A stretch of DNA of 64,000 nt from Leucobacter sp. wl10 (GTDB taxonomy: Bacteria; Actinomycetota; Actinomycetes; Actinomycetales; Microbacteriaceae). Of the stretch, positions 1-64,000 are shown in pieces. The translations under genes and the position numbers were made by a program. Below the pieces are notes generated by a model, which made no database searches, was not told the origin of the DNA, and saw nothing but the letters and a program-made list of their open reading frames with translations. Positions within the stretch are counted from its first letter, which is position 1. The number at the start of each line of letters is the position of its first letter. The stretch is from assembly GCF_003569785.1 (NCBI RefSeq), contig NZ_KZ983987.1:269853-333852 (forward strand), read 5' to 3'.

Positions 1-1023
1 GTCGCCGCCCGTGAAGAGGCCGTCGTCGAAGGCGAAGAGACCGAGGTAGAGCGAGCCGATCACGCCGGCCACCAGGTGCAGGCCCACCACGTCGAGCGAG
101 TCGTCGTATCCCAGGCGGTACTTGAGGTCGATGGCGAAGGCGCAGGCGATGCCGGCGATCAGTCCGAGCAGCAGCGCCCAGACGGGCGAGAGGTTCAGCG
201 CCGATGGGGTGATCGCGACCAGGCCGGCGACCGCGCCGGAGGCGGCGCCCACGACGCCGGGCTTCTTATCGCGCATCACGTCGACGACGATCCAGCCGAC
301 GATGCCCGCGGCGGGAGCCCCGAGGGTGTTGACCAGGATCAGGCCTGCGTCGGACGCCGTGCCCGCGAGACCCGAGTTGAAGCCGATCCAGCCGAACCAC
401 AGCAGGGCGGCGCCGATCGTCACGAGCGGAACGCTGTGGGGCTTGTGCGAGCCGGGGGCGAAACCGAGACGCTTTCCCGCCACGATCGCCAGCGCCAGGG
501 CGGCGGCACCCGCGTTGATGTGGATCACCGTGCCGCCGGCGAGGTCGATGACGTCGGGCGTGCCGAGGGTGCTGCCGAGGTTCTGGATCCAGCCGCCGCC
601 CCAAACCCAGGCCGCGACCGGGAAGTAGACGAGCGTCGCCCAGACGCCCGCGAACAGCACCCAGGATCCGAGACCGACGCGGTCCGCGATCGCGCCCGAG
701 ATCAGCGCCGTGGTGATCATCGCGAAGACGGCCCCGAAGCCGACGCCGATGAAGCTCGCCGGATCCGTCTCGATGAGCCCGAAGTCCTTGAACGGGCTGC
801 CGGCCCAGCCGCTCTCGCCGTCCGCGAAATAGTTCATGCTGTAGCCGAACAGGATCCACAGGACCCCGACGACGCCCATCGCGCTGACGCTGAAGAGCAT
901 CATGTTGACCACGGAGCGCACGCGCACGAGACCGCCGTAGAAGAGCGCGAGCCCCGGCGTCATGATGAGCACGAGCGCGCTGCTCGCGAGCGTCCACACC
1001 TGTGGCGCTGTGATTGCTTCCAT
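1..1023 (-). CDS. amtB: Ammonium transporter AmtB, C-terminal part cut off by the window edge
   Basis: This is an ammonium channel of the Amt/Mep/Rh family in the inner membrane, conducting NH3/NH4+ for nitrogen assimilation. The 341 residues visible here contain most of the eleven-helix core. The two pore histidines are present at H168 (in GGTVIHINAG) and H316 (in DVVGLHLVAG), and the N-terminal MTPGLALFYGG segment is typical. The start is the ATG at 1021-1023, preceded by a GAAAGG ribosome-binding site about 12 bases away. The reading frame is open to base 1, so the last helices and the cytoplasmic tail, and possibly a glnK partner, lie outside the window. A four-box GlnR-type site lies 78 bp upstream, so nitrogen control is likely. 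Identification is secure. Confidence 0.96.
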   Translation of the reverse strand, partial: MEAITAPQVWTLASSALVLIMTPGLALFYGGLVRVRSVVNMMLFSVSAMGVVGVLWILFGYSMNYFADGESGWAGSPFKDFGLIETDPASFIGVGFGAVFAMITTALISGAIADRVGLGSWVLFAGVWATLVYFPVAAWVWGGGWIQNLGSTLGTPDVIDLAGGTVIHINAGAAALALAIVAGKRLGFAPGSHKPHSVPLVTIGAALLWFGWIGFNSGLAGTASDAGLILVNTLGAPAAGIVGWIVVDVMRDKKPGVVGAASGAVAGLVAITPSALNLSPVWALLLGLIAGIACAFAIDLKYRLGYDDSLDVVGLHLVAGVIGSLYLGLFAFDDGLFTGGD

Positions 1024-1100
1024 GTCTGCTGCCGCCTTTCTCCCGACTCCGCCGGGATAGCTGTCGTGCGACCAGTGTGCGCCGAGGCTGTTTCTGCTCC

Positions 1101-1138
1101 GTCTCGCCGGAGTTACCCGGTTGTCACATGTGTGTGAC
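1101..1138 (-). promoter_or_regulatory. GlnR-type binding site upstream of amtB
   Basis: Read on the minus strand, four pentamers GTCAC, GTGAC, GTAAC and GAGAC follow each other with exactly six bases between each. This matches the known actinobacterial GlnR arrangement gTnAC-n6-GaAAC repeated twice. The site lies 78 bp before the amtB start codon. The third base of box 2 and of box 4 departs from GaAAC, which is common in real sites. Regulation by GlnR is inferred from the match and from the target gene. Confidence 0.7.
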
Positions 1139-1214
1139 GACCGCGTTTCGGGCGGGGCCGGGTGGCGAGCGGCGGCGGGCTCGGCCTCACGAGGGGGAGG
1201 CGCCGTGAAGGTGC

Positions 1215-1307
1215 TAAGATGTACAGGTTGCCGTTCGAACGGCCGCGGATAAAGAGAGCTCCAGCATCCCGCTGACGGCGCCGCGCAGCAAGAGAGAGGG
1301 GATCCCT
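1215..1307 (+). promoter_or_regulatory. Probable rpsO promoter and 5' leader with a hairpin
   Basis: A -10-like TAAGAT lies at 1215-1220 with no clear -35. A perfect 14-base palindrome (GCCGTTCGAACGGC, 1230-1243) would form at the start of the transcript, about 65 bases before the rpsO start. Leaders of rpsO in several bacteria bind S15 and repress translation. Whether this one does is not shown by the sequence. Confidence 0.4.
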
Positions 1308-1577
1308 ATGGCACTGGATGCAGAGGTCAAGAAGGCGATCATCGAAGAGTACGCGACCAAGCCCGGTGACACCGGTTCCCCCGAGGTGCAGGTCGCGATG
1401 CTCACCCAGCGGATCAAGGACCTGACCGAGCACCTCAAGACCCACAAGCACGATCACCACTCGCGCCGCGGTCTGCTGCTGCTCGTCGGTCAGCGTCGCC
1501 GCCTCCTGGGATACCTCCAGGACGTCGACATCTCCCGCTACCGCTCGCTCATCGAGCGCCTCGGGCTGCGCCGCTAG
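1308..1577 (+). CDS. rpsO: 30S ribosomal protein S15
   Basis: S15 binds the central domain of 16S rRNA and nucleates assembly of the small-subunit platform. The 89-residue product has the normal length and the family core, including [17 protein letters not shown], then [15 protein letters not shown], then the basic end [14 protein letters not shown]. The ATG has a purine-rich AGAGAGGGG upstream. In most bacteria pnp follows rpsO directly or nearly so; here the next gene is an unrelated membrane protein on the other strand and pnp appears only at 63.5 kb. Expression is probably monocistronic because a strong hairpin terminator follows. Confidence 0.98.
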
Positions 1578-1616
1578 CGCCCGCGGTTCGTCGGACGCTG
1601 GTCGCCTGACCACTGC

Positions 1617-1656
1617 GAAACGCCCCGCTTCCTCCTCGCGAGGGACGGGGCGTTTC
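1617..1656 (+). terminator. Intrinsic terminator after rpsO
   Basis: An 11-bp perfect inverted repeat (GAAACGCCCCG / CGGGGCGTTTC) has arms at 1617-1627 and 1646-1656. The loop contains a further palindrome CCTCGCGAGG. The A/T-rich arm ends allow function in both directions. Confidence 0.75.
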
Positions 1657-1758
1657 TGCGTGCGCCGCGCGGATCGCGCGTCGGATCGGATCGGCGCCTT
1701 CGGTCCGAGCGGCGACCCCGGTCCGAGCGGCGACCGCCTGAACCGGACGGGACGCTCG

Positions 1759-2217
1759 TCAGTAGGGGATCACCGAGGCCATCCAGCTCCCGGCCAGGGA
1801 GCCGATGATCGAGACGATCGACAGCGAGGCGCAGACGAGCGCGCCGATCGCAGCCCACCGGAAGCGCGGCGCCCTGCGCTGCAGCACCCCGCCGATGGAG
1901 AGGCCCAGCGCGGTGATCATCACCAGCAGTTGCGCGGTGGGCAGCATGAACGCTGCGAACGACATCTGTTCGGCGAGGACCGCCTGCCGGTAGATGAGCG
2001 GTATCAGGACGTTCAGCAGCGCGGGGAGCGCGACGAGTGCGAGGGCGACGATGCCGAGCACGTTGGCGCGCTGCTGCACCGGCGCGCCGTAGGGCGCGTA
2101 CTGGGGGGCGTAGAGCGCAGGCTGCTGCGGGAGCTGCTGCTGTGAGAACTCCTGCTGGGGGAACTGCTGCTGCTGCTGCTGCGAAGGGATGGGTGCTTCG
2201 GGATCGCGATAGCTCAT
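1759..2217 (-). CDS. Gln-rich small membrane protein of unknown function
   Basis: I do not recognise this 152-residue protein. The first 50 residues are rich in Gln, Pro and Tyr, with runs such as SQQQQQQFPQQ and QYAPYGAP, and are likely disordered and cytoplasmic. Three hydrophobic segments follow at about residues 52-75, 86-110 and 121-146. This layout is common in short actinobacterial membrane proteins sometimes annotated as DUF4190-like, but that family call is only a guess. The gene appears leaderless: TAGGCT (2224-2229 on the minus strand) lies six bases before the ATG, and no ribosome-binding site is seen. Confidence 0.75.
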   Translation of the reverse strand: MSYRDPEAPIPSQQQQQQFPQQEFSQQQLPQQPALYAPQYAPYGAPVQQRANVLGIVALALVALPALLNVLIPLIYRQAVLAEQMSFAAFMLPTAQLLVMITALGLSIGGVLQRRAPRFRWAAIGALVCASLSIVSIIGSLAGSWMASVIPY

Positions 2218-2223
2218 ACCCGA

Positions 2224-2229
2224 AGCCTA
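2224..2229 (-). promoter_or_regulatory. -10 box of a probable leaderless promoter
   Basis: TAGGCT is followed by six bases and then the ATG of the Gln-rich membrane protein, so transcription would begin at or next to the start codon. The same spacing recurs before several other genes in the window. Confidence 0.5.
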
Positions 2230-2249
2230 GCGAACCGGGACACGCCGAA

Positions 2250-2277
2250 GGCCCGCCCTGCCGAAGCAGAGCGGGCC
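2250..2277 (-). terminator. Hairpin terminator after the aminotransferase
   Basis: GGCCCGC-c-CTGC, a CGAA loop, and GCAG-a-GCGGGCC form a stem of 11 pairs with one internal mismatch. It lies 17 bases beyond the stop codon of the leftward aminotransferase gene. The T-run is poor, as usual in high-G+C genomes. Confidence 0.6.
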
Positions 2278-2294
2278 CGATCCGCGGCAGATCC

Positions 2295-3689
2295 TCAGAT
2301 CTTGGAGGAGGCGTCCGCCAGCACGCTGCGGAGGATGCCGCCGATCTCCGCGAACTCCGCCGGACCGATGGTCAGCGGGGGAGCGAGCTGGATGACGGGG
2401 TCCCCGCGATCGTCGGCGCGGCAGTACAGGCCTGCCTCCCAGAGGGCGGGCGAGAGGTAGTCGCGCAGGAGCCGATCCGACTCCTCCTCGTTGAAGGTCT
2501 CCTTGGTGGCCTTGTCCTTGACCAGTTCGATGCCGAAGAAGTACCCCTCACCGCGCACGTCACCGACGACGTCGATGTCGAGCAGCTTCTCGAGCTCCGC
2601 GCGGAACAGGGGGCTGTTCTCGCGCACGCGGCCGTTGAGGTCCTCCTCCTCGAAGATGTCGAGGTTGGCGAGGGCGGCGGCGGCGGCGGCCGGGTGACCG
2701 GCGAAGGTGAAGCCGTGGTAGAAGGTGTTCTCGGTCGAGTTGAACGGCTCCGACACCTTGTCCGAGACGATCATGGCGCCCAGGGGGACGTAGCCCGAGG
2801 TGATGCCCTTGGCCGAGGTGATGATGTCGGGCTCGTAGCCGAGCGCCCTCGAGGCGAAGAAGTCGCCGACGCGCCCGTAGGCGCAGATGACCTCGTCCGA
2901 GACGAGCAGCACGTCGTACTGGTCGCAGATCTCGCGCACCCGCTTGAAGTAGCCGGGGGGCGGCGGGAAGCAGCCGCCGGAGTTCTGCACGGGCTCGAGG
3001 AACACGGCCGCGACGGTGTCGGGACCCTCGAACAGGATCGCCTCCTCGATGCGGTTGGCGGCCCACTGGCCGAAGGCCTCGAGATCATCCGAAGGGGCGC
3101 CCATCTCGTCGGCGCGGTAGAAGTTGGTGTTGGGCACGCGGTGACCACCCGGAGTCAGCGGCTCGTAGAACTTCTTCATATCGGGGATGCCGGTGATGGC
3201 GAGCGCGCCCTGGGGGGTGCCGTGGTAGGCGACCGAGCGGGAGATGACCTTGTGCTTCATCGGCTTGCCCTGGATCTTCCAGAAGTGCTTCGCCAGCTTG
3301 AACGCCGACTCCACGGCCTCGCCGCCGCCGGTGGTGAAGAACACCTTGTTCATCTCGCCGGGCGCATAGCTCGAGAGGCGCTCGGACAGCTCGATGGCGG
3401 CGGGGTGGGCGTACGACCACAGCGGCATGAAGTCGAGCTGCTGCATCTGCTTGGCGGCCGCCTGCACGATGCGCTCGCGGCCGTGGCCGGCGTTGACGAC
3501 GAACAGGCCCGCGAGGCCGTCGATGTACTGCTTGCCCGCGGCGTCGTAGATGTGGTGGCCCTCGGCGCGCGTGATGACGGGGATGCCGTCGTCGAGCACC
3601 TTGCGGTTGGTGAAGTGCGGCCACATGTGGCGCTTGGCCGAGGCCTGGAGCGCGGCGGTGTCCACCGCGGCGGTGGGATCAAAAGACAT
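2295..3689 (-). CDS. Class III PLP aminotransferase, probably putrescine/polyamine:pyruvate (SpuC-like)
   Basis: This 464-residue enzyme belongs to the class III pyridoxal-phosphate aminotransferases (omega-amine, GABA and putrescine transaminases). Seen directly are the cofactor-site region LLVSDEVICAYGRVGDFF and the Schiff-base lysine in ITSAKGITSGYVPLGA, plus the N-terminal RHMWPHFTN seen in putrescine/beta-alanine-pyruvate enzymes. The start MSFDPTAAVD (ATG at 3687-3689) is chosen because it comes two bases after the stop of the upstream Lrp-type regulator and has GGGGAA ahead of it; the open frame runs further upstream only through the regulator. Its place beside the Lrp gene and a divergent polyamine importer suggests it starts putrescine breakdown. 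The exact amine donor is inferred. Confidence 0.88.
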   Translation of the reverse strand: MSFDPTAAVDTAALQASAKRHMWPHFTNRKVLDDGIPVITRAEGHHIYDAAGKQYIDGLAGLFVVNAGHGRERIVQAAAKQMQQLDFMPLWSYAHPAAIELSERLSSYAPGEMNKVFFTTGGGEAVESAFKLAKHFWKIQGKPMKHKVISRSVAYHGTPQGALAITGIPDMKKFYEPLTPGGHRVPNTNFYRADEMGAPSDDLEAFGQWAANRIEEAILFEGPDTVAAVFLEPVQNSGGCFPPPPGYFKRVREICDQYDVLLVSDEVICAYGRVGDFFASRALGYEPDIITSAKGITSGYVPLGAMIVSDKVSEPFNSTENTFYHGFTFAGHPAAAAAALANLDIFEEEDLNGRVRENSPLFRAELEKLLDIDVVGDVRGEGYFFGIELVKDKATKETFNEEESDRLLRDYLSPALWEAGLYCRADDRGDPVIQLAPPLTIGPAEFAEIGGILRSVLADASSKI

Positions 3690-3691
3690 GG

Positions 3692-4159
3692 TTATCGTGT
3701 TCCCCAGTCGTATTTCTGTTTGGTGAGTTGGAGGTAGACGAAGGTCTCGGTCGACGCGACGCCGTCGATCCCGCGGATCTTCTCGTTCAGCAGCTCGATG
3801 AGCCCCTCGTCGTCCTCGCAGACGACCTCCACCAGGATGTCGAAGGAGCCTGCGCTGAGTACGACATAGCTGCACTCCGGCATCTCTGCGAGGCGATCGG
3901 CGACGACCCTGGTGTCACCGGAAACGCGGATGCCGAGCATCGCTTGTCGGCTGAAGCCGAGTCGCATCGGGTCCGTCACGGCAACGATCTGCATGACCCC
4001 GGCATCTGTGAGCTTCTGCACGCGCTGGCGCACGGCGGCCTCGCTGAGGCCGACCGCCTTGCCGATCTCCGCGTACGAACGGCGGCCATCTCGCTGGAGT
4101 TGCTCGATGATCGCCTTCGACGTGGTGTCGAGCGCCGGTGTGGTGCGTTTGCTGCTCAC
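3692..4159 (-). CDS. Lrp/AsnC-family transcriptional regulator
   Basis: This 155-residue protein has an N-terminal winged helix-turn-helix (SYAEIGKAVGLSEAAVRQRV) followed by a C-terminal RAM ligand-binding domain ending YLQLTKQKYDWGTR. The GTG at 4157-4159 is preferred over a TTG 36 bases upstream because it gives the usual family length. The stop is two bases from the start of the aminotransferase gene, so the two form an operon. The polyamine importer is divergent across a 359-base gap. It probably senses an amine or amino acid and controls both transcripts, which is inference from position. Confidence 0.88.
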   Translation of the reverse strand: MSSKRTTPALDTTSKAIIEQLQRDGRRSYAEIGKAVGLSEAAVRQRVQKLTDAGVMQIVAVTDPMRLGFSRQAMLGIRVSGDTRVVADRLAEMPECSYVVLSAGSFDILVEVVCEDDEGLIELLNEKIRGIDGVASTETFVYLQLTKQKYDWGTR

Positions 4160-4518
4160 GCAACTGATTCTCGCAGTGAAGCTGGGAAAAAGCAAAGGAA
4201 TCCGAAGAATCCATCGGCGATTTCAATCAATCTCCGTGCTCCGGGCCGGAATGGAAGACGCTTGTCGCGCGGGACGGGATCACGGCCCGGCGACCGGAGC
4301 GCAGCATTCGGAACGGGTGGCGGAAGGGACGATCCGCCACCAGATCCGCTGGAGGTCACCGCGGAAAATAACTGTTCCGTGAAGAATTCGCGTCGGCGGG
4401 GTGCGCGAGTGGCGTGTTTTCCCACATCTGTGCCATAGTTTCGATGCACAGAACCGGCGATGCGGCCGCTCGCGCCCATCTCGGCATCCGGAGCAGTGAG
4501 AACCAAAGGAGATATCTC
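4160..4518. promoter_or_regulatory. Divergent control region between the Lrp regulator and the polyamine importer
   Basis: This 359-base stretch holds no convincing gene. It contains a possible operator, CGGAA-n8-TTCCG at 4362-4379, and a -10-like CATAGT at 4434-4439 that could serve the rightward importer. It is visibly richer in A/T than the genes on either side. No -35 box or riboswitch fold was recognised. Confidence 0.4.
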
Positions 4519-5724
4519 ATGGCACGCCAGCCCGAAGATCCGATCGTCCGCAGCATCGTCGACGTGATTCGCGGCGCCCAACTCAGCCGGCGCCAGCTGC
4601 TCCGCGGTGCGGCGGTGGGCGCCGCGGGTGCGGGCACGCTCGCGCTCGCCTCGTGCGCCGGCGGCTCTGGCGCCGGCGGCTCTGGCGGCGGCGCCATCGT
4701 CTGGGGCAACTGGACGTACTACCTCGACTACGACAATTCGACCGGCGACTATCCCACGCTCGAAGCCTTCAAGAAGCAGGCCGGTTTCAACGTCGACTAC
4801 CTCGAGGACATCGACGACAACAACACCTTCTACGGCAAGATCAAGGACCAGCTGCAGCTCGGCCAGCACACCGGCTACGACGTGATCACCTTCACCGACT
4901 GGATGAACGGGCGCCTCATCCAGGCCGAGCAGGTGCAGGAGTTCGACTACGCGAACCTGCCCAACGTCGAGGCGAACCTCGTCGACGCGCAGCGGGACGC
5001 CCTCGACGTGGATCCGGGTCGCAAGTTCTCGATCCCGTGGCAGTTGCCGGCCTCCGGGTGGGTGTGGAACACGGCGGCGGTGCCGAAGGGCATCAAGACT
5101 CTCGACGACTTCCTCCGCCCCGACCTCAAGGGCAAGGTCGTGGTGCTGAGCGAGCTGCGCGACACGATGGGCATGATCCTCGCCGGCCTCGGCTACGATC
5201 CCGCGGGCGGGTGGGGCGACAAGGAGTTCGACGAGGCGCTGGCGTGGCTCGACGACGCCCTGCAGAGCGGCCAGATCGGCAACGTGAAGGGCAACAGCTA
5301 CACGCAGGACCTCATCACCGGCGACGCGCTGGCGGCCATGGCGTGGACGGGCGACGTCATCACGCTCAACGCCGAGAACGACAACCAGTGGACGCTCGAG
5401 ATCCCCGAGTCGGGCGGCATGATCGCGTCCGACTCCTTCACGGTTCCGAACGGCACCTCGGCCGAGGCGAAGAAGAAGGTCGAGCAGATGATCGACTACT
5501 ACTACGACCCGGAGGTCATGGCGCAGGTCGCCGACTACGTCACCTTCGTCCCCCCGGTGAAGGGCACGCAGGAGGCGATGGCGAAGGTCAACCCCGACAA
5601 CGTCGACAACCCGCTCATCTTCCCGACCGAGCAGGACTGGAAGCGCCTGCGCTCCTTCCGCACCCTCACCGCCGAAGAGGACAAGAGGTACTCCACGGCA
5701 TTCCAGAACGTGCTGGGGCTGTAG
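4519..5724 (+). CDS. Spermidine/putrescine-binding lipoprotein of an ABC importer
   Basis: This is the extracytoplasmic solute-binding component of a polyamine ABC importer (PotD/PotF family), 401 residues long. The N-terminus carries a twin-arginine signal (LSRRQLLRG, about residues 22-30) followed by a lipobox ending in LASC, so it is likely exported folded by Tat and lipidated. The mature part starts with AIVWGNWTYYLDYD and contains the family-typical FSIPWQLPASGWVWNT segment. The ATG at 4519 is preceded by AAAGGAGA at good spacing; 35 upstream in-frame codons lack such a site. It heads a four-gene operon of binding protein, ATPase and two permeases. Confidence 0.92.
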   Translation: MARQPEDPIVRSIVDVIRGAQLSRRQLLRGAAVGAAGAGTLALASCAGGSGAGGSGGGAIVWGNWTYYLDYDNSTGDYPTLEAFKKQAGFNVDYLEDIDDNNTFYGKIKDQLQLGQHTGYDVITFTDWMNGRLIQAEQVQEFDYANLPNVEANLVDAQRDALDVDPGRKFSIPWQLPASGWVWNTAAVPKGIKTLDDFLRPDLKGKVVVLSELRDTMGMILAGLGYDPAGGWGDKEFDEALAWLDDALQSGQIGNVKGNSYTQDLITGDALAAMAWTGDVITLNAENDNQWTLEIPESGGMIASDSFTVPNGTSAEAKKKVEQMIDYYYDPEVMAQVADYVTFVPPVKGTQEAMAKVNPDNVDNPLIFPTEQDWKRLRSFRTLTAEEDKRYSTAFQNVLGL

Positions 5725-5727
5725 ATC

Positions 5728-6906
5728 ATGGCGGATAACTCGTTCGCCGCCTCGGGCGCGGATCTCGAACTGGTCGGGATCCAGAAGCGCTTCCCCGGCT
5801 TCACCGCCGTCGAAGCCCTCGACCTCACTATCCCCGCTGGCTCGTTCTTCGCGCTGCTCGGACCGTCGGGCTGCGGGAAGACGACGACGCTGCGGCTCGT
5901 CGCCGGGCTCGAGGATCCCACGCAGGGCAAGATCCTCATCGGCGGCAAGGACGTGAGCGGCCTGAAGCCGCACAGGCGTCCCGTCAACACCGTCTTCCAG
6001 TCGTACGCGCTCTTCCCGCACATGACGATTCTCGAGAACGTGGCCTTCGGGCTGCGGCGCCGCAGGATCGGCGATCCCGTGGGCAAGGCGCACGAGGCGC
6101 TGCGGCTGGTGGAGCTCGACCACATGGCGGACCGCAAGCCGGCTCAGCTGTCGGGAGGTCAGCAGCAGCGCGTCGCGCTGGCCCGCGCGGTCGTGAACCG
6201 CCCGGCGCTGCTCCTGCTCGACGAGCCCCTCGGCGCGCTCGATCTCAAACTGCGCCGGCAGATGCAGCAGGAGCTGAAGCAGATCCAGCAGGAGGTGGGA
6301 CTGACCTTCCTGCACGTCACGCACGATCAGGAGGAGGCCATGACCATGGCCGACACGGTCGCCGTCATGAACCGGGGCCGCATCGAGCAGATGGGCGCCC
6401 CGGAGGAGCTGTACGAACTCCCCAGGACGGTGTTCGTGGCCAACTTCCTGGGCCAGTCGAACCTGTTCCAGGTGGAGGTCGCGGGGAGCACCGACCAGGT
6501 GCTGCGCACCGATTTCAACGGCGTGCCCATCTCGGTGCCGCGTGCGCGCAGCGCGCGCGACGGCGGTTCGATCACCATCGGCGTGCGCCCGGAGAAGCTG
6601 ACCCTCTCGAAGACCCCTCTGGCAGCCGACGCGTCGACCAACGCGGTCGGGCCGGGCCGCATCGTCGACGTCTCGTTCATCGGTGTGAGCACGCAGTACA
6701 CGGTCGAGCTGCCCGGCGCGGGACCCGTGCAGGTGTTCGCGCAGAATCTCCAGGCCGGCCCCACCGCAGCCCTCGGCGACGAGGTGTGGCTGAGCTGGCA
6801 CATCGAGCACACCTTCGGGCTCGCCGACGACCGACTCGAGACGGGGGCCCTCACCGCCGATTTCTCGACCCGGGCGATCGCGGCCCAGGCGGCCCACGCG
6901 GAGTAG
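5728..6906 (+). CDS. potA: Polyamine ABC importer ATPase
   Basis: This 392-residue ATPase energises the polyamine importer. All motifs are intact: Walker A GPSGCGKTT (about residues 47-55), the Q-loop in VFQSYALFPHM, the signature LSGGQQQRVALARA, Walker B LLLLDEPLGALD, and the switch histidine in HVTHDQEEAM. A C-terminal TOBE-type regulatory region follows (about residues 280-370, with IGVRPEKLTL). The gene begins three bases after the stop of the binding-protein gene, so it is co-translated with it. The substrate class comes from context. Confidence 0.93.
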   Translation: MADNSFAASGADLELVGIQKRFPGFTAVEALDLTIPAGSFFALLGPSGCGKTTTLRLVAGLEDPTQGKILIGGKDVSGLKPHRRPVNTVFQSYALFPHMTILENVAFGLRRRRIGDPVGKAHEALRLVELDHMADRKPAQLSGGQQQRVALARAVVNRPALLLLDEPLGALDLKLRRQMQQELKQIQQEVGLTFLHVTHDQEEAMTMADTVAVMNRGRIEQMGAPEELYELPRTVFVANFLGQSNLFQVEVAGSTDQVLRTDFNGVPISVPRARSARDGGSITIGVRPEKLTLSKTPLAADASTNAVGPGRIVDVSFIGVSTQYTVELPGAGPVQVFAQNLQAGPTAALGDEVWLSWHIEHTFGLADDRLETGALTADFSTRAIAAQAAHAE

Positions 6907-6915
6907 GAGGCGACC

Positions 6916-7776
6916 ATGGCAATCACCGCCTTCTCCGCTGCCGCGAAGGTCGTCGAACAGGCTCCGCGCAAGCGGGGCTGGGTCGCCCTGCTGCTGCTGG
7001 CGCCGGGCATCGCGTACATGCTGCTCTTCTTCGTGGCGCCCTTCATCCAGCTGGTGATCACCTCGCTGCAGGCGCCGGCCGATACCGGGGGCATCGGGCA
7101 GTACGTCGCCGCGATGCAGTTCTCCAATTACTGGGCCGCGATCCAGGAGTACTGGCCGCACCTGCTGCGCTCCTTCGTCTACGCGCTGACCGCGACCGTC
7201 ATCGGCCTCGTGATCAGTTATCCGCTCGCCTACCTCATCGGCGTGAAGGTGCGGTCGAAGCCGATGCTGCAGGGGATCCTGCTGATCCTCGTCGTCGCGC
7301 CGTTCTTCATCAGCTTCCTGCTGCGCACGCTCGCCTGGAAGTCGATCCTGCCGAACGAGCTGATAGGCACCCACTTCTCGGTCATCTTCGGCCTCGTGTA
7401 CAACTTCATCCCGTTCATGGTGCTCCCCATGTTCTCGTCGCTGCAGGCGCTCGACCTGCGCCTGCTCGAGGCGGGGTCGGATCTCTACGCCTCGCCCGTG
7501 ACCACGTTCCGCAGGGTCACGCTGCCGCTGTCGATGCCGGGCGTCGTGTCGGGCACGCTGCTGAGCTTCATCCCGATGTCCGGCGACTACGTGAACGCGT
7601 CGAGGGAGTTCCTGGGCGGCACCTCGACCACCATGATCGGCAACGTCATCGAGTCGAACTTCTTGCAGACGCAGAACTATCCGATGGCGGCGGTCCTCTC
7701 GATCCTTCTCATGGTGATCATCCTGGTGATCGTCGCGAGCTACGTGCGCAAGAGCGGGGCGGAGGATCTGCTGTGA
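6916..7776 (+). CDS. potB: Polyamine ABC importer permease (PotB-like)
   Basis: This 286-residue inner-membrane permease has six predicted helices and the cytoplasmic EAA loop that contacts the ATPase (LEAGSDLYASPVTTFRRVTL). Its N-terminal region GWVALLLLAPGIAYMLLFFV is typical of PotB/PotH proteins. It starts nine bases after potA with GGAGG just ahead of the ATG. Its last codons overlap the start of the next permease. Confidence 0.92.
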   Translation: MAITAFSAAAKVVEQAPRKRGWVALLLLAPGIAYMLLFFVAPFIQLVITSLQAPADTGGIGQYVAAMQFSNYWAAIQEYWPHLLRSFVYALTATVIGLVISYPLAYLIGVKVRSKPMLQGILLILVVAPFFISFLLRTLAWKSILPNELIGTHFSVIFGLVYNFIPFMVLPMFSSLQALDLRLLEAGSDLYASPVTTFRRVTLPLSMPGVVSGTLLSFIPMSGDYVNASREFLGGTSTTMIGNVIESNFLQTQNYPMAAVLSILLMVIILVIVASYVRKSGAEDLL

Positions 7777-8573
7777 AGAACTTCAGCCTCGGAAAGGCCT
7801 TCGTGCCGGTCGTCGGCGCGATCGCGCTCATCTATCTGCTGCTGCCGATCGCCCACGTCATCGTGTTCTCGTTCAACGACGCCGGTCGCAACAACATCAT
7901 CTGGCGCGGCTTCACGCTCGACAACTGGCAGAACCCGTGCGGCGCGCCGCAGGTGTGCACCGCCTTCGGCAACAGCGTGCTGGTCGGCGTCGTCGCCACG
8001 GTGATCGCGACCGTCCTCGGAACGATGATCGCGATCGCGCTGGTGCGCTACCGGTTCAGGGGGCGCTCGACGGTCAGCCTGCTGCTGTTCACCCCGATGG
8101 CGACCCCCGAGGTGGTGCTGGGCGCGGGCCTCGCGGCGCAGTTCCTGCTCGCGGGCGTGGAGAAGGGCCTCGGCACGGTCATCCTCGCGCACACGATGTT
8201 CTGCATCTCGTACGTGGTGGTGGCGGTGAAGGCGCGGGTGGCGAGCCTCGATCCGGCGATCGAGGAGGCGGGACGCGACCTCTACGCCTCGCCCGGCCAG
8301 GTGTTCTGGCGCATCACCCTGCCCATGCTGATGCCGGGGATCATCGGCGCCGCGCTGCTGAGCTTCGCGCTGTCGTTCGACGACTTCATCATCACGAACT
8401 TCAACTCGGGCACCGCCACGACGTTCCCCAAGTTCATCTACGTCTCGGCGCTGAAGGGCGTTCCGGCGCAGGCGAACGTGCTGGCCTCGATCGTCTTCGT
8501 GGGTGCGCTGCTGCTGGTGATCATCGTGCAGGTGATGCGCATCAACAAGCAGAAGCGGCTCGCCAGGGCCTGA
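7773..8573 (+). CDS. potC: Polyamine ABC importer permease (PotC-like)
   Basis: This 266-residue second permease has an EAA loop (IEEAGRDLYASPGQVFWRIT) and the PotC-like end LSFALSFDDFIITNF. The GTG start at 7773 overlaps the potB stop in a GTGA junction, which implies translational coupling. It closes the operon and a strong hairpin follows. A much longer frame runs through potA and potB out of frame and is not a real extension. Confidence 0.92.
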   Translation: MKNFSLGKAFVPVVGAIALIYLLLPIAHVIVFSFNDAGRNNIIWRGFTLDNWQNPCGAPQVCTAFGNSVLVGVVATVIATVLGTMIAIALVRYRFRGRSTVSLLLFTPMATPEVVLGAGLAAQFLLAGVEKGLGTVILAHTMFCISYVVVAVKARVASLDPAIEEAGRDLYASPGQVFWRITLPMLMPGIIGAALLSFALSFDDFIITNFNSGTATTFPKFIYVSALKGVPAQANVLASIVFVGALLLVIIVQVMRINKQKRLARA

Positions 8574-8583
8574 CCCGTCGCCG

Positions 8584-8623
8584 GGTCGCCCCGCGCACCG
8601 ACGGGTGGGCGGGGCGACCGTTT
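8584..8623 (+). terminator. Intrinsic terminator after the polyamine importer operon
   Basis: Eleven-base perfect arms GGTCGCCCCGC (8584-8594) and GCGGGGCGACC (8609-8619) are followed by GTTT. The hairpin lies 10 bases after the potC stop. Confidence 0.75.
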
Positions 8624-8665
8624 CCGGGCGCGATGGTGAGGGGGCGAAAGGTAAGCTAGGGGATC

Positions 8666-9775
8666 ATGCTCGATCTTGACTTCAGTGCACGCATCCGCGC
8701 GATCCGCTCCACCTACGCCGACATCGCGGCGGTGACGGACCTGCCGAAGCTCGATCGCGAGATCGCCGAACTCGAGCAGCAGGCCGCCGCCCCTGACCTG
8801 TGGGATGATCCCGCGGCCGCGCAGAAGGTGACGAGCGGCCTGTCTCACCGCCAGGCGCGGGTGAAGCGCCTGCGAGCCGTCGAGCAGCGCATCGACGACC
8901 TCGAGGTGCTCGTGGAGCTGGCTCAGGAGGCCGACGACGCCGACTCCGAGGCCGAGGCCGCCGCCGAACTCGCCGCGATCGAGGCGGTGGTCCAGGATCT
9001 CGAGGTGCAGACCATGCTGTCGGGCGAGTACGACGAGCGCGCCGCGGTCGTCACGATCCGGTCGGGCGCGGGCGGCGACGACGCGACCGACTTCGCGGAG
9101 ATGCTGCTGCGCATGTATCTGCGCTGGGCCGAGCAGCACGACTACCCGACGAAGATGCTCGACACCTCGTACGCCGAGGGCGCCGGCATCAAGTCGGCCA
9201 CCTTCGAGATCGACGCGCCGTACGCCTTCGGCACGCTGTCGGTCGAGGCGGGCACGCACCGTCTCGCGCGCATCAGCCCCTTCGGCTCGGCCGACAAGCG
9301 CCAGACCAGCTTCGCGGGCGTCGAGGTCATCCCGCTGCTCGAAGAGGCGACCGAGGTCGACGTGCCCGAGACCGACATCCGCGTCGACGTCTACCGCTCG
9401 AGCGGCCCCGGCGGCCAGTCGGTCAACACGACCGACTCGGCGGTGCGCATCACGCACCTGCCCACGGGCATCGTGGTGTCGATGCAGAACGAGAAGAGCC
9501 AGATCCAGAATCGCGCCGCCGCGATGCGCGTGCTGCAGACCCGCCTCCTCCTGCTGCAGCGCGAGGAGGAGGCCGCCAAGAAGAAGGAGCTCGCGGGCTC
9601 GATCACCGCGAGTTGGGGCGACCAGATCCGCTCCTACTTCCTCTACGGGCAGCAGCTCGTGAAGGATCTGCGCACCGGCCACGAGTCTTCCCAGCCCGAC
9701 ACGGTGTTCAACGGCGACCTCGACGGCTTCATCGCGGCGGGCATCCGCTGGCGCTCGCTGTCGAAGGATCAGTAG
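8666..9775 (+). CDS. prfB: Peptide chain release factor 2
   Basis: RF2 recognises UGA and UAA stop codons and triggers peptide release on the ribosome. The 369-residue product has the stop-recognition SPF tripeptide (residues 204-206) and the catalytic GGQ (residues 249-251, within [15 protein letters not shown]). The frame is continuous, so the programmed frameshift of E. coli prfB is absent here. A -10-like TAAGCT at 8652-8657 lies just upstream, implying a very short leader. The order prfB-ftsE-ftsX-smpB is conserved in actinobacteria. Confidence 0.97.
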
Positions 9776-9893
9776 CGCGGCATCGGCGCTCTCACTCGCG
9801 GCGCGCGGATCCTGCGATTTCGCGCAGAATGACGGCCGCCGCACCGCGCGCCTGCGCACCCACCCAGGTCGCGGGGCGTATTGTCGAGGCGTC

Positions 9894-11048
9894 ATGATCC
9901 TCTTCGAGAACGTCACCAAGAAGTACCGGGGCACCGCGAAACCGGCGCTCGACAGCGTCGACCTCAAGGTCGACCGCGGCGAGTTCGTGTTCATCGTGGG
10001 CGCCTCCGGCTCGGGCAAGTCGAGCTGCCTGCGGCTGATCCTGCGCGAGGATCAGCCGAGCGTCGGCAAGATCCACGTGCTGGGGCAGGACCTCAGCAAG
10101 ATCTCCTCCCGCAAGGTCCCCTATTTCCGCCGCAACCTCGGCACCGTGTTCCAGGACTTCCGGTTGCTCACGAACAAGACGGTCTACGACAACGTGGCCT
10201 TCACGCTCCAGGTGATCGGCAAGTCGCGCGGCTTCATCCAGGAGGCCGTGCCCGACACGCTCGAACTCGTGGGGCTCGGCAACAAGGGCAAGCGCTTCCC
10301 GCACGAGCTCTCGGGCGGCGAGCAGCAGCGCGTCGCCATCGCGCGCGCCATCGTCAACAAGCCGGCGATCCTGCTCGCCGATGAGCCGACGGGCAATCTC
10401 GATCCCGCCACCAGCCTCGGGATCATGCAGCTGCTGCGCGCCATCAACGCCGCGGGCACCACCGTGGTCATGGCCACGCACGAGGCCGCGTTCGTCGACA
10501 TCATGCAGCAGCGCGTGGTGGAGCTCTCGCAGGGCATCGTCGTGCGCGACGAGGTGGGCGGCGGCTACGGCGAGACCGCCTCGATCCCGATGACCGACCT
10601 CTCAGCCGAGGGCGTGCAGGTGCTGCGCACCACCGAGGCCGTGGTGCGGGCGGCGCTCGCGCCGGACGAGACCCCCGAGACCGAGCACGCCGAGACGATC
10701 GAGGCCGCCGCCGCTGCCGAGGTGCTGGGGGCGGAGGAGCCCGCAACCGACACCGCGCCGGTGGAGAGGCCGCAGTCGCAGCCCGTCGGCCCCGAAGCAG
10801 AGCAGGCCGATCCGCCCCGGCGGGAGGCCTCCGTGTTCGAGGAGCCGCACCCGTTCGGCGAGGAAGACGCGGACATGGACGACGACGAGACCGTCCGGTC
10901 CGGCGGACCGCAGGCGCGCCGCATCCCGGACTTTCTCGACCCGGGGCGCCCGGATCCCGTGCAGATGTCGGAGACCGGCAACCTGGCCGAGCACCTCGGC
11001 CTGAGACGCAAGGACGATGATCAGACGGATGTGGGGCCGGTGCGATGA
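9894..11048 (+). CDS. ftsE: Cell division ATPase FtsE with a long acidic C-terminal tail
   Basis: FtsE is the ATPase of the FtsEX complex, which couples divisome assembly to activation of cell-wall hydrolases. The first 230 or so residues carry Walker A GASGSGKSS, the signature LSGGEQQRVAIARA, Walker B ILLADEPTGNLD and the switch in MATHEAA. The protein is 384 residues, well above the usual 220-240. The extra 150 residues are rich in Glu, Asp, Ala and Pro (for example GEEDADMDDDE) and look disordered; similar tails occur in other Microbacteriaceae. The last four bases overlap ftsX in an ATGA junction. Confidence 0.95.
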   Translation: MILFENVTKKYRGTAKPALDSVDLKVDRGEFVFIVGASGSGKSSCLRLILREDQPSVGKIHVLGQDLSKISSRKVPYFRRNLGTVFQDFRLLTNKTVYDNVAFTLQVIGKSRGFIQEAVPDTLELVGLGNKGKRFPHELSGGEQQRVAIARAIVNKPAILLADEPTGNLDPATSLGIMQLLRAINAAGTTVVMATHEAAFVDIMQQRVVELSQGIVVRDEVGGGYGETASIPMTDLSAEGVQVLRTTEAVVRAALAPDETPETEHAETIEAAAAAEVLGAEEPATDTAPVERPQSQPVGPEAEQADPPRREASVFEEPHPFGEEDADMDDDETVRSGGPQARRIPDFLDPGRPDPVQMSETGNLAEHLGLRRKDDDQTDVGPVR

Positions 11049-11959
11049 GGGCGGGACTGGTGTTCGGCGAGGTCTGGAACGGCCTGCGACGCAACATGTC
11101 GGTGGTCATCTCGGTGGTGCTGGTGACCTTCGTGTCGCTCACCTTCGTGGGCGCGGCGATTCTGATGCAGCTGCAGATCCAGCAGATGAAGACCTTCTGG
11201 TACGACCGGGCCCAGGTGGCCATCTACCTCTGCACCAGCTACGACGAGAGCGCGACCTGCTCGGGCGCGGACGCGGGTGAGAACGAGATCGCCGCGGTCG
11301 AGGACGCGCTGCAGTCGGACACGCTGAAGCCGTACATCGAAGACTTCTTCTTCGTGACGCACGAGCAGGCCTACAAGGAGTTCACCCAGCAGTTCGCGGG
11401 CAACCCGATCGTCGACATCACGAAACCCGACCAGCTCAACCAGACCTTCTGGGTCAAGCTCGGGGACCCGTCGCGCTCCGACATCATCACCGAGACCTTC
11501 GCGGGCATTCCCGGCGTGCAGAGCGTCTCGGATCAACGTAGCCTGCTCGACCGCATCTTCCTCTTCCTCGGCGTCGCCAGCTACACCGCGATCGCCATCG
11601 CGGGGCTCATGCTCGTCGCGGCCATGCTGCTCATCTCGACCACCATCCGGCTCTCGGCGTTCTCGCGCCGTCGCGAGATCGGCATCATGCGCCTCGTCGG
11701 CGCCTCGAACCGCTTCATCCAGACGCCGTTCATCCTCGAGGGGATCATCGCCGCACTCGTCGGCGCCGTGCTGGCGAGCGCGGCCTCAGTGGCGATCGTG
11801 CGGTTCTTCGTGCAGGGCTTCCTCGCGAGAGAGGTGCCGTTCACGAGCTATATCACGGTGGAGGAGTCGCTCGTCGTCCCGCCGATCCTGCTGCTCGTGG
11901 GCGTGGTGCTCTCCGCGGTCGCGGCGAAGATCGCCATCACGCGGTACCTGCGGGTCTGA
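11045..11959 (+). CDS. ftsX: Cell division membrane protein FtsX
   Basis: FtsX is the membrane partner of FtsE and transmits ATPase activity to peptidoglycan hydrolases outside the cell. The 304-residue protein has one N-terminal helix (about residues 20-44), an extracellular domain of about 130 residues that includes a short Cys pair (CTSYDESATC), and three C-terminal helices near residues 180-215, 230-255 and 275-297. The cytoplasmic loop SAFSRRREIGIMRLVGAS is the family hallmark. It is translationally coupled to ftsE. Confidence 0.96.
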   Translation: MRAGLVFGEVWNGLRRNMSVVISVVLVTFVSLTFVGAAILMQLQIQQMKTFWYDRAQVAIYLCTSYDESATCSGADAGENEIAAVEDALQSDTLKPYIEDFFFVTHEQAYKEFTQQFAGNPIVDITKPDQLNQTFWVKLGDPSRSDIITETFAGIPGVQSVSDQRSLLDRIFLFLGVASYTAIAIAGLMLVAAMLLISTTIRLSAFSRRREIGIMRLVGASNRFIQTPFILEGIIAALVGAVLASAASVAIVRFFVQGFLAREVPFTSYITVEESLVVPPILLLVGVVLSAVAAKIAITRYLRV

Positions 11960-12037
11960 GCGCGGCGTTGCGGTAGGCTGGGTCGTCGCGCGTGAGCGCG
12001 GATCCCGAACCACCCGAGCCGCAGAGAGGACGTGAGC

Positions 12038-12514
12038 ATGCCCAGGGAGACCGGCGAGAAGCTGATCGCCTCCAACAAGAAGGCGCGTCACGAGTACCTC
12101 ATCATCGACACCTACGAGGCGGGCCTGGTGCTCACCGGCAGCGAGGTGAAGTCGCTGCGCATGGGCCGGGCCTCGCTCGTCGACGGCTACGTGTTCATCG
12201 AGCGCGGCGAGGCCTGGCTCGACGCGGTGTACATCCCCGAGTACCTCAACGGCTCGTGGACGAACCACGCCCCGCGCCGCAAGCGCAAGCTGCTGCTGCA
12301 CCGCCAGCAGATCGACAAGCTCTACCAGAAGACCCGCGAGGGCGGCATGACGATCGTGCCGCTGCGCCTGTACTTCCTCGACGGCCGCGCCAAGGTCGAG
12401 ATCGCCCTCGCGAAGGGCAAGAGGGAGTACGACAAGCGCCAGACCCTCCGTGAGCGGCAGGACAGGCGCGAGGCCGAGCGGGCCATGCGCAGCCGCAACC
12501 GGCTGGGGGAGTAG
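12038..12514 (+). CDS. smpB: SsrA-binding protein SmpB
   Basis: SmpB binds tmRNA and fits it into the ribosomal A site during rescue of stalled ribosomes. The 158-residue product shows the core [19 protein letters not shown] and [18 protein letters not shown], then the basic tail [14 protein letters not shown]. The ATG at 12038 has AGAGAGGA seven bases away, which favours it over an in-frame GTG six bases upstream. Its RNA partner ssrA is in the same window at 16.1 kb, separated by three unrelated genes. Confidence 0.97.
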
Positions 12515-12521
12515 CGCCCGG

Positions 12522-12547
12522 GGAACCGCCCGTTTCGGGGCGGTTCC
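12522..12547 (+). terminator. Hairpin terminator after smpB
   Basis: GGAACCGCCC and its complement GGGCGGTTCC flank a small loop, with perfect arms of about 10 bases, directly after the smpB stop. It could also end leftward transcription from the serine hydrolase gene. Confidence 0.65.
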
Positions 12548-12588
12548 GCGCCGTCGCTCCGAGCGGCTCTGCCCGAACGGAATCGCCC

Positions 12589-15267
<2,679 letters not shown>

Positions 15268-15269
15268 CT

Positions 15270-15312
15270 ATTGGTCATGAGGCCAATGGGCTCTATTGGT
15301 CACTAATCCAAT
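15270..15312. promoter_or_regulatory. Two operator-like repeats ATTGG-n8-CCAAT
   Basis: Two 18-base elements, 15270-15287 and 15295-15312, each have the form ATTGG-n8-CCAAT and share ATTGGTCA at their left ends. They start 25 bases apart and lie between the NCS1 permease and tetR genes; the second ends 12 bases before the tetR start codon. Size and dyad symmetry fit a TetR-family operator, so TetR probably represses both its own gene and the permease-hydrolase operon. Confidence 0.7.
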
Positions 15313-15324
15313 AGGATGAATGCC

Positions 15325-15957
15325 ATGGTGTCAAGCGAGGGAGCCGGTCGGGTGCGCAAGCAGCCCGAGGAGCGCCGGGCCGAGATCCTCGCCGAGGCAT
15401 CGCGGATCGCCCTCGAGGAAGGGCTCGAGCGCATCACCCTGCGTGCCGTCGCCGATCGGCTCGGCGTGCGCCCCGGCCTGATCAGCCACTACTTCCCGGC
15501 CGCCGAGGACCTGGTGATCGCCGCTTTTCTGGGAGCGGTCTCCGGGGAGCGGAAGCGGCTGCAGACGGGGGCGGGGGAGCCGCTCTACCGCATGGCGGCG
15601 TTCGTGCGCCGGGTGCAGGTCGACTCGATCGAACTCTCGCGGCTCTGGCTCAACGCGAGGCATCTCGCCCGTTTCACGCCAGCGCTCGCCGACGCCATCG
15701 AAGCGCAGGAGGCTCTCGACCGGGACCACCTGACCTCGCTCATCGAGGAGGGGCGGGCCGCCGGGGTGTTCGCGGTGGAGGATCCGTTCGCCGCGTGCGT
15801 GCGGATCCTCATGGCGGTCGACGGTTTCGGCGCCTACGCCAACAACCCGGCCCCGTTCGAGTACGACTCTTATCTGCACTTCGTGGAGGACGTGTGCGAG
15901 TGGGCGCTCGGGATCGAGCCCGGCGCGCTTCGCGCCGCGGTCGACTCCGCCGGCTGA
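15325..15957 (+). CDS. TetR-family transcriptional regulator
   Basis: This 210-residue regulator has a TetR helix-turn-helix near residues 20-60 (ITLRAVADRLGVRPGLISHY) and a helical ligand-binding C-terminus. The ATG at 15325 is preferred over one at 15316 because AGGA then sits eight bases upstream, and because the second operator repeat would otherwise abut the start codon. The neighbouring divergent permease and hydrolase genes are its likely targets, and their substrate or product its likely ligand. Both points are inference. Confidence 0.88.
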   Translation: MVSSEGAGRVRKQPEERRAEILAEASRIALEEGLERITLRAVADRLGVRPGLISHYFPAAEDLVIAAFLGAVSGERKRLQTGAGEPLYRMAAFVRRVQVDSIELSRLWLNARHLARFTPALADAIEAQEALDRDHLTSLIEEGRAAGVFAVEDPFAACVRILMAVDGFGAYANNPAPFEYDSYLHFVEDVCEWALGIEPGALRAAVDSAG

Positions 15958-16042
15958 ACGCGCCCCGCGGGCCGGGCTCGCGTGAAGCCGCCGTCGGGTG
16001 CGGGGTGTTCCGTTACCGGTCGCGAGATGCTATCCTGTAAGG

Positions 16043-16059
16043 CCGGGTTCGATCCCGGG
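16043..16059 (+). other. Isolated tRNA T-arm-like hairpin before ssrA
   Basis: CCGGG-TTCGATC-CCGGG is a perfect five-pair stem with a seven-base loop and matches the tRNA T-arm consensus, yet no other parts of a tRNA surround it. It lies 64 bases upstream of the tmRNA 5' end and just upstream of the TTGACA box. It could be a relic of a tRNA gene, part of a tmRNA precursor, or chance. Confidence 0.4.
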
Positions 16060-16090
16060 TTGACAATTCCACAGCGCGCGATGCGAATGT
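16060..16090 (+). promoter_or_regulatory. Probable ssrA promoter
   Basis: A perfect -35 TTGACA at 16060-16065 is followed after 16-17 bases by a weak -10 region (TGCGAATG). Transcription would start about 30 bases before the mature tmRNA 5' end. The -10 assignment is uncertain. Confidence 0.45.
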
Positions 16091-16122
16091 CCCCCAGGCT
16101 GCGCCGATGAGGCGCACCGCAC

Positions 16123-16494
16123 GGGGCCGATCGGTTTCGACACGTCGATTTGAGACTGTGAGAAGCGGGCCGAGGACGCGGAGTTATCTCGTAAACGCCC
16201 TTCGCAAACCATAGGTGCCAACGCTAAGCGCACCGACTTCGCTCTCGCTGCCTAAGCACGAGACCGAGTCCGTCAGGTCGGGTGGGCCTCCGCCCCGGTT
16301 TCCTGGCGTCATCTAGGAGGCTTGCTGGTGCGTCGCGTCTCAGGGCGCACCGGGACTTGCACTGAGGCTGGGCCTGTCATCCTAGGTGTTCGTGACAAAG
16401 GATGGGGCCGAGTAGAACGCCTGCACGAACTACGCTCGTAGAAGGCACGGAATCGTCGAAGTGGACCGGGGTTCGATTCCCCGCGGCTCCACCA
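16123..16494 (+). ncRNA. ssrA: Transfer-messenger RNA (tmRNA)
   Basis: tmRNA rescues stalled ribosomes and tags the unfinished protein for degradation. The 5' end GGGGCCG pairs with the 3' CGGCTCC before ACCA, and the stem has the G-U pair at the third position that marks alanine tRNA. The T-arm GGTTCGATTCC precedes it and the CCA is encoded. The tag frame starts at 16217 and reads ANAKRTDFALAA before TAA at 16253-16255, a typical actinobacterial tag. The length of 372 bases is normal. Its protein partner smpB is 3.6 kb upstream. Identification is secure. Confidence 0.98.
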
Positions 16495-16579
16495 TGGGAG
16501 GCTTGTCAGAAACGGGACCCACTGCGGTGCCGAAGAACAGGTTCCCATACAGGGCCTTCGCATCACGCGCGCAGTCATC

Positions 16580-16615
16580 ACCGAAGAGGCCGTCCACCTG
16601 GACGGCCTCTTCGGT
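16580..16615 (+). terminator. Intrinsic terminator after ssrA
   Basis: Sixteen-base perfect arms, ACCGAAGAGGCCGTCC and its complement, enclose a four-base loop ACCT, and TTTG follows. It lies 86 bases beyond the tmRNA CCA end, so the primary transcript carries a 3' trailer that must be removed. Confidence 0.9.
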
Positions 16616-16851
16616 TTGAGCGGGGAAGGCCCGAGCGCGAGCCGAACGGCCGCGTCGAGCGATTCGTGAACGCGCGGCCGGTCCTCGGGAGGCGATGCGG
16701 ATCGCGTCGAAGAACCGCCCGGTCGGGTCGATGCATCCACCCCCGTGGCGGCCGAGGGCGCGTTGGAGGACGGGCCCGCGCTTTCTGCCGTGTCCGGCTC
16801 GCCACCCGCGGCAGCCCCGATCCGCCTGGCCGGCGTCTGGTCACGCTTCAC

Positions 16852-16900
16852 TTTGCATATATTGCAAATTTTGCGCGTGAAGTCCGCGCTTCCTCATAGT
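16852..16900 (+). promoter_or_regulatory. Candidate promoter and operator of the acyl-CoA catabolic operon
   Basis: A perfect palindrome TTTGCA-n5-TGCAAA lies at 16852-16868. A -35-like TTGCGC (16871-16876) and a -10-like CATAGT (16895-16900) follow with 18 bases between them. The palindrome would sit just upstream of RNA polymerase, a position used by activators. The PucR-type regulator at the end of the operon is the obvious candidate to bind it, but nothing in the sequence proves this. Confidence 0.5.
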
Positions 16901-16975
16901 GACCCCTCGCGCCCGTCCTCCCTATCTTCGTCTCAAGCACAATCAATGACGAATATGCAAGGGAGCATCCTTCGA

Positions 16976-17755
16976 ATGGACAAGGTGTACGCATCGGCAT
17001 CCGAGGTCGTGGCAGACGTTCCATCAGGGGCATCGATAGCAGTGGGTGGATTCGGCCTCGTCGGAGTTCCGGTTACACTGATCCGCGCGATTCGTGACCT
17101 GGGTTCCAAAGACCTGGAGGTCGTCTCCAACAACTGCGGTGTCGACGGGTGGGGACTGGGAGAGATTCTCAGCACGGGGCAGATCTCGAGGATGATCGCC
17201 TCCTACGTGGGCGAGAACCATGAGTTCGCCCGGCGGTACCTCGGGGGTGAACTCGAGCTGGAGTTCACGCCGCAGGGCACCCTCGCGGAGCGCATGCGTT
17301 GCGGCGGAGCAGGGATTCCCGGTTTCTACACCGCCTCCGGGGTAGGCACCGTGATGGCCGACGGAGGCCTTCCCTGGAAGTACGACTCCACAGGGAAGGT
17401 GCTCGTCGAATCCCCCGCCAAGGAGACCCGTCGGTTCGACCGCTTCGGCGAAGGCCTGCAGTATGTGCTCGAGGAGGCGATCGTGACCGACTTCTCCCTC
17501 GTTCGCGCCTCCAAGGGAGACCGGTACGGGAATCTCGTTTTCAAGAAGGGGGAGCGCGCTTTCAGCCACGTCGTCGCCACCTGCGGTCGCGTCACCATCG
17601 CCGAAGTCGAGGAGCTGGTCGAGCCGGGCGAGATCGATCCCGACGACGTCGACATCCCCGGCATCTTCGTTCATCGCGTCATCGTCCAGACCGAGGAGGT
17701 CAGGAACGAGCTTCCCATCGAGAAGCGCATGACCCGACCGCGCGAAGCGGCCTAA
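16976..17755 (+). CDS. Family I CoA-transferase, subunit A (3-oxoacid type)
   Basis: This 259-residue protein is the alpha subunit of a heteromeric 3-oxoacid CoA-transferase (ScoA/AtoD/PcaI type), which moves CoA from succinyl- or acetyl-CoA to a carboxylic acid. The N-terminal [19 protein letters not shown] and [15 protein letters not shown] are characteristic. The ATG at 16976 is chosen for this standard beginning and for GGGAG ten bases upstream; in-frame ATGs at 16946 and 16955 are possible. It opens a nine-gene operon. The true acid acceptor (acetoacetate, 3-oxoadipate or other) cannot be fixed from the sequence. Confidence 0.9.
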
Positions 17756-17789
17756 CGACGACGTTCACCGACAGAATCCGGAGACCATC

Positions 17790-18455
17790 ATGACTTGGAC
17801 AAGAAACGACATGGCTGCCCGCGCGGCACTCGAACTGCCCGAGGGCGGCTACGTGAATCTCGGCATCGGGCTGCCGACGCTCATTCCCAACCACCTTCCC
17901 GAGGGACGCGAAATCATCATGCATTCGGAGAACGGCATCCTCGGCGTCGGACCGTACCCCTACGAAGGGGAGGAAGACCCCAAGCTCATCAACGCCGGAA
18001 AAGAGACGGTGACCGTCATCCCGGGCGCCGCCTTCTTCGACTCCTCCATGAGCTTCGGCATGGCTCGCGGCGGAAAGCTCGACGTCACGGTGCTCGGAGG
18101 CATGCAGGTATCCGCTCACGGCGATCTTGCGAATTGGACAGTGCCGGGCAAGATGATCAAGGGGCCCGGGGGTGCGATGGACCTCGTGCACGGCGCGAAG
18201 CGGGTCATCGTGCTCATGGAGCACCTCACGAAGGACGGTGAACAGCGCGTGCTCGAGGAGTGCACGCTGCCGCTCACCGGGGCCGGCGTCGTTTCCATGA
18301 TCATCACGAGCTACGGCGTGATGGACGTGACCGATGACGGGCTCGTCCTGCGCGAGGTCGCCGACGGTCTCACCGTCGACGAGGTCGTCGCCGCGACCGG
18401 GGCGCCTCTCATCGTCGATGCCGAGCTCCGAGTACTGGAGGGTGCCGCGGTATGA
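17790..18455 (+). CDS. Family I CoA-transferase, subunit B
   Basis: This 221-residue beta subunit carries the catalytic glutamate E47 in the SENGILG motif, which forms the glutamyl-CoA thioester intermediate. The N-terminal [16 protein letters not shown] is standard. It follows subunit A by 34 bases, and its stop overlaps the next gene in an ATGA junction. Together the two subunits probably activate or release a beta-keto acid made or used by the thiolases downstream. Confidence 0.92.
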
Positions 18456-19606
18456 GGAACGCGGCTATCGTCGGCGCCTTCGAACTCCCTCCTCAGCGCA
18501 CCACGCCCGGCGTCACGAGCCTCGAGATGATCGCCCGCGCCGCCAAGGGCGCTCTGGTCGACGCCGGACTGACCCCTCAGGACGTCGACGGGCTCATGAT
18601 CGGCCCTCAGGTCGGCGAGACGCCCCAGCACGCTCCGGCCGCGGTGTCCGAATACCTGGGGCTTCAGCCGGACTTCGCCGACATCGTGGATCTCGGCGGA
18701 GCCTCGGGGCCCGGAATGCTGTGGCGCGCCGCGGCCGCGATTTCCGCCGGAATGTGCAGCACCGTGCTCTGCGTTCTCGGAAACGCTCGAGACCTCGAAC
18801 GGGTCCCACGCTCGCCCAATCGCAACCCCATACGAGAGTTCGACGTGCCGTATGGCGCGAGTGGCGCCAATCAGGCGTATGCGATGGTCGCTCAGGCGCA
18901 CATGGCCGAGTTCGGAACGACCTCGGAACAGCTGGCGCAGGTGCCGGTGAAGCAGCGCAGGAACGCGATGCTGAACCCGAATGCCGTCTTCCACGGAAAG
19001 GAGATCACCGTAGACGACGTACTGAAGTCGCCGATGGTGATGTCCCCACTGCATCTGCTCGAGGTGGTGATGCCGTGCGGCGGCGGGGCGGCGGTCGTCG
19101 TGACCTCTCCGGAACGAGCGGCTGACCTTCGAAGAAAGCCGGTGTACTTGCTCGGTGCGGGCGAGAAGGTCACCCACCGAGCGCTGAGTCAGGCTCCCGG
19201 GCTGACCACCTCCCCCCTGTCGCAAGCCGTGGGTCGCGCGTACCGCATGGCTTCCGTCAGCGCGAGCGACCTGGACCTCCTGTCGATCTACGACTGCTAC
19301 TCGATCGTGGTCGCTGAGACGCTCGAGGATGCCGGGGTCTGCGCGAAAGGCGAAGCGGGACCGTGGCTGGAAGAAGCGGACTTCTCGATCAGCTCGACCT
19401 TGCCGATCAACCCGCACGGCGGTCAGCTGTCGACGGGTCAGGCGGATCTGGCCGGGGGGATGGGGCACCTGGTCGAGGCAGTGCTGCAGCTTCGAGGTGA
19501 CGCCGAGGGTCGACAGATTCAGGATCCCGAGCTGGCGCTCGTCACCGGTAACGGAGCGACCCTGAGCGAAGAGGTCGCGTTGGTCCTCGGAAGCTCGCGG
19601 GCGTGA
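18452..19606 (+). CDS. SCP2-type thiolase-fold protein lacking the nucleophilic cysteine
   Basis: This 384-residue protein has the thiolase fold of the SCP2/lipid-transfer (Ltp) group. The place where thiolases carry the nucleophilic Cys reads LGGASGP, with S85 instead, while the C-terminal NPHGG (320-324) and a tyrosine pair in IYDCYS (280-283) are kept. Such proteins form complexes with DUF35 partners; in steroid side-chain breakdown (Ltp2) they act as retro-aldolases on tertiary beta-hydroxyacyl-CoAs. The DUF35 gene follows by 23 bases and a MaoC hydratase is in the same operon, so an aldolase role is an attractive inference. A degraded or non-enzymatic role is the alternative. Confidence 0.85.
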
Positions 19607-19629
19607 ACGGCACGATTGGAGCAGAGGCG

Positions 19630-20085
19630 ATGAACGACGCGAAGAACTCGACGCGGAGCGATCCGGCAGGTGCGCCCCCGCGCCCCGGCCTGGTCACCAC
19701 TCCGCTCACCCAGCGCTTCTGGGACGCAGCGAACGACGACGAACTCCTCATCCAGCGCTGCCGGGACTGTGGTCATCGACAGCACTACCCCCGCAACATC
19801 TGCACCGGCTGCTGGTCGGAGCAACTCGAATGGCAAGCGGCTTCGGGCCGCGGCACGGTGTGGACCTTCACCGTGGTCGAGAAGCCCGGTCACCCCGCCT
19901 GGGCGGGCGAAACACCGTACACGATCGCACTCGTCGAGCTCGAGGAGGGCCCCCGCCTCATGACGCGTCTCATCGACTGCGCCCCGGACGGGGTGGCCGT
20001 CGGGATGGACGTCGTGCTACGCCCCACCCGCGACGAACAGCTCGGCCAGACCCTTATCACTTTCGCACCAGCGGCTTCCGACTGA
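19630..20085 (+). CDS. DUF35 / OB-fold zinc-ribbon acyl-CoA protein, partner of the SCP2-type thiolase
   Basis: This 151-residue protein has the DUF35 layout: an N-terminal helix, a rubredoxin-like zinc ribbon with C44, C47, C58 and C61 (RCRDCGHRQHYPRNICTGC), and a C-terminal OB fold beginning near GRGTVWTFTVVEKPG. Members bind acyl-CoA and activate SCP2-type thiolases. The ATG at 19630 has GGAG eight bases upstream; a GTG at 19603 that overlaps the previous stop is an alternative. Its direct succession to the cysteine-less thiolase gene strongly suggests a complex. Confidence 0.88.
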   Translation: MNDAKNSTRSDPAGAPPRPGLVTTPLTQRFWDAANDDELLIQRCRDCGHRQHYPRNICTGCWSEQLEWQAASGRGTVWTFTVVEKPGHPAWAGETPYTIALVELEEGPRLMTRLIDCAPDGVAVGMDVVLRPTRDEQLGQTLITFAPAASD

Positions 20086-20138
20086 TACGGAACCGGCAAG
20101 ACAAGGCCGATGAGGCCGACTGACAAGGAGGTCAGGAT

Positions 20139-21563
20139 ATGTCAACTGTGGACACACTCGACGACGAAGCGCGGGAGAGCTCCCCGGAAATGGCGAGGCG
20201 CGCCAAGTGGGGCAGCTTCATCGGGACCGCCATCGAATGGTACGACTTCTATCTCTACGGCACGGCCGCGGCGCTGGTCTTCAACCAGGTCTTCTTCACC
20301 GGCTTCGACGGGCCGACGGGCACGCTGCTCGCGTTGCTGACCTTCTCAGCAGGCTTCATCGCCCGACCGCTCGGTGGCGTCGTCATGGGCCACTTCGGCG
20401 ATCGCATCGGCCGAAAATCCATGCTGGTGCTCTCACTGATGACCATGGGTATCGCCACCACGCTGATCGGGCTGCTCCCGACTTACGCCTCCATAGGAGT
20501 GTGGGCGCCCATACTGCTCGTGACACTGCGCCTCATCCAAGGATTCGGGGTCGGAGGAGAGTGGGGCGGAGCCGTGCTCGTTGCCGTCGAGCACGCCCCG
20601 TCAACGCGGAGAGGTCTGGCCGGTTCATGGCCGCAAGTCGGAGTGCCCGTCGGGTTGTTCATGGCGAACGCCGTGATCATGATCACCGGTCTCACGATCG
20701 GTCCTGAGCAGTTCATCGCGTGGGGCTGGCGAGTGGGCTTCCTCGGTTCGGCTCTGCTGATCGCCGTCGGGCTGGTGATTCGCTTGAAGATGGAGGAGAC
20801 CCCCGACTTCACCAGGGTCAAGGAGGCCGAAGAGGTCGCCAAGTTCCCGGTCGCCGAGATGTTCCGGACCCAGTGGCGCAGCCTCCTCCTGGCCGCGGGG
20901 GTGAAGATCTCCCAGAATGCGATCTTCTACATCATCACGGTCTTCGTGCTGACGTATGTTGGCGATTCGCTGGGCATGAGCGATGACGTGGCGCTGGCGG
21001 GCATCATGATCGCCTGCGTCGTCAGCGTGTTCACGCTCATGCTCTTCGGGTGGCTATCGGACCAGTACGGACGTAGGCGGGTCTATCTTTTCGGTGCTAT
21101 CGCGTCCGCGGTATTCGCCTATCCGATGTTCATGCTCCTCGATACGAGGAACGTCATCCTCATCGGTGCGGCCATCGTGATCGCGATGGTCTTCCATGAC
21201 GCGATGTACGGCCCTCAAGCGGCGTTCATGACCGAGATGTTCGATCCGAAGGTCCGTTACACCGGCACCTCGCTCGGGTATCAGGCCGCTTCGACGGTCG
21301 CCGGAGCGGTATCTCCGGTCCTCGCGGTCTACCTGCTCCAGCTGGCCGACAATCGGCCCTGGGCTGTCGTGCTCTACATGATTGCCGTGAGTCTCGTCAC
21401 CATCGCGGCGACTGCGCTTTCGCCGGAGACCCATCGGGGTAACCGGAGCGGAGCCCGGCATGCGCCAGTCGGCATAGCCATCGGCGCGCGGACTGCGGGC
21501 GCCGGCTCGGTCGCCGGCGGCGAGGCCTCGGGGCTGTCGGCGCGAGTTTCAGATTCCCGGTGA
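20139..21563 (+). CDS. MFS transporter, metabolite:H+ symporter (MHS) type
   Basis: This 474-residue protein has twelve predicted helices and the MHS-family opening GTAIEWYDFYLYGTAAALVF, plus GGVVMGHFGDRIGRKSMLVL, the loop motif between helices 2 and 3. Relatives carry dicarboxylates, aromatic acids, shikimate or proline/betaine. A very strong AAGGAGGT lies upstream of the ATG. Its position inside the CoA-linked operon suggests it imports the operon's acid substrate. The last 30 residues are low-complexity and the stop overlaps the next gene. Confidence 0.9.
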   Translation: MSTVDTLDDEARESSPEMARRAKWGSFIGTAIEWYDFYLYGTAAALVFNQVFFTGFDGPTGTLLALLTFSAGFIARPLGGVVMGHFGDRIGRKSMLVLSLMTMGIATTLIGLLPTYASIGVWAPILLVTLRLIQGFGVGGEWGGAVLVAVEHAPSTRRGLAGSWPQVGVPVGLFMANAVIMITGLTIGPEQFIAWGWRVGFLGSALLIAVGLVIRLKMEETPDFTRVKEAEEVAKFPVAEMFRTQWRSLLLAAGVKISQNAIFYIITVFVLTYVGDSLGMSDDVALAGIMIACVVSVFTLMLFGWLSDQYGRRRVYLFGAIASAVFAYPMFMLLDTRNVILIGAAIVIAMVFHDAMYGPQAAFMTEMFDPKVRYTGTSLGYQAASTVAGAVSPVLAVYLLQLADNRPWAVVLYMIAVSLVTIAATALSPETHRGNRSGARHAPVGIAIGARTAGAGSVAGGEASGLSARVSDSR

Positions 21564-22789
21564 CGACCATGATGAAGCGTCGGCAGATGCTGCTGCTGGG
21601 AGCCGTGGTGGCCATGGGGCTCACCGTGTGGTTCTCCGCAACAGCGGTATTGTCGGCGCTTCGGACGGAACTGGGAATAGGGCAACTCGCAGCCGTATGG
21701 CTCACGGCTTCAGTGCAAATCGGATTCGTCACGGGCGGCATCGTGTCGTCGCTTCTCACCCTGGGCGACCGCTTCGAGCCTCAGCGCATCATGGGCCTCT
21801 CGGCATTCGGCGCGGGCGTGACCACCGCGAGCCTCGCGCTCGTGCCCCTGGAGTTCTGGGGTGCGATAGCGACGCGGTTCCTGACGGGAGTCTTCCTCGC
21901 CGGCCTCTACCCGATGGGCATGAAGGTGATGGCGAGCTGGGCATCGTCGAAAGAACGAGGCACGGCATTCGGGCTGCTTCTGGGCGCGCTCACGCTCGGG
22001 TCGGGGATGCCGCACCTGCTCACCGGGCTCGCAGACGCCCTTCCGTGGCGGGGCGTGCTCCTCATCGCGAGCGGCATCACCATCGCCGCCGGGGTGATCG
22101 CGCTGACAGGGCTCCGATCGGGTCCCCACACGAGTTCCCTGCAATCCGTGCCAAGAATCCGGCATGCCTGGGCGGGGTTTCGCTCTCGAGGACCGCTGCT
22201 CGCGAACCTCGGCTACTTCGGGCACATGTGGGAGCTCTATGCCTTCTGGACCTGGCTTCCCACCTTCTTGCTCGCCAGCCGGAAGGCCGCCGGCGAGCCC
22301 TCGAGCGCAGCCGGCATCGGCGTGACGACCTTCCTGGCCATCGGAGTGGCGGGTGTCGCGGGCTGCCTGATCGGCGGGTGGCTGGCCGACCGATTCGGGC
22401 GACGACTCGCAGCCGTGTCCGCGCTTGCGGTCAGCGGTGCGTCTTGCCTGATTTCTCCGGTCATGTTCGCGGTGACCGGCCCCGCGATGATCGTCTTCCT
22501 CGTCATCTGGGGGAGTTCCGTCATCGCCGATTCGGGGGTCTTCTCGACGTCCCTCAGCGAGAGCGTGGACCCGAGATACGTCGGGACCGCGCTGACCGCG
22601 CAGACGACCATAGGGTTCCTGATCACTGTCGTCACGATTCAGCTGGTACCGCTGGTGGCGCAGGCCTTCGGATGGCAGTACGCCTTCCTCGTGCTGGCCA
22701 TAGGACCCGTCGTCGGCGGCGTTGCGATGTTCATGCGGCGCGACCCCCGGCCGCTGGCCCTCGCGTCTCTCGAGCGAGGCGCCGCGTGA
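21560..22789 (+). CDS. Second MFS transporter
   Basis: This 409-residue major facilitator protein has twelve hydrophobic segments and the loop GGWLADRFGRRLAAVSALAV between helices 8 and 9. The GTG at 21560 overlaps the stop of the MHS gene (GTGA); an ATG at 21569 is also possible. It does not belong to the MHS group and resembles cyanate/aromatic-acid or drug-export MFS proteins only loosely. Two unlike carriers in one operon suggest import of one compound and exchange or export of another, but this is inference. Confidence 0.82.
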   Translation: MTTMMKRRQMLLLGAVVAMGLTVWFSATAVLSALRTELGIGQLAAVWLTASVQIGFVTGGIVSSLLTLGDRFEPQRIMGLSAFGAGVTTASLALVPLEFWGAIATRFLTGVFLAGLYPMGMKVMASWASSKERGTAFGLLLGALTLGSGMPHLLTGLADALPWRGVLLIASGITIAAGVIALTGLRSGPHTSSLQSVPRIRHAWAGFRSRGPLLANLGYFGHMWELYAFWTWLPTFLLASRKAAGEPSSAAGIGVTTFLAIGVAGVAGCLIGGWLADRFGRRLAAVSALAVSGASCLISPVMFAVTGPAMIVFLVIWGSSVIADSGVFSTSLSESVDPRYVGTALTAQTTIGFLITVVTIQLVPLVAQAFGWQYAFLVLAIGPVVGGVAMFMRRDPRPLALASLERGAA

Positions 22790-22850
22790 CGCGGAAGCCG
22801 AGCACCCCGTATACCCGTTCCGCAATTCCAACCAGAAGGAGAGGCTCAGC

Positions 22851-23276
22851 ATGAGCGATGAGACCGTCAACGGCCCTGCGGTGGGCCGGACTGCTGAAAT
22901 GTCGCGCGTAGTCACGCAGGACGACATCGTGAGATTCACCGCGATCAGCGGTGATGAGAACCCGATCCACTACGACGAGGAAGCGGCGAGGAACTCTCGT
23001 TTCGGAGAGATCGTCGTCCAAGGCGGGGTCACCAGTGCGATTCTGAACGCCGTCGTTGCTGAAAAGCTTCCAGGCCCCGGCACCGTTTTCTTGAACGTCA
23101 ATTGGGACTTCCAGGCCCCGGTTCGCCCGGGTGACACCATCACGGGACGGGTCGAGGTCGTCGAAGCCCGTCAGGACAAGCCGGTGACGAAGATCAAGAC
23201 CGAGGTGGTCCGCGATGACGGAACGGTCGTTCTGACAGGAACAGCGGTTTGCTACACCATGTCTCTGAGCCGATAG
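22851..23276 (+). CDS. MaoC-family (R)-specific enoyl-CoA hydratase
   Basis: This 141-residue single hot-dog-fold protein carries the hydratase-2 motif with catalytic D35 and H40 in SGDENPIHYDEEAARNS, followed by GGVTSAIL. It hydrates trans-2-enoyl-CoA to the (R)-3-hydroxyacyl-CoA. The ATG at 22851 has AAGGAG at good spacing. In this operon it could supply the beta-hydroxyacyl-CoA that the SCP2-type protein would cleave, or simply serve beta-oxidation. The small size implies a homodimer. Confidence 0.9.
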   Translation: MSDETVNGPAVGRTAEMSRVVTQDDIVRFTAISGDENPIHYDEEAARNSRFGEIVVQGGVTSAILNAVVAEKLPGPGTVFLNVNWDFQAPVRPGDTITGRVEVVEARQDKPVTKIKTEVVRDDGTVVLTGTAVCYTMSLSR

Positions 23277-23370
23277 GCGCAGCGGATTCGCCCGCCGTCA
23301 TCGCCGTTCGGCGCAGACGGCGGTCGGCTCTTCCTCTTCACACCCGGACGCACTGATAGGAGCACGATTC

Positions 23371-24528
23371 ATGTCCAACGAATCCCGGAAGCCCGTACTT
23401 GTCACGGCAGCCCGTACGCCCGTAGGGAGGTTCAACGGTGCGTTGAAAGACATCGATCCACTCGATCTCGGTGGCGCCGCGGTCCGCGCAGCGCTCGAGG
23501 GGGTCGAGGACATCACGCCCGAGCACGTGTTCATGGCTAACGTGCTGCAAGCCGGCAACGGCCAGAATCCGGCTCGCTCGGCCGCGATCCGCGGCGGCCT
23601 CCCTGCGACGGTGCCTGCGATCACCCTCAACAACGTCTGCCTCGCCAGCATGTACGCGGCTGGCATGGCCGCGACCATGATCCGAGCGGGCGAAATGGAG
23701 TCGGCGGTGGTCGGCGGCTTCGACTCGATGAGCAGGGCGCCTCATGCTCTTCAGATCAGGCAGGCGCCCAGGGTCGGAGACGCGTCGGCCGTCGATCTGC
23801 TCATGAAAGACGGTCTCTGGTGCGCCGTATCCGACTCGGGCATGGGGCCGATCGCCGATCGTGCAAACGCCGAGCTCGATATCTCCCGTGCAGACCAGGA
23901 TGCGTATGCTGTCGAGAGCCATCGACGTGCTCGAGCGGCGACCGAGAACGGCAACCTGGCCGCCGAGATCTCGCCGATGCCCGAGCTCGACACCGACGAA
24001 GGCATTCGGCCCGATTCGAGTATCGAGTCGCTCCAGCGACTTCGATCGGCCTTCACGGCCGGTGGAACAGTCACAGCCGGCAATGCGTCTCAGATGTCCG
24101 ACGCGGGATCCGCCGGACTCGTTATCACCGCGTCGCTGGCGAAGGCCCTCGGTCGAAAGCCGATCGTCGAAATCGTCGCCTCCAGCACGGTCGCCGGGCC
24201 CGACCCCTCGCTGCACCTCAAACCCGCGGCCGCGGCACGACGTCTTCTCGCGCAGGCCGGTATGAGCACGAGCGATATCGGTCTTTGGGAGGTGAACGAA
24301 GCATTCGCAGGCGTGGCGCTCGCAACCTCGCGCGACCTGGCGCTGGATCTCGACACGGTGAACGTCAACGGCGGTGCCATCGCGATCGGTCATCCGCTCG
24401 GCGCATCGGGGTTCCGCATCACCATGAGTCTCGCCCTCGAGATGCAACGACGCGGAGTCGAACACGGAGTCGCCACCATGTGCGGAGGCGGGGGGCAGGG
24501 GCAGGCCATCCTGTTGCGACTCCAGTGA
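23371..24528 (+). CDS. Acetyl-CoA C-acyltransferase (biosynthetic/degradative thiolase)
   Basis: This 385-residue thiolase keeps all catalytic elements: nucleophile C90 in NNVCLASM, the NEAFAG loop, the histidine in AIGHPLGASG, and the second cysteine in MCGGGGQGQA. It cleaves 3-ketoacyl-CoA with CoA to release acetyl-CoA, or runs in reverse. Unlike the other thiolase-fold protein of this operon it should be fully active. It follows the hydratase by 94 bases and precedes the regulator by 15. Confidence 0.94.
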   Translation: MSNESRKPVLVTAARTPVGRFNGALKDIDPLDLGGAAVRAALEGVEDITPEHVFMANVLQAGNGQNPARSAAIRGGLPATVPAITLNNVCLASMYAAGMAATMIRAGEMESAVVGGFDSMSRAPHALQIRQAPRVGDASAVDLLMKDGLWCAVSDSGMGPIADRANAELDISRADQDAYAVESHRRARAATENGNLAAEISPMPELDTDEGIRPDSSIESLQRLRSAFTAGGTVTAGNASQMSDAGSAGLVITASLAKALGRKPIVEIVASSTVAGPDPSLHLKPAAAARRLLAQAGMSTSDIGLWEVNEAFAGVALATSRDLALDLDTVNVNGGAIAIGHPLGASGFRITMSLALEMQRRGVEHGVATMCGGGGQGQAILLRLQ

Positions 24529-24543
24529 GCAGGAGGCCGCCGG

Positions 24544-25830
24544 GTGCTCCTGTGGGACAATGAGGCGATGAACCCACAGGGGAAGCAGGGGAGCGAAGTA
24601 CTCTCGGACCCTCTCCTGCTCCCGGTCATCCAGCATCTGGCTGACAACGCCGAAGCGATAGGCGAGAGGCTGTTGGAGGCGTATACGGACGAGATCGTCG
24701 ACTACCGGTCGCTCCCCGAGGGATACCTCAGCAGAGATGTGGCCGACATGGCCCGCAGAAACCTGCTCACGCTTCTGTCGTGGTTGAGCGGTGAAGTCGA
24801 TGAGGCCCGCAGCCTCGAAGAGTTCCGCAATAGCGCCGTCAGACGTTTCCGTCAGGGAGTATCCGTGCAAGCCCTGCTCCACGCATATCGCGTGTGGGGG
24901 CAGGTGGTCTGGAACGAGATCGCTCGTCTCCCCGTATGCCAGACCTCTCCGGCGACCGGCTTCACCGTCGCCGGAGAGGTCATGCGCTACGTCAATCGGG
25001 TCTCCCTGGCGGTCGCCAACTCCTATCTCGAAGAGGCTGAAGACGTCATCCAAGATCGTCAGCTCGCTGAACGAGACGCGCTCGAGGAACTCCTCTCGAG
25101 TTCTCTGATATCGGAGCGCGTCGCCAGCTACCTGACTCGTCTGGGAACGCATCTCCGCCAGGAGCACCGCGTGCTCCTTCTGCGCAGACGTCACTCGACC
25201 GCGAGCGAACCGCACGATACCCGGGACGGCCTGGCGGCCGTCCGTCGCTTCCTCGCTCGAGACCCCCGGTACCGCCCCCTCATCGGACTCCGCGAGGATG
25301 AGATCGTCGTCGTGCTTCCCATGCCGGAGGAGCGCAAGCTCTCCATACGCGAGGTCGCCGATGACCTGGCCAGATCACTCGATGCATTTGTCGTCGGCGT
25401 GAGCCGCGCCCACGAGGGGGAGGCGCAGGTCGCCACGGCGTATCGTGAGGCCGCGGACGCTTCTCGAGTGGCATATGCTCGAGGAGATCGGCGAGCCTAT
25501 TTCTACACAGATGTCCTGCTGCAGAGCGTGATCGACAGATCTGGGTTGGGGGACGTCGTGCACGCCGAGACCGTCGCCCCGCTCATCGCGTACGATCGCA
25601 AGCACGGATCGAAGCTGTCGGACACCCTCCGGGCGTACATACTGCACCGCCTCAACCTGACCCGCACCGCCGAAGAGCTGAGCGTTCAACCGAATACGGT
25701 CCGTTACCGGCTGGACCGCATTCGCGAGCTTTCGGGGAGGGACCCGAATCATCCGGACGATCTCATCCTGCTGGCTCTAGGCGTGAGGATCGACCCCGGC
25801 TCCTCGCATGAGGGGCCGGGCGGATCCTAG
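24544..25830 (+). CDS. PucR/CdaR-type transcriptional regulator
   Basis: This 428-residue protein ends with the PucR-type helix-turn-helix (LNLTRTAEELSVQPNTVRYR, about residues 371-390). The middle carries a GGDEF-like CdaR domain and the N-terminal 160 residues are helical and may sense a ligand. The GTG start at 24544 has AGGAGG seven bases upstream; an internal ATG 24 bases later has no usable site. Such regulators usually activate catabolic genes in response to the substrate. Being the last gene of the operon, it probably also controls its own level. Confidence 0.88.
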   Translation: MLLWDNEAMNPQGKQGSEVLSDPLLLPVIQHLADNAEAIGERLLEAYTDEIVDYRSLPEGYLSRDVADMARRNLLTLLSWLSGEVDEARSLEEFRNSAVRRFRQGVSVQALLHAYRVWGQVVWNEIARLPVCQTSPATGFTVAGEVMRYVNRVSLAVANSYLEEAEDVIQDRQLAERDALEELLSSSLISERVASYLTRLGTHLRQEHRVLLLRRRHSTASEPHDTRDGLAAVRRFLARDPRYRPLIGLREDEIVVVLPMPEERKLSIREVADDLARSLDAFVVGVSRAHEGEAQVATAYREAADASRVAYARGDRRAYFYTDVLLQSVIDRSGLGDVVHAETVAPLIAYDRKHGSKLSDTLRAYILHRLNLTRTAEELSVQPNTVRYRLDRIRELSGRDPNHPDDLILLALGVRIDPGSSHEGPGGS

Positions 25831-25895
25831 GAGGCCATCGGGCCGGACAGGGGGCCGCCCTCGTTCTCGGGACCCGCGTGTCGACGCCGCGGGCC

Positions 25896-25913
25896 CGGGC
25901 TCGGCGGAGCCCG
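25896..25913 (+). terminator. Possible terminator after the catabolic operon
   Basis: A seven-pair stem, CGGGCTC and GAGCCCG around GGCG, is followed by CCCTTTA. It is short, but it is the only hairpin in the 218-base gap before the SUKH gene. Confidence 0.4.
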
Positions 25914-26048
25914 CCCTTTACGCGGGAACCGCGGTGTCGCACACTGGACTGGTGACGAAACCGGCTCGGCGGAGGATCTCGGGGCGCCCCGATCCACCGG
26001 ATCGTCCGGTTCTCGATCGACGCCGCACGTCCGCAGAGAGAGCATCCC

Positions 26049-26657
26049 ATGAGCACACGCACCACCGGTCACTTCGACGGCTTCGACCTCGGCGGGTTCT
26101 GGGACGATCACGAGTACTACGCCGCGAACTACACGGAGCCCGCGCCCTCCGACGACCTGGTCGCAGCCGTGGAGGTCGAGCTCGGCTACCGGTTGCCCGA
26201 CTCGTTCGTCGAGTTCGCCCGGATGCCGGGGAGCCGCAACGGCGGGGGAGCCGCGCGGTGCTGCTATCAGCTGCACCACGCGGATCCGCGATGCATCGAG
26301 GTCGTCATGGTCGCCGGGATCTACGCGATCGGGCGCACCGCCCGATACTCGTTGCTCGGCGAGATCGGCGGCACCTTCATGCTCTCCGAGTGGGGGTATC
26401 CGGGGATCGGCGTCTACTTCGCCGATACTCCGAGCGGGGGGCGCGAGATGCTCGCCCTCGACTACCGGGAGTGCGGGCCGGCGGGAGATCCCTCCGTCGC
26501 GCATATCGACCAGGAGGGCGACTACGGCATCACGCGGGTCGCTCCGAACTTCGCGACGTTCATCCGGGGGCTCGTCACGGAGGTGGAGTGCTACGGCGAC
26601 GTCGACGAGGCGATGCCCGGCGCCCGGGACGGATGGGGCGGCCCGCCGGCCCGGTGA
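26049..26657 (+). CDS. SMI1/KNR4 (SUKH) family protein
   Basis: This 202-residue protein fits the SMI1/KNR4 superfamily: an N-terminal acidic aromatic patch (FWDDHEYYAANYTE), then ELGYRLPDSFVEFARMPGSR, and later DYRECGPAGDPSVAHIDQEG and VAPNFATFI, all typical of the fold. SUKH proteins often act as immunity proteins against polymorphic toxins, but many are single genes with unknown roles. No toxin gene is adjacent here. The frame ends within a 14-base tandem repeat. Confidence 0.82.
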   Translation: MSTRTTGHFDGFDLGGFWDDHEYYAANYTEPAPSDDLVAAVEVELGYRLPDSFVEFARMPGSRNGGGAARCCYQLHHADPRCIEVVMVAGIYAIGRTARYSLLGEIGGTFMLSEWGYPGIGVYFADTPSGGREMLALDYRECGPAGDPSVAHIDQEGDYGITRVAPNFATFIRGLVTEVECYGDVDEAMPGARDGWGGPPAR

Positions 26658-26695
26658 CTCGAGGCCCGTGACTCGAGGCCCGTGACGCGGCGCCC
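26654..26695 (+). repeat. Three tandem 14-base repeats at the end of the SUKH gene
   Basis: GTGACTCGAGGCCC occurs twice without a gap (26654-26667 and 26668-26681), followed by a third, diverged copy GTGACGCGGCGCCC (26682-26695). The first copy contains the TGA stop codon of the SUKH gene, and the repeat ends 13 bases before the -10 box of the next gene. Confidence 0.85.
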
Positions 26696-26708
26696 GGCCG
26701 ACCGCGGG

Positions 26709-26714
26709 TAGGCT
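26709..26714 (+). promoter_or_regulatory. -10 box of a probable leaderless promoter
   Basis: TAGGCT is followed by seven bases and the ATG of the GlxA-type regulator. No ribosome-binding site is present. Confidence 0.5.
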
Positions 26715-26721
26715 GGGCGCC

Positions 26722-27663
26722 ATGAGGCGGGTCGCGGTCGTCGTGCAGGAGGGGGCCAAACCCCTCGACGTCGGTATTCCGACTCAGGTGTTCACCACTC
26801 GGGCCAGCATGCCGTACTCGGTGGACGTGTGCGGTGTGCGGCCCGGCCCGATCGCGGGCGGCGACGGGCTGTCGTATCACGTCGAGCACGGTCTCGAGGC
26901 GCTCGAGAAGGCCGACCTCGTCTTCGTGCCGGGCTATCGGCATCCCGATCGAGATGCGCCGCCCGAGGCGCTCACCGAGGCGCTGCAGCGCGCGCACGCG
27001 CGCGGCGCCCGCCTCGCCGCGATCTCGACCGGCGCCTTCGCGCTCGCCGAGACGGGGCTGCTCGACGGCCGGCGCGCCACCACGCACTGGCACTACTCGC
27101 GCATCCTCGCCGAACGGTTTCCGAAGATCCAGGTCGACGAGCGGGTGCTGTTCGTCGACGAGGGATCGGTGCTCACCTCCGCCGGCGCCGCCTCGGGCAT
27201 CGATCTCTGCCTGCACATCCTGCGCAAGGAGGCGGGCATGGCGACGGCGAACCACGCGGCGCGGCGCCTGGTCGCGGCCCCCTACCGCAGCGGTGGCCAG
27301 GCGCAGTACGTGCCGCAGAGCGTGCCCGAGTCGCACGGCGAACGCTTCACCCGCACCCGGGAGTGGGCGCTGCGGCGCCTCGGGGAGCCGCTCGACATCG
27401 AGCAGCTGGCAGCGCACGCCAGCGTCTCGACGCGCACGTTCTCGCGGCGCTTCCGCGACGAGACCGGCTACACCCCGATGCAGTGGATCATGCGCGCGCG
27501 CGTGGATCGCGCGCGCGAACTGCTCGAGGAGACCGATCTCGGAGTCGAGGAGGTCGCCGCGAGCGCGGGGCTCGGCACCGCGACCAACCTGCGGCGCTAC
27601 TTCCGGCGGGTGCTCGGCACCACGCCGACAGAGTACCGTCGCACCTTCTCGCGGGAGGGATGA
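26722..27663 (+). CDS. GlxA-type AraC-family transcriptional regulator
   Basis: This 313-residue protein joins an N-terminal DJ-1/PfpI-like glutamine-amidotransferase-fold domain (residues 1-185, with AISTGAFALAETGLLDGRRA) to a C-terminal AraC DNA-binding domain (from about residue 215, with HASVSTRTFSRRF and FRRVLGTTPTEYRRTF). The usual nucleophilic Cys of the first domain is replaced by Thr or Gly in STGAF, so it is a sensor rather than an enzyme. No obvious target gene is adjacent. The gene looks leaderless. Confidence 0.9.
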   Translation: MRRVAVVVQEGAKPLDVGIPTQVFTTRASMPYSVDVCGVRPGPIAGGDGLSYHVEHGLEALEKADLVFVPGYRHPDRDAPPEALTEALQRAHARGARLAAISTGAFALAETGLLDGRRATTHWHYSRILAERFPKIQVDERVLFVDEGSVLTSAGAASGIDLCLHILRKEAGMATANHAARRLVAAPYRSGGQAQYVPQSVPESHGERFTRTREWALRRLGEPLDIEQLAAHASVSTRTFSRRFRDETGYTPMQWIMRARVDRARELLEETDLGVEEVAASAGLGTATNLRRYFRRVLGTTPTEYRRTFSREG

Positions 27664-27832
27664 GTCGCGGGGCGCGACGCACGCGCTTCGAGCGGTCCGC
27701 ACGGGGCTGACTGGTGAACGTTGGCTGAATCCTTTTGAACAATGGCATTAGCGCCACTTGCCTCGGGCGGGGGTGCCGGGCCAGTCTGGTACCGGCTCAA
27801 GAGAACCGACATCTGAAAGGCAACGTGAATCC

Positions 27833-28834
27833 ATGACCGGTCGTGTAGCAATCAATGGCTTCGGACGTATCGGGCGCGGCGTGCTCCGCGCTCTGCTCGC
27901 GCAGGAGAGCGATCTCGAGGTCGTAGCCATCAACGATCTCACCGATGGCGCCACTCTCGCTCACCTGCTCGAGTGGGACAGCGTCTACGGCCGGCTCGAG
28001 CGCGAGGTCTCGTTCGCGGACGGCGAGCTGCGAGTCGACGAACGCCGCATCAGTGTGTTCGCGGCGTCCGACCCCGCCCAGCTTCCGTGGGGCGAGCTCG
28101 GAGTCGACGTCGTGCTCGAGTCGACGGGGCGCTTCACCAAGGCCCAGGACGCCCGCAAGCACCTCGAGGCGGGCGCCGAGCGCGTGCTCATCAGCGCTCC
28201 GGCGACCGGCGCCGATCTCACCGTCGTCTACGGCGTGAACGACGACCTCTACGATCCCGAGCAGCACCGGATCGTCTCGAACGCCTCGTGCACCACGAAC
28301 GCGTTCGCGCCGCTGGCCGACGTGCTCGACAGGCTCGCCGGGGTCGAGCACGGCTTCATGACCACGGTGCACGCGTACACGCAGGATCAGAACCTCATCG
28401 ACGGGCCGCACAAGGATCCGCGTCGCGCCCGCGCGGCCGCCCTGAACATCGTGCCCACCACGACGGGCGCGGCGAGGGCGATCGGCCTCGTGCTGCCGCA
28501 GCTCGACGGCAAGCTCGAGGGCACCTCGATCCGCGTGCCCGTGCCCGTGGGCTCCATCGTCGAGCTCAACGCGACGGTCTCGCGCGCCGTCACCCTCGAC
28601 GAGGTGCTCTCCGCGTACCGGACCGCCTCGGAGGAGGGGCCGCTCGAGGGCGTGCTGCAGTACTCGGAGGACCCGCTGGTGTCGTCCGACATCGTCGGCA
28701 ACCCCTACTCGTCCATCTTCGACTCCGACCTCACCCAGGTGGACGGCCGCTACGTGAAGGTCGTCGCCTGGTACGACAACGAATGGGGCTTCTCGAACCG
28801 CGCCGCGCAGATGCTCGCCAGGCTCTCGGCCTGA
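27833..28834 (+). CDS. gap: Glyceraldehyde-3-phosphate dehydrogenase
   Basis: This 333-residue type I enzyme converts glyceraldehyde-3-phosphate to 1,3-bisphosphoglycerate. It has the NAD-binding GFGRIGRG, an Asp at position 35 (AINDLTD) as in NAD-preferring enzymes, the catalytic C153 in SNASCTTNAFAPL and the matching histidine in TTVHAYTQDQ. The ATG at 27833 gives the standard beginning TGRVAINGFGRIGRG; an upstream in-frame ATG would add 25 atypical residues. There is no pgk or tpiA alongside, so it may be an extra copy of the glycolytic enzyme or a dispersed one. Confidence 0.96.
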   Translation: MTGRVAINGFGRIGRGVLRALLAQESDLEVVAINDLTDGATLAHLLEWDSVYGRLEREVSFADGELRVDERRISVFAASDPAQLPWGELGVDVVLESTGRFTKAQDARKHLEAGAERVLISAPATGADLTVVYGVNDDLYDPEQHRIVSNASCTTNAFAPLADVLDRLAGVEHGFMTTVHAYTQDQNLIDGPHKDPRRARAAALNIVPTTTGAARAIGLVLPQLDGKLEGTSIRVPVPVGSIVELNATVSRAVTLDEVLSAYRTASEEGPLEGVLQYSEDPLVSSDIVGNPYSSIFDSDLTQVDGRYVKVVAWYDNEWGFSNRAAQMLARLSA

Positions 28835-28835
28835 C

Positions 28836-28873
28836 CCGGTTCGGCGCGCGCTCGGCCGCTCCGCGCCGGGTCG
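28836..28873. terminator. Possible two-way terminator between gap and the DUF3054 gene
   Basis: ACCCG-GTTCG-GCGCG and CGCGC-CGGGT form a stem with a five-base bulge in the 43 bases between the converging genes. It is weak and has no T-run. Confidence 0.3.
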
Positions 28874-28877
28874 CCCG

Positions 28878-29270
28878 CTAGACGCGGCGAAGACGGGCGA
28901 CGAGCGCCGCGATCGCGCGCCAGCCGAGGAGGAAGACGCCGAGCGCCGACGCGGCGACGATCAGGAAGGGCACGGCGGTTCCGGCGCCGGTGAGGGCTCG
29001 CAGCAGCATCCCGATGGCCACGGAGCCGACCCACAGCGGAACGCCCGAGCGCACGATCGCGAGGGGACGCCTCCAGGCCCTCGCCGCGACCCACGCGATC
29101 GCGAGACCCGCGAGGAACGGCCAGGCCGTCTCGAGCAGGCCGAGCGGCGTCGCCTCCCTCGTGTGGGCGTTGCGTCCGAGCCCGGCGAAGAGCAGCACGA
29201 GGGCCGCATCGACGGCAGCGGCGATCGCGATCGCCGCGGGCCCGGTGCGAGGCGAGGAGGGAGCGGACAC
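28878..29270 (-). CDS. DUF3054-family small membrane protein
   Basis: This 130-residue protein has four predicted membrane helices (about residues 10-32, 43-63, 72-92 and 97-120) and fits the actinobacterial DUF3054 family, with features such as LLFAGLGRNAHTREAT and TAWPFLAGLAIAW. Its function is unknown. The GTG start at 29270 follows TACACT by six bases, suggesting a leaderless transcript. It lies 44 bases downstream of the hisN-like gene on the same strand. Confidence 0.8.
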   Translation of the reverse strand: MSAPSSPRTGPAAIAIAAAVDAALVLLFAGLGRNAHTREATPLGLLETAWPFLAGLAIAWVAARAWRRPLAIVRSGVPLWVGSVAIGMLLRALTGAGTAVPFLIVAASALGVFLLGWRAIAALVARLRRV

Positions 29271-29276
29271 CCCACC

Positions 29277-29282
29277 AGTGTA
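29277..29282 (-). promoter_or_regulatory. -10 box of a probable leaderless promoter
   Basis: TACACT is followed by GGTGGG and the GTG start codon of the DUF3054 gene. Confidence 0.45.
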
Positions 29283-29287
29283 GAGGC

Positions 29288-29306
29288 CGGTCGCCGGTGG
29301 CGACCG
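29288..29306 (-). terminator. Hairpin after the hisN-like gene
   Basis: Eight-base perfect arms CGGTCGCC and GGCGACCG flank a three-base loop, nine bases past the hisN-like stop codon. It lacks a T-run, so termination is only probable. Confidence 0.45.
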
Positions 29307-29314
29307 CGACCGCG

Positions 29315-30118
29315 TCAGGCTGAGGGGCGCCGCACCATCGACAGCACCGCCTCGTGCAGTGCGCCGTTGGTGGCGAGCGAGCTGCCGTTCCAAGCGCTCT
29401 CGGAGCCGTCGATGTCGGTGAAGCTGCCGCCGGCCTCCCGCACGATCGGCACGAGGGCGGCGAGGTCGTAGGCCTTCACGTCGAACTCCGCGACGATGTC
29501 GAGCAGTCCCTCCGCCAGCAGCATGTACGACCACATGTCGCCGTAGGCGCGATCCCGCCACACCGCGCGCGAGAGCGCGATGAGCGGATCGAGGTACCCG
29601 GCGAGATCCCACTGCTCGATGCTCTGGAAGCTGAGCGACGCGTGTTCGAGCTCCCGGACGGCGGACACCCGGAGGCGCCGGGGCTGCTCGCCGGCGCGCA
29701 GCCCCCAGGAACCGCCGCCGGTCTCCGCCCACCAGCGAGCCCCGAACGCCGGTGCGGAGACCACGCCGACGGAGGGGGTGCCGTCGACCTCGAGCGCGAT
29801 GAGCGTTGCCCAGTTGGGCACTCCGCGCAGGAAGTTGGCGGTGCCGTCGATGGGGTCGACGATCCAGCGGCGGGAGCCGCGATCCTCGCGTCCCGACTCC
29901 TCGCCGAAGAACCCGTCGGCCGGCCGCTCCGTTCCGATGCGCGCCCGGATGGCGGCCTCGACGGCCTGGTCGGCGTCCGTGACGAAGGTGCGGTCCGGCT
30001 TCGTCTCGACGGTCAGGTCGGCGGACCGGAATCGGGGAAACGAGATCGTGTCGGCGAGATCGGCGAGCTCGAGCGCGAACGCGAGATCTGCGGAGGGGGC
30101 GTGGAGCTGCTGGGTCAT
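29315..30118 (-). CDS. hisN: Inositol-monophosphatase-family phosphatase, probably histidinol-phosphatase
   Basis: This 267-residue enzyme of the lithium-sensitive Mg-dependent phosphatase family has the metal ligands in GEESG, WIVDPIDGTANFLRG and the late aspartate in VKAYDLAALVP. In actinobacteria this subgroup supplies histidinol-phosphatase (HisN) for histidine synthesis; inositol monophosphatase is the alternative. The family is clear, the substrate less so. It lies downstream of the tRNA-Lys gene, separated from it by a terminator. Confidence 0.87.
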   Translation of the reverse strand: MTQQLHAPSADLAFALELADLADTISFPRFRSADLTVETKPDRTFVTDADQAVEAAIRARIGTERPADGFFGEESGREDRGSRRWIVDPIDGTANFLRGVPNWATLIALEVDGTPSVGVVSAPAFGARWWAETGGGSWGLRAGEQPRRLRVSAVRELEHASLSFQSIEQWDLAGYLDPLIALSRAVWRDRAYGDMWSYMLLAEGLLDIVAEFDVKAYDLAALVPIVREAGGSFTDIDGSESAWNGSSLATNGALHEAVLSMVRRPSA

Positions 30119-30176
30119 CGGCCTCGGCTTCCTGAACGGATATTGAACGGGCGGTGAACGGTGCGCGGGGATGCGA

Positions 30177-30204
30177 AAAGCCCGACACGATCGTGTCGGG
30201 CTTT
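30177..30204 (-). terminator. Intrinsic terminator after tRNA-Lys
   Basis: Fourteen-base perfect arms (AAAGCCCGACACGA and complement) meet without extra loop bases. Read leftward the stem ends in TTTT. It separates the tRNA from the hisN-like gene. Confidence 0.88.
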
Positions 30205-30211
30205 CTCGCAG

Positions 30212-30284
<73 letters not shown>

Positions 30285-30380
30285 TCGCTGTGCTCGCGGC
30301 AACAGAAATACCCTAGCACGCTTCACCGTCGGCCAAAAATCCGCGCGGGCGCTCCGGGCGTGGCGATGCGGGACGCGGCA

Positions 30381-31613
30381 TCAGCGGCAGCGGCGCGAGA
30401 GCAACGCCGACGCCGCCGCCACGGCGAGCAGCGAGCCGGCCATCACGGCGAGGCGCGCGGTGTCGGCGTCGGCGGCGTACTCGAAGCTCAGCTCGGTCAC
30501 GAGCAGCGATACCGTGAAACCGACGCCGGCCAGGGCCCCGACGCCGATCAGCTCCCGCCAGCGCACCGATGGATCGAGCGAGGCGCGCGTGAAGCGCGTG
30601 AGCAGCCACGTCGTGAGCGAGATGCCGATGGGCTTGCCGAGGACGAGCCCCGCCACGACGCCGAGAGCGATGGGGTCGAGGGGGAACCGGGAGTCGCCCC
30701 CCACCGCGACGCCCGCGGCGAAGAACGCGAACACCGGGACGGCGACCCCGCTCGACAGGGGGCGGAAGCGATGCTCCAAGATCTCGGCGAGCCGTGTCCC
30801 GTCCCGTCCCGACACCGGCACTGTGAAGGCCAGCGCCACCCCCGCGATGGTGGCGTGGACGCCCGACGCGTGGACCAGCGCCCAGGCGGCGATGCCGATC
30901 GGCAGCAGCACCAGCCACGGCGCCCAGGGCGAGCGGGCGAGCGGTGCGGCGAAGCGCCGGGCGACGAGCGCGTAGAGCAGGATCGCCGCCGCGGCGGCGG
31001 CGAGGGCCCACAGCTCGATGTCGCTTGTGTAGAAGACCGCGATGATCGTTATGGCGATGAGATCGTCGACGACCGCGAGCGTGAGCAGGAACATGCGCAG
31101 CGCCGGAGGGATGCGCGGCGCGATGAGCCCCAGCACCGCTACCGCGAAGGCGATGTCGGTGGCGGTGGGGATCGCCCATCCCCGCACGGCCGGCGTGCCG
31201 GCGTTGAACGCCGCGTAGACGAGCGCGGGCACCGCCACGCCCCCGAACGCGGCGGCCACGGGTACGACGGCCGTGGAGAAGCGGCGGAGCGCGCCGGAGA
31301 CGAACTCGCGCTTCAGCTCGAGCCCCACCATGAAGAAGAAGATCGCCAGCAGGCCGTCCGATGCCCAGCTGCCCACGCTCAGGTCGAGGCCCAGCGACCC
31401 GGGCCCGATCCGCGTATCGCGCAGCGCGGAGTACCGGTCGGCGACGGGGCTGTTCGCCGCTATGAAGCCGGCGAGCGCGGCCGCCATGACGAGGATGCCG
31501 CCGGGCACTTCGGCGCGCAGCAGCCGACTGACGCGCGCGGCCTCGCGCCTGTTCACGAGTGCGAGAATACGGCCGGCTCGGGGGCGGCCGCGCTGGGGTG
31601 AGGAGGGAGGCAT
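30381..31613 (-). CDS. nhaA: Na+/H+ antiporter NhaA
   Basis: This 410-residue membrane antiporter exports Na+ in exchange for protons and supports pH and salt tolerance. The ion-binding aspartate pair D183-D184 lies in LAVVDDLIAITII, and D153 is in the family segment IPTATDIAFAVAVLGL. The FFFMVGLELKREFV segment near residue 92 is a strong NhaA marker. The gene stands alone between the tRNA and small membrane-protein genes. Confidence 0.95.
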   Translation of the reverse strand: MPPSSPQRGRPRAGRILALVNRREAARVSRLLRAEVPGGILVMAAALAGFIAANSPVADRYSALRDTRIGPGSLGLDLSVGSWASDGLLAIFFFMVGLELKREFVSGALRRFSTAVVPVAAAFGGVAVPALVYAAFNAGTPAVRGWAIPTATDIAFAVAVLGLIAPRIPPALRMFLLTLAVVDDLIAITIIAVFYTSDIELWALAAAAAAILLYALVARRFAAPLARSPWAPWLVLLPIGIAAWALVHASGVHATIAGVALAFTVPVSGRDGTRLAEILEHRFRPLSSGVAVPVFAFFAAGVAVGGDSRFPLDPIALGVVAGLVLGKPIGISLTTWLLTRFTRASLDPSVRWRELIGVGALAGVGFTVSLLVTELSFEYAADADTARLAVMAGSLLAVAAASALLSRRCR

Positions 31614-31695
31614 CGGGCGCCTTTCAGGAGGGGTCGACTCGAAAACTGTCGACCAGACTTCCCGACGCGCCGCTTCTCAGCATAGCGCCGCGCGG

Positions 31696-31950
31696 TTACG
31701 CGCGCCGCTTCCTCTGCTTCCTCTGCCTCTTCTCGAGCTCCTTCTCCGCGTCTCGCGCCGAGTCGAACTCGTGATCCTGATCCTGCATGGCGACGCTCGC
31801 GACGGCGAGGGCCAGGCCGGCGAGCCAGACTCCCCACACGAGGAAGCGCCGCCAGTCCCTGCGCATGGACTGCGTGCGACGGGCCGTGGTGACCGCCCCC
31901 ATGGCCGCGCCGATGACCCCGGGGTTCGTGACGTACTTGCCGATCGACAT
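31696..31950 (-). CDS. Small single-helix membrane protein, unknown function
   Basis: This 84-residue protein has one hydrophobic segment (FLVWGVWLAGLALAVASVAM, about residues 36-55) and a highly charged, likely coiled C-terminus (DAEKELEKRQRKQRKRRA). I do not recognise a family. The start is supported by a leaderless arrangement, TAGGCT six bases before the ATG. Confidence 0.65.
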   Translation of the reverse strand: MSIGKYVTNPGVIGAAMGAVTTARRTQSMRRDWRRFLVWGVWLAGLALAVASVAMQDQDHEFDSARDAEKELEKRQRKQRKRRA

Positions 31951-31956
31951 GAGGCC

Positions 31957-31962
31957 AGCCTA
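31957..31962 (-). promoter_or_regulatory. -10 box of a probable leaderless promoter
   Basis: TAGGCT is followed by GGCCTC and the ATG of the 84-residue membrane protein. Confidence 0.5.
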
Positions 31963-32037
31963 GTCGGTGCGGTACGCTGGGGGGGGAGGAGCGGCGGGCC
32001 GATGCCCGTCCCACCATCATTTCGAGAGAGGTCAGCG

Positions 32038-32274
32038 ATGGCGAAGCGGAACGAGGCACTGTTCGAGGAGAGCTCGCAGGGCGCGGTGAGCGCGGTGACG
32101 GGGGTCGTCTTCGCCCTGTCGATGGTGCTCGTCCTCGGCGGCTTCTGGCTGATGAGCTTCGCTGTCAATCCGGATCTCGGCGCCGCGGAGCTGTGGGCCT
32201 TCGCGGGCGGTCTCGCGGCGACGGTGATCGGCTTCGCGCTGCCGTTCGCGCTGCTGCCGGCCCTCGGCAAGTAG
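32038..32274 (+). CDS. Small two-helix membrane protein, unknown function
   Basis: This 78-residue protein has two hydrophobic segments (about residues 19-42 and 52-74) after a short polar N-terminus ([13 protein letters not shown]). GAGAGAGG lies at good distance upstream of the ATG. No family is recognised. It lies 118 bases before ilvD on the same strand, with a likely separate promoter for ilvD between them. Confidence 0.65.
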
Positions 32275-32379
32275 CGGCGGACGGCCTCGGTCGTCGCGGG
32301 CCGGGGATCCGCGACGACCGTCGCTTCGCCCTGCGCCGACCCCGGGCTGCGGCGGGCGGTCGCGTTCCCTGCGAGGGCA

Positions 32380-32385
32380 TACACT
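32380..32385 (+). promoter_or_regulatory. -10 box of a probable leaderless ilvD promoter
   Basis: TACACT is followed by seven bases and the ilvD ATG at 32393, so transcription likely starts on or next to the A of the ATG. Confidence 0.5.
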
Positions 32386-32392
32386 GGTGGGC

Positions 32393-34084
32393 ATGGCAGA
32401 GATCGATATGAAGCCGCGCAGCCGCGACGTCACCGATGGAATCGAGAAGGCCGCGGCGAGAGGCATGCTCCGCGCCGTCGGCATGGGCGACGAGGACTGG
32501 GACAAGCCCCAGATCGGCATCGCGAGCTCCTGGAACGAGATCACCCCCTGCAATCTCAGCCTCGACCGTCTCGCGCAGGGCGCCAAGGAGGGGGTGCACG
32601 CCGGCGGCGGTTACCCGCTGCAGTTCGGCACGATCTCCGTGTCCGACGGCATCTCGATGGGCCACGAGGGCATGCACTTCTCGCTCGTCTCGCGCGAGGT
32701 CATCGCCGACTCCGTCGAGACCGTGGTGATGGCGGAGCGGCTCGACGGCACGGTGGTGCTCGCGGGCTGCGACAAGTCGCTGCCCGGCATGCTCATGGCC
32801 GCGGCCCGGCTCGACCTGGCCTCCGTCTTCCTGTACGCGGGCTCCATCGCCCCCGGCTGGGTCAAGCTCTCCGACGGCACTGAGAAGCAGGTCACGATCA
32901 TCGACGCCTTCGAGGCGGTGGGCGCCTGCGTCGCCGGCACGCTCAGCGAGGAGGACCTGAAGCGCGTCGAGTGCGCGATCGCTCCGGGCGAGGGCGCCTG
33001 CGGCGGCATGTACACCGCGAACACGATGGCCTGCGTGGCCGAGGCGCTCGGCATGAGCCTGCCCGGCTCGGCCGCACCGCCCAGCGCAGATCGCCGCCGC
33101 GACTACTACGCGCACCGCTCGGGCGAGGCCGTGGTCAACATGCTGCGCCAGGGCATCACGACCCGCGACATCCTCACCAAGCAGGCGTTCGAGAACGCCA
33201 TCACGGTCGCGATGGTGCTCGGCGGATCGACCAACGCCGTGCTGCACCTGCTCGCCATCGCGCGCGAGGCCGAGGTGGAGCTGACGCTCGACGACTTCAC
33301 GCGCATCGGCGCGAGGACGCCGCACCTGGCCGACATGAAGCCCTTCGGCCGCTACGTCGCCGAGGACTTCGACCGCGTGGGCGGCATGCCCGTCATCATG
33401 AAGGCGCTGCTCGAGGCCGGCCTGCTGCACGGCGACGCGCTCACCGTCACCGGCAAGACGGTCGCCGAGAACCTGGCCGACGTCGACTCTACCCTCGACG
33501 GCAAGGTGATCCGCAAGCTCGACGACCCGCTGCACGCGGCCGGCGGCCTCACGATCCTCAGCGGATCGCTGGCGCCGCAGGGCGCCGTCGTGAAGACCGC
33601 GGGTTTCGACGCCGAGACCTTCGAGGGCCCCGCCCGCGTCTTCGAGCGCGAGCGCGCCGCCATGGACGCCCTCGAGGAGGGGCGCATCCAGAAGGGCGAC
33701 ATCGTGGTGATCCGCTACGAGGGCCCGAAGGGCGGCCCCGGCATGCGCGAGATGCTCGCGATCACCGCGGCCATCAAGGGCGCGGGGCTCGGAAAAGATG
33801 TACTACTATTGACGGACGGGCGATTCTCGGGCGGCACAACCGGCCTCTGCATCGGCCACATCGCACCTGAGGCGACGGACGGCGGTCCGGTCGCTCTGGT
33901 TCGCGACAGCGACCTGATTCGGGTCGACATCGTCGCACGAACGCTCGATCTGCTGGTAGATCCCGCCGAGCTCGAGGCCCGACGAGAAAGCTGGGCCCCG
34001 CTTCCCCCGCGCTACACGCGCGGTGTTCTGGCGAAGTACGCGAAGCTCGTGCACTCGGCCTCCGAGGGGGCCATCACCGGGTAG
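32393..34084 (+). CDS. ilvD: Dihydroxy-acid dehydratase
   Basis: IlvD dehydrates 2,3-dihydroxy-isovalerate and -methylvalerate to the keto acids of valine and isoleucine synthesis. The product, 563 residues from the ATG at 32393, carries the three Fe-S cysteines in [16 protein letters not shown] and [15 protein letters not shown], and the late [13 protein letters not shown] segment. An in-frame GTG six bases upstream is a weaker alternative start. It is followed after 128 bases by ilvB, ilvN and ilvC, the preceding steps of the pathway. Confidence 0.96.
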
Positions 34085-34212
34085 TCCGCCTTCGTTCGGA
34101 TCGGCCGGCCGCTCGAGTGAGCCTCCCGACCGGCGCGACACCGGCACGGGCGGCGAAGCCGCCAGGATCCCGCAGCCGACATCGACCGACACCTCTACTG
34201 AGAAAGCAAGCA
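34085..34212 (+). promoter_or_regulatory. Spacer between ilvD and ilvB with a small hairpin
   Basis: This 128-base gap holds a six-pair hairpin, GGCGGC-GAA-GCCGCC (34149-34163). No Leu/Val/Ile-rich leader peptide and no T-run was seen, so classical attenuation is not supported. Confidence 0.35.
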
Positions 34213-36009
34213 ATGACCTCGGAATCGAGTGCAATCCCCCCCTCGTCCAACGCCCCGCGCGGCGAGCGCATGACCGGCGCCCGGGCGGTGGTGCGCAGCC
34301 TCGAGGCGCTCGGCGTCACGGGAGTCTTCGGGCTGCCCGGGGGGGCCGTGCTGCCCCTCTACGACACCCTCATGGACGACCACACCCTGCGCCACGTGCT
34401 CGTGCGGCACGAGCAGGGCGGTGGTCACGCGGCAGAGGGCTTCGCCGCCGCCAGCGGCAAGGTCGGCGTGTGCATCGCGACGTCCGGCCCCGGCGCGACG
34501 AACCTCGTCACCGCCATCGCCGACGCCTACATGGACTCGGTGCCGCTGCTCGCGATCACGGGCCAGGTGTTCTCGCACCTCATGGGCACCGACGCGTTCC
34601 AGGAGGCCGACATCGTGGGCATCACCATGCCCATCACCAAGCACTCCTTCCTCGTGAAGCGCCCCGAGGACGTGCCCGGCGCCATCGCCGCCGCGTACCA
34701 CCTCGCCTCGACCGGTCGTCCCGGCCCCGTGCTCGTCGACATCACGAAGGACGCGCAGGAGGGCGAGTTCGACTTCGTGTGGGATCCGCGCGTCGAGCTC
34801 GCGGGCTACCGTCCCATCACCAAGGCCAACAGCAAGCAGATCCAGGCGGCTGCCGATCTGATCGCCGGGGCGGAGCGCCCCGTGTTCTACGTGGGCGGCG
34901 GCGTGGTGCGCGCGGAGGCCTCGGAGGAGCTGCTGCAGCTCGCCGAGCTCGTAGGGGCGCCGGTCGTGACCACGCTCATGGCTCGCGGGGCGTTCCCCGA
35001 CTCGCACCCGCAGCACCTCGGCATGCCCGGAATGCACGGCACCGTCCCCGCAGTGCTCGCGCTGCAGGAGTCCGACCTGCTCATCACGCTCGGCGCGCGC
35101 TTCGACGACCGCGTCACCGGCAAGGCGGCGCTCTTCGCCCCCGACGCGAAGATCATCCACGCCGACATCGACCCCGCCGAGATCGGCAAGATCCGCTCCG
35201 CCGACGTGCCCATCGTGGGCGACGCGGCCGACGTGATCTCCGACCTCATCGCCGCCGTCTCCACGGCGAAACTCGGCCGCGAGTTCGCAGACCTCTCGGC
35301 CTGGTGGGACCGCCTGCACCTGCTGCAGGAGCGCTTCCCGCTCGGATACCGGGAGACGAGCGACGGCCTGCTCTCGCCGCAGTACGTGATCCAGCGCATC
35401 GGCGAGCTCACCGGGCCGGAGGGCGTCTACGCCTCCGGCGTTGGACAGCACCAGATGTGGGCCGCCCAGTTCATCAAGTACGAGCGTCCCAACGCGTGGC
35501 TCAACTCCGGGGGCGCCGGGACGATGGGCTACGCGGTGCCCGCAGCGATGGGCGCGAAGGTCGCGGAGCCCGAGCGCACGGTGTGGGCCATCGACGGCGA
35601 CGGCTGCTTCCAGATGACCAACCAGGAGCTCGCGACCTGCGTGGTGAACCGCATCCCCATCAAGGTGGCGATCATCAACAACTCTTCGCTGGGCATGGTG
35701 CGCCAGTGGCAGACGCTCATCTACGACGGGCGCTACTCCCACACCGAGCTCGACACCGGCCACGGTTCGCAGCGCGTGCCCGACTTCGTGAAGCTGGGCG
35801 AGGCCTACGGCTGCCTCTCGCTGCGCGTGGAGCGGGAGGACCAGGTCGACGACGCGATCAGACTGGCGCTCGAGACCGACGATCGCCCCGTCGTCATCGA
35901 CTTCGTGGTGAGCGCCGACGCGATGGTGTGGCCCATGGTGCGCCAGGGCACCTCCAACAGCGACATCCAGTACGCCCTCGAGCACAGCCCCGAGTGGGGG
36001 GAGGAGTAA
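34213..36009 (+). CDS. ilvB: Acetolactate synthase large subunit
   Basis: This thiamine-diphosphate enzyme joins two pyruvates to acetolactate, or pyruvate and 2-ketobutyrate to acetohydroxybutyrate. The 598-residue protein shows the catalytic glutamate region [16 protein letters not shown], the FAD-binding middle domain and the ThDP motif [14 protein letters not shown]. The ATG at 34213 is chosen because it starts shortly before the conserved region; the frame extends 32 codons further up without a better site. ilvN follows after two bases. Confidence 0.96.
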
Positions 36010-36011
36010 CC

Positions 36012-37605
<1,594 letters not shown>

Positions 37606-37616
37606 GTTCCGCCTCG

Positions 37617-37677
37617 CGCAAGGGGACAGGAGCCGGGGTCTGGGCGGATTCCAGACCCCGGCTCCTGTCCCCTTGCG
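37617..37677 (+). terminator. Very long perfect hairpin after ilvC
   Basis: Two perfect 27-base arms (37617-37643 and 37651-37677) flank a seven-base loop GCGGATT. The left arm begins CGCAAGGGGACAGG and the right arm ends with its complement. It lies 11 bases after the ilvC stop and 84 before the next gene. Most terminators in this window have stems of 7-16 pairs, so this one stands out. Confidence 0.8.
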
Positions 37678-37761
37678 GTTCGGGCCCGGTGAGGCGCCCC
37701 ATCGCCTACGATGTGGGGCAGACTCTCTCCTCGCGACGATCCCGACCGGTGGTGTGCCCCG

Positions 37762-39012
37762 ATGACCCGTTTCCAGCCCCTCGAAGGCGTCCGCGTGCTC
37801 GAGCTCGGCAACTACATCGCCGCGCCCACGGCCGGCCGGCTCCTCGCCGACTTCGGCGCCGACGTGATCAAGGTCGAGCGGCCACGCACCGGGGACGAGC
37901 TGCGCAGGTGGCGCCTGCACCGCGGCGACACCTCGATGCTGTACCGCGCTGTCAACCGCGGCAAGCGATCCGTCGTCGTCGACCTCCGCGGCGATGAGGG
38001 GCGGGGGATCGTGCTCGACCTGATCCGCCGCTCCGACGTGCTGCTCGAGAACTTCCGACCGGGCACGCTCGACCGGTGGGGGCTCAGCGAGGAGGCGCTC
38101 GAGGCCGCGAACCCGGAGCTGATCGTCGCGCGCGTCTCGGCCTTCGGCCAGACCGGGCCGCTCTCCGACCGCCCGGGGTTCGCGGCGGTGGCCGAGGCCT
38201 ACGGCGGCTTCCGAGAGCTCGTCGGCGAGCCGGGGAGGCCCCCGAGCCGCACAGGGTTCTCGATCGGAGACACCATCGCGGGCGTCTACGCGGCGTTCGG
38301 CGTGGTGATGTCGCTCTTCGATCGGCTGCGGGATCGCGATCGCGGATCCGGAGCCCCTGTCCGCCCCTCGCTCGGCGACCGCACGATCGACGTCGCGCTC
38401 AACGAGGTGATGCTCTCGGTAACGGAGTCGCTCATCCCCGACTGGGAGGCCTACGGAGTGCGTCGCGAGCGCACGGGCGGACGCATGGAGGGGATCGCGC
38501 CGTCGAACGCCTACCTCTGCGGCGACGGCAGGAGCATCGTGGTGTCGGGCAACGGCGACTCGATCTTCCAGCGGTACATGGCGGCCATCGGGCGGGAGGA
38601 CCTCGCCGCCGCACCCGAGCTGCAGTCGAACGAGGGCCGGTGGGCCGCCCGCGAGAGCCTCGACGAGGCCATCGGCGCCTGGACTGCGGCGCGCACGAGC
38701 CGGGAGGCGCTGCGGATCCTCGACGACGCCGGAGTGCCCTCGGGCCCGATCTACACGGCCGAGGACGTGTGCTCCGACGAGCAGTACGCCGCCCGCGACA
38801 TGGTGCAGCGCTTCGACGTGCACGACGGTGAGGGGCTGCTCGAGGACGTGGGGTTCCCCGGGATCGTGCCCGTGTTCGGCGGGCGCTCCCTGCCGATCAC
38901 TCACGTCGGTCCTGATCTCGGCGAGCACACGGGCGAGGTGCTGCGCGAGCTCGGCTGGGACGATGCGGCCGTGGAATCGTACGTCGGGACTCACGAGGAG
39001 GCGCCGCGATGA
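37762..39012 (+). CDS. Class III (CaiB/BaiF) CoA-transferase
   Basis: This 416-residue protein belongs to the family III CoA-transferases, which shuttle CoA between carboxylic acids or act as racemases. The opening PLEGVRVLELGNYIAAPTAG, DVIKVERPRTGDELR and VVDLRGDEGRG are typical. At the site where many members carry the catalytic Asp (RPGYD) this protein reads RPGFAAVAEAYGG, a form also seen in a subfamily, so activity cannot be excluded. It overlaps the next gene by four bases (ATGA), an HMG-CoA-lyase-family protein, which suggests one activates a hydroxy acid and the other cleaves it. Confidence 0.87.
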   Translation: MTRFQPLEGVRVLELGNYIAAPTAGRLLADFGADVIKVERPRTGDELRRWRLHRGDTSMLYRAVNRGKRSVVVDLRGDEGRGIVLDLIRRSDVLLENFRPGTLDRWGLSEEALEAANPELIVARVSAFGQTGPLSDRPGFAAVAEAYGGFRELVGEPGRPPSRTGFSIGDTIAGVYAAFGVVMSLFDRLRDRDRGSGAPVRPSLGDRTIDVALNEVMLSVTESLIPDWEAYGVRRERTGGRMEGIAPSNAYLCGDGRSIVVSGNGDSIFQRYMAAIGREDLAAAPELQSNEGRWAARESLDEAIGAWTAARTSREALRILDDAGVPSGPIYTAEDVCSDEQYAARDMVQRFDVHDGEGLLEDVGFPGIVPVFGGRSLPITHVGPDLGEHTGEVLRELGWDDAAVESYVGTHEEAPR

Positions 39013-39956
39013 CCGCGGTGGCGGACCGGGCGGAGATGTCGGCACCCGTGCAGATCCGCGACGTCACCCTGCGCGACGGCCTGCAGCTCGTCGGCCGACC
39101 CCTTCCGACCGAGCGCAAGGTGCGCCTCGTGCGCGAGCTGCTCGCCCTGGGCGTCGAGCACGTCGAGGTGGGATCGATGGCCCGTGCCGACCTCGTGCCG
39201 ACCCTCGCCGACTCACTCGATGTGATCGCCGCGCTCACGGAGGCGGAGCGCGAGCGGGCCTGGCTGTGGGTGGCGACGCCGCGGCACGTGGAACGCGCCG
39301 TGGCGGCGGGGGCCAGGCGCCTCCAGTACTGCTTCTCGGCCTCCGACGGCCACAACCGCGCCAACATCGGTCGCGACACCGAGGCCTCGCTCGCGGCCAT
39401 GCCCGACGCGCTCGCCGCGGCCCGCGAGTCGGACGCGACCGTGCAGCTGTGCATCGCGACCGCCTTCACCTGCCCGTTCGAGGGCGCGGTGCCGCTCGAG
39501 CGCTTCGCGAGCATCGTGACGGACCCTCGCACGGAGGGCGCCGTCGATGTGGTGATCGCGGACACTCTCGGCCAGGCGCACCCCGCCGAGGTCGGGGAGC
39601 GGGTCGCCCTCGCGGCGCGCGAGCGTCCGGAGCTCGGCATCGTGTTCCACGGTCACGACACCTGGGGGCTCGGGGCGGCGAACGCCGCGGCCGCGGTCCG
39701 GAGCGGCGCGACGGTGGTGGACGGCGCGCTCGCGGGTCTCGGCGGGTGCCCCTTCGCCCCGGGGGCGTCGGGCAACACCGCGACGGAGGACCTCGTGTTC
39801 GCGCTCCGCCCGAGCTGGGCGTCGCCCGGATCCTTCGCCGGGCTCGTGCGCCTCGGCGAGGAGGTCTCAGCCGCGCTCGGGGAGCCGAACCGTTCCCGCG
39901 CGCGGGCCGGGGCGCGCAGCCGGGCCGAGGCGTTCGAGTGGGTCGTCGCCGACTGA
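39009..39956 (+). CDS. HMG-CoA lyase / homocitrate-synthase family aldolase
   Basis: This 315-residue TIM-barrel protein matches 3-hydroxy-3-methylglutaryl-CoA lyase. Seen are the opening RDVTLRDGLQLVGRPL, SASDGHNRANIG, the metal-binding HGHDTWGLG and the loop GLGGCPFAPGASGNTATED with the catalytic cysteine. HMG-CoA, citramalyl-CoA or a similar tertiary hydroxyacyl-CoA is the likely substrate. Coupling to a class III CoA-transferase suggests catabolism of a branched dicarboxylic acid. The exact compound is not deducible. Confidence 0.88.
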   Translation: MTAVADRAEMSAPVQIRDVTLRDGLQLVGRPLPTERKVRLVRELLALGVEHVEVGSMARADLVPTLADSLDVIAALTEAERERAWLWVATPRHVERAVAAGARRLQYCFSASDGHNRANIGRDTEASLAAMPDALAAARESDATVQLCIATAFTCPFEGAVPLERFASIVTDPRTEGAVDVVIADTLGQAHPAEVGERVALAARERPELGIVFHGHDTWGLGAANAAAAVRSGATVVDGALAGLGGCPFAPGASGNTATEDLVFALRPSWASPGSFAGLVRLGEEVSAALGEPNRSRARAGARSRAEAFEWVVAD

Positions 39957-39972
39957 GGCGGGCCGGGGGGCG

Positions 39973-40371
39973 CTAGCCGTCAGACTGCTCGGGCTGGAAG
40001 CGGTAGCCCATTCCGGCCTCGGTGAGGAGGTATCGCGGTTGCACCGGATCCGGCTCGAGCTTCTTGCGCAGTTGCGGGAGGTAGAGGCGCAGATAGCCGG
40101 TGTCCCTCGCGTGCTCGGTCCCCCGGATGCGGGTGAGCAGCGTCTGCCTGGTGACGAGTCTCCCGGCGTTGCGGATGAGGAGCTCGATCGCCTGCCACTC
40201 GGTCGGCGTGAGCCTGATCCGACGGGGCGGGGTCTGCGAGGTGTCGGTGGCGACGCGAGCGGCGAGATCGACGGTGATGGCGCCGATCTGCACGACGGGA
40301 GTGGACTCCTGCTGCGTGACGCGCAGGGCTCGGACGAGTTGCGGGTCGTCGTCCGCGACCAGGATCCTCAT
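39973..40371 (-). pseudogene. kdpE remnant: response regulator with most of the receiver domain deleted
   Basis: The 132-residue frame begins like a receiver domain (MRILVADDDPQLVRALRV) and jumps at about residue 19 to the KdpE C-terminal effector domain (LTPTEWQAIELLIRNAGRLV, then LRKKLEPDP and LLTEAGMGYRF). About 100 residues that should hold the phospho-acceptor Asp are missing in frame. KdpE proteins are normally about 230 residues. The start ATG overlaps a preceding TGA (ATGA), as in kdpDE operons, but no sensor kinase gene remains upstream, only perhaps 20 codons ending in EEDGEA. It is probably non-functional, although a free DNA-binding domain could still be made. Confidence 0.75.
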
Positions 40372-40448
40372 GCTTCGCCGTCTTCTTCGGAGGCCGTGCG
40401 CAGCCGAGGCCGCACGGACGCTGGGACGGGCTCAGTGACCGCGCGACC

Positions 40449-41255
40449 TCAGCGGCGCGGGAAGCGCCACGCGATCACCACAGCGCCGACCACCACGATG
40501 CCGACGCACCACAGCAGCGCGAAGAGCGGCTGAGCGCCCGCGTCCGCGCCGATGAGCCAGGCTCGCACCGCGTCGGTGATGGGGGTCACCGGCTGCGCCT
40601 CGGCGATCGGGCGCAGCCACGCGGGCATGGTGCCGATCGGCACGAACGCGCTCGACAGGTAGGGCAGGAAGAGGATCACGAAGCCGTAGCCGTTCGCCGC
40701 CTCGGGGGTCGAGGCGAGCAGGCCGATCGCTGCGAAGATCACCGTGACCGCGACGATCCAGCACAGCACGATCGCGATCACGCCCAGCCACTCGAGGGGA
40801 CCCGCCGTCGGTCTGAACCCGACCAGCAGCCCTACGCCCAGCACGATCGCGGTCGCCAGGAGGTTGCGCAGCACGCTCGCGACGACGTGCCCCACGAGGC
40901 AGGTCGCGGCGGGCATCGGCAGGCTGCGGAAGCGCTGCATCGCGCCGCCGGTCACGTCGCGATTCACCGACACCGCGACCGACGCTGCGCCGAAGCCGGA
41001 GCAGAGCACGATGATGCCCGGGATCACGTAGTCGACGTAGCCGCCGTTCGGGTCGATCGCGCCGCCGAAGACCGTGGTGAACAGCAGCATGAGCATCACG
41101 GGGAGCAGGATCGCGAGCAGCAGCCCCTCGCCGTCGCGCAGGCTGTGGCGCAGGCTGCGGCCGACGAAGACGCGGCTGGCGGTGATCGGGCCGACGCCGG
41201 GGTGGGCGGCCGGGGGGATCGGGGCGGATGCGCGGGTGTCGAGCTGGGCGGTCAT
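40449..41255 (-). CDS. ABC-2 type exporter permease (DrrB-like)
   Basis: This 268-residue permease has six hydrophobic segments and fits the ABC-2 exporters of the daunorubicin-resistance DrrB group (GLLLAILLPVMLMLLFTTVF, then MQRFRSLPMPAATCLVGHV). The ATG at 41255 overlaps the stop of the ATPase gene (ATGA). It probably exports a drug or other hydrophobic compound with the adjacent ATPase. The substrate is unknown. Confidence 0.88.
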   Translation of the reverse strand: MTAQLDTRASAPIPPAAHPGVGPITASRVFVGRSLRHSLRDGEGLLLAILLPVMLMLLFTTVFGGAIDPNGGYVDYVIPGIIVLCSGFGAASVAVSVNRDVTGGAMQRFRSLPMPAATCLVGHVVASVLRNLLATAIVLGVGLLVGFRPTAGPLEWLGVIAIVLCWIVAVTVIFAAIGLLASTPEAANGYGFVILFLPYLSSAFVPIGTMPAWLRPIAEAQPVTPITDAVRAWLIGADAGAQPLFALLWCVGIVVVGAVVIAWRFPRR

Positions 41256-42154
41256 GCGGCCACCTCCCGGGAGTCGAGGCGCGAGGTCGCGCCGGCGGGT
41301 CGTCCGGTGAGCGCCAGGAAGGCGTCGTCGAGGGTCGGGCGGCGCAGCTCGAGCCGCAGTCCGCGGTCCTCTTCGCCGAGCGCCGAGAGGTCCCGCGCCA
41401 GCTCGGCAGCGTCGCCCGGTGAGCCGAGCGTGCGCCGCACCTCGCCCGCCCCGTCCACGAGCACGGCGGTCTCGGTGCCGACGAGCGAGATGAGGCGCTC
41501 GACGGTGCCGTCGGCGATGACGCGCCCGCCCTGCAGGATCGCCACGCGATCCGCGAGCGCCTCGGCCTCGTCGAGCATCTGCGTCGTCATGAAGACGCAG
41601 CACCCCTCCGCGGCGCGGGCCGCGATGTCGTCCCAGAGCCGCGAGCGGCTGGCCGGGTCGAGGCCCGTGGTCGGCTCGTCGAGGAACAGCACCGCGGGCG
41701 TCAGCACGAGCGAGGCCGCGAGGTCGACGCGCCGTCGCATGCCGCCCGAGTACCCCGACACGGGACGGTTCGCGGCCTGTGCGAGGTCGAACGAGTCCAG
41801 CAGCTCGTCGGCGCGCCTGCGGGCGTCGATCGTGCCCAGGCCGAGCAGCCGCGCGATCATCACGAGGTTCTCGCGACCGGTGAGGGCCTCGTCCGTGGCC
41901 GCATACTGGCCGGTGGTCCCGATGTGCCGGCGCACGCGGGCGGCCTCGCGCTCCACGTCGTGGCCGAGGATCCTGGCGCGGCCCGAATCGGGCCGCGTGA
42001 GGGTGGTGAGGATCGAGACGAGCGTCGTCTTGCCGGCGCCGTTCGGCCCGAGCAATGCGAAGATGCCTCCGGAGATGTCGAGCGAGAGCGAGTCGAGCAC
42101 GGTGTGCGCGCCGAATCTCTTGCCGAGTCCGTCGAGCTCGATGACGGGGGTCAT
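41252..42154 (-). CDS. ABC exporter ATPase (DrrA-like)
   Basis: This 300-residue ATPase has Walker A LLGPNGAGKTT, signature YSGGMRRRVDLA, Walker B VLFLDEPTTGLD and the switch region in TTQMLDEAE. The C-terminal LELRRPTLDDAFLALTG is a clear mark of the DrrA group. It is the first gene of a two-gene operon, divergent from a TetR regulator that most likely represses it. Confidence 0.92.
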   Translation of the reverse strand: MTPVIELDGLGKRFGAHTVLDSLSLDISGGIFALLGPNGAGKTTLVSILTTLTRPDSGRARILGHDVEREAARVRRHIGTTGQYAATDEALTGRENLVMIARLLGLGTIDARRRADELLDSFDLAQAANRPVSGYSGGMRRRVDLAASLVLTPAVLFLDEPTTGLDPASRSRLWDDIAARAAEGCCVFMTTQMLDEAEALADRVAILQGGRVIADGTVERLISLVGTETAVLVDGAGEVRRTLGSPGDAAELARDLSALGEEDRGLRLELRRPTLDDAFLALTGRPAGATSRLDSREVAA

Positions 42155-42175
42155 GTCCGCCTCCTTCTGTGTTGG

Positions 42176-42204
42176 TAGTAAACAGTATGCATCATAAACA
42201 GTTA
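42176..42204. promoter_or_regulatory. Operator-like direct repeats between the exporter and tetR
   Basis: TAAACAGT occurs twice, at 42179-42186 and 42195-42202, with eight bases between, inside the 94-base divergent gap. An ATGCAT palindrome lies in the spacer. It is the best candidate for the binding site of the adjacent TetR regulator. Confidence 0.5.
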
Positions 42205-42248
42205 CTTCGCCACGCAGTTATGATGGAGTGGTGACGAAGGAGGGTGAT

Positions 42249-43241
42249 ATGCCTGAAGCAGGGGTGTCGCGCACGCTCGCGCTCGCCTGGGGGCTCGCCG
42301 CCGCCCCGCAACGCGGGCCGAAGCGCGAGCTGACACTCGAGCGCGTCGTCGAGGCGGCGATCGCCATAGCCGACGCCGAGGGGCTCGCGGCCGTGACGAT
42401 GCAGCGCGTGGCGCAGACCTTCGAGTTCAGCACCATGGCGCTGTACCGCTACGTCGCGACGAAGGACGAGCTGCACCACCTGATGCTCGATGCGGCGATG
42501 GGCGGCGCGTTCTTCGCCGTGGAGACCACGGGAGACTGGCGCGAGGAGCTGGGTTCGTTCGTGCGTCAGCTGGTGGTGGGCTACCGGCGGCACCCCTGGA
42601 CGCTCGACATCCAGCTCGTACCGGACATCCACATGATGCCCGGGCAGATCCGCGCCGCCGAGCAGGGGCTGCGGGTCATGCGCGAGCTGCCCCTCGGGCC
42701 GGACGCGAAGCTGGGGGTGCTGTCACTGCTCGCCGCCTTCGCGCGCGGTCAGGCGACGGTGGAGCGGGAGGTGCTCGCCGGTGCGGCCACCCCGCCCGGG
42801 ACGCGGGCGCTCATCGAGGAGGCCGTGACGCCCGCCCAGTTCCCGCAGGTGGCGGCGCTCGTGCGCAGCGGCGTCTACTTCGGCGATCCGGCCTCGGACG
42901 CCGGATCGCCGGGTGCGGGATCCGCCGCCGCGGCCGACCCTGTCGACGACGCGGATGAGATGCTCGAGTTCGCCACACAGGTGCTGGTGTCGGGGCTCTC
43001 GGCGATCCTGAGCCAGATGCCCGAGGCGCCCGATGCGGCCGCGCCGCCGGCTCCGGATCCCACGCCACCGGAGGCCTACGAGGCGGCGGAGGCCGAGCTG
43101 CGCGAGCACATCGAGCTGCGCAAGCGCACCCAGCGGCGCGTGCGCGAGCTGGAGCGCGAGGAGACCGCGCTGGTGAGGGCGCGGGACCGGGCCAAGGAGT
43201 TCGCGAAGGCGTACGCGAAGCGGAGCCGCGCGCAGGGCTGA
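42249..43241 (+). CDS. TetR-family regulator with extended C-terminus
   Basis: This 330-residue protein has the TetR helix-turn-helix (VTMQRVAQTFEFSTMALYRY) and a TetR_C-type ligand domain. It is much longer than usual because of an acidic Pro/Ala-rich linker and a charged, coiled-coil-like tail (residues 270-330, with ELREHIELRKRTQRR). The ATG at 42249 has AAGGAGG six bases upstream. It is divergent from the DrrAB-type exporter and probably represses it. Its 3' end abuts the broken end of a HAD gene on the opposite strand. Confidence 0.88.
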   Translation: MPEAGVSRTLALAWGLAAAPQRGPKRELTLERVVEAAIAIADAEGLAAVTMQRVAQTFEFSTMALYRYVATKDELHHLMLDAAMGGAFFAVETTGDWREELGSFVRQLVVGYRRHPWTLDIQLVPDIHMMPGQIRAAEQGLRVMRELPLGPDAKLGVLSLLAAFARGQATVEREVLAGAATPPGTRALIEEAVTPAQFPQVAALVRSGVYFGDPASDAGSPGAGSAAAADPVDDADEMLEFATQVLVSGLSAILSQMPEAPDAAAPPAPDPTPPEAYEAAEAELREHIELRKRTQRRVRELEREETALVRARDRAKEFAKAYAKRSRAQG

Positions 43242-43748
43242 CGCGCGCGCCGCCGGCAGTCCCGTGCGCGAGTCCTCGAAGACGAGCGCGATGAGCGCGA
43301 CGATCGCCTCGATCGCCTCGAACAGGTCGACCTGGTTCAGCGCGGGCACCACCACGTCCTTGCTCGCCGCGGTGACCACCACGATCGCCTCGCCCCTTCT
43401 GCGCGCCTCGCGCACGAACGACTCGGCGGCGGGGGAGATGCGCCGGCCGAGGCGCACGCGGTCGAGATACCTGCGTTTGAACGCGGCGGCCAGGGCGCCG
43501 GCGGCGTCGACCCGGTCCGCGACCCCGGCGACGAGGGAGCGGAACATGTGCTCCCGGTTCTCTCCCAGGAACTCCGCGAAGTAGCGATCGCGGTCGAGGG
43601 GGATTCCGATCTCCTCCCGCGAGACCTCGGAGATGAGCTCCGCGACGAGGTCTTCGTCGTCGGAGAGGCTTCCGTTGAAGTCCAGGAGCGCGGCGGAGAC
43701 CCCCGTCAGCAGCTCGGCGACATCGGTGATCTGGGCGGTTGCGGTCAC
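43242..43748 (-). pseudogene. Truncated HAD-family phosphatase remnant
   Basis: From the GTG at 43748, with AGAGGA seven bases ahead, the frame reads like a beta-phosphoglucomutase-type HAD hydrolase: the motif I region AALLDFNGSLSDDED, a helical cap and motif II in AIVVVTAASK. After VDLFEAIEAIV it jumps to ALVFEDSRTGLPAARA, skipping the motif III stretch of about 25 residues that normally carries GKP. The homology then stops at the end of the opposing tetR gene, and the frame runs on antisense to it. Both an internal deletion and a 3' truncation are implied. It once stood divergent from the phosphorus-type ABC operon. Confidence 0.72.
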
Positions 43749-43899
43749 GGTGCATCCTCTCTCGTGCGCCGGCCCGCGGGCCCGGCCACCGCCGGGTGAA
43801 CCCCTGTTCAGCGGGCGGACACCCGCACGTCGGGATCCCGACACCTCGGTGCCGCAGGATAGTGCGAGGTAACGACCGCACCACAGAAAGTGACCAGCA
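43749..43899 (+). promoter_or_regulatory. Control region of the ABC importer operon
   Basis: This 151-base gap contains a -10-like GATAGT at 43858-43863, about 37 bases before the GTG start of the binding-protein gene. No clear operator was found. Confidence 0.35.
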
Positions 43900-45039
43900 G
43901 TGCCTCACAAGAACACTCACGCCATCCGCGTGCTCGGCGTCGCCGCACTCGCCCTGGGCCTCGCCGGACTCACCGGCTGCGCCTCTTCCGGGGCAGAGGC
44001 CGGCAGCAAGGCCGGACTGGGATCATCGCTGGAAGAGATCACGCAGCTCGCGAAGGACGAGGGCAAGGTCCAGCTCATCGCCTACCCGGAGACCTGGGCC
44101 AACTACAAGGAGTCCTTCGACATCTTCTCCAAGGCCACCGGACTCGGGGTCGAGGTCTCGAACCCCGACGGATCGAGCGCCGAAGAGCTCGAGGCCGTGC
44201 GCAACCTCAAGGGGCAGGCCACCCAGCCCGACGTGCTCGACATCGGCGCGACCTTCACCCAGCAGGCGATCGACGAGGGGCTCGTGCAGCCCTACAAGCC
44301 GTCCACCTTCGACGAGATCCCGGACGCGCTGAAAGATCCGGACGGCAATTGGACGGCCGCCTACTACGGTGTCATGAGCATCGGAGTCAACGCGAACGAG
44401 GTCGACGTGCCCAAAACCTGGATGGACCTCAAGGATCCGCAGTACAAGGGCAAGATCGCGATGGGCGACCCCCGCGAGGGCGCCGCTCAGCTCGCCCAGG
44501 TGTTCGCTGCGAGCCTCGCGAACGGCGGATCGGCCGATGACATCTCGAAGGGCATCGAGTTCTTCGCCGAGCTCGCGGAGGGCGGCTATCTGGTCTCGAC
44601 CGAGTCGAGTTCGCAGGCCCTCGCCACGGGGGAGGCCGCAGTCATGCTCGACTGGAACTTCAACTTCCCCGGCATCGTCGACGAGATGCAGAAATCGGGC
44701 GTCGATCTGCAGGTGTCGACGCCCACGGACGGCGTGTTCGGCACCTACTACGCGCAGCCGCTCACGATCGACAGCCCGCAGCCCAACGCCGGTGCGCTCT
44801 GGATCGAGCACCTGCTGAGCGACGAGGGAGCCATCTCCTACGCGAAGTCGGGCGCGATCCCAGCGCGCTACGAGACGCTCGTCAAGAACGGCGCGATCCC
44901 AGCCGACGTGCTCGAGAAGCTGCCTCCGGCCGACATCGTGGCGCAGATCCAGTTCCCGACGGCCGAGCAGAACGATGCGGCGACCAAGCTGATCATGGCC
45001 GAGTGGGGCACCAAGGTCACCGGGAAGATGGGCTTCTGA
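43900..45039 (+). CDS. Extracellular solute-binding lipoprotein of an ABC importer
   Basis: This 379-residue binding protein of the Fe3+/polyamine/aminoethylphosphonate type has a Sec lipoprotein signal ending LAGLTGCASS. The mature part contains VQLIAYPETWANY, LDIGATFTQQAIDEG and the family segment AVMLDWNFNFPGIVDEM. The GTG start at 43900 has only a weak AGAAAG upstream. The two permeases, the ATPase and a phosphatase-superfamily hydrolase follow. This makeup resembles aminoethylphosphonate and phosphodiester importers, so a phosphorus-containing ligand is likely but not proven. Confidence 0.88.
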   Translation: MPHKNTHAIRVLGVAALALGLAGLTGCASSGAEAGSKAGLGSSLEEITQLAKDEGKVQLIAYPETWANYKESFDIFSKATGLGVEVSNPDGSSAEELEAVRNLKGQATQPDVLDIGATFTQQAIDEGLVQPYKPSTFDEIPDALKDPDGNWTAAYYGVMSIGVNANEVDVPKTWMDLKDPQYKGKIAMGDPREGAAQLAQVFAASLANGGSADDISKGIEFFAELAEGGYLVSTESSSQALATGEAAVMLDWNFNFPGIVDEMQKSGVDLQVSTPTDGVFGTYYAQPLTIDSPQPNAGALWIEHLLSDEGAISYAKSGAIPARYETLVKNGAIPADVLEKLPPADIVAQIQFPTAEQNDAATKLIMAEWGTKVTGKMGF

Positions 45040-45046
45040 CGCACCC

Positions 45047-46003
45047 ATGTCCGTGACGCTCATCGATCAGGACAGAGACGGCGTCGCCCCCGAGGCCGGA
45101 GTCGACTCCGCACCGGCGGCGACGAGCGGGAGGGGGGATCGCCCCTCCCGCTCGCGGAGCCTCCTGAGCCTGCTCGGCACCCTGCCGTACTTCCTCTTCG
45201 TCGGGCTGTTTCTCGTCGTGCCGGTGATCGTGACGATCGTCAAAGCGTTCCAGGATTCCGAGGGCGCCTTCACGCTCGACAACTTCGCCCAGCTGGGCGA
45301 AGAGCAGTACGTGAACGCCTTCGCCAACTCCATCAACCTCTCGCTCGTCACGTCGCTCATCGGCTCCGTCTTCGGCCTCGTGGTCGGCTGGGCGCTCGTG
45401 AACGCGACCCGCCCGAGATGGCTGAACCAGCTCGTCACCTCGCTCGCCGCGGTCGCCTCGCAGTCGGGCGGCCCGCCCCTCGCGTACGCGTTCATCGCGT
45501 TCATGGGAACCCAGGGCCTGCTCACCGTGTGGCTGCAGGATCTCTTCGGCTTCTCGCTGAACGAGCTGATCCCGATCGCCTCGTTCTGGGGCATCGTCTG
45601 CGCCTACCTGTACTTCCAGGTCCCGCTCATGGCGATCCTCTCCATCCCGGCGCTGCAGGGCGTGCGCAAGGAGTGGATCGACGGCGGGCTCAGTCTCGGC
45701 GCGAGCCGCGTCCGCATCCTCTTCACTGTCACGCTCCCGATCCTCGCCCCCTCGCTCGTCGGCGGCTTCCTGCTGCTGTTCGCCAACGCGTTCAGCGGCT
45801 ACGCGGCCGCCTACGCTATGGCGGGCAGCGCCGCGAGCCTCGTGCCGATCCTCATCGGCTTCTTCCTCTCGGGCAACGTGCTCGTCAACCAGGGCCTCGC
45901 CTCGGCGCTCATCGCCGGCATGGTCGCGATCATGCTCGTCGCGATGGGGCTGCGCGCGATCCTGCTGAAGCGGGCCACCCGCTGGTCGCAGCAGGGGGAC
46001 TGA
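45047..46003 (+). CDS. ABC importer permease 1
   Basis: This 318-residue permease has a polar N-terminal extension of about 40 residues, six helices and the EAA loop WIDGGLSLGASRVRILFTVT. It starts seven bases after the binding-protein stop. It pairs with the next permease. Confidence 0.9.
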   Translation: MSVTLIDQDRDGVAPEAGVDSAPAATSGRGDRPSRSRSLLSLLGTLPYFLFVGLFLVVPVIVTIVKAFQDSEGAFTLDNFAQLGEEQYVNAFANSINLSLVTSLIGSVFGLVVGWALVNATRPRWLNQLVTSLAAVASQSGGPPLAYAFIAFMGTQGLLTVWLQDLFGFSLNELIPIASFWGIVCAYLYFQVPLMAILSIPALQGVRKEWIDGGLSLGASRVRILFTVTLPILAPSLVGGFLLLFANAFSGYAAAYAMAGSAASLVPILIGFFLSGNVLVNQGLASALIAGMVAIMLVAMGLRAILLKRATRWSQQGD

Positions 46004-46006
46004 ACC

Positions 46007-46786
46007 GTGAAGCGATTCCTTCCCCACGCCGTACTGGTCGCTTCCCTGATCGCCGCCTGCCTGCCGCTGATCGCCGTCGGCGCATTCGGCTTCTTCAACG
46101 TGCGCGACGGCTTCACGATCGCGCCGGTGCTCGAGCTCTTCGCGAGGGCCGACGCCGTCGAGGCGGTCGCCAACTCGGCGATCCTGACCGTGCTGACCGT
46201 CGTGGTGGGCTACGCGATCGTGATCCCGAGCCTCGTCTGGATGCACCTGCGGGCTCCGAGGGTGCTCGGCCTCGCAGAGACGGCCTCGCTCCTGCCCTAC
46301 GTCATTCCGGCGATCGCGCTCGTGGGCGGCGTGAACCTCGTGCTGCGGCCGCTCTTCCCGGGCATCTTCGTGAGCCTGTACAGCCTCGTGCCGTTCTACG
46401 TGCTCATGACGCTCCCGTTCATGTTCCGCACGATCGACTCGGGGCTGCGCGCACTCGACCTGCGCACCCTCATGCTCGCCAGCCAGAGCCTCGGCAGCAG
46501 GTCGATCGGCACGTTCTTCACGGTTGTGCTGCCCAACCTGCGCCCCGCCATCGTCTCGGGATCGCTGCTCGTCGTCATGATGGCCTCGGGCGAGCTCGTC
46601 ATGGCGCAGCTGCTGCTGCACCAGACCTTCCCCACCCTGCTGATCGAACTGGGCCAGTCGCAGGTGCGGCTCGCCGCGGCGCTGAGCTTCATCTCGATCG
46701 TCGGGTCCTGGCTGCTCATGGCGGTCATGGTCTTCGCCGGACGAGGCAGGAGCGCCACCGGGCGCGCCACCCAGTTCACGATCTGA
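46007..46786 (+). CDS. ABC importer permease 2
   Basis: This 259-residue permease with six helices starts at a GTG three bases after the previous stop. Its loop DLRTLMLASQSLGSRSIGTF takes the place of the usual EAA motif, with Ala-Ser replacing Glu-Ala, a change seen in some phosphonate-type permeases. Confidence 0.88.
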   Translation: MKRFLPHAVLVASLIAACLPLIAVGAFGFFNVRDGFTIAPVLELFARADAVEAVANSAILTVLTVVVGYAIVIPSLVWMHLRAPRVLGLAETASLLPYVIPAIALVGGVNLVLRPLFPGIFVSLYSLVPFYVLMTLPFMFRTIDSGLRALDLRTLMLASQSLGSRSIGTFFTVVLPNLRPAIVSGSLLVVMMASGELVMAQLLLHQTFPTLLIELGQSQVRLAAALSFISIVGSWLLMAVMVFAGRGRSATGRATQFTI

Positions 46787-46822
46787 GCTCGCCCCGCCGA
46801 GCACCATCCGAAAGGCATTCCG

Positions 46823-47899
46823 ATGACGAACACGAACAGCGCCGGGGCCTCCGGCCTTATCCTCTCGCAGCTCACGAAGGTCTACGGCGACAGGACCGTG
46901 CTGCGCGCCATCGACCTCGACGTGCGCCCCGGCGAGCTCGTCACGCTGCTCGGGCCGTCGGGCTGCGGCAAATCGACCGCGCTGAAGATCATCGGAGGCT
47001 TCGAGCAGGCCACGTCGGGCCGAGTCGTCATGGGCGGCACCGACATGACGCGCACTCCGGCGCGCGAGCGGGGCACGGGCATCGTGTTCCAGCAGTACTC
47101 GCTCTTCCCGCACATCACGGCGGTCCAGAACATCGAGTTCGGGCTGAAGGTGAAGCGCGTCGGCAGGGTCGAACGGCGAGCGCGCAGCGAGGAACTGCTC
47201 GCCCTCGTCGGTCTCGAGGAGCACGCCGGCAAGTACCCGCATCAGCTCTCCGGGGGGCAGCAGCAGCGCGTCGCGCTCGCCCGCGCGCTCGCCGTCGAAC
47301 CCCGCGTGCTGCTGCTCGACGAGCCGCTCTCGGCCCTCGACGCCCTCGTGCGCGAGCGGTTGCGCGAGGAGATCGTGCGGATCCATCGCGAGCGGGGCAC
47401 GACCACCATCATGGTCACCCACGATCAGGAGGAGGCGCTCGCCATGGCGGATCGGGTCGCCGTCATGCACGAGGGCAGGATCGCGCAGTTCGATACCCCG
47501 CAGGCCCTCTACCGCTCGCCCGAGCCCGGCTTCGTCGCGAGCTTCATCGGCGTGATGAACCGGATCAGGCCCGAGCAGGTGACCGAGACCGACGTTCGCG
47601 TGTTCGGCAGCGCGCAGCCGATCGCCGACGTGCGCCTGGACGAGAACGGCGAGCTGCTGCTCCGCCCGGAGGACCTCGACCTCGCGCCGATCCGGGACCT
47701 GCGCGAGCGCAACGACGGGCAGGGGATCATCACCGACCTCACCTTGCGGGGCGGGTTCACGAGCGCGACCGTGCTGCTGGAGGACCTCGATCGGAGCGTG
47801 CGCGTCGACATGCCGACCGGGCGCGCCGTCGGGCTGCGCACCGGAGACCGCGTGCAGGTGTCGACGGTGAGGCGCGGGGAGGCCGCGTGGACGCGGTGA
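46823..47899 (+). CDS. ABC importer ATPase
   Basis: This 358-residue ATPase is intact: Walker A GPSGCGKST, VFQQYSLFPHI, signature LSGGQQQRVALARAL, Walker B LLLLDEPLSALD, and switch MVTHDQEEALAM. A TOBE-like region follows at about residues 275-350. The ATG has GAAAGGCATTCC upstream. Its stop overlaps the start region of the hydrolase gene. Confidence 0.92.
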   Translation: MTNTNSAGASGLILSQLTKVYGDRTVLRAIDLDVRPGELVTLLGPSGCGKSTALKIIGGFEQATSGRVVMGGTDMTRTPARERGTGIVFQQYSLFPHITAVQNIEFGLKVKRVGRVERRARSEELLALVGLEEHAGKYPHQLSGGQQQRVALARALAVEPRVLLLDEPLSALDALVRERLREEIVRIHRERGTTTIMVTHDQEEALAMADRVAVMHEGRIAQFDTPQALYRSPEPGFVASFIGVMNRIRPEQVTETDVRVFGSAQPIADVRLDENGELLLRPEDLDLAPIRDLRERNDGQGIITDLTLRGGFTSATVLLEDLDRSVRVDMPTGRAVGLRTGDRVQVSTVRRGEAAWTR

Positions 47900-48756
47900 A
47901 GCTGCTGCTGGTCGGCCTCGACGGGCTCCGGATCGACCGCGCCTTCGGCACGGGGCTCGCCCCGAACCTCGACGCGCTCGCGGCCGCGGGCCACTTCGTG
48001 CGCTCGGAGGTCGAGGGGCCCACGATCTCGGGGCCCAGCTGGGCCACGATCCTCACAGGGGCGACGCACGCCGAGCACGGCATCGACGACAACCTGATGC
48101 GGGGCCACCGCCTGGCCGAGCACCCGGACTTCCTCACCCGCGCCTGGCAGCGCGACCCGAGCACCACCACTTACGCGGCCGCGGGCTGGCCGAATCTCAC
48201 CGACCCGGCCGGAGCGGGACCGATCGTGCGCCTGCGCCGGGAGCAGATCGACGCGGGGCAGCACGGCGTCGTCAGTCTGAACGGCGAGCTGTACGGCTAC
48301 CGCGCGGTCGATCCGGAGATCGCCGCCCGCGCCCGGCTCGCCCTCGCGCACGCAGGCCCCGACCTGTCCTTCGTCTACTTCTGCGAGACCGATGATGCCG
48401 GGCACTACTTCGGCGTCTTCACGCCGCAGTACGACGAGGCGCTGGGCAACTCCGACCGGCACGTCGGGACGCTGCTCGATGCGGTCGACGCGCGCGTGCG
48501 GCAGTTCGGCGAGACCTGGGTCGTCGCGGCCACGACCGATCACGGTCACGTCGACGCCGGCGGGCACGGCGGCGGCGCCCCCGAGGAGACGCAGACCTTC
48601 CTGCTCGCCTCGGTGCGCGGCGGCGAACTGCCCCCATCGCTCCCCGAGCGGCTCGCCCCGCGCGAGTACGTCGACTGGCTGCTGGAGCTTCGCACCGGGC
48701 TCGGCGGCGGCCCCGGGCACGCGGCGGCCGCCGAGGTCTCGGTCGGGGTCGCGTGA
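47887..48756 (+). CDS. Alkaline-phosphatase-superfamily hydrolase (nucleotide pyrophosphatase/phosphonoacetate hydrolase-like)
   Basis: This 289-residue protein opens with the metal site LLVGLDGLRIDRA, carries the nucleophile region GPTISGPSWATILTGATHAEHGI, and ends the core with YFCETDDAGHYFG and TTDHGHVDAGGHGGG, all typical of phosphodiesterases and phosphonoacetate hydrolase. It lacks a signal peptide, so it acts on imported substrate in the cytoplasm. The GTG at 47887 overlaps the ATPase gene by 13 bases; a GTG at 47896 is possible. It is the strongest hint that the operon handles a phosphorus compound. Confidence 0.87.
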   Translation: MDAVKLLLVGLDGLRIDRAFGTGLAPNLDALAAAGHFVRSEVEGPTISGPSWATILTGATHAEHGIDDNLMRGHRLAEHPDFLTRAWQRDPSTTTYAAAGWPNLTDPAGAGPIVRLRREQIDAGQHGVVSLNGELYGYRAVDPEIAARARLALAHAGPDLSFVYFCETDDAGHYFGVFTPQYDEALGNSDRHVGTLLDAVDARVRQFGETWVVAATTDHGHVDAGGHGGGAPEETQTFLLASVRGGELPPSLPERLAPREYVDWLLELRTGLGGGPGHAAAAEVSVGVA

Positions 48757-48797
48757 GCGGCGGCGAGTCTCCCTGCGATCTCCGAGGGTCGCCTGGC

Positions 48798-48803
48798 TAG
48801 GCT
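48798..48803 (+). promoter_or_regulatory. -10 box of a probable leaderless promoter
   Basis: TAGGCT is followed by GGACTG and the ATG of the 174-residue membrane protein. Confidence 0.5.
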
Positions 48804-48809
48804 GGACTG

Positions 48810-49334
48810 ATGCGAAAGAAGACGGCCCGAGGCGCGCGCGAGGAGCGGCGCGAGAGCTCGCCCGCGCTCGGCTGGAGGGTGGAGCCCGATCCGGATCCAG
48901 CGCCGCTGCCGGAGGCCCCCGACGGGGCCGCCCGGGCGACCGCCGAGGACCTCGGCGATCCCGCCGTCCCCGACCCGTCCGGCGCCGCGGAGCGATCCGA
49001 CGAGGCGCCCGAGGAGGATGACCGCCCGCAGCTGAGCAATGCGGCGCTCGTGCTGCTGGGCGTCTCCGGCGGTCTGTACCTGCTCTACGCCTGGGTCTGG
49101 CTGAGCTGGGCCCGCTACTACGCCGAGTCGAACGCGGCGGTGGCCTCTTCGAGCGGCGCCCTCGGCGCGGTACTGCAGCAGACGGTGTTCTGGGCGGCGC
49201 CGCTCGCCCCGCCGCTGTGGTTCCTCGCGGTGCTGCTGCTCAACCGGGGCAGCACGCCGCGCATGGCGCTCTGGATCGGGATCGGCGCGATCTTGCTGGT
49301 GCCGCTGCCCGTCTTCGGGGGAGGCGGTTCGTGA
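48810..49334 (+). CDS. Membrane protein with acidic N-terminus, unknown function
   Basis: This 174-residue protein has a charged, Pro/Ala/Glu-rich N-terminal half (about residues 1-75) and three hydrophobic segments after it (about 78-100, 112-140 and 150-168). I see no known domain. It is leaderless by the TAGGCT-n6-ATG pattern. Its stop overlaps the start of the next small membrane protein, so the two probably act together. Confidence 0.65.
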   Translation: MRKKTARGAREERRESSPALGWRVEPDPDPAPLPEAPDGAARATAEDLGDPAVPDPSGAAERSDEAPEEDDRPQLSNAALVLLGVSGGLYLLYAWVWLSWARYYAESNAAVASSSGALGAVLQQTVFWAAPLAPPLWFLAVLLLNRGSTPRMALWIGIGAILLVPLPVFGGGGS

Positions 49335-49654
49335 TGATCGGGAGGATCGTCGTCTGGACCGTCGGGGCGCTGCTGACCGGACTGTACGTCTACACCGTGG
49401 CCGCGAGCGTCGGCAACATCGTGATGCTGCCGCGGATGGCCACGTCGATGGGCCTCGGGATCACCCCCTGGGGCTGGTTCTGGCTGGCCTTCGGAGCGCT
49501 GCTGCCGGCCGTCGTCTACGCGCTCGCGCTCCTGGTCGCGCGCGGTCGGAAGGCGGCGCTGCGCCTGCTCGTACTCGCCGCGGGACTCGGCCTGGTCGCG
49601 GCCGCGCAGCTCGAGGTGATGCACCTCGTTCCGCAGACGAGCTTCTTCGCGTGA
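49331..49654 (+). CDS. Small membrane protein, unknown function
   Basis: This 107-residue protein has three predicted helices and the polar segment LLVARGRKAALRLL. The GTG at 49331 overlaps the previous stop (GTGA) and has GAGG six bases upstream; the ATG directly after it is an alternative. It is coupled to the gene before it and has no recognised family. Confidence 0.65.
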   Translation: MMIGRIVVWTVGALLTGLYVYTVAASVGNIVMLPRMATSMGLGITPWGWFWLAFGALLPAVVYALALLVARGRKAALRLLVLAAGLGLVAAAQLEVMHLVPQTSFFA

Positions 49655-49686
49655 CGGCGCTGAACGCCCGGGATCGCGCCGCGCGA

Positions 49687-49692
49687 TAGACT
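49687..49692 (+). promoter_or_regulatory. Candidate serA -10 box
   Basis: TAGACT lies 59 bases before the serA start. If used, transcription would begin near 49699, inside the hairpin that follows. Confidence 0.4.
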
Positions 49693-49697
49693 GGAAG

Positions 49698-49724
49698 CCC
49701 GGTGCCGTGCGCCGGGTCGTTTTT
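49698..49724 (+). terminator. Intrinsic terminator-like hairpin in front of serA
   Basis: CCCGGTGC, loop CGT and GCGCCGGG form an eight-pair stem with one G-T wobble, followed by TCGTTTTT. It lies 27 bases before the serA start codon. It could end the upstream operon or act inside the serA leader. Confidence 0.65.
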
Positions 49725-49750
49725 GCCGCCGACTCCGAAGGAAACGCTTG

Positions 49751-51343
49751 ATGTCTGCGCCGGTCGTGCTGATCGCCGAACAACTCTCGCCCGCCACCAT
49801 CGCCGCGCTCGGCCCCGACTTCGAGGTGGTGCACGTCGACGGTACCGATCGCGACGCGCTGCGCTCGGCGCTCGCGACCGCCGACGCCGTGCTCGTGCGC
49901 TCCGCCACGCAGATCGATGCCGAGGCGCTGAGCTGGGCGCCGAGGCTGAAGGTCGTCGCCCGCGCCGGGGTGGGGCTCGACAACGTCGATATCAAGGCGG
50001 CCACGCAGGCCGGCGTCATGGTGGTCAACGCCCCCACCTCCAACATCATCAGCGCGGCCGAGCTCACGGTGGCGCACATCCTCGGGCTCGCGCGGCGCGT
50101 GCCCCGCGCGCACGCCTCGCTCTCGGCGGGGGAGTGGAAGCGCTCCTCGTTCACGGGAGTGGAGCTCTACGAGAAGACCGTGGGCATCGTCGGCCTCGGC
50201 CGCATCGGCGCGCTCGTGGCCGAGCGCCTGCGCGGCTTCGGCGTCGAACTCGTCGCGTACGACCCCTATGTGACGGCCGCCCGTGCGCAGCAGCTCGGCG
50301 TGCAGCTCGTCACCCTCGATGAGCTCGTCGAGCGCGTCGACTTCCTCACGATCCACATGCCCCGCACGCCCGAGACGCTCGGCATGGTCGGTGCGGAGCA
50401 GCTCAGGGCCATGAAGAGCACCGCCTACGTCGTCAACGTCGCACGCGGCGGCCTGATCGACGAGGCCGCTCTCGCCGACGCGCTCTCGAAGGGGGAGATC
50501 GCCGGCGCGGCGCTCGACGTGTTCGTGCAGGAGCCGCCGGCCGACACCTCGCTCACCGGCCTGCCGAACGTCAACGTGACGCCGCACCTCGGCGCCTCCA
50601 CCGAGGAGGCCCAGGAGAAGGCCGGCGTCTCGGTCGCCAAGTCGGTGCGACTCGCGCTCGCGGGCGACCTCGTGCCGGACGCCGTGAACGTGGCCGGCGG
50701 TGTGATCGACGAGTACGTGCGCCCTGGCCTGCCGCTCACCGAGAAGCTGGGCCAGGTCTTCGCCGGACTGGCCGACGGGCCGCTCGCGTCCCTCGACATC
50801 GAGGTGCACGGCGAGCTGTCGGAGCGCAATGTGGAGGCGCTGCGCCTCGCCGCGCTCAAGGGCATCTTCTCCAGGGTGGTCAGCGATCCCGTCTCCTACG
50901 TCAACGCGCCCCTCCTCGCCGAGCAGCGCGACGTCGAGGTGCGCTTCAGCGTCGACGCGGTCTCCGAGAGCTACCGCAACGTCGTCACCATCCGCGGATC
51001 GCTCACCGACGGCACCCGGGTCTCGGTCTCGGGCACCCTCACCGGCCCCAAGCAGATCGAGAAGATCGTCGAGGTCAACGGCTACGAGGTCGAGCTGCCC
51101 ATCCCGGAGCATCTCATCGTGTTCAGCTACACCGACCGCCCCGGCATCGTCGCGACCTACGGCGGCATTCTCGGGGAGGCGGGCGTGAACATCGCCGGCC
51201 TGCAGATCGCGCGCGACGAGAAGCAGGGCACCGCGCTCTCAGTGCTCTCGGTCGACGCGCCGGTCGAGGAGTCGATCATCGGCGCGCTGCGCGGCGCGAT
51301 CGGCGCCGAGAAGCTCGTCACGATCGACGTCGACGCGCTGTAG
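49751..51343 (+). CDS. serA: D-3-phosphoglycerate dehydrogenase
   Basis: SerA oxidises 3-phosphoglycerate to 3-phosphohydroxypyruvate, the first step of serine synthesis. The 530-residue protein is the long actinobacterial type: catalytic and NAD domains (ARAGVGLDNVDIKAA, VGIVGLGRIGALVAE, NVARGGLIDEAALA, and the catalytic His in TPHLGASTEEAQ), then the intervening allosteric domain and a C-terminal ACT domain starting near SYTDRPGIVATYG that senses serine. The ATG at 49751 has AAGGA upstream. Many SerA enzymes also reduce 2-oxoglutarate to D-2-hydroxyglutarate, which is relevant to the gene two positions downstream. Confidence 0.96.
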   Translation: MSAPVVLIAEQLSPATIAALGPDFEVVHVDGTDRDALRSALATADAVLVRSATQIDAEALSWAPRLKVVARAGVGLDNVDIKAATQAGVMVVNAPTSNIISAAELTVAHILGLARRVPRAHASLSAGEWKRSSFTGVELYEKTVGIVGLGRIGALVAERLRGFGVELVAYDPYVTAARAQQLGVQLVTLDELVERVDFLTIHMPRTPETLGMVGAEQLRAMKSTAYVVNVARGGLIDEAALADALSKGEIAGAALDVFVQEPPADTSLTGLPNVNVTPHLGASTEEAQEKAGVSVAKSVRLALAGDLVPDAVNVAGGVIDEYVRPGLPLTEKLGQVFAGLADGPLASLDIEVHGELSERNVEALRLAALKGIFSRVVSDPVSYVNAPLLAEQRDVEVRFSVDAVSESYRNVVTIRGSLTDGTRVSVSGTLTGPKQIEKIVEVNGYEVELPIPEHLIVFSYTDRPGIVATYGGILGEAGVNIAGLQIARDEKQGTALSVLSVDAPVEESIIGALRGAIGAEKLVTIDVDAL

Positions 51344-51663
51344 GAGCTCTCCGCGGGGAGGCACGGGTGCCGGGCCTCCCCCTGATGCCGCTCGACGGTC
51401 CGCACTGCTCCTGGCTGAACGGGTCTCGCCTGGAGGCCCCGCGGCGGATGGCCAGCCCGTCGATGACCCCGAACCGCTCCCGTCTCGCACGGCCCGGCAC
51501 CCCGAGTCGCGTGGGGCCGCCTCAACCGCCACGCGCGGTATCGGCAGGCCGGCGGGCGGAGTTGCTCGGGTTGCATAACTGTTATACAGTTAATCGCCGC
51601 GCGAAGTTCGCTGCGCACCGGTCGTCCACGAGCGGTGATACGGCACGAAGGGAACCCCTGGCA
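51344..51663 (+). promoter_or_regulatory. Intergenic region with a GntR-type operator before the aldehyde dehydrogenase gene
   Basis: This 320-base stretch holds a hairpin GGGGAGGC/GCCTCCCC (51355-51362 and 51374-51381) that may end serA transcription, then about 180 bases without a recognised element. Near its end lies a promoter TTGCTC-n17-TACAGT (51562-51567, 51585-51590). A perfect 17-base palindrome TAACTGT-n3-ACAGTTA (51576-51592) overlaps the -10 box and contains TGT-n3-ACA, the core of FCD-type GntR sites. The GntR gene at 56.2 kb is the likely repressor. Confidence 0.65.
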
Positions 51664-53118
51664 ATGGCGCGACTCGATCTCTCGAACGTCCCGAGGGGCG
51701 TATTCATCGGTGGCGAGTGGGAGGACCTGCCCGACAACCCGCGGATCGTGGTGAGCAACCCGGCCACCGACGAGGTGCTCGCCGAGATCGCCGACGCGAG
51801 CGCCGAGGACGGGCGGCGCGCGGTGGAGGCGGCGGTCGCAGCCCAGGAGGCCTTCGCCGCGATGTCCCCGCAGGAGCGTTCGGAGATCCTGATCCGCGCG
51901 CACGCGCTGCTGCTCGAGGCGAAGGAGGAGCTCGCGGCGATCATGACCGCGGAGATGGGCAAGCCCTTCGTCGAGGCCTGCGGCGAGGTCGACTACTCGG
52001 CCGCCTACCTCCACTGGTACGCGCAGGAGGGCGTGCGAGTACAGGGCTCGCACAGCCAGGCGCCGAGCGGTCGCGGCCAGATCGTGCTGTCCCGGGAGCC
52101 CGTGGGCGTCTCGCTGCTGATCACCCCCTGGAATTTCCCCCTCGCGATGGGGGCCCGCAAGATCGCGCCCGCGATCGCGACCGGTTGCGCCGTGGTGGTG
52201 AAGCCCGCCGAGAAGACACCGCTCACTATGCTCTTCCTCGCGCGGCTCTTCCAGCGGGCCGGGATCCCCGCAGGCGCCCTCAACGTCGTGACGACCTCGG
52301 CGTCGAGCGCGCTCACCGCGCCGATCCTCGCAGAGGGCAAGGTCCGCCACCTCTCGTTCACGGGCTCGACCCGCGTGGGCAGCCTGCTGCACGGGCAGTG
52401 CTCCGAGCACATGATCCGCACCTCGCTCGAGCTCGGCGGCAACGCCCCGTTCATCTTGTTCGGAGACGCCGACATCGACAGCGCGCTGACCGAGGTCACC
52501 GCCGCGAAACTGCGCAACATGGGCGAGGCGTGCACCGCCGCGAACCGCATTCTCGTGCAGCGCGAGATCGCCGGGGAGTTCGCGGAGCGGCTGGGAGAAC
52601 GGTTCTCCGCGCTGAGGCTCGGCGACGGCCTGGACGAGAGGACCGACCTCGGCCCGATGATCGACCGGGCGAGCTGCGAGCGCATTCAGGGCCTCGTCAA
52701 CGACGCGGTCGCCAAGGGGGCCAGAATCGTCACCGGCGGCGCCCTGCCCGAGGGCGCCGGCTCGTTCTACCCGCCCACCGTGCTCGCCGACGTGACGCGC
52801 GATGCCCGCCTGATGTCCGAGGAGATCTTCGGGCCCGTCGCCGCGATCGTCGCGTTCGACGACGAGGACGACGCCGTGGCGGTCGCCAATGACACCGAGT
52901 ACGGTCTCGCCGGCTACCTCATGACCGAGAGCCTCGCCCGGGCCATGCGCGTCTCGCAGCGCCTCGAGGTCGGGATGGTGGGGATCAACTCGGGCATCAT
53001 CTCCGACGCCGCGGCGCCGCTCGGGGGCGTGAAAGCCTCGGGCCTCGGTCGCGAGGGCGGTGTGCTGGGGATCGACGAGTTCCTGGAGTACAAGTACACC
53101 TTCATTCCGAACTCCTGA
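51664..53118 (+). CDS. NAD(P)-dependent aldehyde dehydrogenase, succinate-semialdehyde dehydrogenase type
   Basis: This 484-residue enzyme has all aldehyde dehydrogenase residues: N157 in ITPWNFP, K180 in VVVKPAEKTP, E256 in LELGGNAP and the nucleophile C290 in GEACTAANR. Similarity in length and in local segments (IFGPVAAI, LGREGG) is greatest to succinate-semialdehyde and glutarate-semialdehyde dehydrogenases. The ATG at 51664 has AAGGGA upstream; the frame extends 99 codons further through the operator, which cannot be coding. It heads an operon with the large FAD/Fe-S oxidase. Confidence 0.9.
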   Translation: MARLDLSNVPRGVFIGGEWEDLPDNPRIVVSNPATDEVLAEIADASAEDGRRAVEAAVAAQEAFAAMSPQERSEILIRAHALLLEAKEELAAIMTAEMGKPFVEACGEVDYSAAYLHWYAQEGVRVQGSHSQAPSGRGQIVLSREPVGVSLLITPWNFPLAMGARKIAPAIATGCAVVVKPAEKTPLTMLFLARLFQRAGIPAGALNVVTTSASSALTAPILAEGKVRHLSFTGSTRVGSLLHGQCSEHMIRTSLELGGNAPFILFGDADIDSALTEVTAAKLRNMGEACTAANRILVQREIAGEFAERLGERFSALRLGDGLDERTDLGPMIDRASCERIQGLVNDAVAKGARIVTGGALPEGAGSFYPPTVLADVTRDARLMSEEIFGPVAAIVAFDDEDDAVAVANDTEYGLAGYLMTESLARAMRVSQRLEVGMVGINSGIISDAAAPLGGVKASGLGREGGVLGIDEFLEYKYTFIPNS

Positions 53119-53224
53119 CTCGTACCGGTTACCGCGCACACCGTCACCCGGCGCCGCGCGGGCCCGAGCCCGGCACCAGCCACCGCACGCCCGCACTCGC
53201 GGACACGAGAGAGAGGCAGACGGA

Positions 53225-56155
53225 ATGTCGCAGACGGCACTGATGAGTGCGCCGGTGGACGAACCGGCCCAGGCGCTGCTGCGCCGTCTCGCCGAGGCGG
53301 GGATCGACGTCGACGCCTCCGAGCGCCGACGGCGGGAGTACTCCTACGACGCGTCGAACTACCGGGTGCGCCCCGAATTCGTGGTGTTCCCGCGCACGGT
53401 GCGGGAGACGAGGGACGCACTGGCTCTCTGCGCCGATGCGCGGATCCCGGTGACCACGCGCGGCGGAGGCACCTCGATGGCCGGCAACGCCGTGGGCGCG
53501 GGCGCGATCGTCGACCTCTCGCGTCGGCTTCGCGCGATCGACGAGATCGACGTGGAGGGCGGTTCGGTCTGGGTCGACGCCGGTGTGGTCCTCAGCGAGC
53601 TGCGCTCGCACGTCGAGCGGGCCACCTCGGGCAGACTGACCTTCGCCCCGGATCCCTCGTCGCACACGCGTGCGACCGTCGGCGGCTCGATCGGCAATGA
53701 CGCCTGCGGCAATCACTCGGTCGAGTACGGCCGCACGTCGCACCATGTGCAAGAGGTCGAGCTGCTGACGATCGACGGCGCGCATCTCATCGCCGCGGCC
53801 GGGGGAGTGCGAGCGGTCGACGGCGAAGATGACCGGTCGACCCGTCGGGCGCGGGAGATCAACGACGAGCTCGAAGCGCTCGCTCACGCGCATCTCGCGA
53901 GTCTCCGCACCGAGCTGCAGACCATCCCTCGCCAGGTGTCCGGCTACCACCTCGGGCATCTCCTGCCCGAGAACGGGTTCGACGTCGCGCGGGCGCTCGC
54001 CGGAAGCGAGGGGACGTGCGCGGTGATCCTGCGGGCCAGAGTACGACTGGTCGTGAAGCCGGGCCCGACGGCGCTGCTGTGCATCGGATACGGTTCGACG
54101 GTGGATTCGGCCCGCGACGTCATGACGATGCTCGAGGTGAAGCCCAGCGCGATCGAGGGGCTCGACTCCTCGATCGTCGACATCATGCGGCATCGGCGGG
54201 GGCCCGACAGCGTGCGCTCGCTGCCGCAGGGCCGGGCGTACGTGATGGTCGAGTTCTCCGCCGACACGATCGACGCCGCGGCCGAGCGCTGCGAGACGCT
54301 GCTCGGACGGCTCCGCCGGAACGGCCGGGTCGTCGACCAGATCGTCGTCACGGAGCCGGTGGAGCGCGCGAAGCTCTGGCGCGTGCGCGAGGACGGCGCC
54401 GGCCTCTCGTCGAAGCGCGTCGACGGAGCGCAGACCTGGCCGGGCTGGGAGGATTCCGCGGTCGCCCCCGAGAGGCTCGCCGGCTACCTGGCGGAGCTGC
54501 TGCCGCTCATCGACCGCCACGGGTACTCGGCGTCGATGTACGGCCACTTCGGGGCGGGCTGCGTGCACATGCGGGTCGATTTCGATCTGCGGAGCGACGA
54601 GGGACGCCGAACCTTCGAAGCGTTCATGCGCGATGCGGCGGAGCTGGTGGTGGCGCACGGCGGTTCGCTCTCGGGGGAGCACGGCGACGGCCGCGCTCGC
54701 GGCGGCCTGCTCGACGTGATGTACTCGGACGAGATGGTCGGCGTGTTCAAGGCGTTCAAGCGGGTGTGGGATCCTCAGAACCTGTTGAACCCCGGGATCA
54801 TCGTCGACCCGGCGCCCTACACGGAGCATCTGGCGCTGCAGGGCATGCCGGCTCCCGACTCCGCGGCGGCTCCGGCCGGCGGTATCGGGAGCCGGCACCT
54901 CGGCATCTTCGTCGGGGAGACGCACGCCTGCATCGGCGTCGGGCGCTGCCGCTCGACGACGGGCGGGTTCATGTGCCCGAGCTACCGGGCGACCATGGAC
55001 GAGAAGGACTCCACGCGCGGGCGCGCGCGCGTGCTGCAGGAGCTGGTCCGCGCGCAGGGGAGCAGCGCCGGCGGATGGGGCACCGCCGAGGTGCGCGAGG
55101 CGCTCGACCTCTGTCTGTCGTGCAAGGCGTGTTCGACCGACTGCCCCACGGGAGTGGACATGGCCGAGGCGAAGTCGGAGCTGATGCAGGATCACTACCG
55201 CGGCAGGCCGCGCCCATTCACGCACTACACGATCGGCTGGCTGCCGCGCTGGCTCCCGCTCATCACGCGGATCAGCGGGCTCGCGAACCTCGGAACGAGG
55301 ATCTCTCCGCTGCGCTGGATCGGTGAGAAGCTCGGGGTGAGCGCCCGCCGGCGGATGCCGGCGTTCAAGCCGCACGCCGAGTTCATGAGACGGGTGCGCG
55401 AGGCCGGCTTCACCCCGACCGCCCAGGCCGACGTGCTCATCTTCGTGGACAGCTTCACGAGGGCGTTCAGACCCGAGGTCATTCCGGCGGCGAGCCGTGT
55501 CCTGCAGTCCTCCGGCGCGACGGTCGGCTGCACGGCGGACGCGTGCTGCGGACTCACCTGGACCTCGACCGGTCAGCGGGACGCCGCCGCGAAGCGCCTG
55601 TCGCGACTCGTGGATCGGCTCGACGACGGCTCCGAGCGCGATATCGTGGTGCTCGAGCCCAGCTGCGCCGCCGCGATCCGCGACGACGGACCGAAGGTGG
55701 TCGCGGGCGAGGCCGCCCGCAGGGTCGCCTCGCGAGTCCGCTCTTTCTCGCTCGCGGTCGACGAGGCGATGATGCGCGGCTGGCGCCCGGACACCGCGCC
55801 GCCGGAGCGCGCCGTGGTGCAGACGCACTGCCATGAGCATGCCGTGTTCGGTTCCGCGACGCAGCGCCGGGTGCTGAGCAGATGGGGCGTCTCCGAGGTC
55901 GTCGAGTCGTCGTCCTGCTGTGGCGTCGCCGGTAACTTCGGCTTCGAAGCGGAGCACTTCGACATGTCGATGAAGGTCGCCGAGCACTCCATCATCCCCG
56001 CTCTCGAGCGCGGCGGAGGCGGAGCGGCAGTGCTGACGGACGGCTTCGGCTGCGCGATGCAGGTTTCGCAGATCGATCCGGAGCGGGGGAGCGAGCACCT
56101 CGCGATCATGCTCGATCGCGGAGACGCGAGCGGGCCGAGCGGCGAGGATCGGTAG
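53225..56155 (+). CDS. FAD/Fe-S D-2-hydroxyacid dehydrogenase (YdiJ-like, candidate D-2-hydroxyglutarate dehydrogenase)
   Basis: This 976-residue protein has three parts. First comes an FAD-binding-4 domain with RGGGTSMAGNAVG and GGSIGNDACG (about residues 40-260). An FAD-oxidase C domain follows, with HFGAGCVHMRVDF and LSGEHGDG (about 300-530). Last is a ferredoxin-like domain with CLSCKACSTDCP and two cysteine-rich CCG domains (CTADACCG, SSCCGVAGNFGF). E. coli YdiJ, with the same order and about 1018 residues, oxidises D-2-hydroxyglutarate. Electrons probably pass to the respiratory chain. D-lactate is an alternative substrate. The ATG at 53225 has GAGAGAGG upstream. Confidence 0.88.
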   Translation: MSQTALMSAPVDEPAQALLRRLAEAGIDVDASERRRREYSYDASNYRVRPEFVVFPRTVRETRDALALCADARIPVTTRGGGTSMAGNAVGAGAIVDLSRRLRAIDEIDVEGGSVWVDAGVVLSELRSHVERATSGRLTFAPDPSSHTRATVGGSIGNDACGNHSVEYGRTSHHVQEVELLTIDGAHLIAAAGGVRAVDGEDDRSTRRAREINDELEALAHAHLASLRTELQTIPRQVSGYHLGHLLPENGFDVARALAGSEGTCAVILRARVRLVVKPGPTALLCIGYGSTVDSARDVMTMLEVKPSAIEGLDSSIVDIMRHRRGPDSVRSLPQGRAYVMVEFSADTIDAAAERCETLLGRLRRNGRVVDQIVVTEPVERAKLWRVREDGAGLSSKRVDGAQTWPGWEDSAVAPERLAGYLAELLPLIDRHGYSASMYGHFGAGCVHMRVDFDLRSDEGRRTFEAFMRDAAELVVAHGGSLSGEHGDGRARGGLLDVMYSDEMVGVFKAFKRVWDPQNLLNPGIIVDPAPYTEHLALQGMPAPDSAAAPAGGIGSRHLGIFVGETHACIGVGRCRSTTGGFMCPSYRATMDEKDSTRGRARVLQELVRAQGSSAGGWGTAEVREALDLCLSCKACSTDCPTGVDMAEAKSELMQDHYRGRPRPFTHYTIGWLPRWLPLITRISGLANLGTRISPLRWIGEKLGVSARRRMPAFKPHAEFMRRVREAGFTPTAQADVLIFVDSFTRAFRPEVIPAASRVLQSSGATVGCTADACCGLTWTSTGQRDAAAKRLSRLVDRLDDGSERDIVVLEPSCAAAIRDDGPKVVAGEAARRVASRVRSFSLAVDEAMMRGWRPDTAPPERAVVQTHCHEHAVFGSATQRRVLSRWGVSEVVESSSCCGVAGNFGFEAEHFDMSMKVAEHSIIPALERGGGGAAVLTDGFGCAMQVSQIDPERGSEHLAIMLDRGDASGPSGEDR

Positions 56156-56158
56156 GCT
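56153..56158 (+). promoter_or_regulatory. -10 box for the GntR gene
   Basis: TAGGCT overlaps the stop codon of the FAD/Fe-S dehydrogenase gene and lies 28 bases before the GTG start of gntR, so the regulator may have its own promoter. Confidence 0.4.
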
Positions 56159-56185
56159 CGGCCGAGGGAGCTGCGGGAGGACGCT

Positions 56186-56854
56186 GTGACGAATCATGAT
56201 CCGCTGGAGACCGTATCGGTCGTCTCCGCGGCCGCCAACCGGCTGCGAGACAGCCTCTTCGCGGGCGACTACGCGGCCGGCGAGGAGATCAAGGACACCC
56301 GGGTCGCGAGCGCGTACGGGATCGCGCGACCGACCGCCCGGCTCGCCGTGCAGCAGTTGATTGCGGAGGGGGTGCTCATCAGACCCCCGGGGTTCAGCGC
56401 GCGCGTGCGGTCCTTCGACCCGGAGGAGGTGCGCGACCTGTACGGCGTGCGCCGGCTCATCGAGCTCGAATCGATCAGGAGGATCCGGGAGGAAAACCTG
56501 CCGCTGCACCGTATCGCCGATGCGCTGCAGGGGTTCTCCGATCTCCGCGGAAGCGGGGCGGACTGGTCGCGCATCGCGCAGGCCGACGTCGCGTTCCACA
56601 GCGCCGTGGTCGATGCCGCGGGATCCCCGCGGCTGCGCTCCTACTTCGCCGGCATCGTGAGCGAGATGAGGCTGCTGATCGCGCTGCTGAAGGAGCAGTA
56701 CTCGGGAGGCGAAGCGCTGTACCGGGAGCACGAGGAGCTCTTCGAGCTGCTCGACGGGCGTGGCACGATTCCGCAGATCGAGGCAGCCTGGCGGGCGCAC
56801 CTGAATTCGGCTCAGCGCTTCCTCGAGATCCGCCTCTCCGGGAGAGGCTCATGA
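56186..56854 (+). CDS. GntR-family regulator, FCD subfamily
   Basis: This 222-residue regulator has an N-terminal winged helix (IKDTRVASAYGIARPTARLA) and a helical FCD ligand domain with metal-site histidines in ADVAFHSAVV and LYREHEELFE. The GTG start has GGGAGGA five bases upstream. FCD regulators respond to carboxylic acids and bind TGT-n3-ACA sites, one of which overlaps the promoter of the operon that this gene follows. Confidence 0.9.
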   Translation: MTNHDPLETVSVVSAAANRLRDSLFAGDYAAGEEIKDTRVASAYGIARPTARLAVQQLIAEGVLIRPPGFSARVRSFDPEEVRDLYGVRRLIELESIRRIREENLPLHRIADALQGFSDLRGSGADWSRIAQADVAFHSAVVDAAGSPRLRSYFAGIVSEMRLLIALLKEQYSGGEALYREHEELFELLDGRGTIPQIEAAWRAHLNSAQRFLEIRLSGRGS

Positions 56855-56925
56855 GCCCGGAGCGTTCGAGCGGAGGCGCAGTGAAGCCGAAGGCCGTCGT
56901 CGCGCGCGGAGCGGCCGGGGCGTCC

Positions 56926-57963
56926 TCAGATCAGCGACCCGAACAGCCAGTCCGGGCCGGCCACCCCGCGGTAGGTGTTGTCCTCCACCAGGTTCCACAC
57001 CCGCTTGTAGACGGCTGACTCGAGGAGCGTCTCGGCGTTCCGGACGCCCGGCAGCTCGCCGAGCACGTCGACCATGAAGGCGTAGACCTCGGTGTGCCTC
57101 GGCAGGACGAACTGCCCCACGAGGTTGCTGCTCCCGGCCGATGCGAAGAGCGTCTTGGTCGCGGGATTCGCTGCGAGGAGTCCGGCAGCCTCGGGGAGGT
57201 GCGACGGCTTGATGTCGATCCAGGCCCAGAACTTCGCCTGAAATCCGAGCATCTCCGGCTCGACGAGCACGCGGAGCGAGGCGATCTCGCGCTCGAACAG
57301 GCTCTCCATGATGCGTCGGGCGGTGTTCTCCGACTTCTGGATCGCGGCGGCGATCGAGGAGTAGGACGCGCGGCCATCGCGCAGCAGGGCTCCGAGCACC
57401 CTGCGCTCGTCCAACGACAGCTCGACGTCCGAGGTGCGAGTACTCGTGTCGATCTTCCGCTCGGCGCTATCCGGGAGCCAGTCCTGCCCCGAGGTGTAGG
57501 TGTGCGTGACGACGTAGCTCTCCGACTCGACCTCGAAGTCCTGCCTGATGGCCCAGAGCACATCCTGAAGCGAGGGCAGCGTCCGCGGCACGATTTCGGC
57601 GAGGCAGTCGGCGGTGCCGAGGGTGAAGCTCAGGTACCGCACGTGGGAGTTCTGCTGCAGACTCTTGAGGAACTCGGGGAGCATCGCGTCCCGACCGCGG
57701 AACTTCACCATGGCGGGAGGGCCGAAGCCGAGGCGGGCGACCTCGGTGCGGCCGATCACGCGGATGAGCCCCCGTTGCTGCAGGGACTCGTACCGGCGGC
57801 GCACGGTGCTCGTCGAACTGCCGACCTCCGCCGCGATCTTCGGCCACGGAGCGCGGCCGTCGGTGCGCAGCGCCGTCAGGATTCCGAGGTCGAGCTCATC
57901 GAACTCCTTCTCGCTTTTCCTCGACGTCACCTGAACAAATCCTCCATTTATTATCTCTTGCAT
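56926..57963 (-). CDS. Double-domain Lrp/AsnC-type regulator
   Basis: This 345-residue protein contains two AsnC-type units in tandem. Helix-turn-helix 1 is near residues 38-60 (WPKIAAEVGSSTSTVRRRYE) and the second near 200-220 (YSSIAAAIQKSENTARRIME), each followed by a RAM-like domain. Normal Lrp proteins have about 150 residues and one unit. AGGAGG lies eight bases before the ATG and a TATATT -10 is close upstream, so the leader is very short. It is divergent from the amino-acid importer operon and probably controls it. Confidence 0.9.
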   Translation of the reverse strand: MQEIINGGFVQVTSRKSEKEFDELDLGILTALRTDGRAPWPKIAAEVGSSTSTVRRRYESLQQRGLIRVIGRTEVARLGFGPPAMVKFRGRDAMLPEFLKSLQQNSHVRYLSFTLGTADCLAEIVPRTLPSLQDVLWAIRQDFEVESESYVVTHTYTSGQDWLPDSAERKIDTSTRTSDVELSLDERRVLGALLRDGRASYSSIAAAIQKSENTARRIMESLFEREIASLRVLVEPEMLGFQAKFWAWIDIKPSHLPEAAGLLAANPATKTLFASAGSSNLVGQFVLPRHTEVYAFMVDVLGELPGVRNAETLLESAVYKRVWNLVEDNTYRGVAGPDWLFGSLI

Positions 57964-58078
57964 GAACGTATCCTCCTAATATAACCTAATTGTGACGCAG
58001 CTGACCTGGTTTCCTCATTCGCGCTCGAAGCCGAGGCCGGCGTAATCAACGACGATCACAAGCTGAATCGAGGATCCC
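57964..58078. promoter_or_regulatory. Divergent control region between the AsnC regulator and the amino-acid importer
   Basis: This A/T-rich 115-base gap holds TATATT on the minus strand (just ahead of the AsnC ribosome-binding site) and TTGTGA on the plus strand as a possible -35. No clear dyad was found. Confidence 0.4.
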
Positions 58079-58960
58079 ATGGCAATTGAAACCTTCCGCA
58101 ATCGTAAAAAGCGCGGGCCCGTCGCGTTCGGGGCCGTACTGGCCGCGTTTGCGCTCCTGGTCACCGGCTGTTCCGCCGCCGGCGGTAGCGGAACAGCGGC
58201 GATCGACGAGAGCTGCACGCCGGTCGTCGCCGATGTGCAGACGATGAACCCGGGAAAGCTGAAGGTGCTCGAGGTCGAGCACCCGCCGTTCGCGACGATG
58301 GAGGGCGGAAAGCTCACGGGCGTCGAGGGCGAACTGGTGCAGAAGATCGCCAAGGACCTGTGCCTCCAGCTCGACGTGCAGGTGACGTCGTTCGCGGGAG
58401 CGATCGAGGGGCTGCAGAACAACCGCGGGGATCTCTCGTCGGCCAACTGGACGGTCAACGACGAGCGCCGGAAGCTGTTCGAGGTCAGCGATCCGATGTA
58501 CCGCAGCCTGATGGGCATCGTCACCAGGGGCGAGGACTGGAATACTGTCGACTCCCTGATGGGGAAAAAGATCGGTACTCCGCAGGGCTACCTCTGGAAT
58601 GACCAGCTGAAGGCGCTCTACGGCGACAGCGTCGTCGAGTACCAGTCCGACGTCGCGGTCATGGACGACGTGAAGGCGGGCCGCATCGACGCCGGCATCG
58701 TCAACAACCACGCCAACTCGTGGCGCATCGCGACGCAGGATCAGTACCAGGATCTGACGCTCAACACGATGACTCCGGACAAGCGTCTGCCGCACACCCA
58801 GCAGGACGCGCTTGCCGTGGTGCTGGTGAAGAAGGGGAGCACCGATCTGCGCGACGCGGTCAACACCGTGCTCAAGGACTACCAGGACTCGGGGGAGATG
58901 AAGAAGCAGTTCGAGAAGTACGGGCTCGATCCGCAGTTCATCGTGCAGAGCGATTCCTGA
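58079..58960 (+). CDS. Amino-acid-type ABC importer binding lipoprotein
   Basis: This 293-residue family 3 solute-binding protein has a basic N-terminus, a hydrophobic stretch and the lipobox LVTGCSA. The mature part follows the pattern [20 protein letters not shown] and [20 protein letters not shown], typical of amino-acid and opine binding proteins. GAGGA lies six bases before the ATG. It begins a four-gene importer operon. Confidence 0.9.
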
Positions 58961-58986
58961 GGAACCGTCGAGGGGAGCTGCCGAAG

Positions 58987-59754
58987 ATGGACACGTCCAG
59001 CAACAGGATTATTCTCCAGGCGGATACGATCACGAAGTCCTACGGGGGCGACGACGTGCTGAAGGGCGTCTCCCTCGACGTCCACCAGGGCGAGGTGATC
59101 GCGCTCATCGGCCCGAGCGGTGCCGGCAAGAGCACCTTCCTGCGCTGCCTCAACTACCTCGAGCGCCCCACGAGCGGGGGGCTGAGGCTCGAAGGACAGG
59201 AGGTCTTCGCGGATCCGCTCAAGCCGGGCAAGGACGAACTGGTGGCTCTCCGCCGGCGCGTCGGCATGGTGTTCCAGAGCTTCAATCTGTTCCCGCATCT
59301 CAGCGTCCTGAAGAACATCGTTCTCGCGCAGAGGCTCAACGGGCGGCGCTCGACGGCCGAGGCCGAGGAGTATGCGCTGAGACTTCTCGGCCAGGTCGGG
59401 CTGCCCGACAAGGGGGCGGCCAAACCCTCCCAGTGCTCGGGCGGCCAGCAGCAGCGCATCGCCATCGCTCGCGCGCTCGCGCTCGATCCCGAGGTCATGC
59501 TCTTCGACGAGCCCACCTCGGCCCTCGACCCCGAGATCGCGGACGAGGTGCTCAAAGTGATGCGCGAACTGGCCGAGGGCGGCATGACGATGATCGTCGT
59601 GACCCACGAGATGAAGTTCGCGGAGCGGGTTGCCGACCGCGTGCTGCTGCTCGACCAGGGCCGCATCCTCGAGGAGGGTACGCCCCAGCAACTGTTCAAG
59701 AACCCGACGCAGGAGCGTACGAAGACCTTCCTGCAGGCGGTGCTGAATAGATGA
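58987..59754 (+). CDS. Polar amino-acid ABC importer ATPase
   Basis: This 255-residue ATPase has Walker [24 protein letters not shown], Walker [13 protein letters not shown] and the switch histidine in VVTHEMKFA. The signature reads CSGGQQQR, with Cys for the usual Leu, a mild change found in this family. Its stop overlaps the next gene (ATGA). Confidence 0.92.
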
Positions 59755-60407
59755 GCGGCTTCGACCTCGGAGGCCTGTTCACGAGCGTCGGCGCAGGCCT
59801 CGGCATCACGGTTCTCCTGACGGTGGTCTCGTTCGTCGCGGGCGCCGTCGTGGCGGTCCCACTCGCGCTGGCGCGGTCCTCGGGCGCGACGGTCTTGCGC
59901 TGGCCCGCCATCGCCGTGATCGACATCTGCCGCGGCATCCCGCCGCTCGTGTGGCTGCTCATCATCTACTACGGCATCAGCCCGGTCCTCGTGCTGGATC
60001 CTCTTCAAGCTGCTCTGGTCGGCCTGAGCCTCATCTCGGCGGCGTATCTCGCCGAGAATTTCCGGGCCGGGATCGACAACGTGCACCGCGGGCAGCGTGA
60101 GGCCGCCATGGCGCTCGGCCTCACCTCAGGGAACCAGTTCTGGAGAATCGTCGCGCCGCAGGCGGTCAACATCGCGTTGCCGCCCTCTGCCTCCTACGCG
60201 GTCAGCCTGCTGAAGGACAGCGCCAAGGCGTCGATCATCGGAGTGGCCGACATCATCTTCATGGCGCAGCAGGAGGTCTCGCGCGGAACACCGGCGGTGC
60301 TGGTCTTCTCGATCGCGGCCGTGCTGTACCTGATCGTCGGCATCCCGCTGTCCTTCTTGTCGCGCTACGTCGACCGCAAGATCCGAGCGAAGGTTGTGAC
60401 CGTATGA
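59751..60407 (+). CDS. Amino-acid ABC importer permease 1
   Basis: This 218-residue HisM/GlnP-type permease has the cytoplasmic loop [20 protein letters not shown] and the conserved [13 protein letters not shown]. It overlaps both neighbours by four bases. Confidence 0.91.
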
Positions 60408-61057
60408 TGTTCGAACAGTGGATCGAATGGCTGCCGGATCTGCTTGGCGGTCTCGTCGTCTCCCTCGCTCTGACCGGTTGCGTCGCGGCGGTCGGGTTTC
60501 CGCTCGGACTCGTGTTCGGACTGCTCGGTTCGCAGCAGAAGAGCCGCGTCGTGCGCAACGTCTTCATCGTCATCGTCGAGATCTTCCGGGGCATCCCGCT
60601 GCTCGCGGTGATCTACCTGTTGTACTTCGGCCTGCCGAGCACCGGGATCACCCTCAGCGGCTTCGTGACGATGGTCATCGCGCACGGTCTCAACCAGGCC
60701 GCCTATTCGAGCGAGGTCTTCCGCGCGGGCATTCTGCACGTGGGGGCCGGGCAGAGGGAGGCCTTCGCTAGCCTCGGCATCACGCCGGTCAAGGGCTTCT
60801 TCCACGTCGTGCTGCCGCAGGCGCTCCGCGCCGTGCTGGGGCCGCTGATGTCGCTGCTGATCATGGCCTTCCAGTCCAGCTCGCTCGCCTACGCCATCGG
60901 CGTGAGCGAACTCACGAACCGGGCGTTCTCGATCGGCGCGATCACGTTCCAGTACTTCAACGTTCTGGCGCTCGCGGGCGTCATCTACGCCGTGATCGCG
61001 ATCGCCTGTTCGCGGATCGTGTCGAACGTGGAGGAGCGGCTGAAGGTCGTCCGCTAG
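60404..61057 (+). CDS. Amino-acid ABC importer permease 2
   Basis: This 217-residue permease is the partner of the previous one, with the loop QREAFASLGITPVKGFFHVV and the segment EIFRGIPLLAVIYLLYFG. It is translationally coupled by ATGA. The oxidase gene follows after 90 bases. Confidence 0.91.
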   Translation: MMFEQWIEWLPDLLGGLVVSLALTGCVAAVGFPLGLVFGLLGSQQKSRVVRNVFIVIVEIFRGIPLLAVIYLLYFGLPSTGITLSGFVTMVIAHGLNQAAYSSEVFRAGILHVGAGQREAFASLGITPVKGFFHVVLPQALRAVLGPLMSLLIMAFQSSSLAYAIGVSELTNRAFSIGAITFQYFNVLALAGVIYAVIAIACSRIVSNVEERLKVVR

Positions 61058-61147
61058 CGGTGCACGCGACGCGCGGACACGTTCCGATCCCGCGCGATCG
61101 AGACGATGGCCCGGCTACCGCATACCTGAAAACGGAAATCATGGGAG

Positions 61148-62365
61148 ATGAGTGAAGCAATGAAGATCGCAGTCGTCGGTCTGGGCGCCATCGGCGCCCA
61201 GGTCCTCTGGCAGCTCAGCCGACGGGCGGGCGTCGAGGCGCACGGATTCGAGAGCGGCTACATCGGGCATCCCCGTGCGGGCGCCGGCGGGGAGGGGCGG
61301 CTCTTTCGCAACCTCGAGTTGACGACCGGGGGGTACCTGCCCATCATCAAGCGCTCCGACGAGATCTGGCGCGAGTTGGAGGGTCTCGGCCGGCAGCGGT
61401 TGCGCCGGATGGGCGGGGTACTGCTCATCGGCGGCGAATCGAACGTGCAGGTCCGGCACGCGATCTCGGCGGCGCGGGGGTGGGACGTCGAGCACGAAGT
61501 GCTCGACACGGCGGCGCTCCGCCGGCGCTTCCCTCAGTTCTCCGTGACGAACGACGACATCGGCGTCTGGGATGTCGGCGGCGGCGTGATCTCGCCCGAG
61601 CTGTCGATCGCAGTCGCGGTGGAGCAGGCCGGCGCGAACGGTGCTCTCGTCAACGCCTCGACTCAGGTGAGCGGCGTGGAGGAGACAGCAAACGGGGTGC
61701 GGCTGGTCCTGGCCTCGGGCGAGCGGCGGGAGTTCGACCGCGTCGTCGTGGCCTGCGGCGGCTGGACCACGAAGCTCGTACCTGAGCTGAAGAACTGGAT
61801 CGTCGCTCGCCGGCTCACGTCGGCCTGGTACGCCGGCCGCGATGACGACGGCCTGCGGGAGCTCCCCCCGTTCATGCGGGCCGCGCCCGGCTACTGCTAC
61901 GGGATCCCGAACGAGGACCAGCGCCTGGTGAAGCTCGGGCTCGGGTTCAACGACCACCTGCCCGTCGGCGATCCGGATCGGGCGCCGCGCGCGCTGACCC
62001 ACGCCGACGCGCAGGCCGAGGTGGAGCGATTCTCGTGGATCCTGCGGGATCTGCTGCCCGGTCTGCGACCGAACCCCGTTCGCATCGAGACGTTCATCGA
62101 GAGCTACACCCGCACCATGCACGAGTTCATGGGAGTGCCCGAGGGCCGCACCAACACCGTGGTGCTCGGCGGGTTCTCGGGTCACGGCTTCAAGATGGCC
62201 CCCGCGCTCGGCGAGCTCGGCGCGCAGCTGGTGCTCACGGGCGAGACCGCCATCGACCTCGGATTCCTCGCCGACGCTCAGCCGGCGTTCTCGATCACCG
62301 ACGTCGAGACCGGTGAGACCACCCACAACGCGGTCGTCGCCTCGCACGACTCGCCGATCCCCTGA
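61148..62365 (+). CDS. FAD-dependent amine/amino-acid oxidase (sarcosine oxidase/SolA-like)
   Basis: This protein of about 405 residues belongs to the DAO family of flavoproteins. The nucleotide-binding VVGLGAIGAQVLWQL lies at the N-terminus, and the family C-terminal motif GFSGHGFKMAPALGEL is present. Relatives oxidise N-methyl amino acids such as sarcosine and N-methyltryptophan to formaldehyde and the amino acid. The ATG at 61148 has GGGAG directly in front; an ATG at 61160 (MKIAVVG) is equally possible. It probably acts on what the preceding importer brings in. Confidence 0.88.
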   Translation: MSEAMKIAVVGLGAIGAQVLWQLSRRAGVEAHGFESGYIGHPRAGAGGEGRLFRNLELTTGGYLPIIKRSDEIWRELEGLGRQRLRRMGGVLLIGGESNVQVRHAISAARGWDVEHEVLDTAALRRRFPQFSVTNDDIGVWDVGGGVISPELSIAVAVEQAGANGALVNASTQVSGVEETANGVRLVLASGERREFDRVVVACGGWTTKLVPELKNWIVARRLTSAWYAGRDDDGLRELPPFMRAAPGYCYGIPNEDQRLVKLGLGFNDHLPVGDPDRAPRALTHADAQAEVERFSWILRDLLPGLRPNPVRIETFIESYTRTMHEFMGVPEGRTNTVVLGGFSGHGFKMAPALGELGAQLVLTGETAIDLGFLADAQPAFSITDVETGETTHNAVVASHDSPIP

Positions 62366-62412
62366 TCTCCGACCGCCCACCGCACCTCACGAACCGAAAC
62401 AAAGGAAAGAGA

Positions 62413-63096
62413 ATGAGCAAGAACACCCCGATCGCCACGTTCGACTGCTACCGGACGCTGATCGACTTCGACCTGAACCGCGCGGCGCTGCCGATCGTCG
62501 AGGACCGTCTCGACGAGGTCGGCATCGACCACGCCGGCTTCCTCGACAACCTTCGCGTCATGCGCTTCTACGCCGTGGCGCAGGGACCGTACACCAGCTA
62601 TCAGGACCTGGTGCGCAAGACGCTCGAGAACGCCATGAAGCTGCACGGCGCCCGCTACGAGGATGCGTTCGGCGACCAGCTCGTGGAGGACGCGAAGAAG
62701 TTCCCGGTGTTCCCCGAGGTGCCGCAGGCCCTGCGCGAGCTCAAGGAGAAGGGCGTGCAACTCGCGATCATCACGAACTCGGATCGCGACTTCATCCCCC
62801 ACCACATCGAGACCATCGGCGTTGACTTCGACTATGTGCTCACCGCCGAGGACGCGGGCTGGTACAAGCCGAACGACGGCGCCTTCGAGTACCTGTTCGA
62901 GACGATCGACCGCGACCGGAGCCTCGTGACGCACGTCGCGCAGGGCTGGGACTACGACATCATCCCCGCGAAGAAGTACGGCGTGCGCCGCATCTGGGTG
63001 AACCGCTACCACCTCACGGGCAGCGACTTCTACCAGCCCTACTTCGAGATCCCGGATCTCACCGAGCTTCCCGCGTTCTGGAACGCGAAGGCCTGA
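62413..63096 (+). CDS. HAD hydrolase, haloacid dehalogenase type II
   Basis: This 227-residue HAD protein opens with FDCYRTLIDF, where D11 is the nucleophile, followed by a helical cap, the motif ITNSDRDF and the lysine in AGWYKPNDG, then the aspartate region QGWDYDIIPA. This arrangement matches L-2-haloacid dehalogenases, although many such proteins are phosphatases. It has AGGAAAGAG before its ATG and follows the oxidase by 47 bases, ending the operon at a strong hairpin. Confidence 0.88.
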   Translation: MSKNTPIATFDCYRTLIDFDLNRAALPIVEDRLDEVGIDHAGFLDNLRVMRFYAVAQGPYTSYQDLVRKTLENAMKLHGARYEDAFGDQLVEDAKKFPVFPEVPQALRELKEKGVQLAIITNSDRDFIPHHIETIGVDFDYVLTAEDAGWYKPNDGAFEYLFETIDRDRSLVTHVAQGWDYDIIPAKKYGVRRIWVNRYHLTGSDFYQPYFEIPDLTELPAFWNAKA

Positions 63097-63490
63097 GCGG
63101 GTCTTGTCCGGCCTCGTCGGCGCGGCGGCGGGCCCCAGCGGTCTGCCGCCGCGCCGACGCTTCGCCGCGCTGCGGAAATGCGCGGACGAAGCGCAATACC
63201 TCTCGGCGGTGATCTGAACGCGCACATCCGAGGCGTTGCGATTCCGCCTAGAACCCGGGCCCCGCATCTTCTCGGAGCGCGAGTGGTAATCTTGGGGGAG
63301 CGGGCGTCTGCCCGCGTCAACGATTGAACCGAGCACGTCGGCCGGCGGGCTGGTCTTCGGTGGTGGATCCCTCTGCCCGCTTCGGCCGCGCAGAGTGGTC
63401 TTCGACTGAACATCAGCACCCGCGGCTGCGGCGAACGTTCGCGGAGCCTCGAGCTGCCCGCCGCGTGCTCACGTATGTGAAGGAGAACCC
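63097..63490 (+). other. Gene-free region between the HAD gene and pnp
   Basis: This 394-base stretch holds the terminator at 63116-63158, then about 125 bases with no recognised element, a probable pnp -10 box TAATCT at 63287-63292, and a pnp leader of about 190 bases. A six-pair hairpin CGGGC/GCCCG (63300-63315) lies near the start of that leader. Long pnp leaders are sites of autoregulation in E. coli. A frame of 122 codons crosses the pnp start region but lacks a credible start. Confidence 0.55.
63116..63158 (+). terminator. Intrinsic terminator after the amino-acid importer operon
   Basis: Fourteen-base perfect arms GTCGGCGCGGCGGC (63116-63129) and its complement (63145-63158) flank a 15-base loop, 20 bases after the HAD stop codon. 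Confidence 0.75.
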
Positions 63491-64000
63491 GTGGAGGGTC
63501 CTGAGATCAAATTCGCCGAGGCCGTGCTCGACAACGGCAGGTTCGGCAAGCGCACCATCCGCTTCGAGGCCGGCCGCCTCGCGCAGCAGGCGCAGGGCGC
63601 CGTCGCCGCGTACCTCGACGAGGAGACGATGCTCCTCTCGGCCACCAGCGCATCCAAGCAGCCGAAGGACCACTTCGACTTCTTCCCGCTGACCGTCGAC
63701 GTCGAGGAGCGCGCGTACGCCGCGGGCAAGATCCCCGGCTCGTTCTTCCGCCGCGAGGGCCGCCCCTCGACCGAGGCGATCCTCGTCTGCCGCCTCATCG
63801 ACCGCCCGCTGCGCCCGTCGTTCGTCGACGGCCTGCGCAACGAGGTGCAGATCGTCGTCACCGTGCTGTCGATCGCACCGGGCGAGTTCTACGACGCGCT
63901 CGCGATCAACGCCGCCTCGGCGTCGACCCAGATCTCGGGCCTGCCCTTCTCCGGCCCCATCGCCGGCGTGCGCCTCGCGCTCATCGGCGACCAGTGGGTC
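63491..64000 (+). CDS. pnp: Polyribonucleotide nucleotidyltransferase, N-terminal part cut off by the window end
   Basis: PNPase degrades mRNA from the 3' end by phosphorolysis and can add tails. The 170 residues visible begin [16 protein letters not shown] and include the first RNase PH domain with [33 protein letters not shown] and [11 protein letters not shown], all strongly conserved. The GTG at 63491 has AAGGAG at good spacing. rpsO, its usual neighbour, is near the other end of this window. The rest of the gene lies beyond base 64000. Confidence 0.96.

Follow-up and report, generated by a model that had tools for sequence, protein, structure and literature searches.

An operon of Leucobacter sp. 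wl10 that probably marks a breakdown pathway, with an aldolase relative seemingly adapted to a small acid

The stretch of Leucobacter sp. wl10 DNA analysed here (64,000 nucleotides, hereafter the window) contains an operon that probably marks a breakdown pathway, in which a relative of the aldolases of steroid side chains seems adapted to a small acid and is accompanied by acetoacetate-consuming enzymes. ORF calls and profile searches revealed nine intact, co-oriented genes on the + strand (16976-25830, Table 1). The gene order given in the first-pass annotation was borne out, with matching domains at every gene. The chances seem evenly balanced that the operon would serve to import a small organic acid and degrade it completely via CoA thioesters, with an SCP2/DUF35 pair performing a retro-aldol cleavage to acetoacetate.

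Table 1. Features of the operon
Feature	Position	Strand	Evidence
CtfA, 3-oxoacid CoA-transferase subunit A (SCOT/PcaI type)	16976..17755	+	TIGR02429 220.4 bits, cut-off 128.5; best PDB relatives SCOT
CtfB, 3-oxoacid CoA-transferase subunit B	17790..18455	+	TIGR02428 323.2 bits, cut-off 243.55; best PDB relative 3cdk_B
SCP2-type thiolase-fold protein, putative acyl-CoA retro-aldolase	18452..19606	+	PDB 9myr_A (CtSal) E 1.9e-92
Codons of SCP2 residues 113-129, shortened beta4-alpha4 loop with R113, R120, R124, R128	18788..18838	+	alignment
DUF35, zinc ribbon C4 + OB fold, putative SCP2 partner	19630..20085	+	PF01796, PF12172 over cut-off; PDB 9myr_B E 5e-24
MHS-type metabolite/H+ symporter	20139..21563	+	TIGR00883 433.8 bits, cut-off 443.45
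Second MFS transporter	21560..22789	+	PF07690; weak TIGR00881/TIGR00893
MaoC hydratase, single-domain, GDENPIH motif	22851..23276	+	PF01575; PDB 1iq6 E 1.3e-20
Acetyl-CoA C-acyltransferase (thiolase), intact	23371..24528	+	TIGR01930 370.9, cut-off 240.55; Cys, GHP, CGGGG motifs
PucR/CdaR-type regulator	24568..25830	+	PF13556, PF17853 over cut-off

Overlaps of 4 bases were found between the CtfB and SCP2 genes and between the MHS and MFS genes, and, ahead of the DUF35 start given in Table 1, an in-frame GTG at 19603 overlaps the SCP2 stop codon. The same nine genes occur in identical order, with 68-87% identity, in a genome of another family of the same order (G823), so the arrangement goes beyond chance. 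In a sequence scan, promoter-like sites numbered 0 against an expected 1.3, and terminator-like sites 4 against an expected 3.5. The MHS protein scored just under its family cut-off, and the shikimate transporter model gave 402.8 (cut-off 538). The operon is located at a variable site behind ssrA and was probably acquired horizontally; in three relatives the filled ssrA-AraC intervals measure 7.5-9.6 kb. It holds the single match to PF01796 (DUF35) and the only match to TIGR02429 (CtfA) in the genome, in which the profile search found no acetoacetate-CoA ligase over the cut-off.

Retro-aldol rather than thiolase chemistry is likely for the SCP2/DUF35 pair, judging from its sequence. The closest PDB relative of the SCP2 protein is CtSal (9myr_A). 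In the alignment with the true thiolase 7yvy, the nucleophilic Cys corresponds to Gly83, which was found in 21 of 21 clade members; the position is also Gly in CtSal (PMC12329534). The nucleophile is indeed missing, as had been noted before, but S85 had been taken for its position. This residue lies two positions further on, is Ser, Thr or Ala across the clade, and is ruled out as a nucleophile by the alignment. Nor is the protein cysteine-less, as had been stated: it has five Cys, among them Cys282 in a YDCY motif. Residues Y280, C282, Q325 and Q330 are kept in all 21 clade rows. In CtSal, mutagenesis showed Tyr302 and Cys304 of the YDCY motif to be the acid/base residues, the Cys being essential, and Gln347 and Gln352 were proposed to activate Cys304 (available text of PMC12329534). 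The SCP2 thiolase signature (nucleophilic Cys, HDxF and GHP) is replaced in the clade by Gly83, YDCY and GQA, GQP or GQS, and four thiolase rows (L008, L011-L013) retain Cys, HDCF and GHP. A point against the best model is that the proposed oxyanion-hole Gln161 of CtSal is Ala in the window protein, the next residue, Asn, being kept. An AlphaFold2 model of the SCP2 protein (10 rows) reached a pLDDT of 56.1, too poor for use.

The substrate of the pair is very likely small and not a steroid, and would probably be a carboxyl-bearing beta-hydroxyacyl-CoA. Between the same alignment anchors, the beta4-alpha4 segment of the pocket counts 21-22 residues in the clade versus 38 in CtSal, about 16 fewer; by its paper's own count the CtSal loop has 30 (PMC12329534, available part). 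The segment is also 9 residues shorter than in TcLtp2, a less sure value, as the alignment is loose there. Since a short segment (21-26 residues) is normal in ten other thiolase-fold rows, the loop motif alone is distinctive: NRNPIRE was found in 21/21 clade rows and in 0/15 other rows. Arg113, Arg120, Arg124 and Arg128 are invariant in the clade, and the Arg128 column also holds Arg in four true thiolase rows. These loop residues could bind CoA phosphates instead of the substrate carboxylate.

In a midpoint-rooted tree, the SCP2 protein fell into a clade of 21 rows (support 100/98), distributed over Actinomycetota and Alphaproteobacteria. The clade is separate from, and sister to, four rows termed Sal-like (CtSal and three others), which stand apart with 100/100 and join it at 100/99; the window protein thus lies outside the Sal clade. 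A DUF35 gene is close by in 21/21 clade loci, at most 45 bases from the SCP2 gene in 20 of them and 1.3 kb on in L005, and its zinc ribbon is always of the form C-x2-C-x10-C-x2-C (C4). This proximity, and the resemblance of the two proteins to chains A and B of 9myr, make them putative partners in a complex. MaoC and thiolase genes were found in 18 of the 21 loci. The closest PDB match of the window MaoC is an (R)-specific enoyl-CoA hydratase, and GDENPIH, which we take to be the catalytic motif, is present in 18/18 loci having MaoC. Neither gene was seen in L030-L032, an absence that is firm only for L030, of which 20 kb were read; L031 and L032, with contigs of 29.4 and 5.8 kb, were read over 14.4 and 5.8 kb. 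A sugar-type module adjoins the alphaproteobacterial copies; it is unexplained by the HMG model and no substrate could be tied to it, HMG esters of plant glycosides having been considered as a link. A viral-contig scan for further clade rows gave no relative. Literature searches for RHA1 with a word beginning ro088 found no paper, and those on UPF0261 and Tm-1-like proteins found nothing of use; others led, judging by titles, to papers on steroids, PHA or a Friedel-Crafts acylase, or to unrelated ones.

The PDB chains closest to CtfAB are succinyl-CoA:3-ketoacid (acetoacetate) CoA-transferases, 3cdk_B being subunit B of that enzyme. Both subunits exceed the curated 3-oxoacid CoA-transferase cut-offs, and CtfB carries what we take to be the SENG motif. 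An IpdAB-like ring hydrolase was rejected: CtfA matched SCOT chains at 1e-74 or better versus only about 1e-6 for 6co6/6coj, described in their entry as 'probable CoA-transferase alpha subunit' and presumably IpdA. A beta-ketoadipate operon was also rejected, given that CtfA is the sole TIGR02429 match, that there is no ring-cleavage gene among the nine, and that the thiolase scored 242.2 bits versus a pcaF cut-off of 597. In the clade loci, the activator is AACS or an AACS-like ligase in 19/21 and CtfAB in 2/21, namely the window and one relative. All six ligases tested of the ten in sub-clade A exceeded the acetoacetate-CoA ligase cut-offs, and all five tested of the nine in sub-clade B were below both the acetate and acetoacetate ones. 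In L016, an annotated TIGR00366 family protein and an acetyl-CoA acetyltransferase lie alongside. This exchange of acetoacetate-CoA ligase, related ligase and SCOT-type CoA-transferase makes acetoacetate the best-supported intermediate, and it is reasonably likely to be the product of the aldolase step; the lower half of the operon would then be the ordinary acetoacetate pathway. Acetoacetate handling seems built in, because the sub-clade A AACS lie above the cut-offs and the window CtfAB is closest to SCOT. A route departing from the acetoacetate pathway, as the first-pass annotation had suggested, was for the same reasons not borne out, and nothing was found pointing to the aromatic acid it had also considered. 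The sequence data support its grouping of an Ltp2/Sal-type aldolase with DUF35, MaoC and transporter genes, and give no hint of a steroid context.

In the proposed pathway, the acid would be taken up by the MHS/MFS symporters, as suggested by their families, and CtfAB would activate it, with succinyl-CoA or acetoacetyl-CoA as the CoA donor. MaoC would hydrate the 2-enoyl-CoA to the beta-hydroxyacyl-CoA; since no MaoC was seen in some loci, an already hydroxylated substrate may enter as well. SCP2/DUF35 would then cleave this thioester by a retro-aldol reaction into an acyl-CoA and a ketone. The base would be Tyr280 and the acid Cys282, both conserved residues, in line with the roles proposed from the CtSal mutants. 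The ketone would be acetoacetate, as family specificities and the swaps with acetoacetate-CoA ligase suggest, which the same CtfAB would re-activate and the thiolase split into two acetyl-CoA. The simplest substrate that gives each conserved enzyme a role would be 3-hydroxy-3-methylglutarate and/or 3-methylglutaconate, HMG-CoA yielding acetyl-CoA and acetoacetate. HMG-CoA itself as the substrate is possible but doubtful. A non-classical lyase catalysing this reaction is known, Rv2498c (PMC6689899, available part). Still more tentatively, SCP2/DUF35 may be a further, thiolase-fold HMG-CoA lyase, acting on HMG-CoA or a close relative through a Tyr/Cys dyad with no active-site metal, and the operon a self-contained 3-hydroxy-3-methylglutarate/3-methylglutaconate route. 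Against the best model, a separate HMG route might already exist: at 37711-39956 the window encodes a CaiB-type CoA-transferase and, next to it, an HMG-CoA-lyase-like protein (203 bits, cut-off 246).

Other readings have to be weighed. The retro-aldol step could be kept with another small substrate that yields a carbonyl compound other than acetoacetate, for instance an acid of the itaconate, glutaconate or senecioate type giving pyruvate, malonate semialdehyde or acetone; CtfAB would then only activate the acid and the thiolase serve neighbouring beta-oxidation. The loci lacking MaoC and thiolase (firmly so only in the 20 kb of L030), the sub-clade B ligases below the acetoacetate cut-off, and the existence of further SCP2/DUF35/MaoC clusters (L045, L046), which include genes for TTT or TRAP transporters, speak for this reading. 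It is nevertheless rather improbable, as the clade is repeatedly accompanied by two unrelated acetoacetate-type activators, true AACS and SCOT-type CtfAB, and by an intact acetyl-CoA acyltransferase. A plain operon for acetoacetate or a short 3-ketoacid, with SCP2, DUF35 and MaoC as accessories or acting on acetoacetyl-CoA, is unlikely: the thiolysis nucleophile is missing and the aldolase residues are kept in 21/21 members, an intact thiolase is already encoded in the window, and it is not evident what a hydratase would do with acetoacetyl-CoA. CtfAB with thiolase is, however, the standard acetoacetate pair, and the smallest clade loci read AACS-SCP2-DUF35-MHS.

A bulky substrate, such as a steroid, terpenoid or aromatic side chain, would fit the nearest solved relative, a steroid aldolase, and the FMO-type gene adjoining the clade copy in L034. 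The shortened pocket segment, the C4 rather than C3H1 zinc ribbon (though that of TcChsH2 is C4 too), the separate single-domain MaoC and the one DUF35 in the genome make it very improbable. Hardly any likelihood is left for a degenerate, non-catalytic thiolase acting as a scaffold: the thiolase nucleophile is lost, but 128 of 384 columns are invariant across 21 members that span two phyla, the two CtSal-essential residues among them.

In the cited literature, as far as available, those nucleophile-less thiolases that pair with DUF35 and are proven aldolases have steroid side chains as their substrates. If the small-acid pathway is true, the same aldolase chemistry also serves small-acid metabolism, in a clade of two phyla with the same catalytic residues, a small Arg-bearing loop and acetoacetate enzymes. 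Its annotations as 'thiolase family protein / OB-fold protein' would become testable aldolase pairs, and the operon is a concrete candidate for the bacterial use of HMG-type acids. The bee symbiont Snodgrassella alvi consumes HMG, the first two steps being unannotated in the available part of the source (PMC11343714); if the SCP2/DUF35 pair is an HMG-CoA lyase, relatives of it could be candidates for them.

Among known systems, the Comamonas testosteroni bile acid aldolase CtSal-CtShy (PDB 9myr; PMC12329534, available part) shares with the window pair YDCY, both Gln, the Gly at the nucleophile position and the DUF35 partner. It differs in that the clade is sister to Sal and has a segment of 21-22 residues with NRNPIRE, against 38 in CtSal; in CtShy, MaoC is fused to a DUF35 with a C3H1 zinc finger, whereas the clade has a separate MaoC and a C4 DUF35. 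TcLtp2-ChsH2 of Thermomonospora curvata (PDB 6ok1) has in common the base Tyr of the YD motif (Tyr294), a C4 DUF35 partner and the retro-aldol family. Its catalytic acid Tyr344 is equated with a Gln in CtSal and the clade, and its His296 is Cys in the clade. Acetoacetate use by SCOT or AACS with acetyl-CoA acetyltransferase is mirrored by CtfAB or AACS with thiolase in or beside most clade loci; to this standard pathway the operon adds the SCP2/DUF35 pair, the MaoC hydratase and the MHS/MFS transporters. The CitE-like (R)-HMG-CoA lyase Rv2498c (PMC6689899, available part) catalyses the same overall reaction as proposed here, from beta-hydroxyacyl-CoA to acetyl-CoA and acetoacetate, but is Mg-dependent and of another family, while a thiolase fold with DUF35 would be used here. 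In the archaeal acetoacetyl-CoA thiolase/DUF35/HMG-CoA synthase complex (PDB 6esq), the thiolase is joined to the synthase (PMC12329534, available part) and the window protein is without the nucleophile; in both cases an SCP2-type fold and DUF35 are set around HMG-CoA chemistry, as proposed here.

Nine intact genes fill the operon, all on the same strand, with a four-base overlap at two gene pairs. The SENG motif of CtfB is intact, as are GDENPIH in the MaoC protein and the Cys, GHP and CGGGG motifs of the thiolase. This catabolic operon is real and rare, and it is probably mobile. At E ≤ 1e-100, its SCP2 protein is matched in 5 of the 398 family genomes sampled and 3 of the 297 order genomes, own genome included, while the phylum sample has a match in 1 of 396, the own genome itself; these samples overlap, and scoring was limited to each genome's top few candidates. 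Among the nine other same-genus genomes of the family sample there was no such match. Scanning named genomes for patterns drawn from the window protein yielded 13 relatives; those in Amycolatopsis, Tamaricihabitans, Prauserella (two) and Sciscionella stood at 69-73%. Among plasmids, 11 records reached at least 60%. From 23 copies found, 21 were examined: nine plasmid records (H3 and H8 were left out), six sampled genomes, five named genomes and the window. Since they include near-duplicate loci (L015/L020, L018/L050 and L019/L035), counts over the 21 are not independent events. L020 contains the homologue carried by pRHL1 of the laboratory strain Rhodococcus jostii RHA1.

Features of the window and of compared loci
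Feature	Record	Positions	Strand	Remark
ssrA	window	16123-16494		upstream flank of operon
Operon: CtfA, CtfB, SCP2-type protein, DUF35, MHS symporter, second MFS, MaoC, thiolase, PucR/CdaR-type regulator	window	16976-25830	+	in gene order; domain matches
ssrA-AraC interval	window	16494-26722		variable within genus
AraC-type gene	window	26722		downstream flank of operon
CaiB-type CoA-transferase overlapping HMG-CoA-lyase-like gene	window	37711-39956		12 kb downstream of operon
Two tandem SCP2-DUF35 pairs	L007, Dehalococcoidia contig	6261-9699		about 45% identity to window protein; first SCP2 frame broken
ABC transporter genes, SDR, PF09370, UPF0261, old-yellow-enzyme-like reductase	L029, genome of family	305-10356	same strand	upstream
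FMO-like flavin monooxygenase gene	L034, G1032 copy	13289-14833		directly after thiolase

In the same-genus genome G096 (L068), ssrA and the AraC-type gene lie about 170 bases apart and the operon is absent. Three further loci (L064, L065 and L069) carry 7.5-9.6 kb of other DNA in the interval, without a match to the CtfA, SCP2 or PucR proteins of the operon; in the remaining four of the eight same-genus loci compared, ssrA was absent from the stretch. Third-position GC is 0.74-0.83 across the nine operon genes versus 0.89-0.92 in three flanking genes. Together, the variable interval and the lower third-position GC support horizontal gain of the operon at this site.

In 20 of the 21 loci no more than 45 bases separate the SCP2 and DUF35 genes; in L005 the DUF35 gene follows 1.3 kb further on. 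MaoC and thiolase genes each occur in 18 loci, the thiolase of the seven alphaproteobacterial loci being more distantly related (39-44%) and encoded on the opposite strand; neither gene was seen in L030-L032, where L031 and L032 are short stretches. An acetoacetate/acetate-CoA ligase family gene precedes SCP2 in 19 loci (its frame is interrupted in the records of L006 and L032), and CtfB does so in two, the window and L033, where all nine genes recur at 68-87% identity. In one sub-clade, all six ligases tested of ten (L016-L019, L030, L035) scored over both acetoacetate-CoA ligase cut-offs; in the other, less well supported in the tree (93/92), all five tested of nine (L003, L005, L015, L029, L034) fell below the acetate and acetoacetate cut-offs. 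One aldolase clade thus goes with three different kinds of acid activator, of which two are known for acetoacetate. In the more distant SCP2/DUF35/MaoC clusters L043-L046 the trio is accompanied by CaiB-type transferases or AMP ligases, and in two of them also by TTT or TRAP transporter genes; these are probable other non-steroid uses of the trio.

The SCP2 alignment comprised 36 rows (21 clade members, 11 others and four PDB chains); L014, a partial match, was left out, as was L007 because of its broken first copy. In all 21 clade rows the position of the thiolase nucleophile is Gly, and YDCY is present together with both Gln matching Gln347 and Gln352 of CtSal, the Comamonas testosteroni bile-acid aldolase; Gln161, its proposed oxyanion residue, is not kept. 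PMC12329534 reports that activity of CtSal was nearly lost in Y302F and abolished in C304A, C304S and C304H. In a midpoint-rooted maximum-likelihood tree the 21 clade rows hold together (100/98) and have four Sal-like rows as their sister group (100/99); the program's long-branch warning concerned TcLtp2, the Thermomonospora curvata steroid aldolase, and others outside this part. Judged from sequence, the SCP2 copies are a new clade of the DUF35-paired aldolase kind. No paper on the NRNPIRE/SCP2 clade was found in the open-access literature, to which the search was confined.

Between alignment anchors, the beta4-alpha4 segment has 21-22 residues in the clade. CtSal has 38 there, three other Sal-like rows have 35-41 and TcLtp2 has 31 (the limits used in PMC12329534 give 30 for CtSal and 18 for TcLtp2). 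A short segment is not special by itself, since 21-26 residues are found in ten other thiolase-fold rows. What sets the clade apart is NRNPIRE inside it, in 21/21 clade rows versus 0/15 others. In the clade Arg113, Arg124 and Arg128 are invariant; CtSal and TcLtp2 have other residues there. The short segment and these residues may be read as a pocket for a small carboxylate-bearing acyl chain. The Arg128 column is Arg also in four true thiolases, and the arginines might instead bind the CoA phosphate.

In the proposed route, uptake would be followed by CoA transfer, hydration, retro-aldol cleavage, acetoacetate re-activation and thiolysis, most likely a closed set giving each conserved enzyme a role. 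CtfAB is near succinyl-CoA:3-ketoacid CoA-transferases. In the own genome no TIGR02429 match besides CtfA and no acetoacetate-CoA ligase over cut-off was found, so any acetoacetate formed would probably be activated by CtfAB. The first-pass annotation proposed a small-acid retro-aldol route departing from the beta-ketoadipate and acetoacetate pathways; the retro-aldol part is still the best reading, while acetoacetate metabolism belongs to the route and is no alternative to it.

The simplest fitting substrate would be 3-hydroxy-3-methylglutarate (HMG) or 3-methylglutaconate, since it is a dicarboxylate whose CoA ester is a tertiary beta-hydroxyacyl-CoA that would be cleaved to acetyl-CoA and acetoacetate. 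A substrate that is a beta-hydroxy acid from the start would fit the loci lacking MaoC. Against HMG stands the HMG-CoA-lyase-like gene (203 bits, cut-off 246) already in the window with a CaiB-type transferase, whose best-matching model, succinate-glutarate CoA-transferase, scores far below its cut-off; the two may form a second, classical pathway for an HMG-type acid. HMG also leaves unexplained the module of GntR, SDR, class II aldolase and sugar ABC transporter genes adjoining the annotated alphaproteobacterial copies L016-L019 and L035, with a kinase and a second SDR where the stretch extends that far. Its presence in two different arrangements relative to the SCP2 cluster suggests a functional link.

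CtSal (9myr_A) is the best PDB relative of the window SCP2 protein (E 1.9e-92), and the DUF35 chain of its partner CtShy (9myr_B) that of the window DUF35 protein (E 5e-24). The clade's DUF35 ribbon, C-x2-C-x10-C-x2-C in 21/21 loci, differs from the C3H1 ribbon of Shy and resembles that of TcChsH2, the TcLtp2 partner. The window MaoC consists of a single domain, unlike the fused MaoC of Shy, and in sequence comparison comes close to (R)-specific enoyl-CoA hydratases. The reaction proposed here is the one described in PMC6689899 for Rv2498c of Mycobacterium tuberculosis, which converts HMG-CoA to acetyl-CoA and acetoacetate with Mg, on a fold different from that of the window SCP2 protein.
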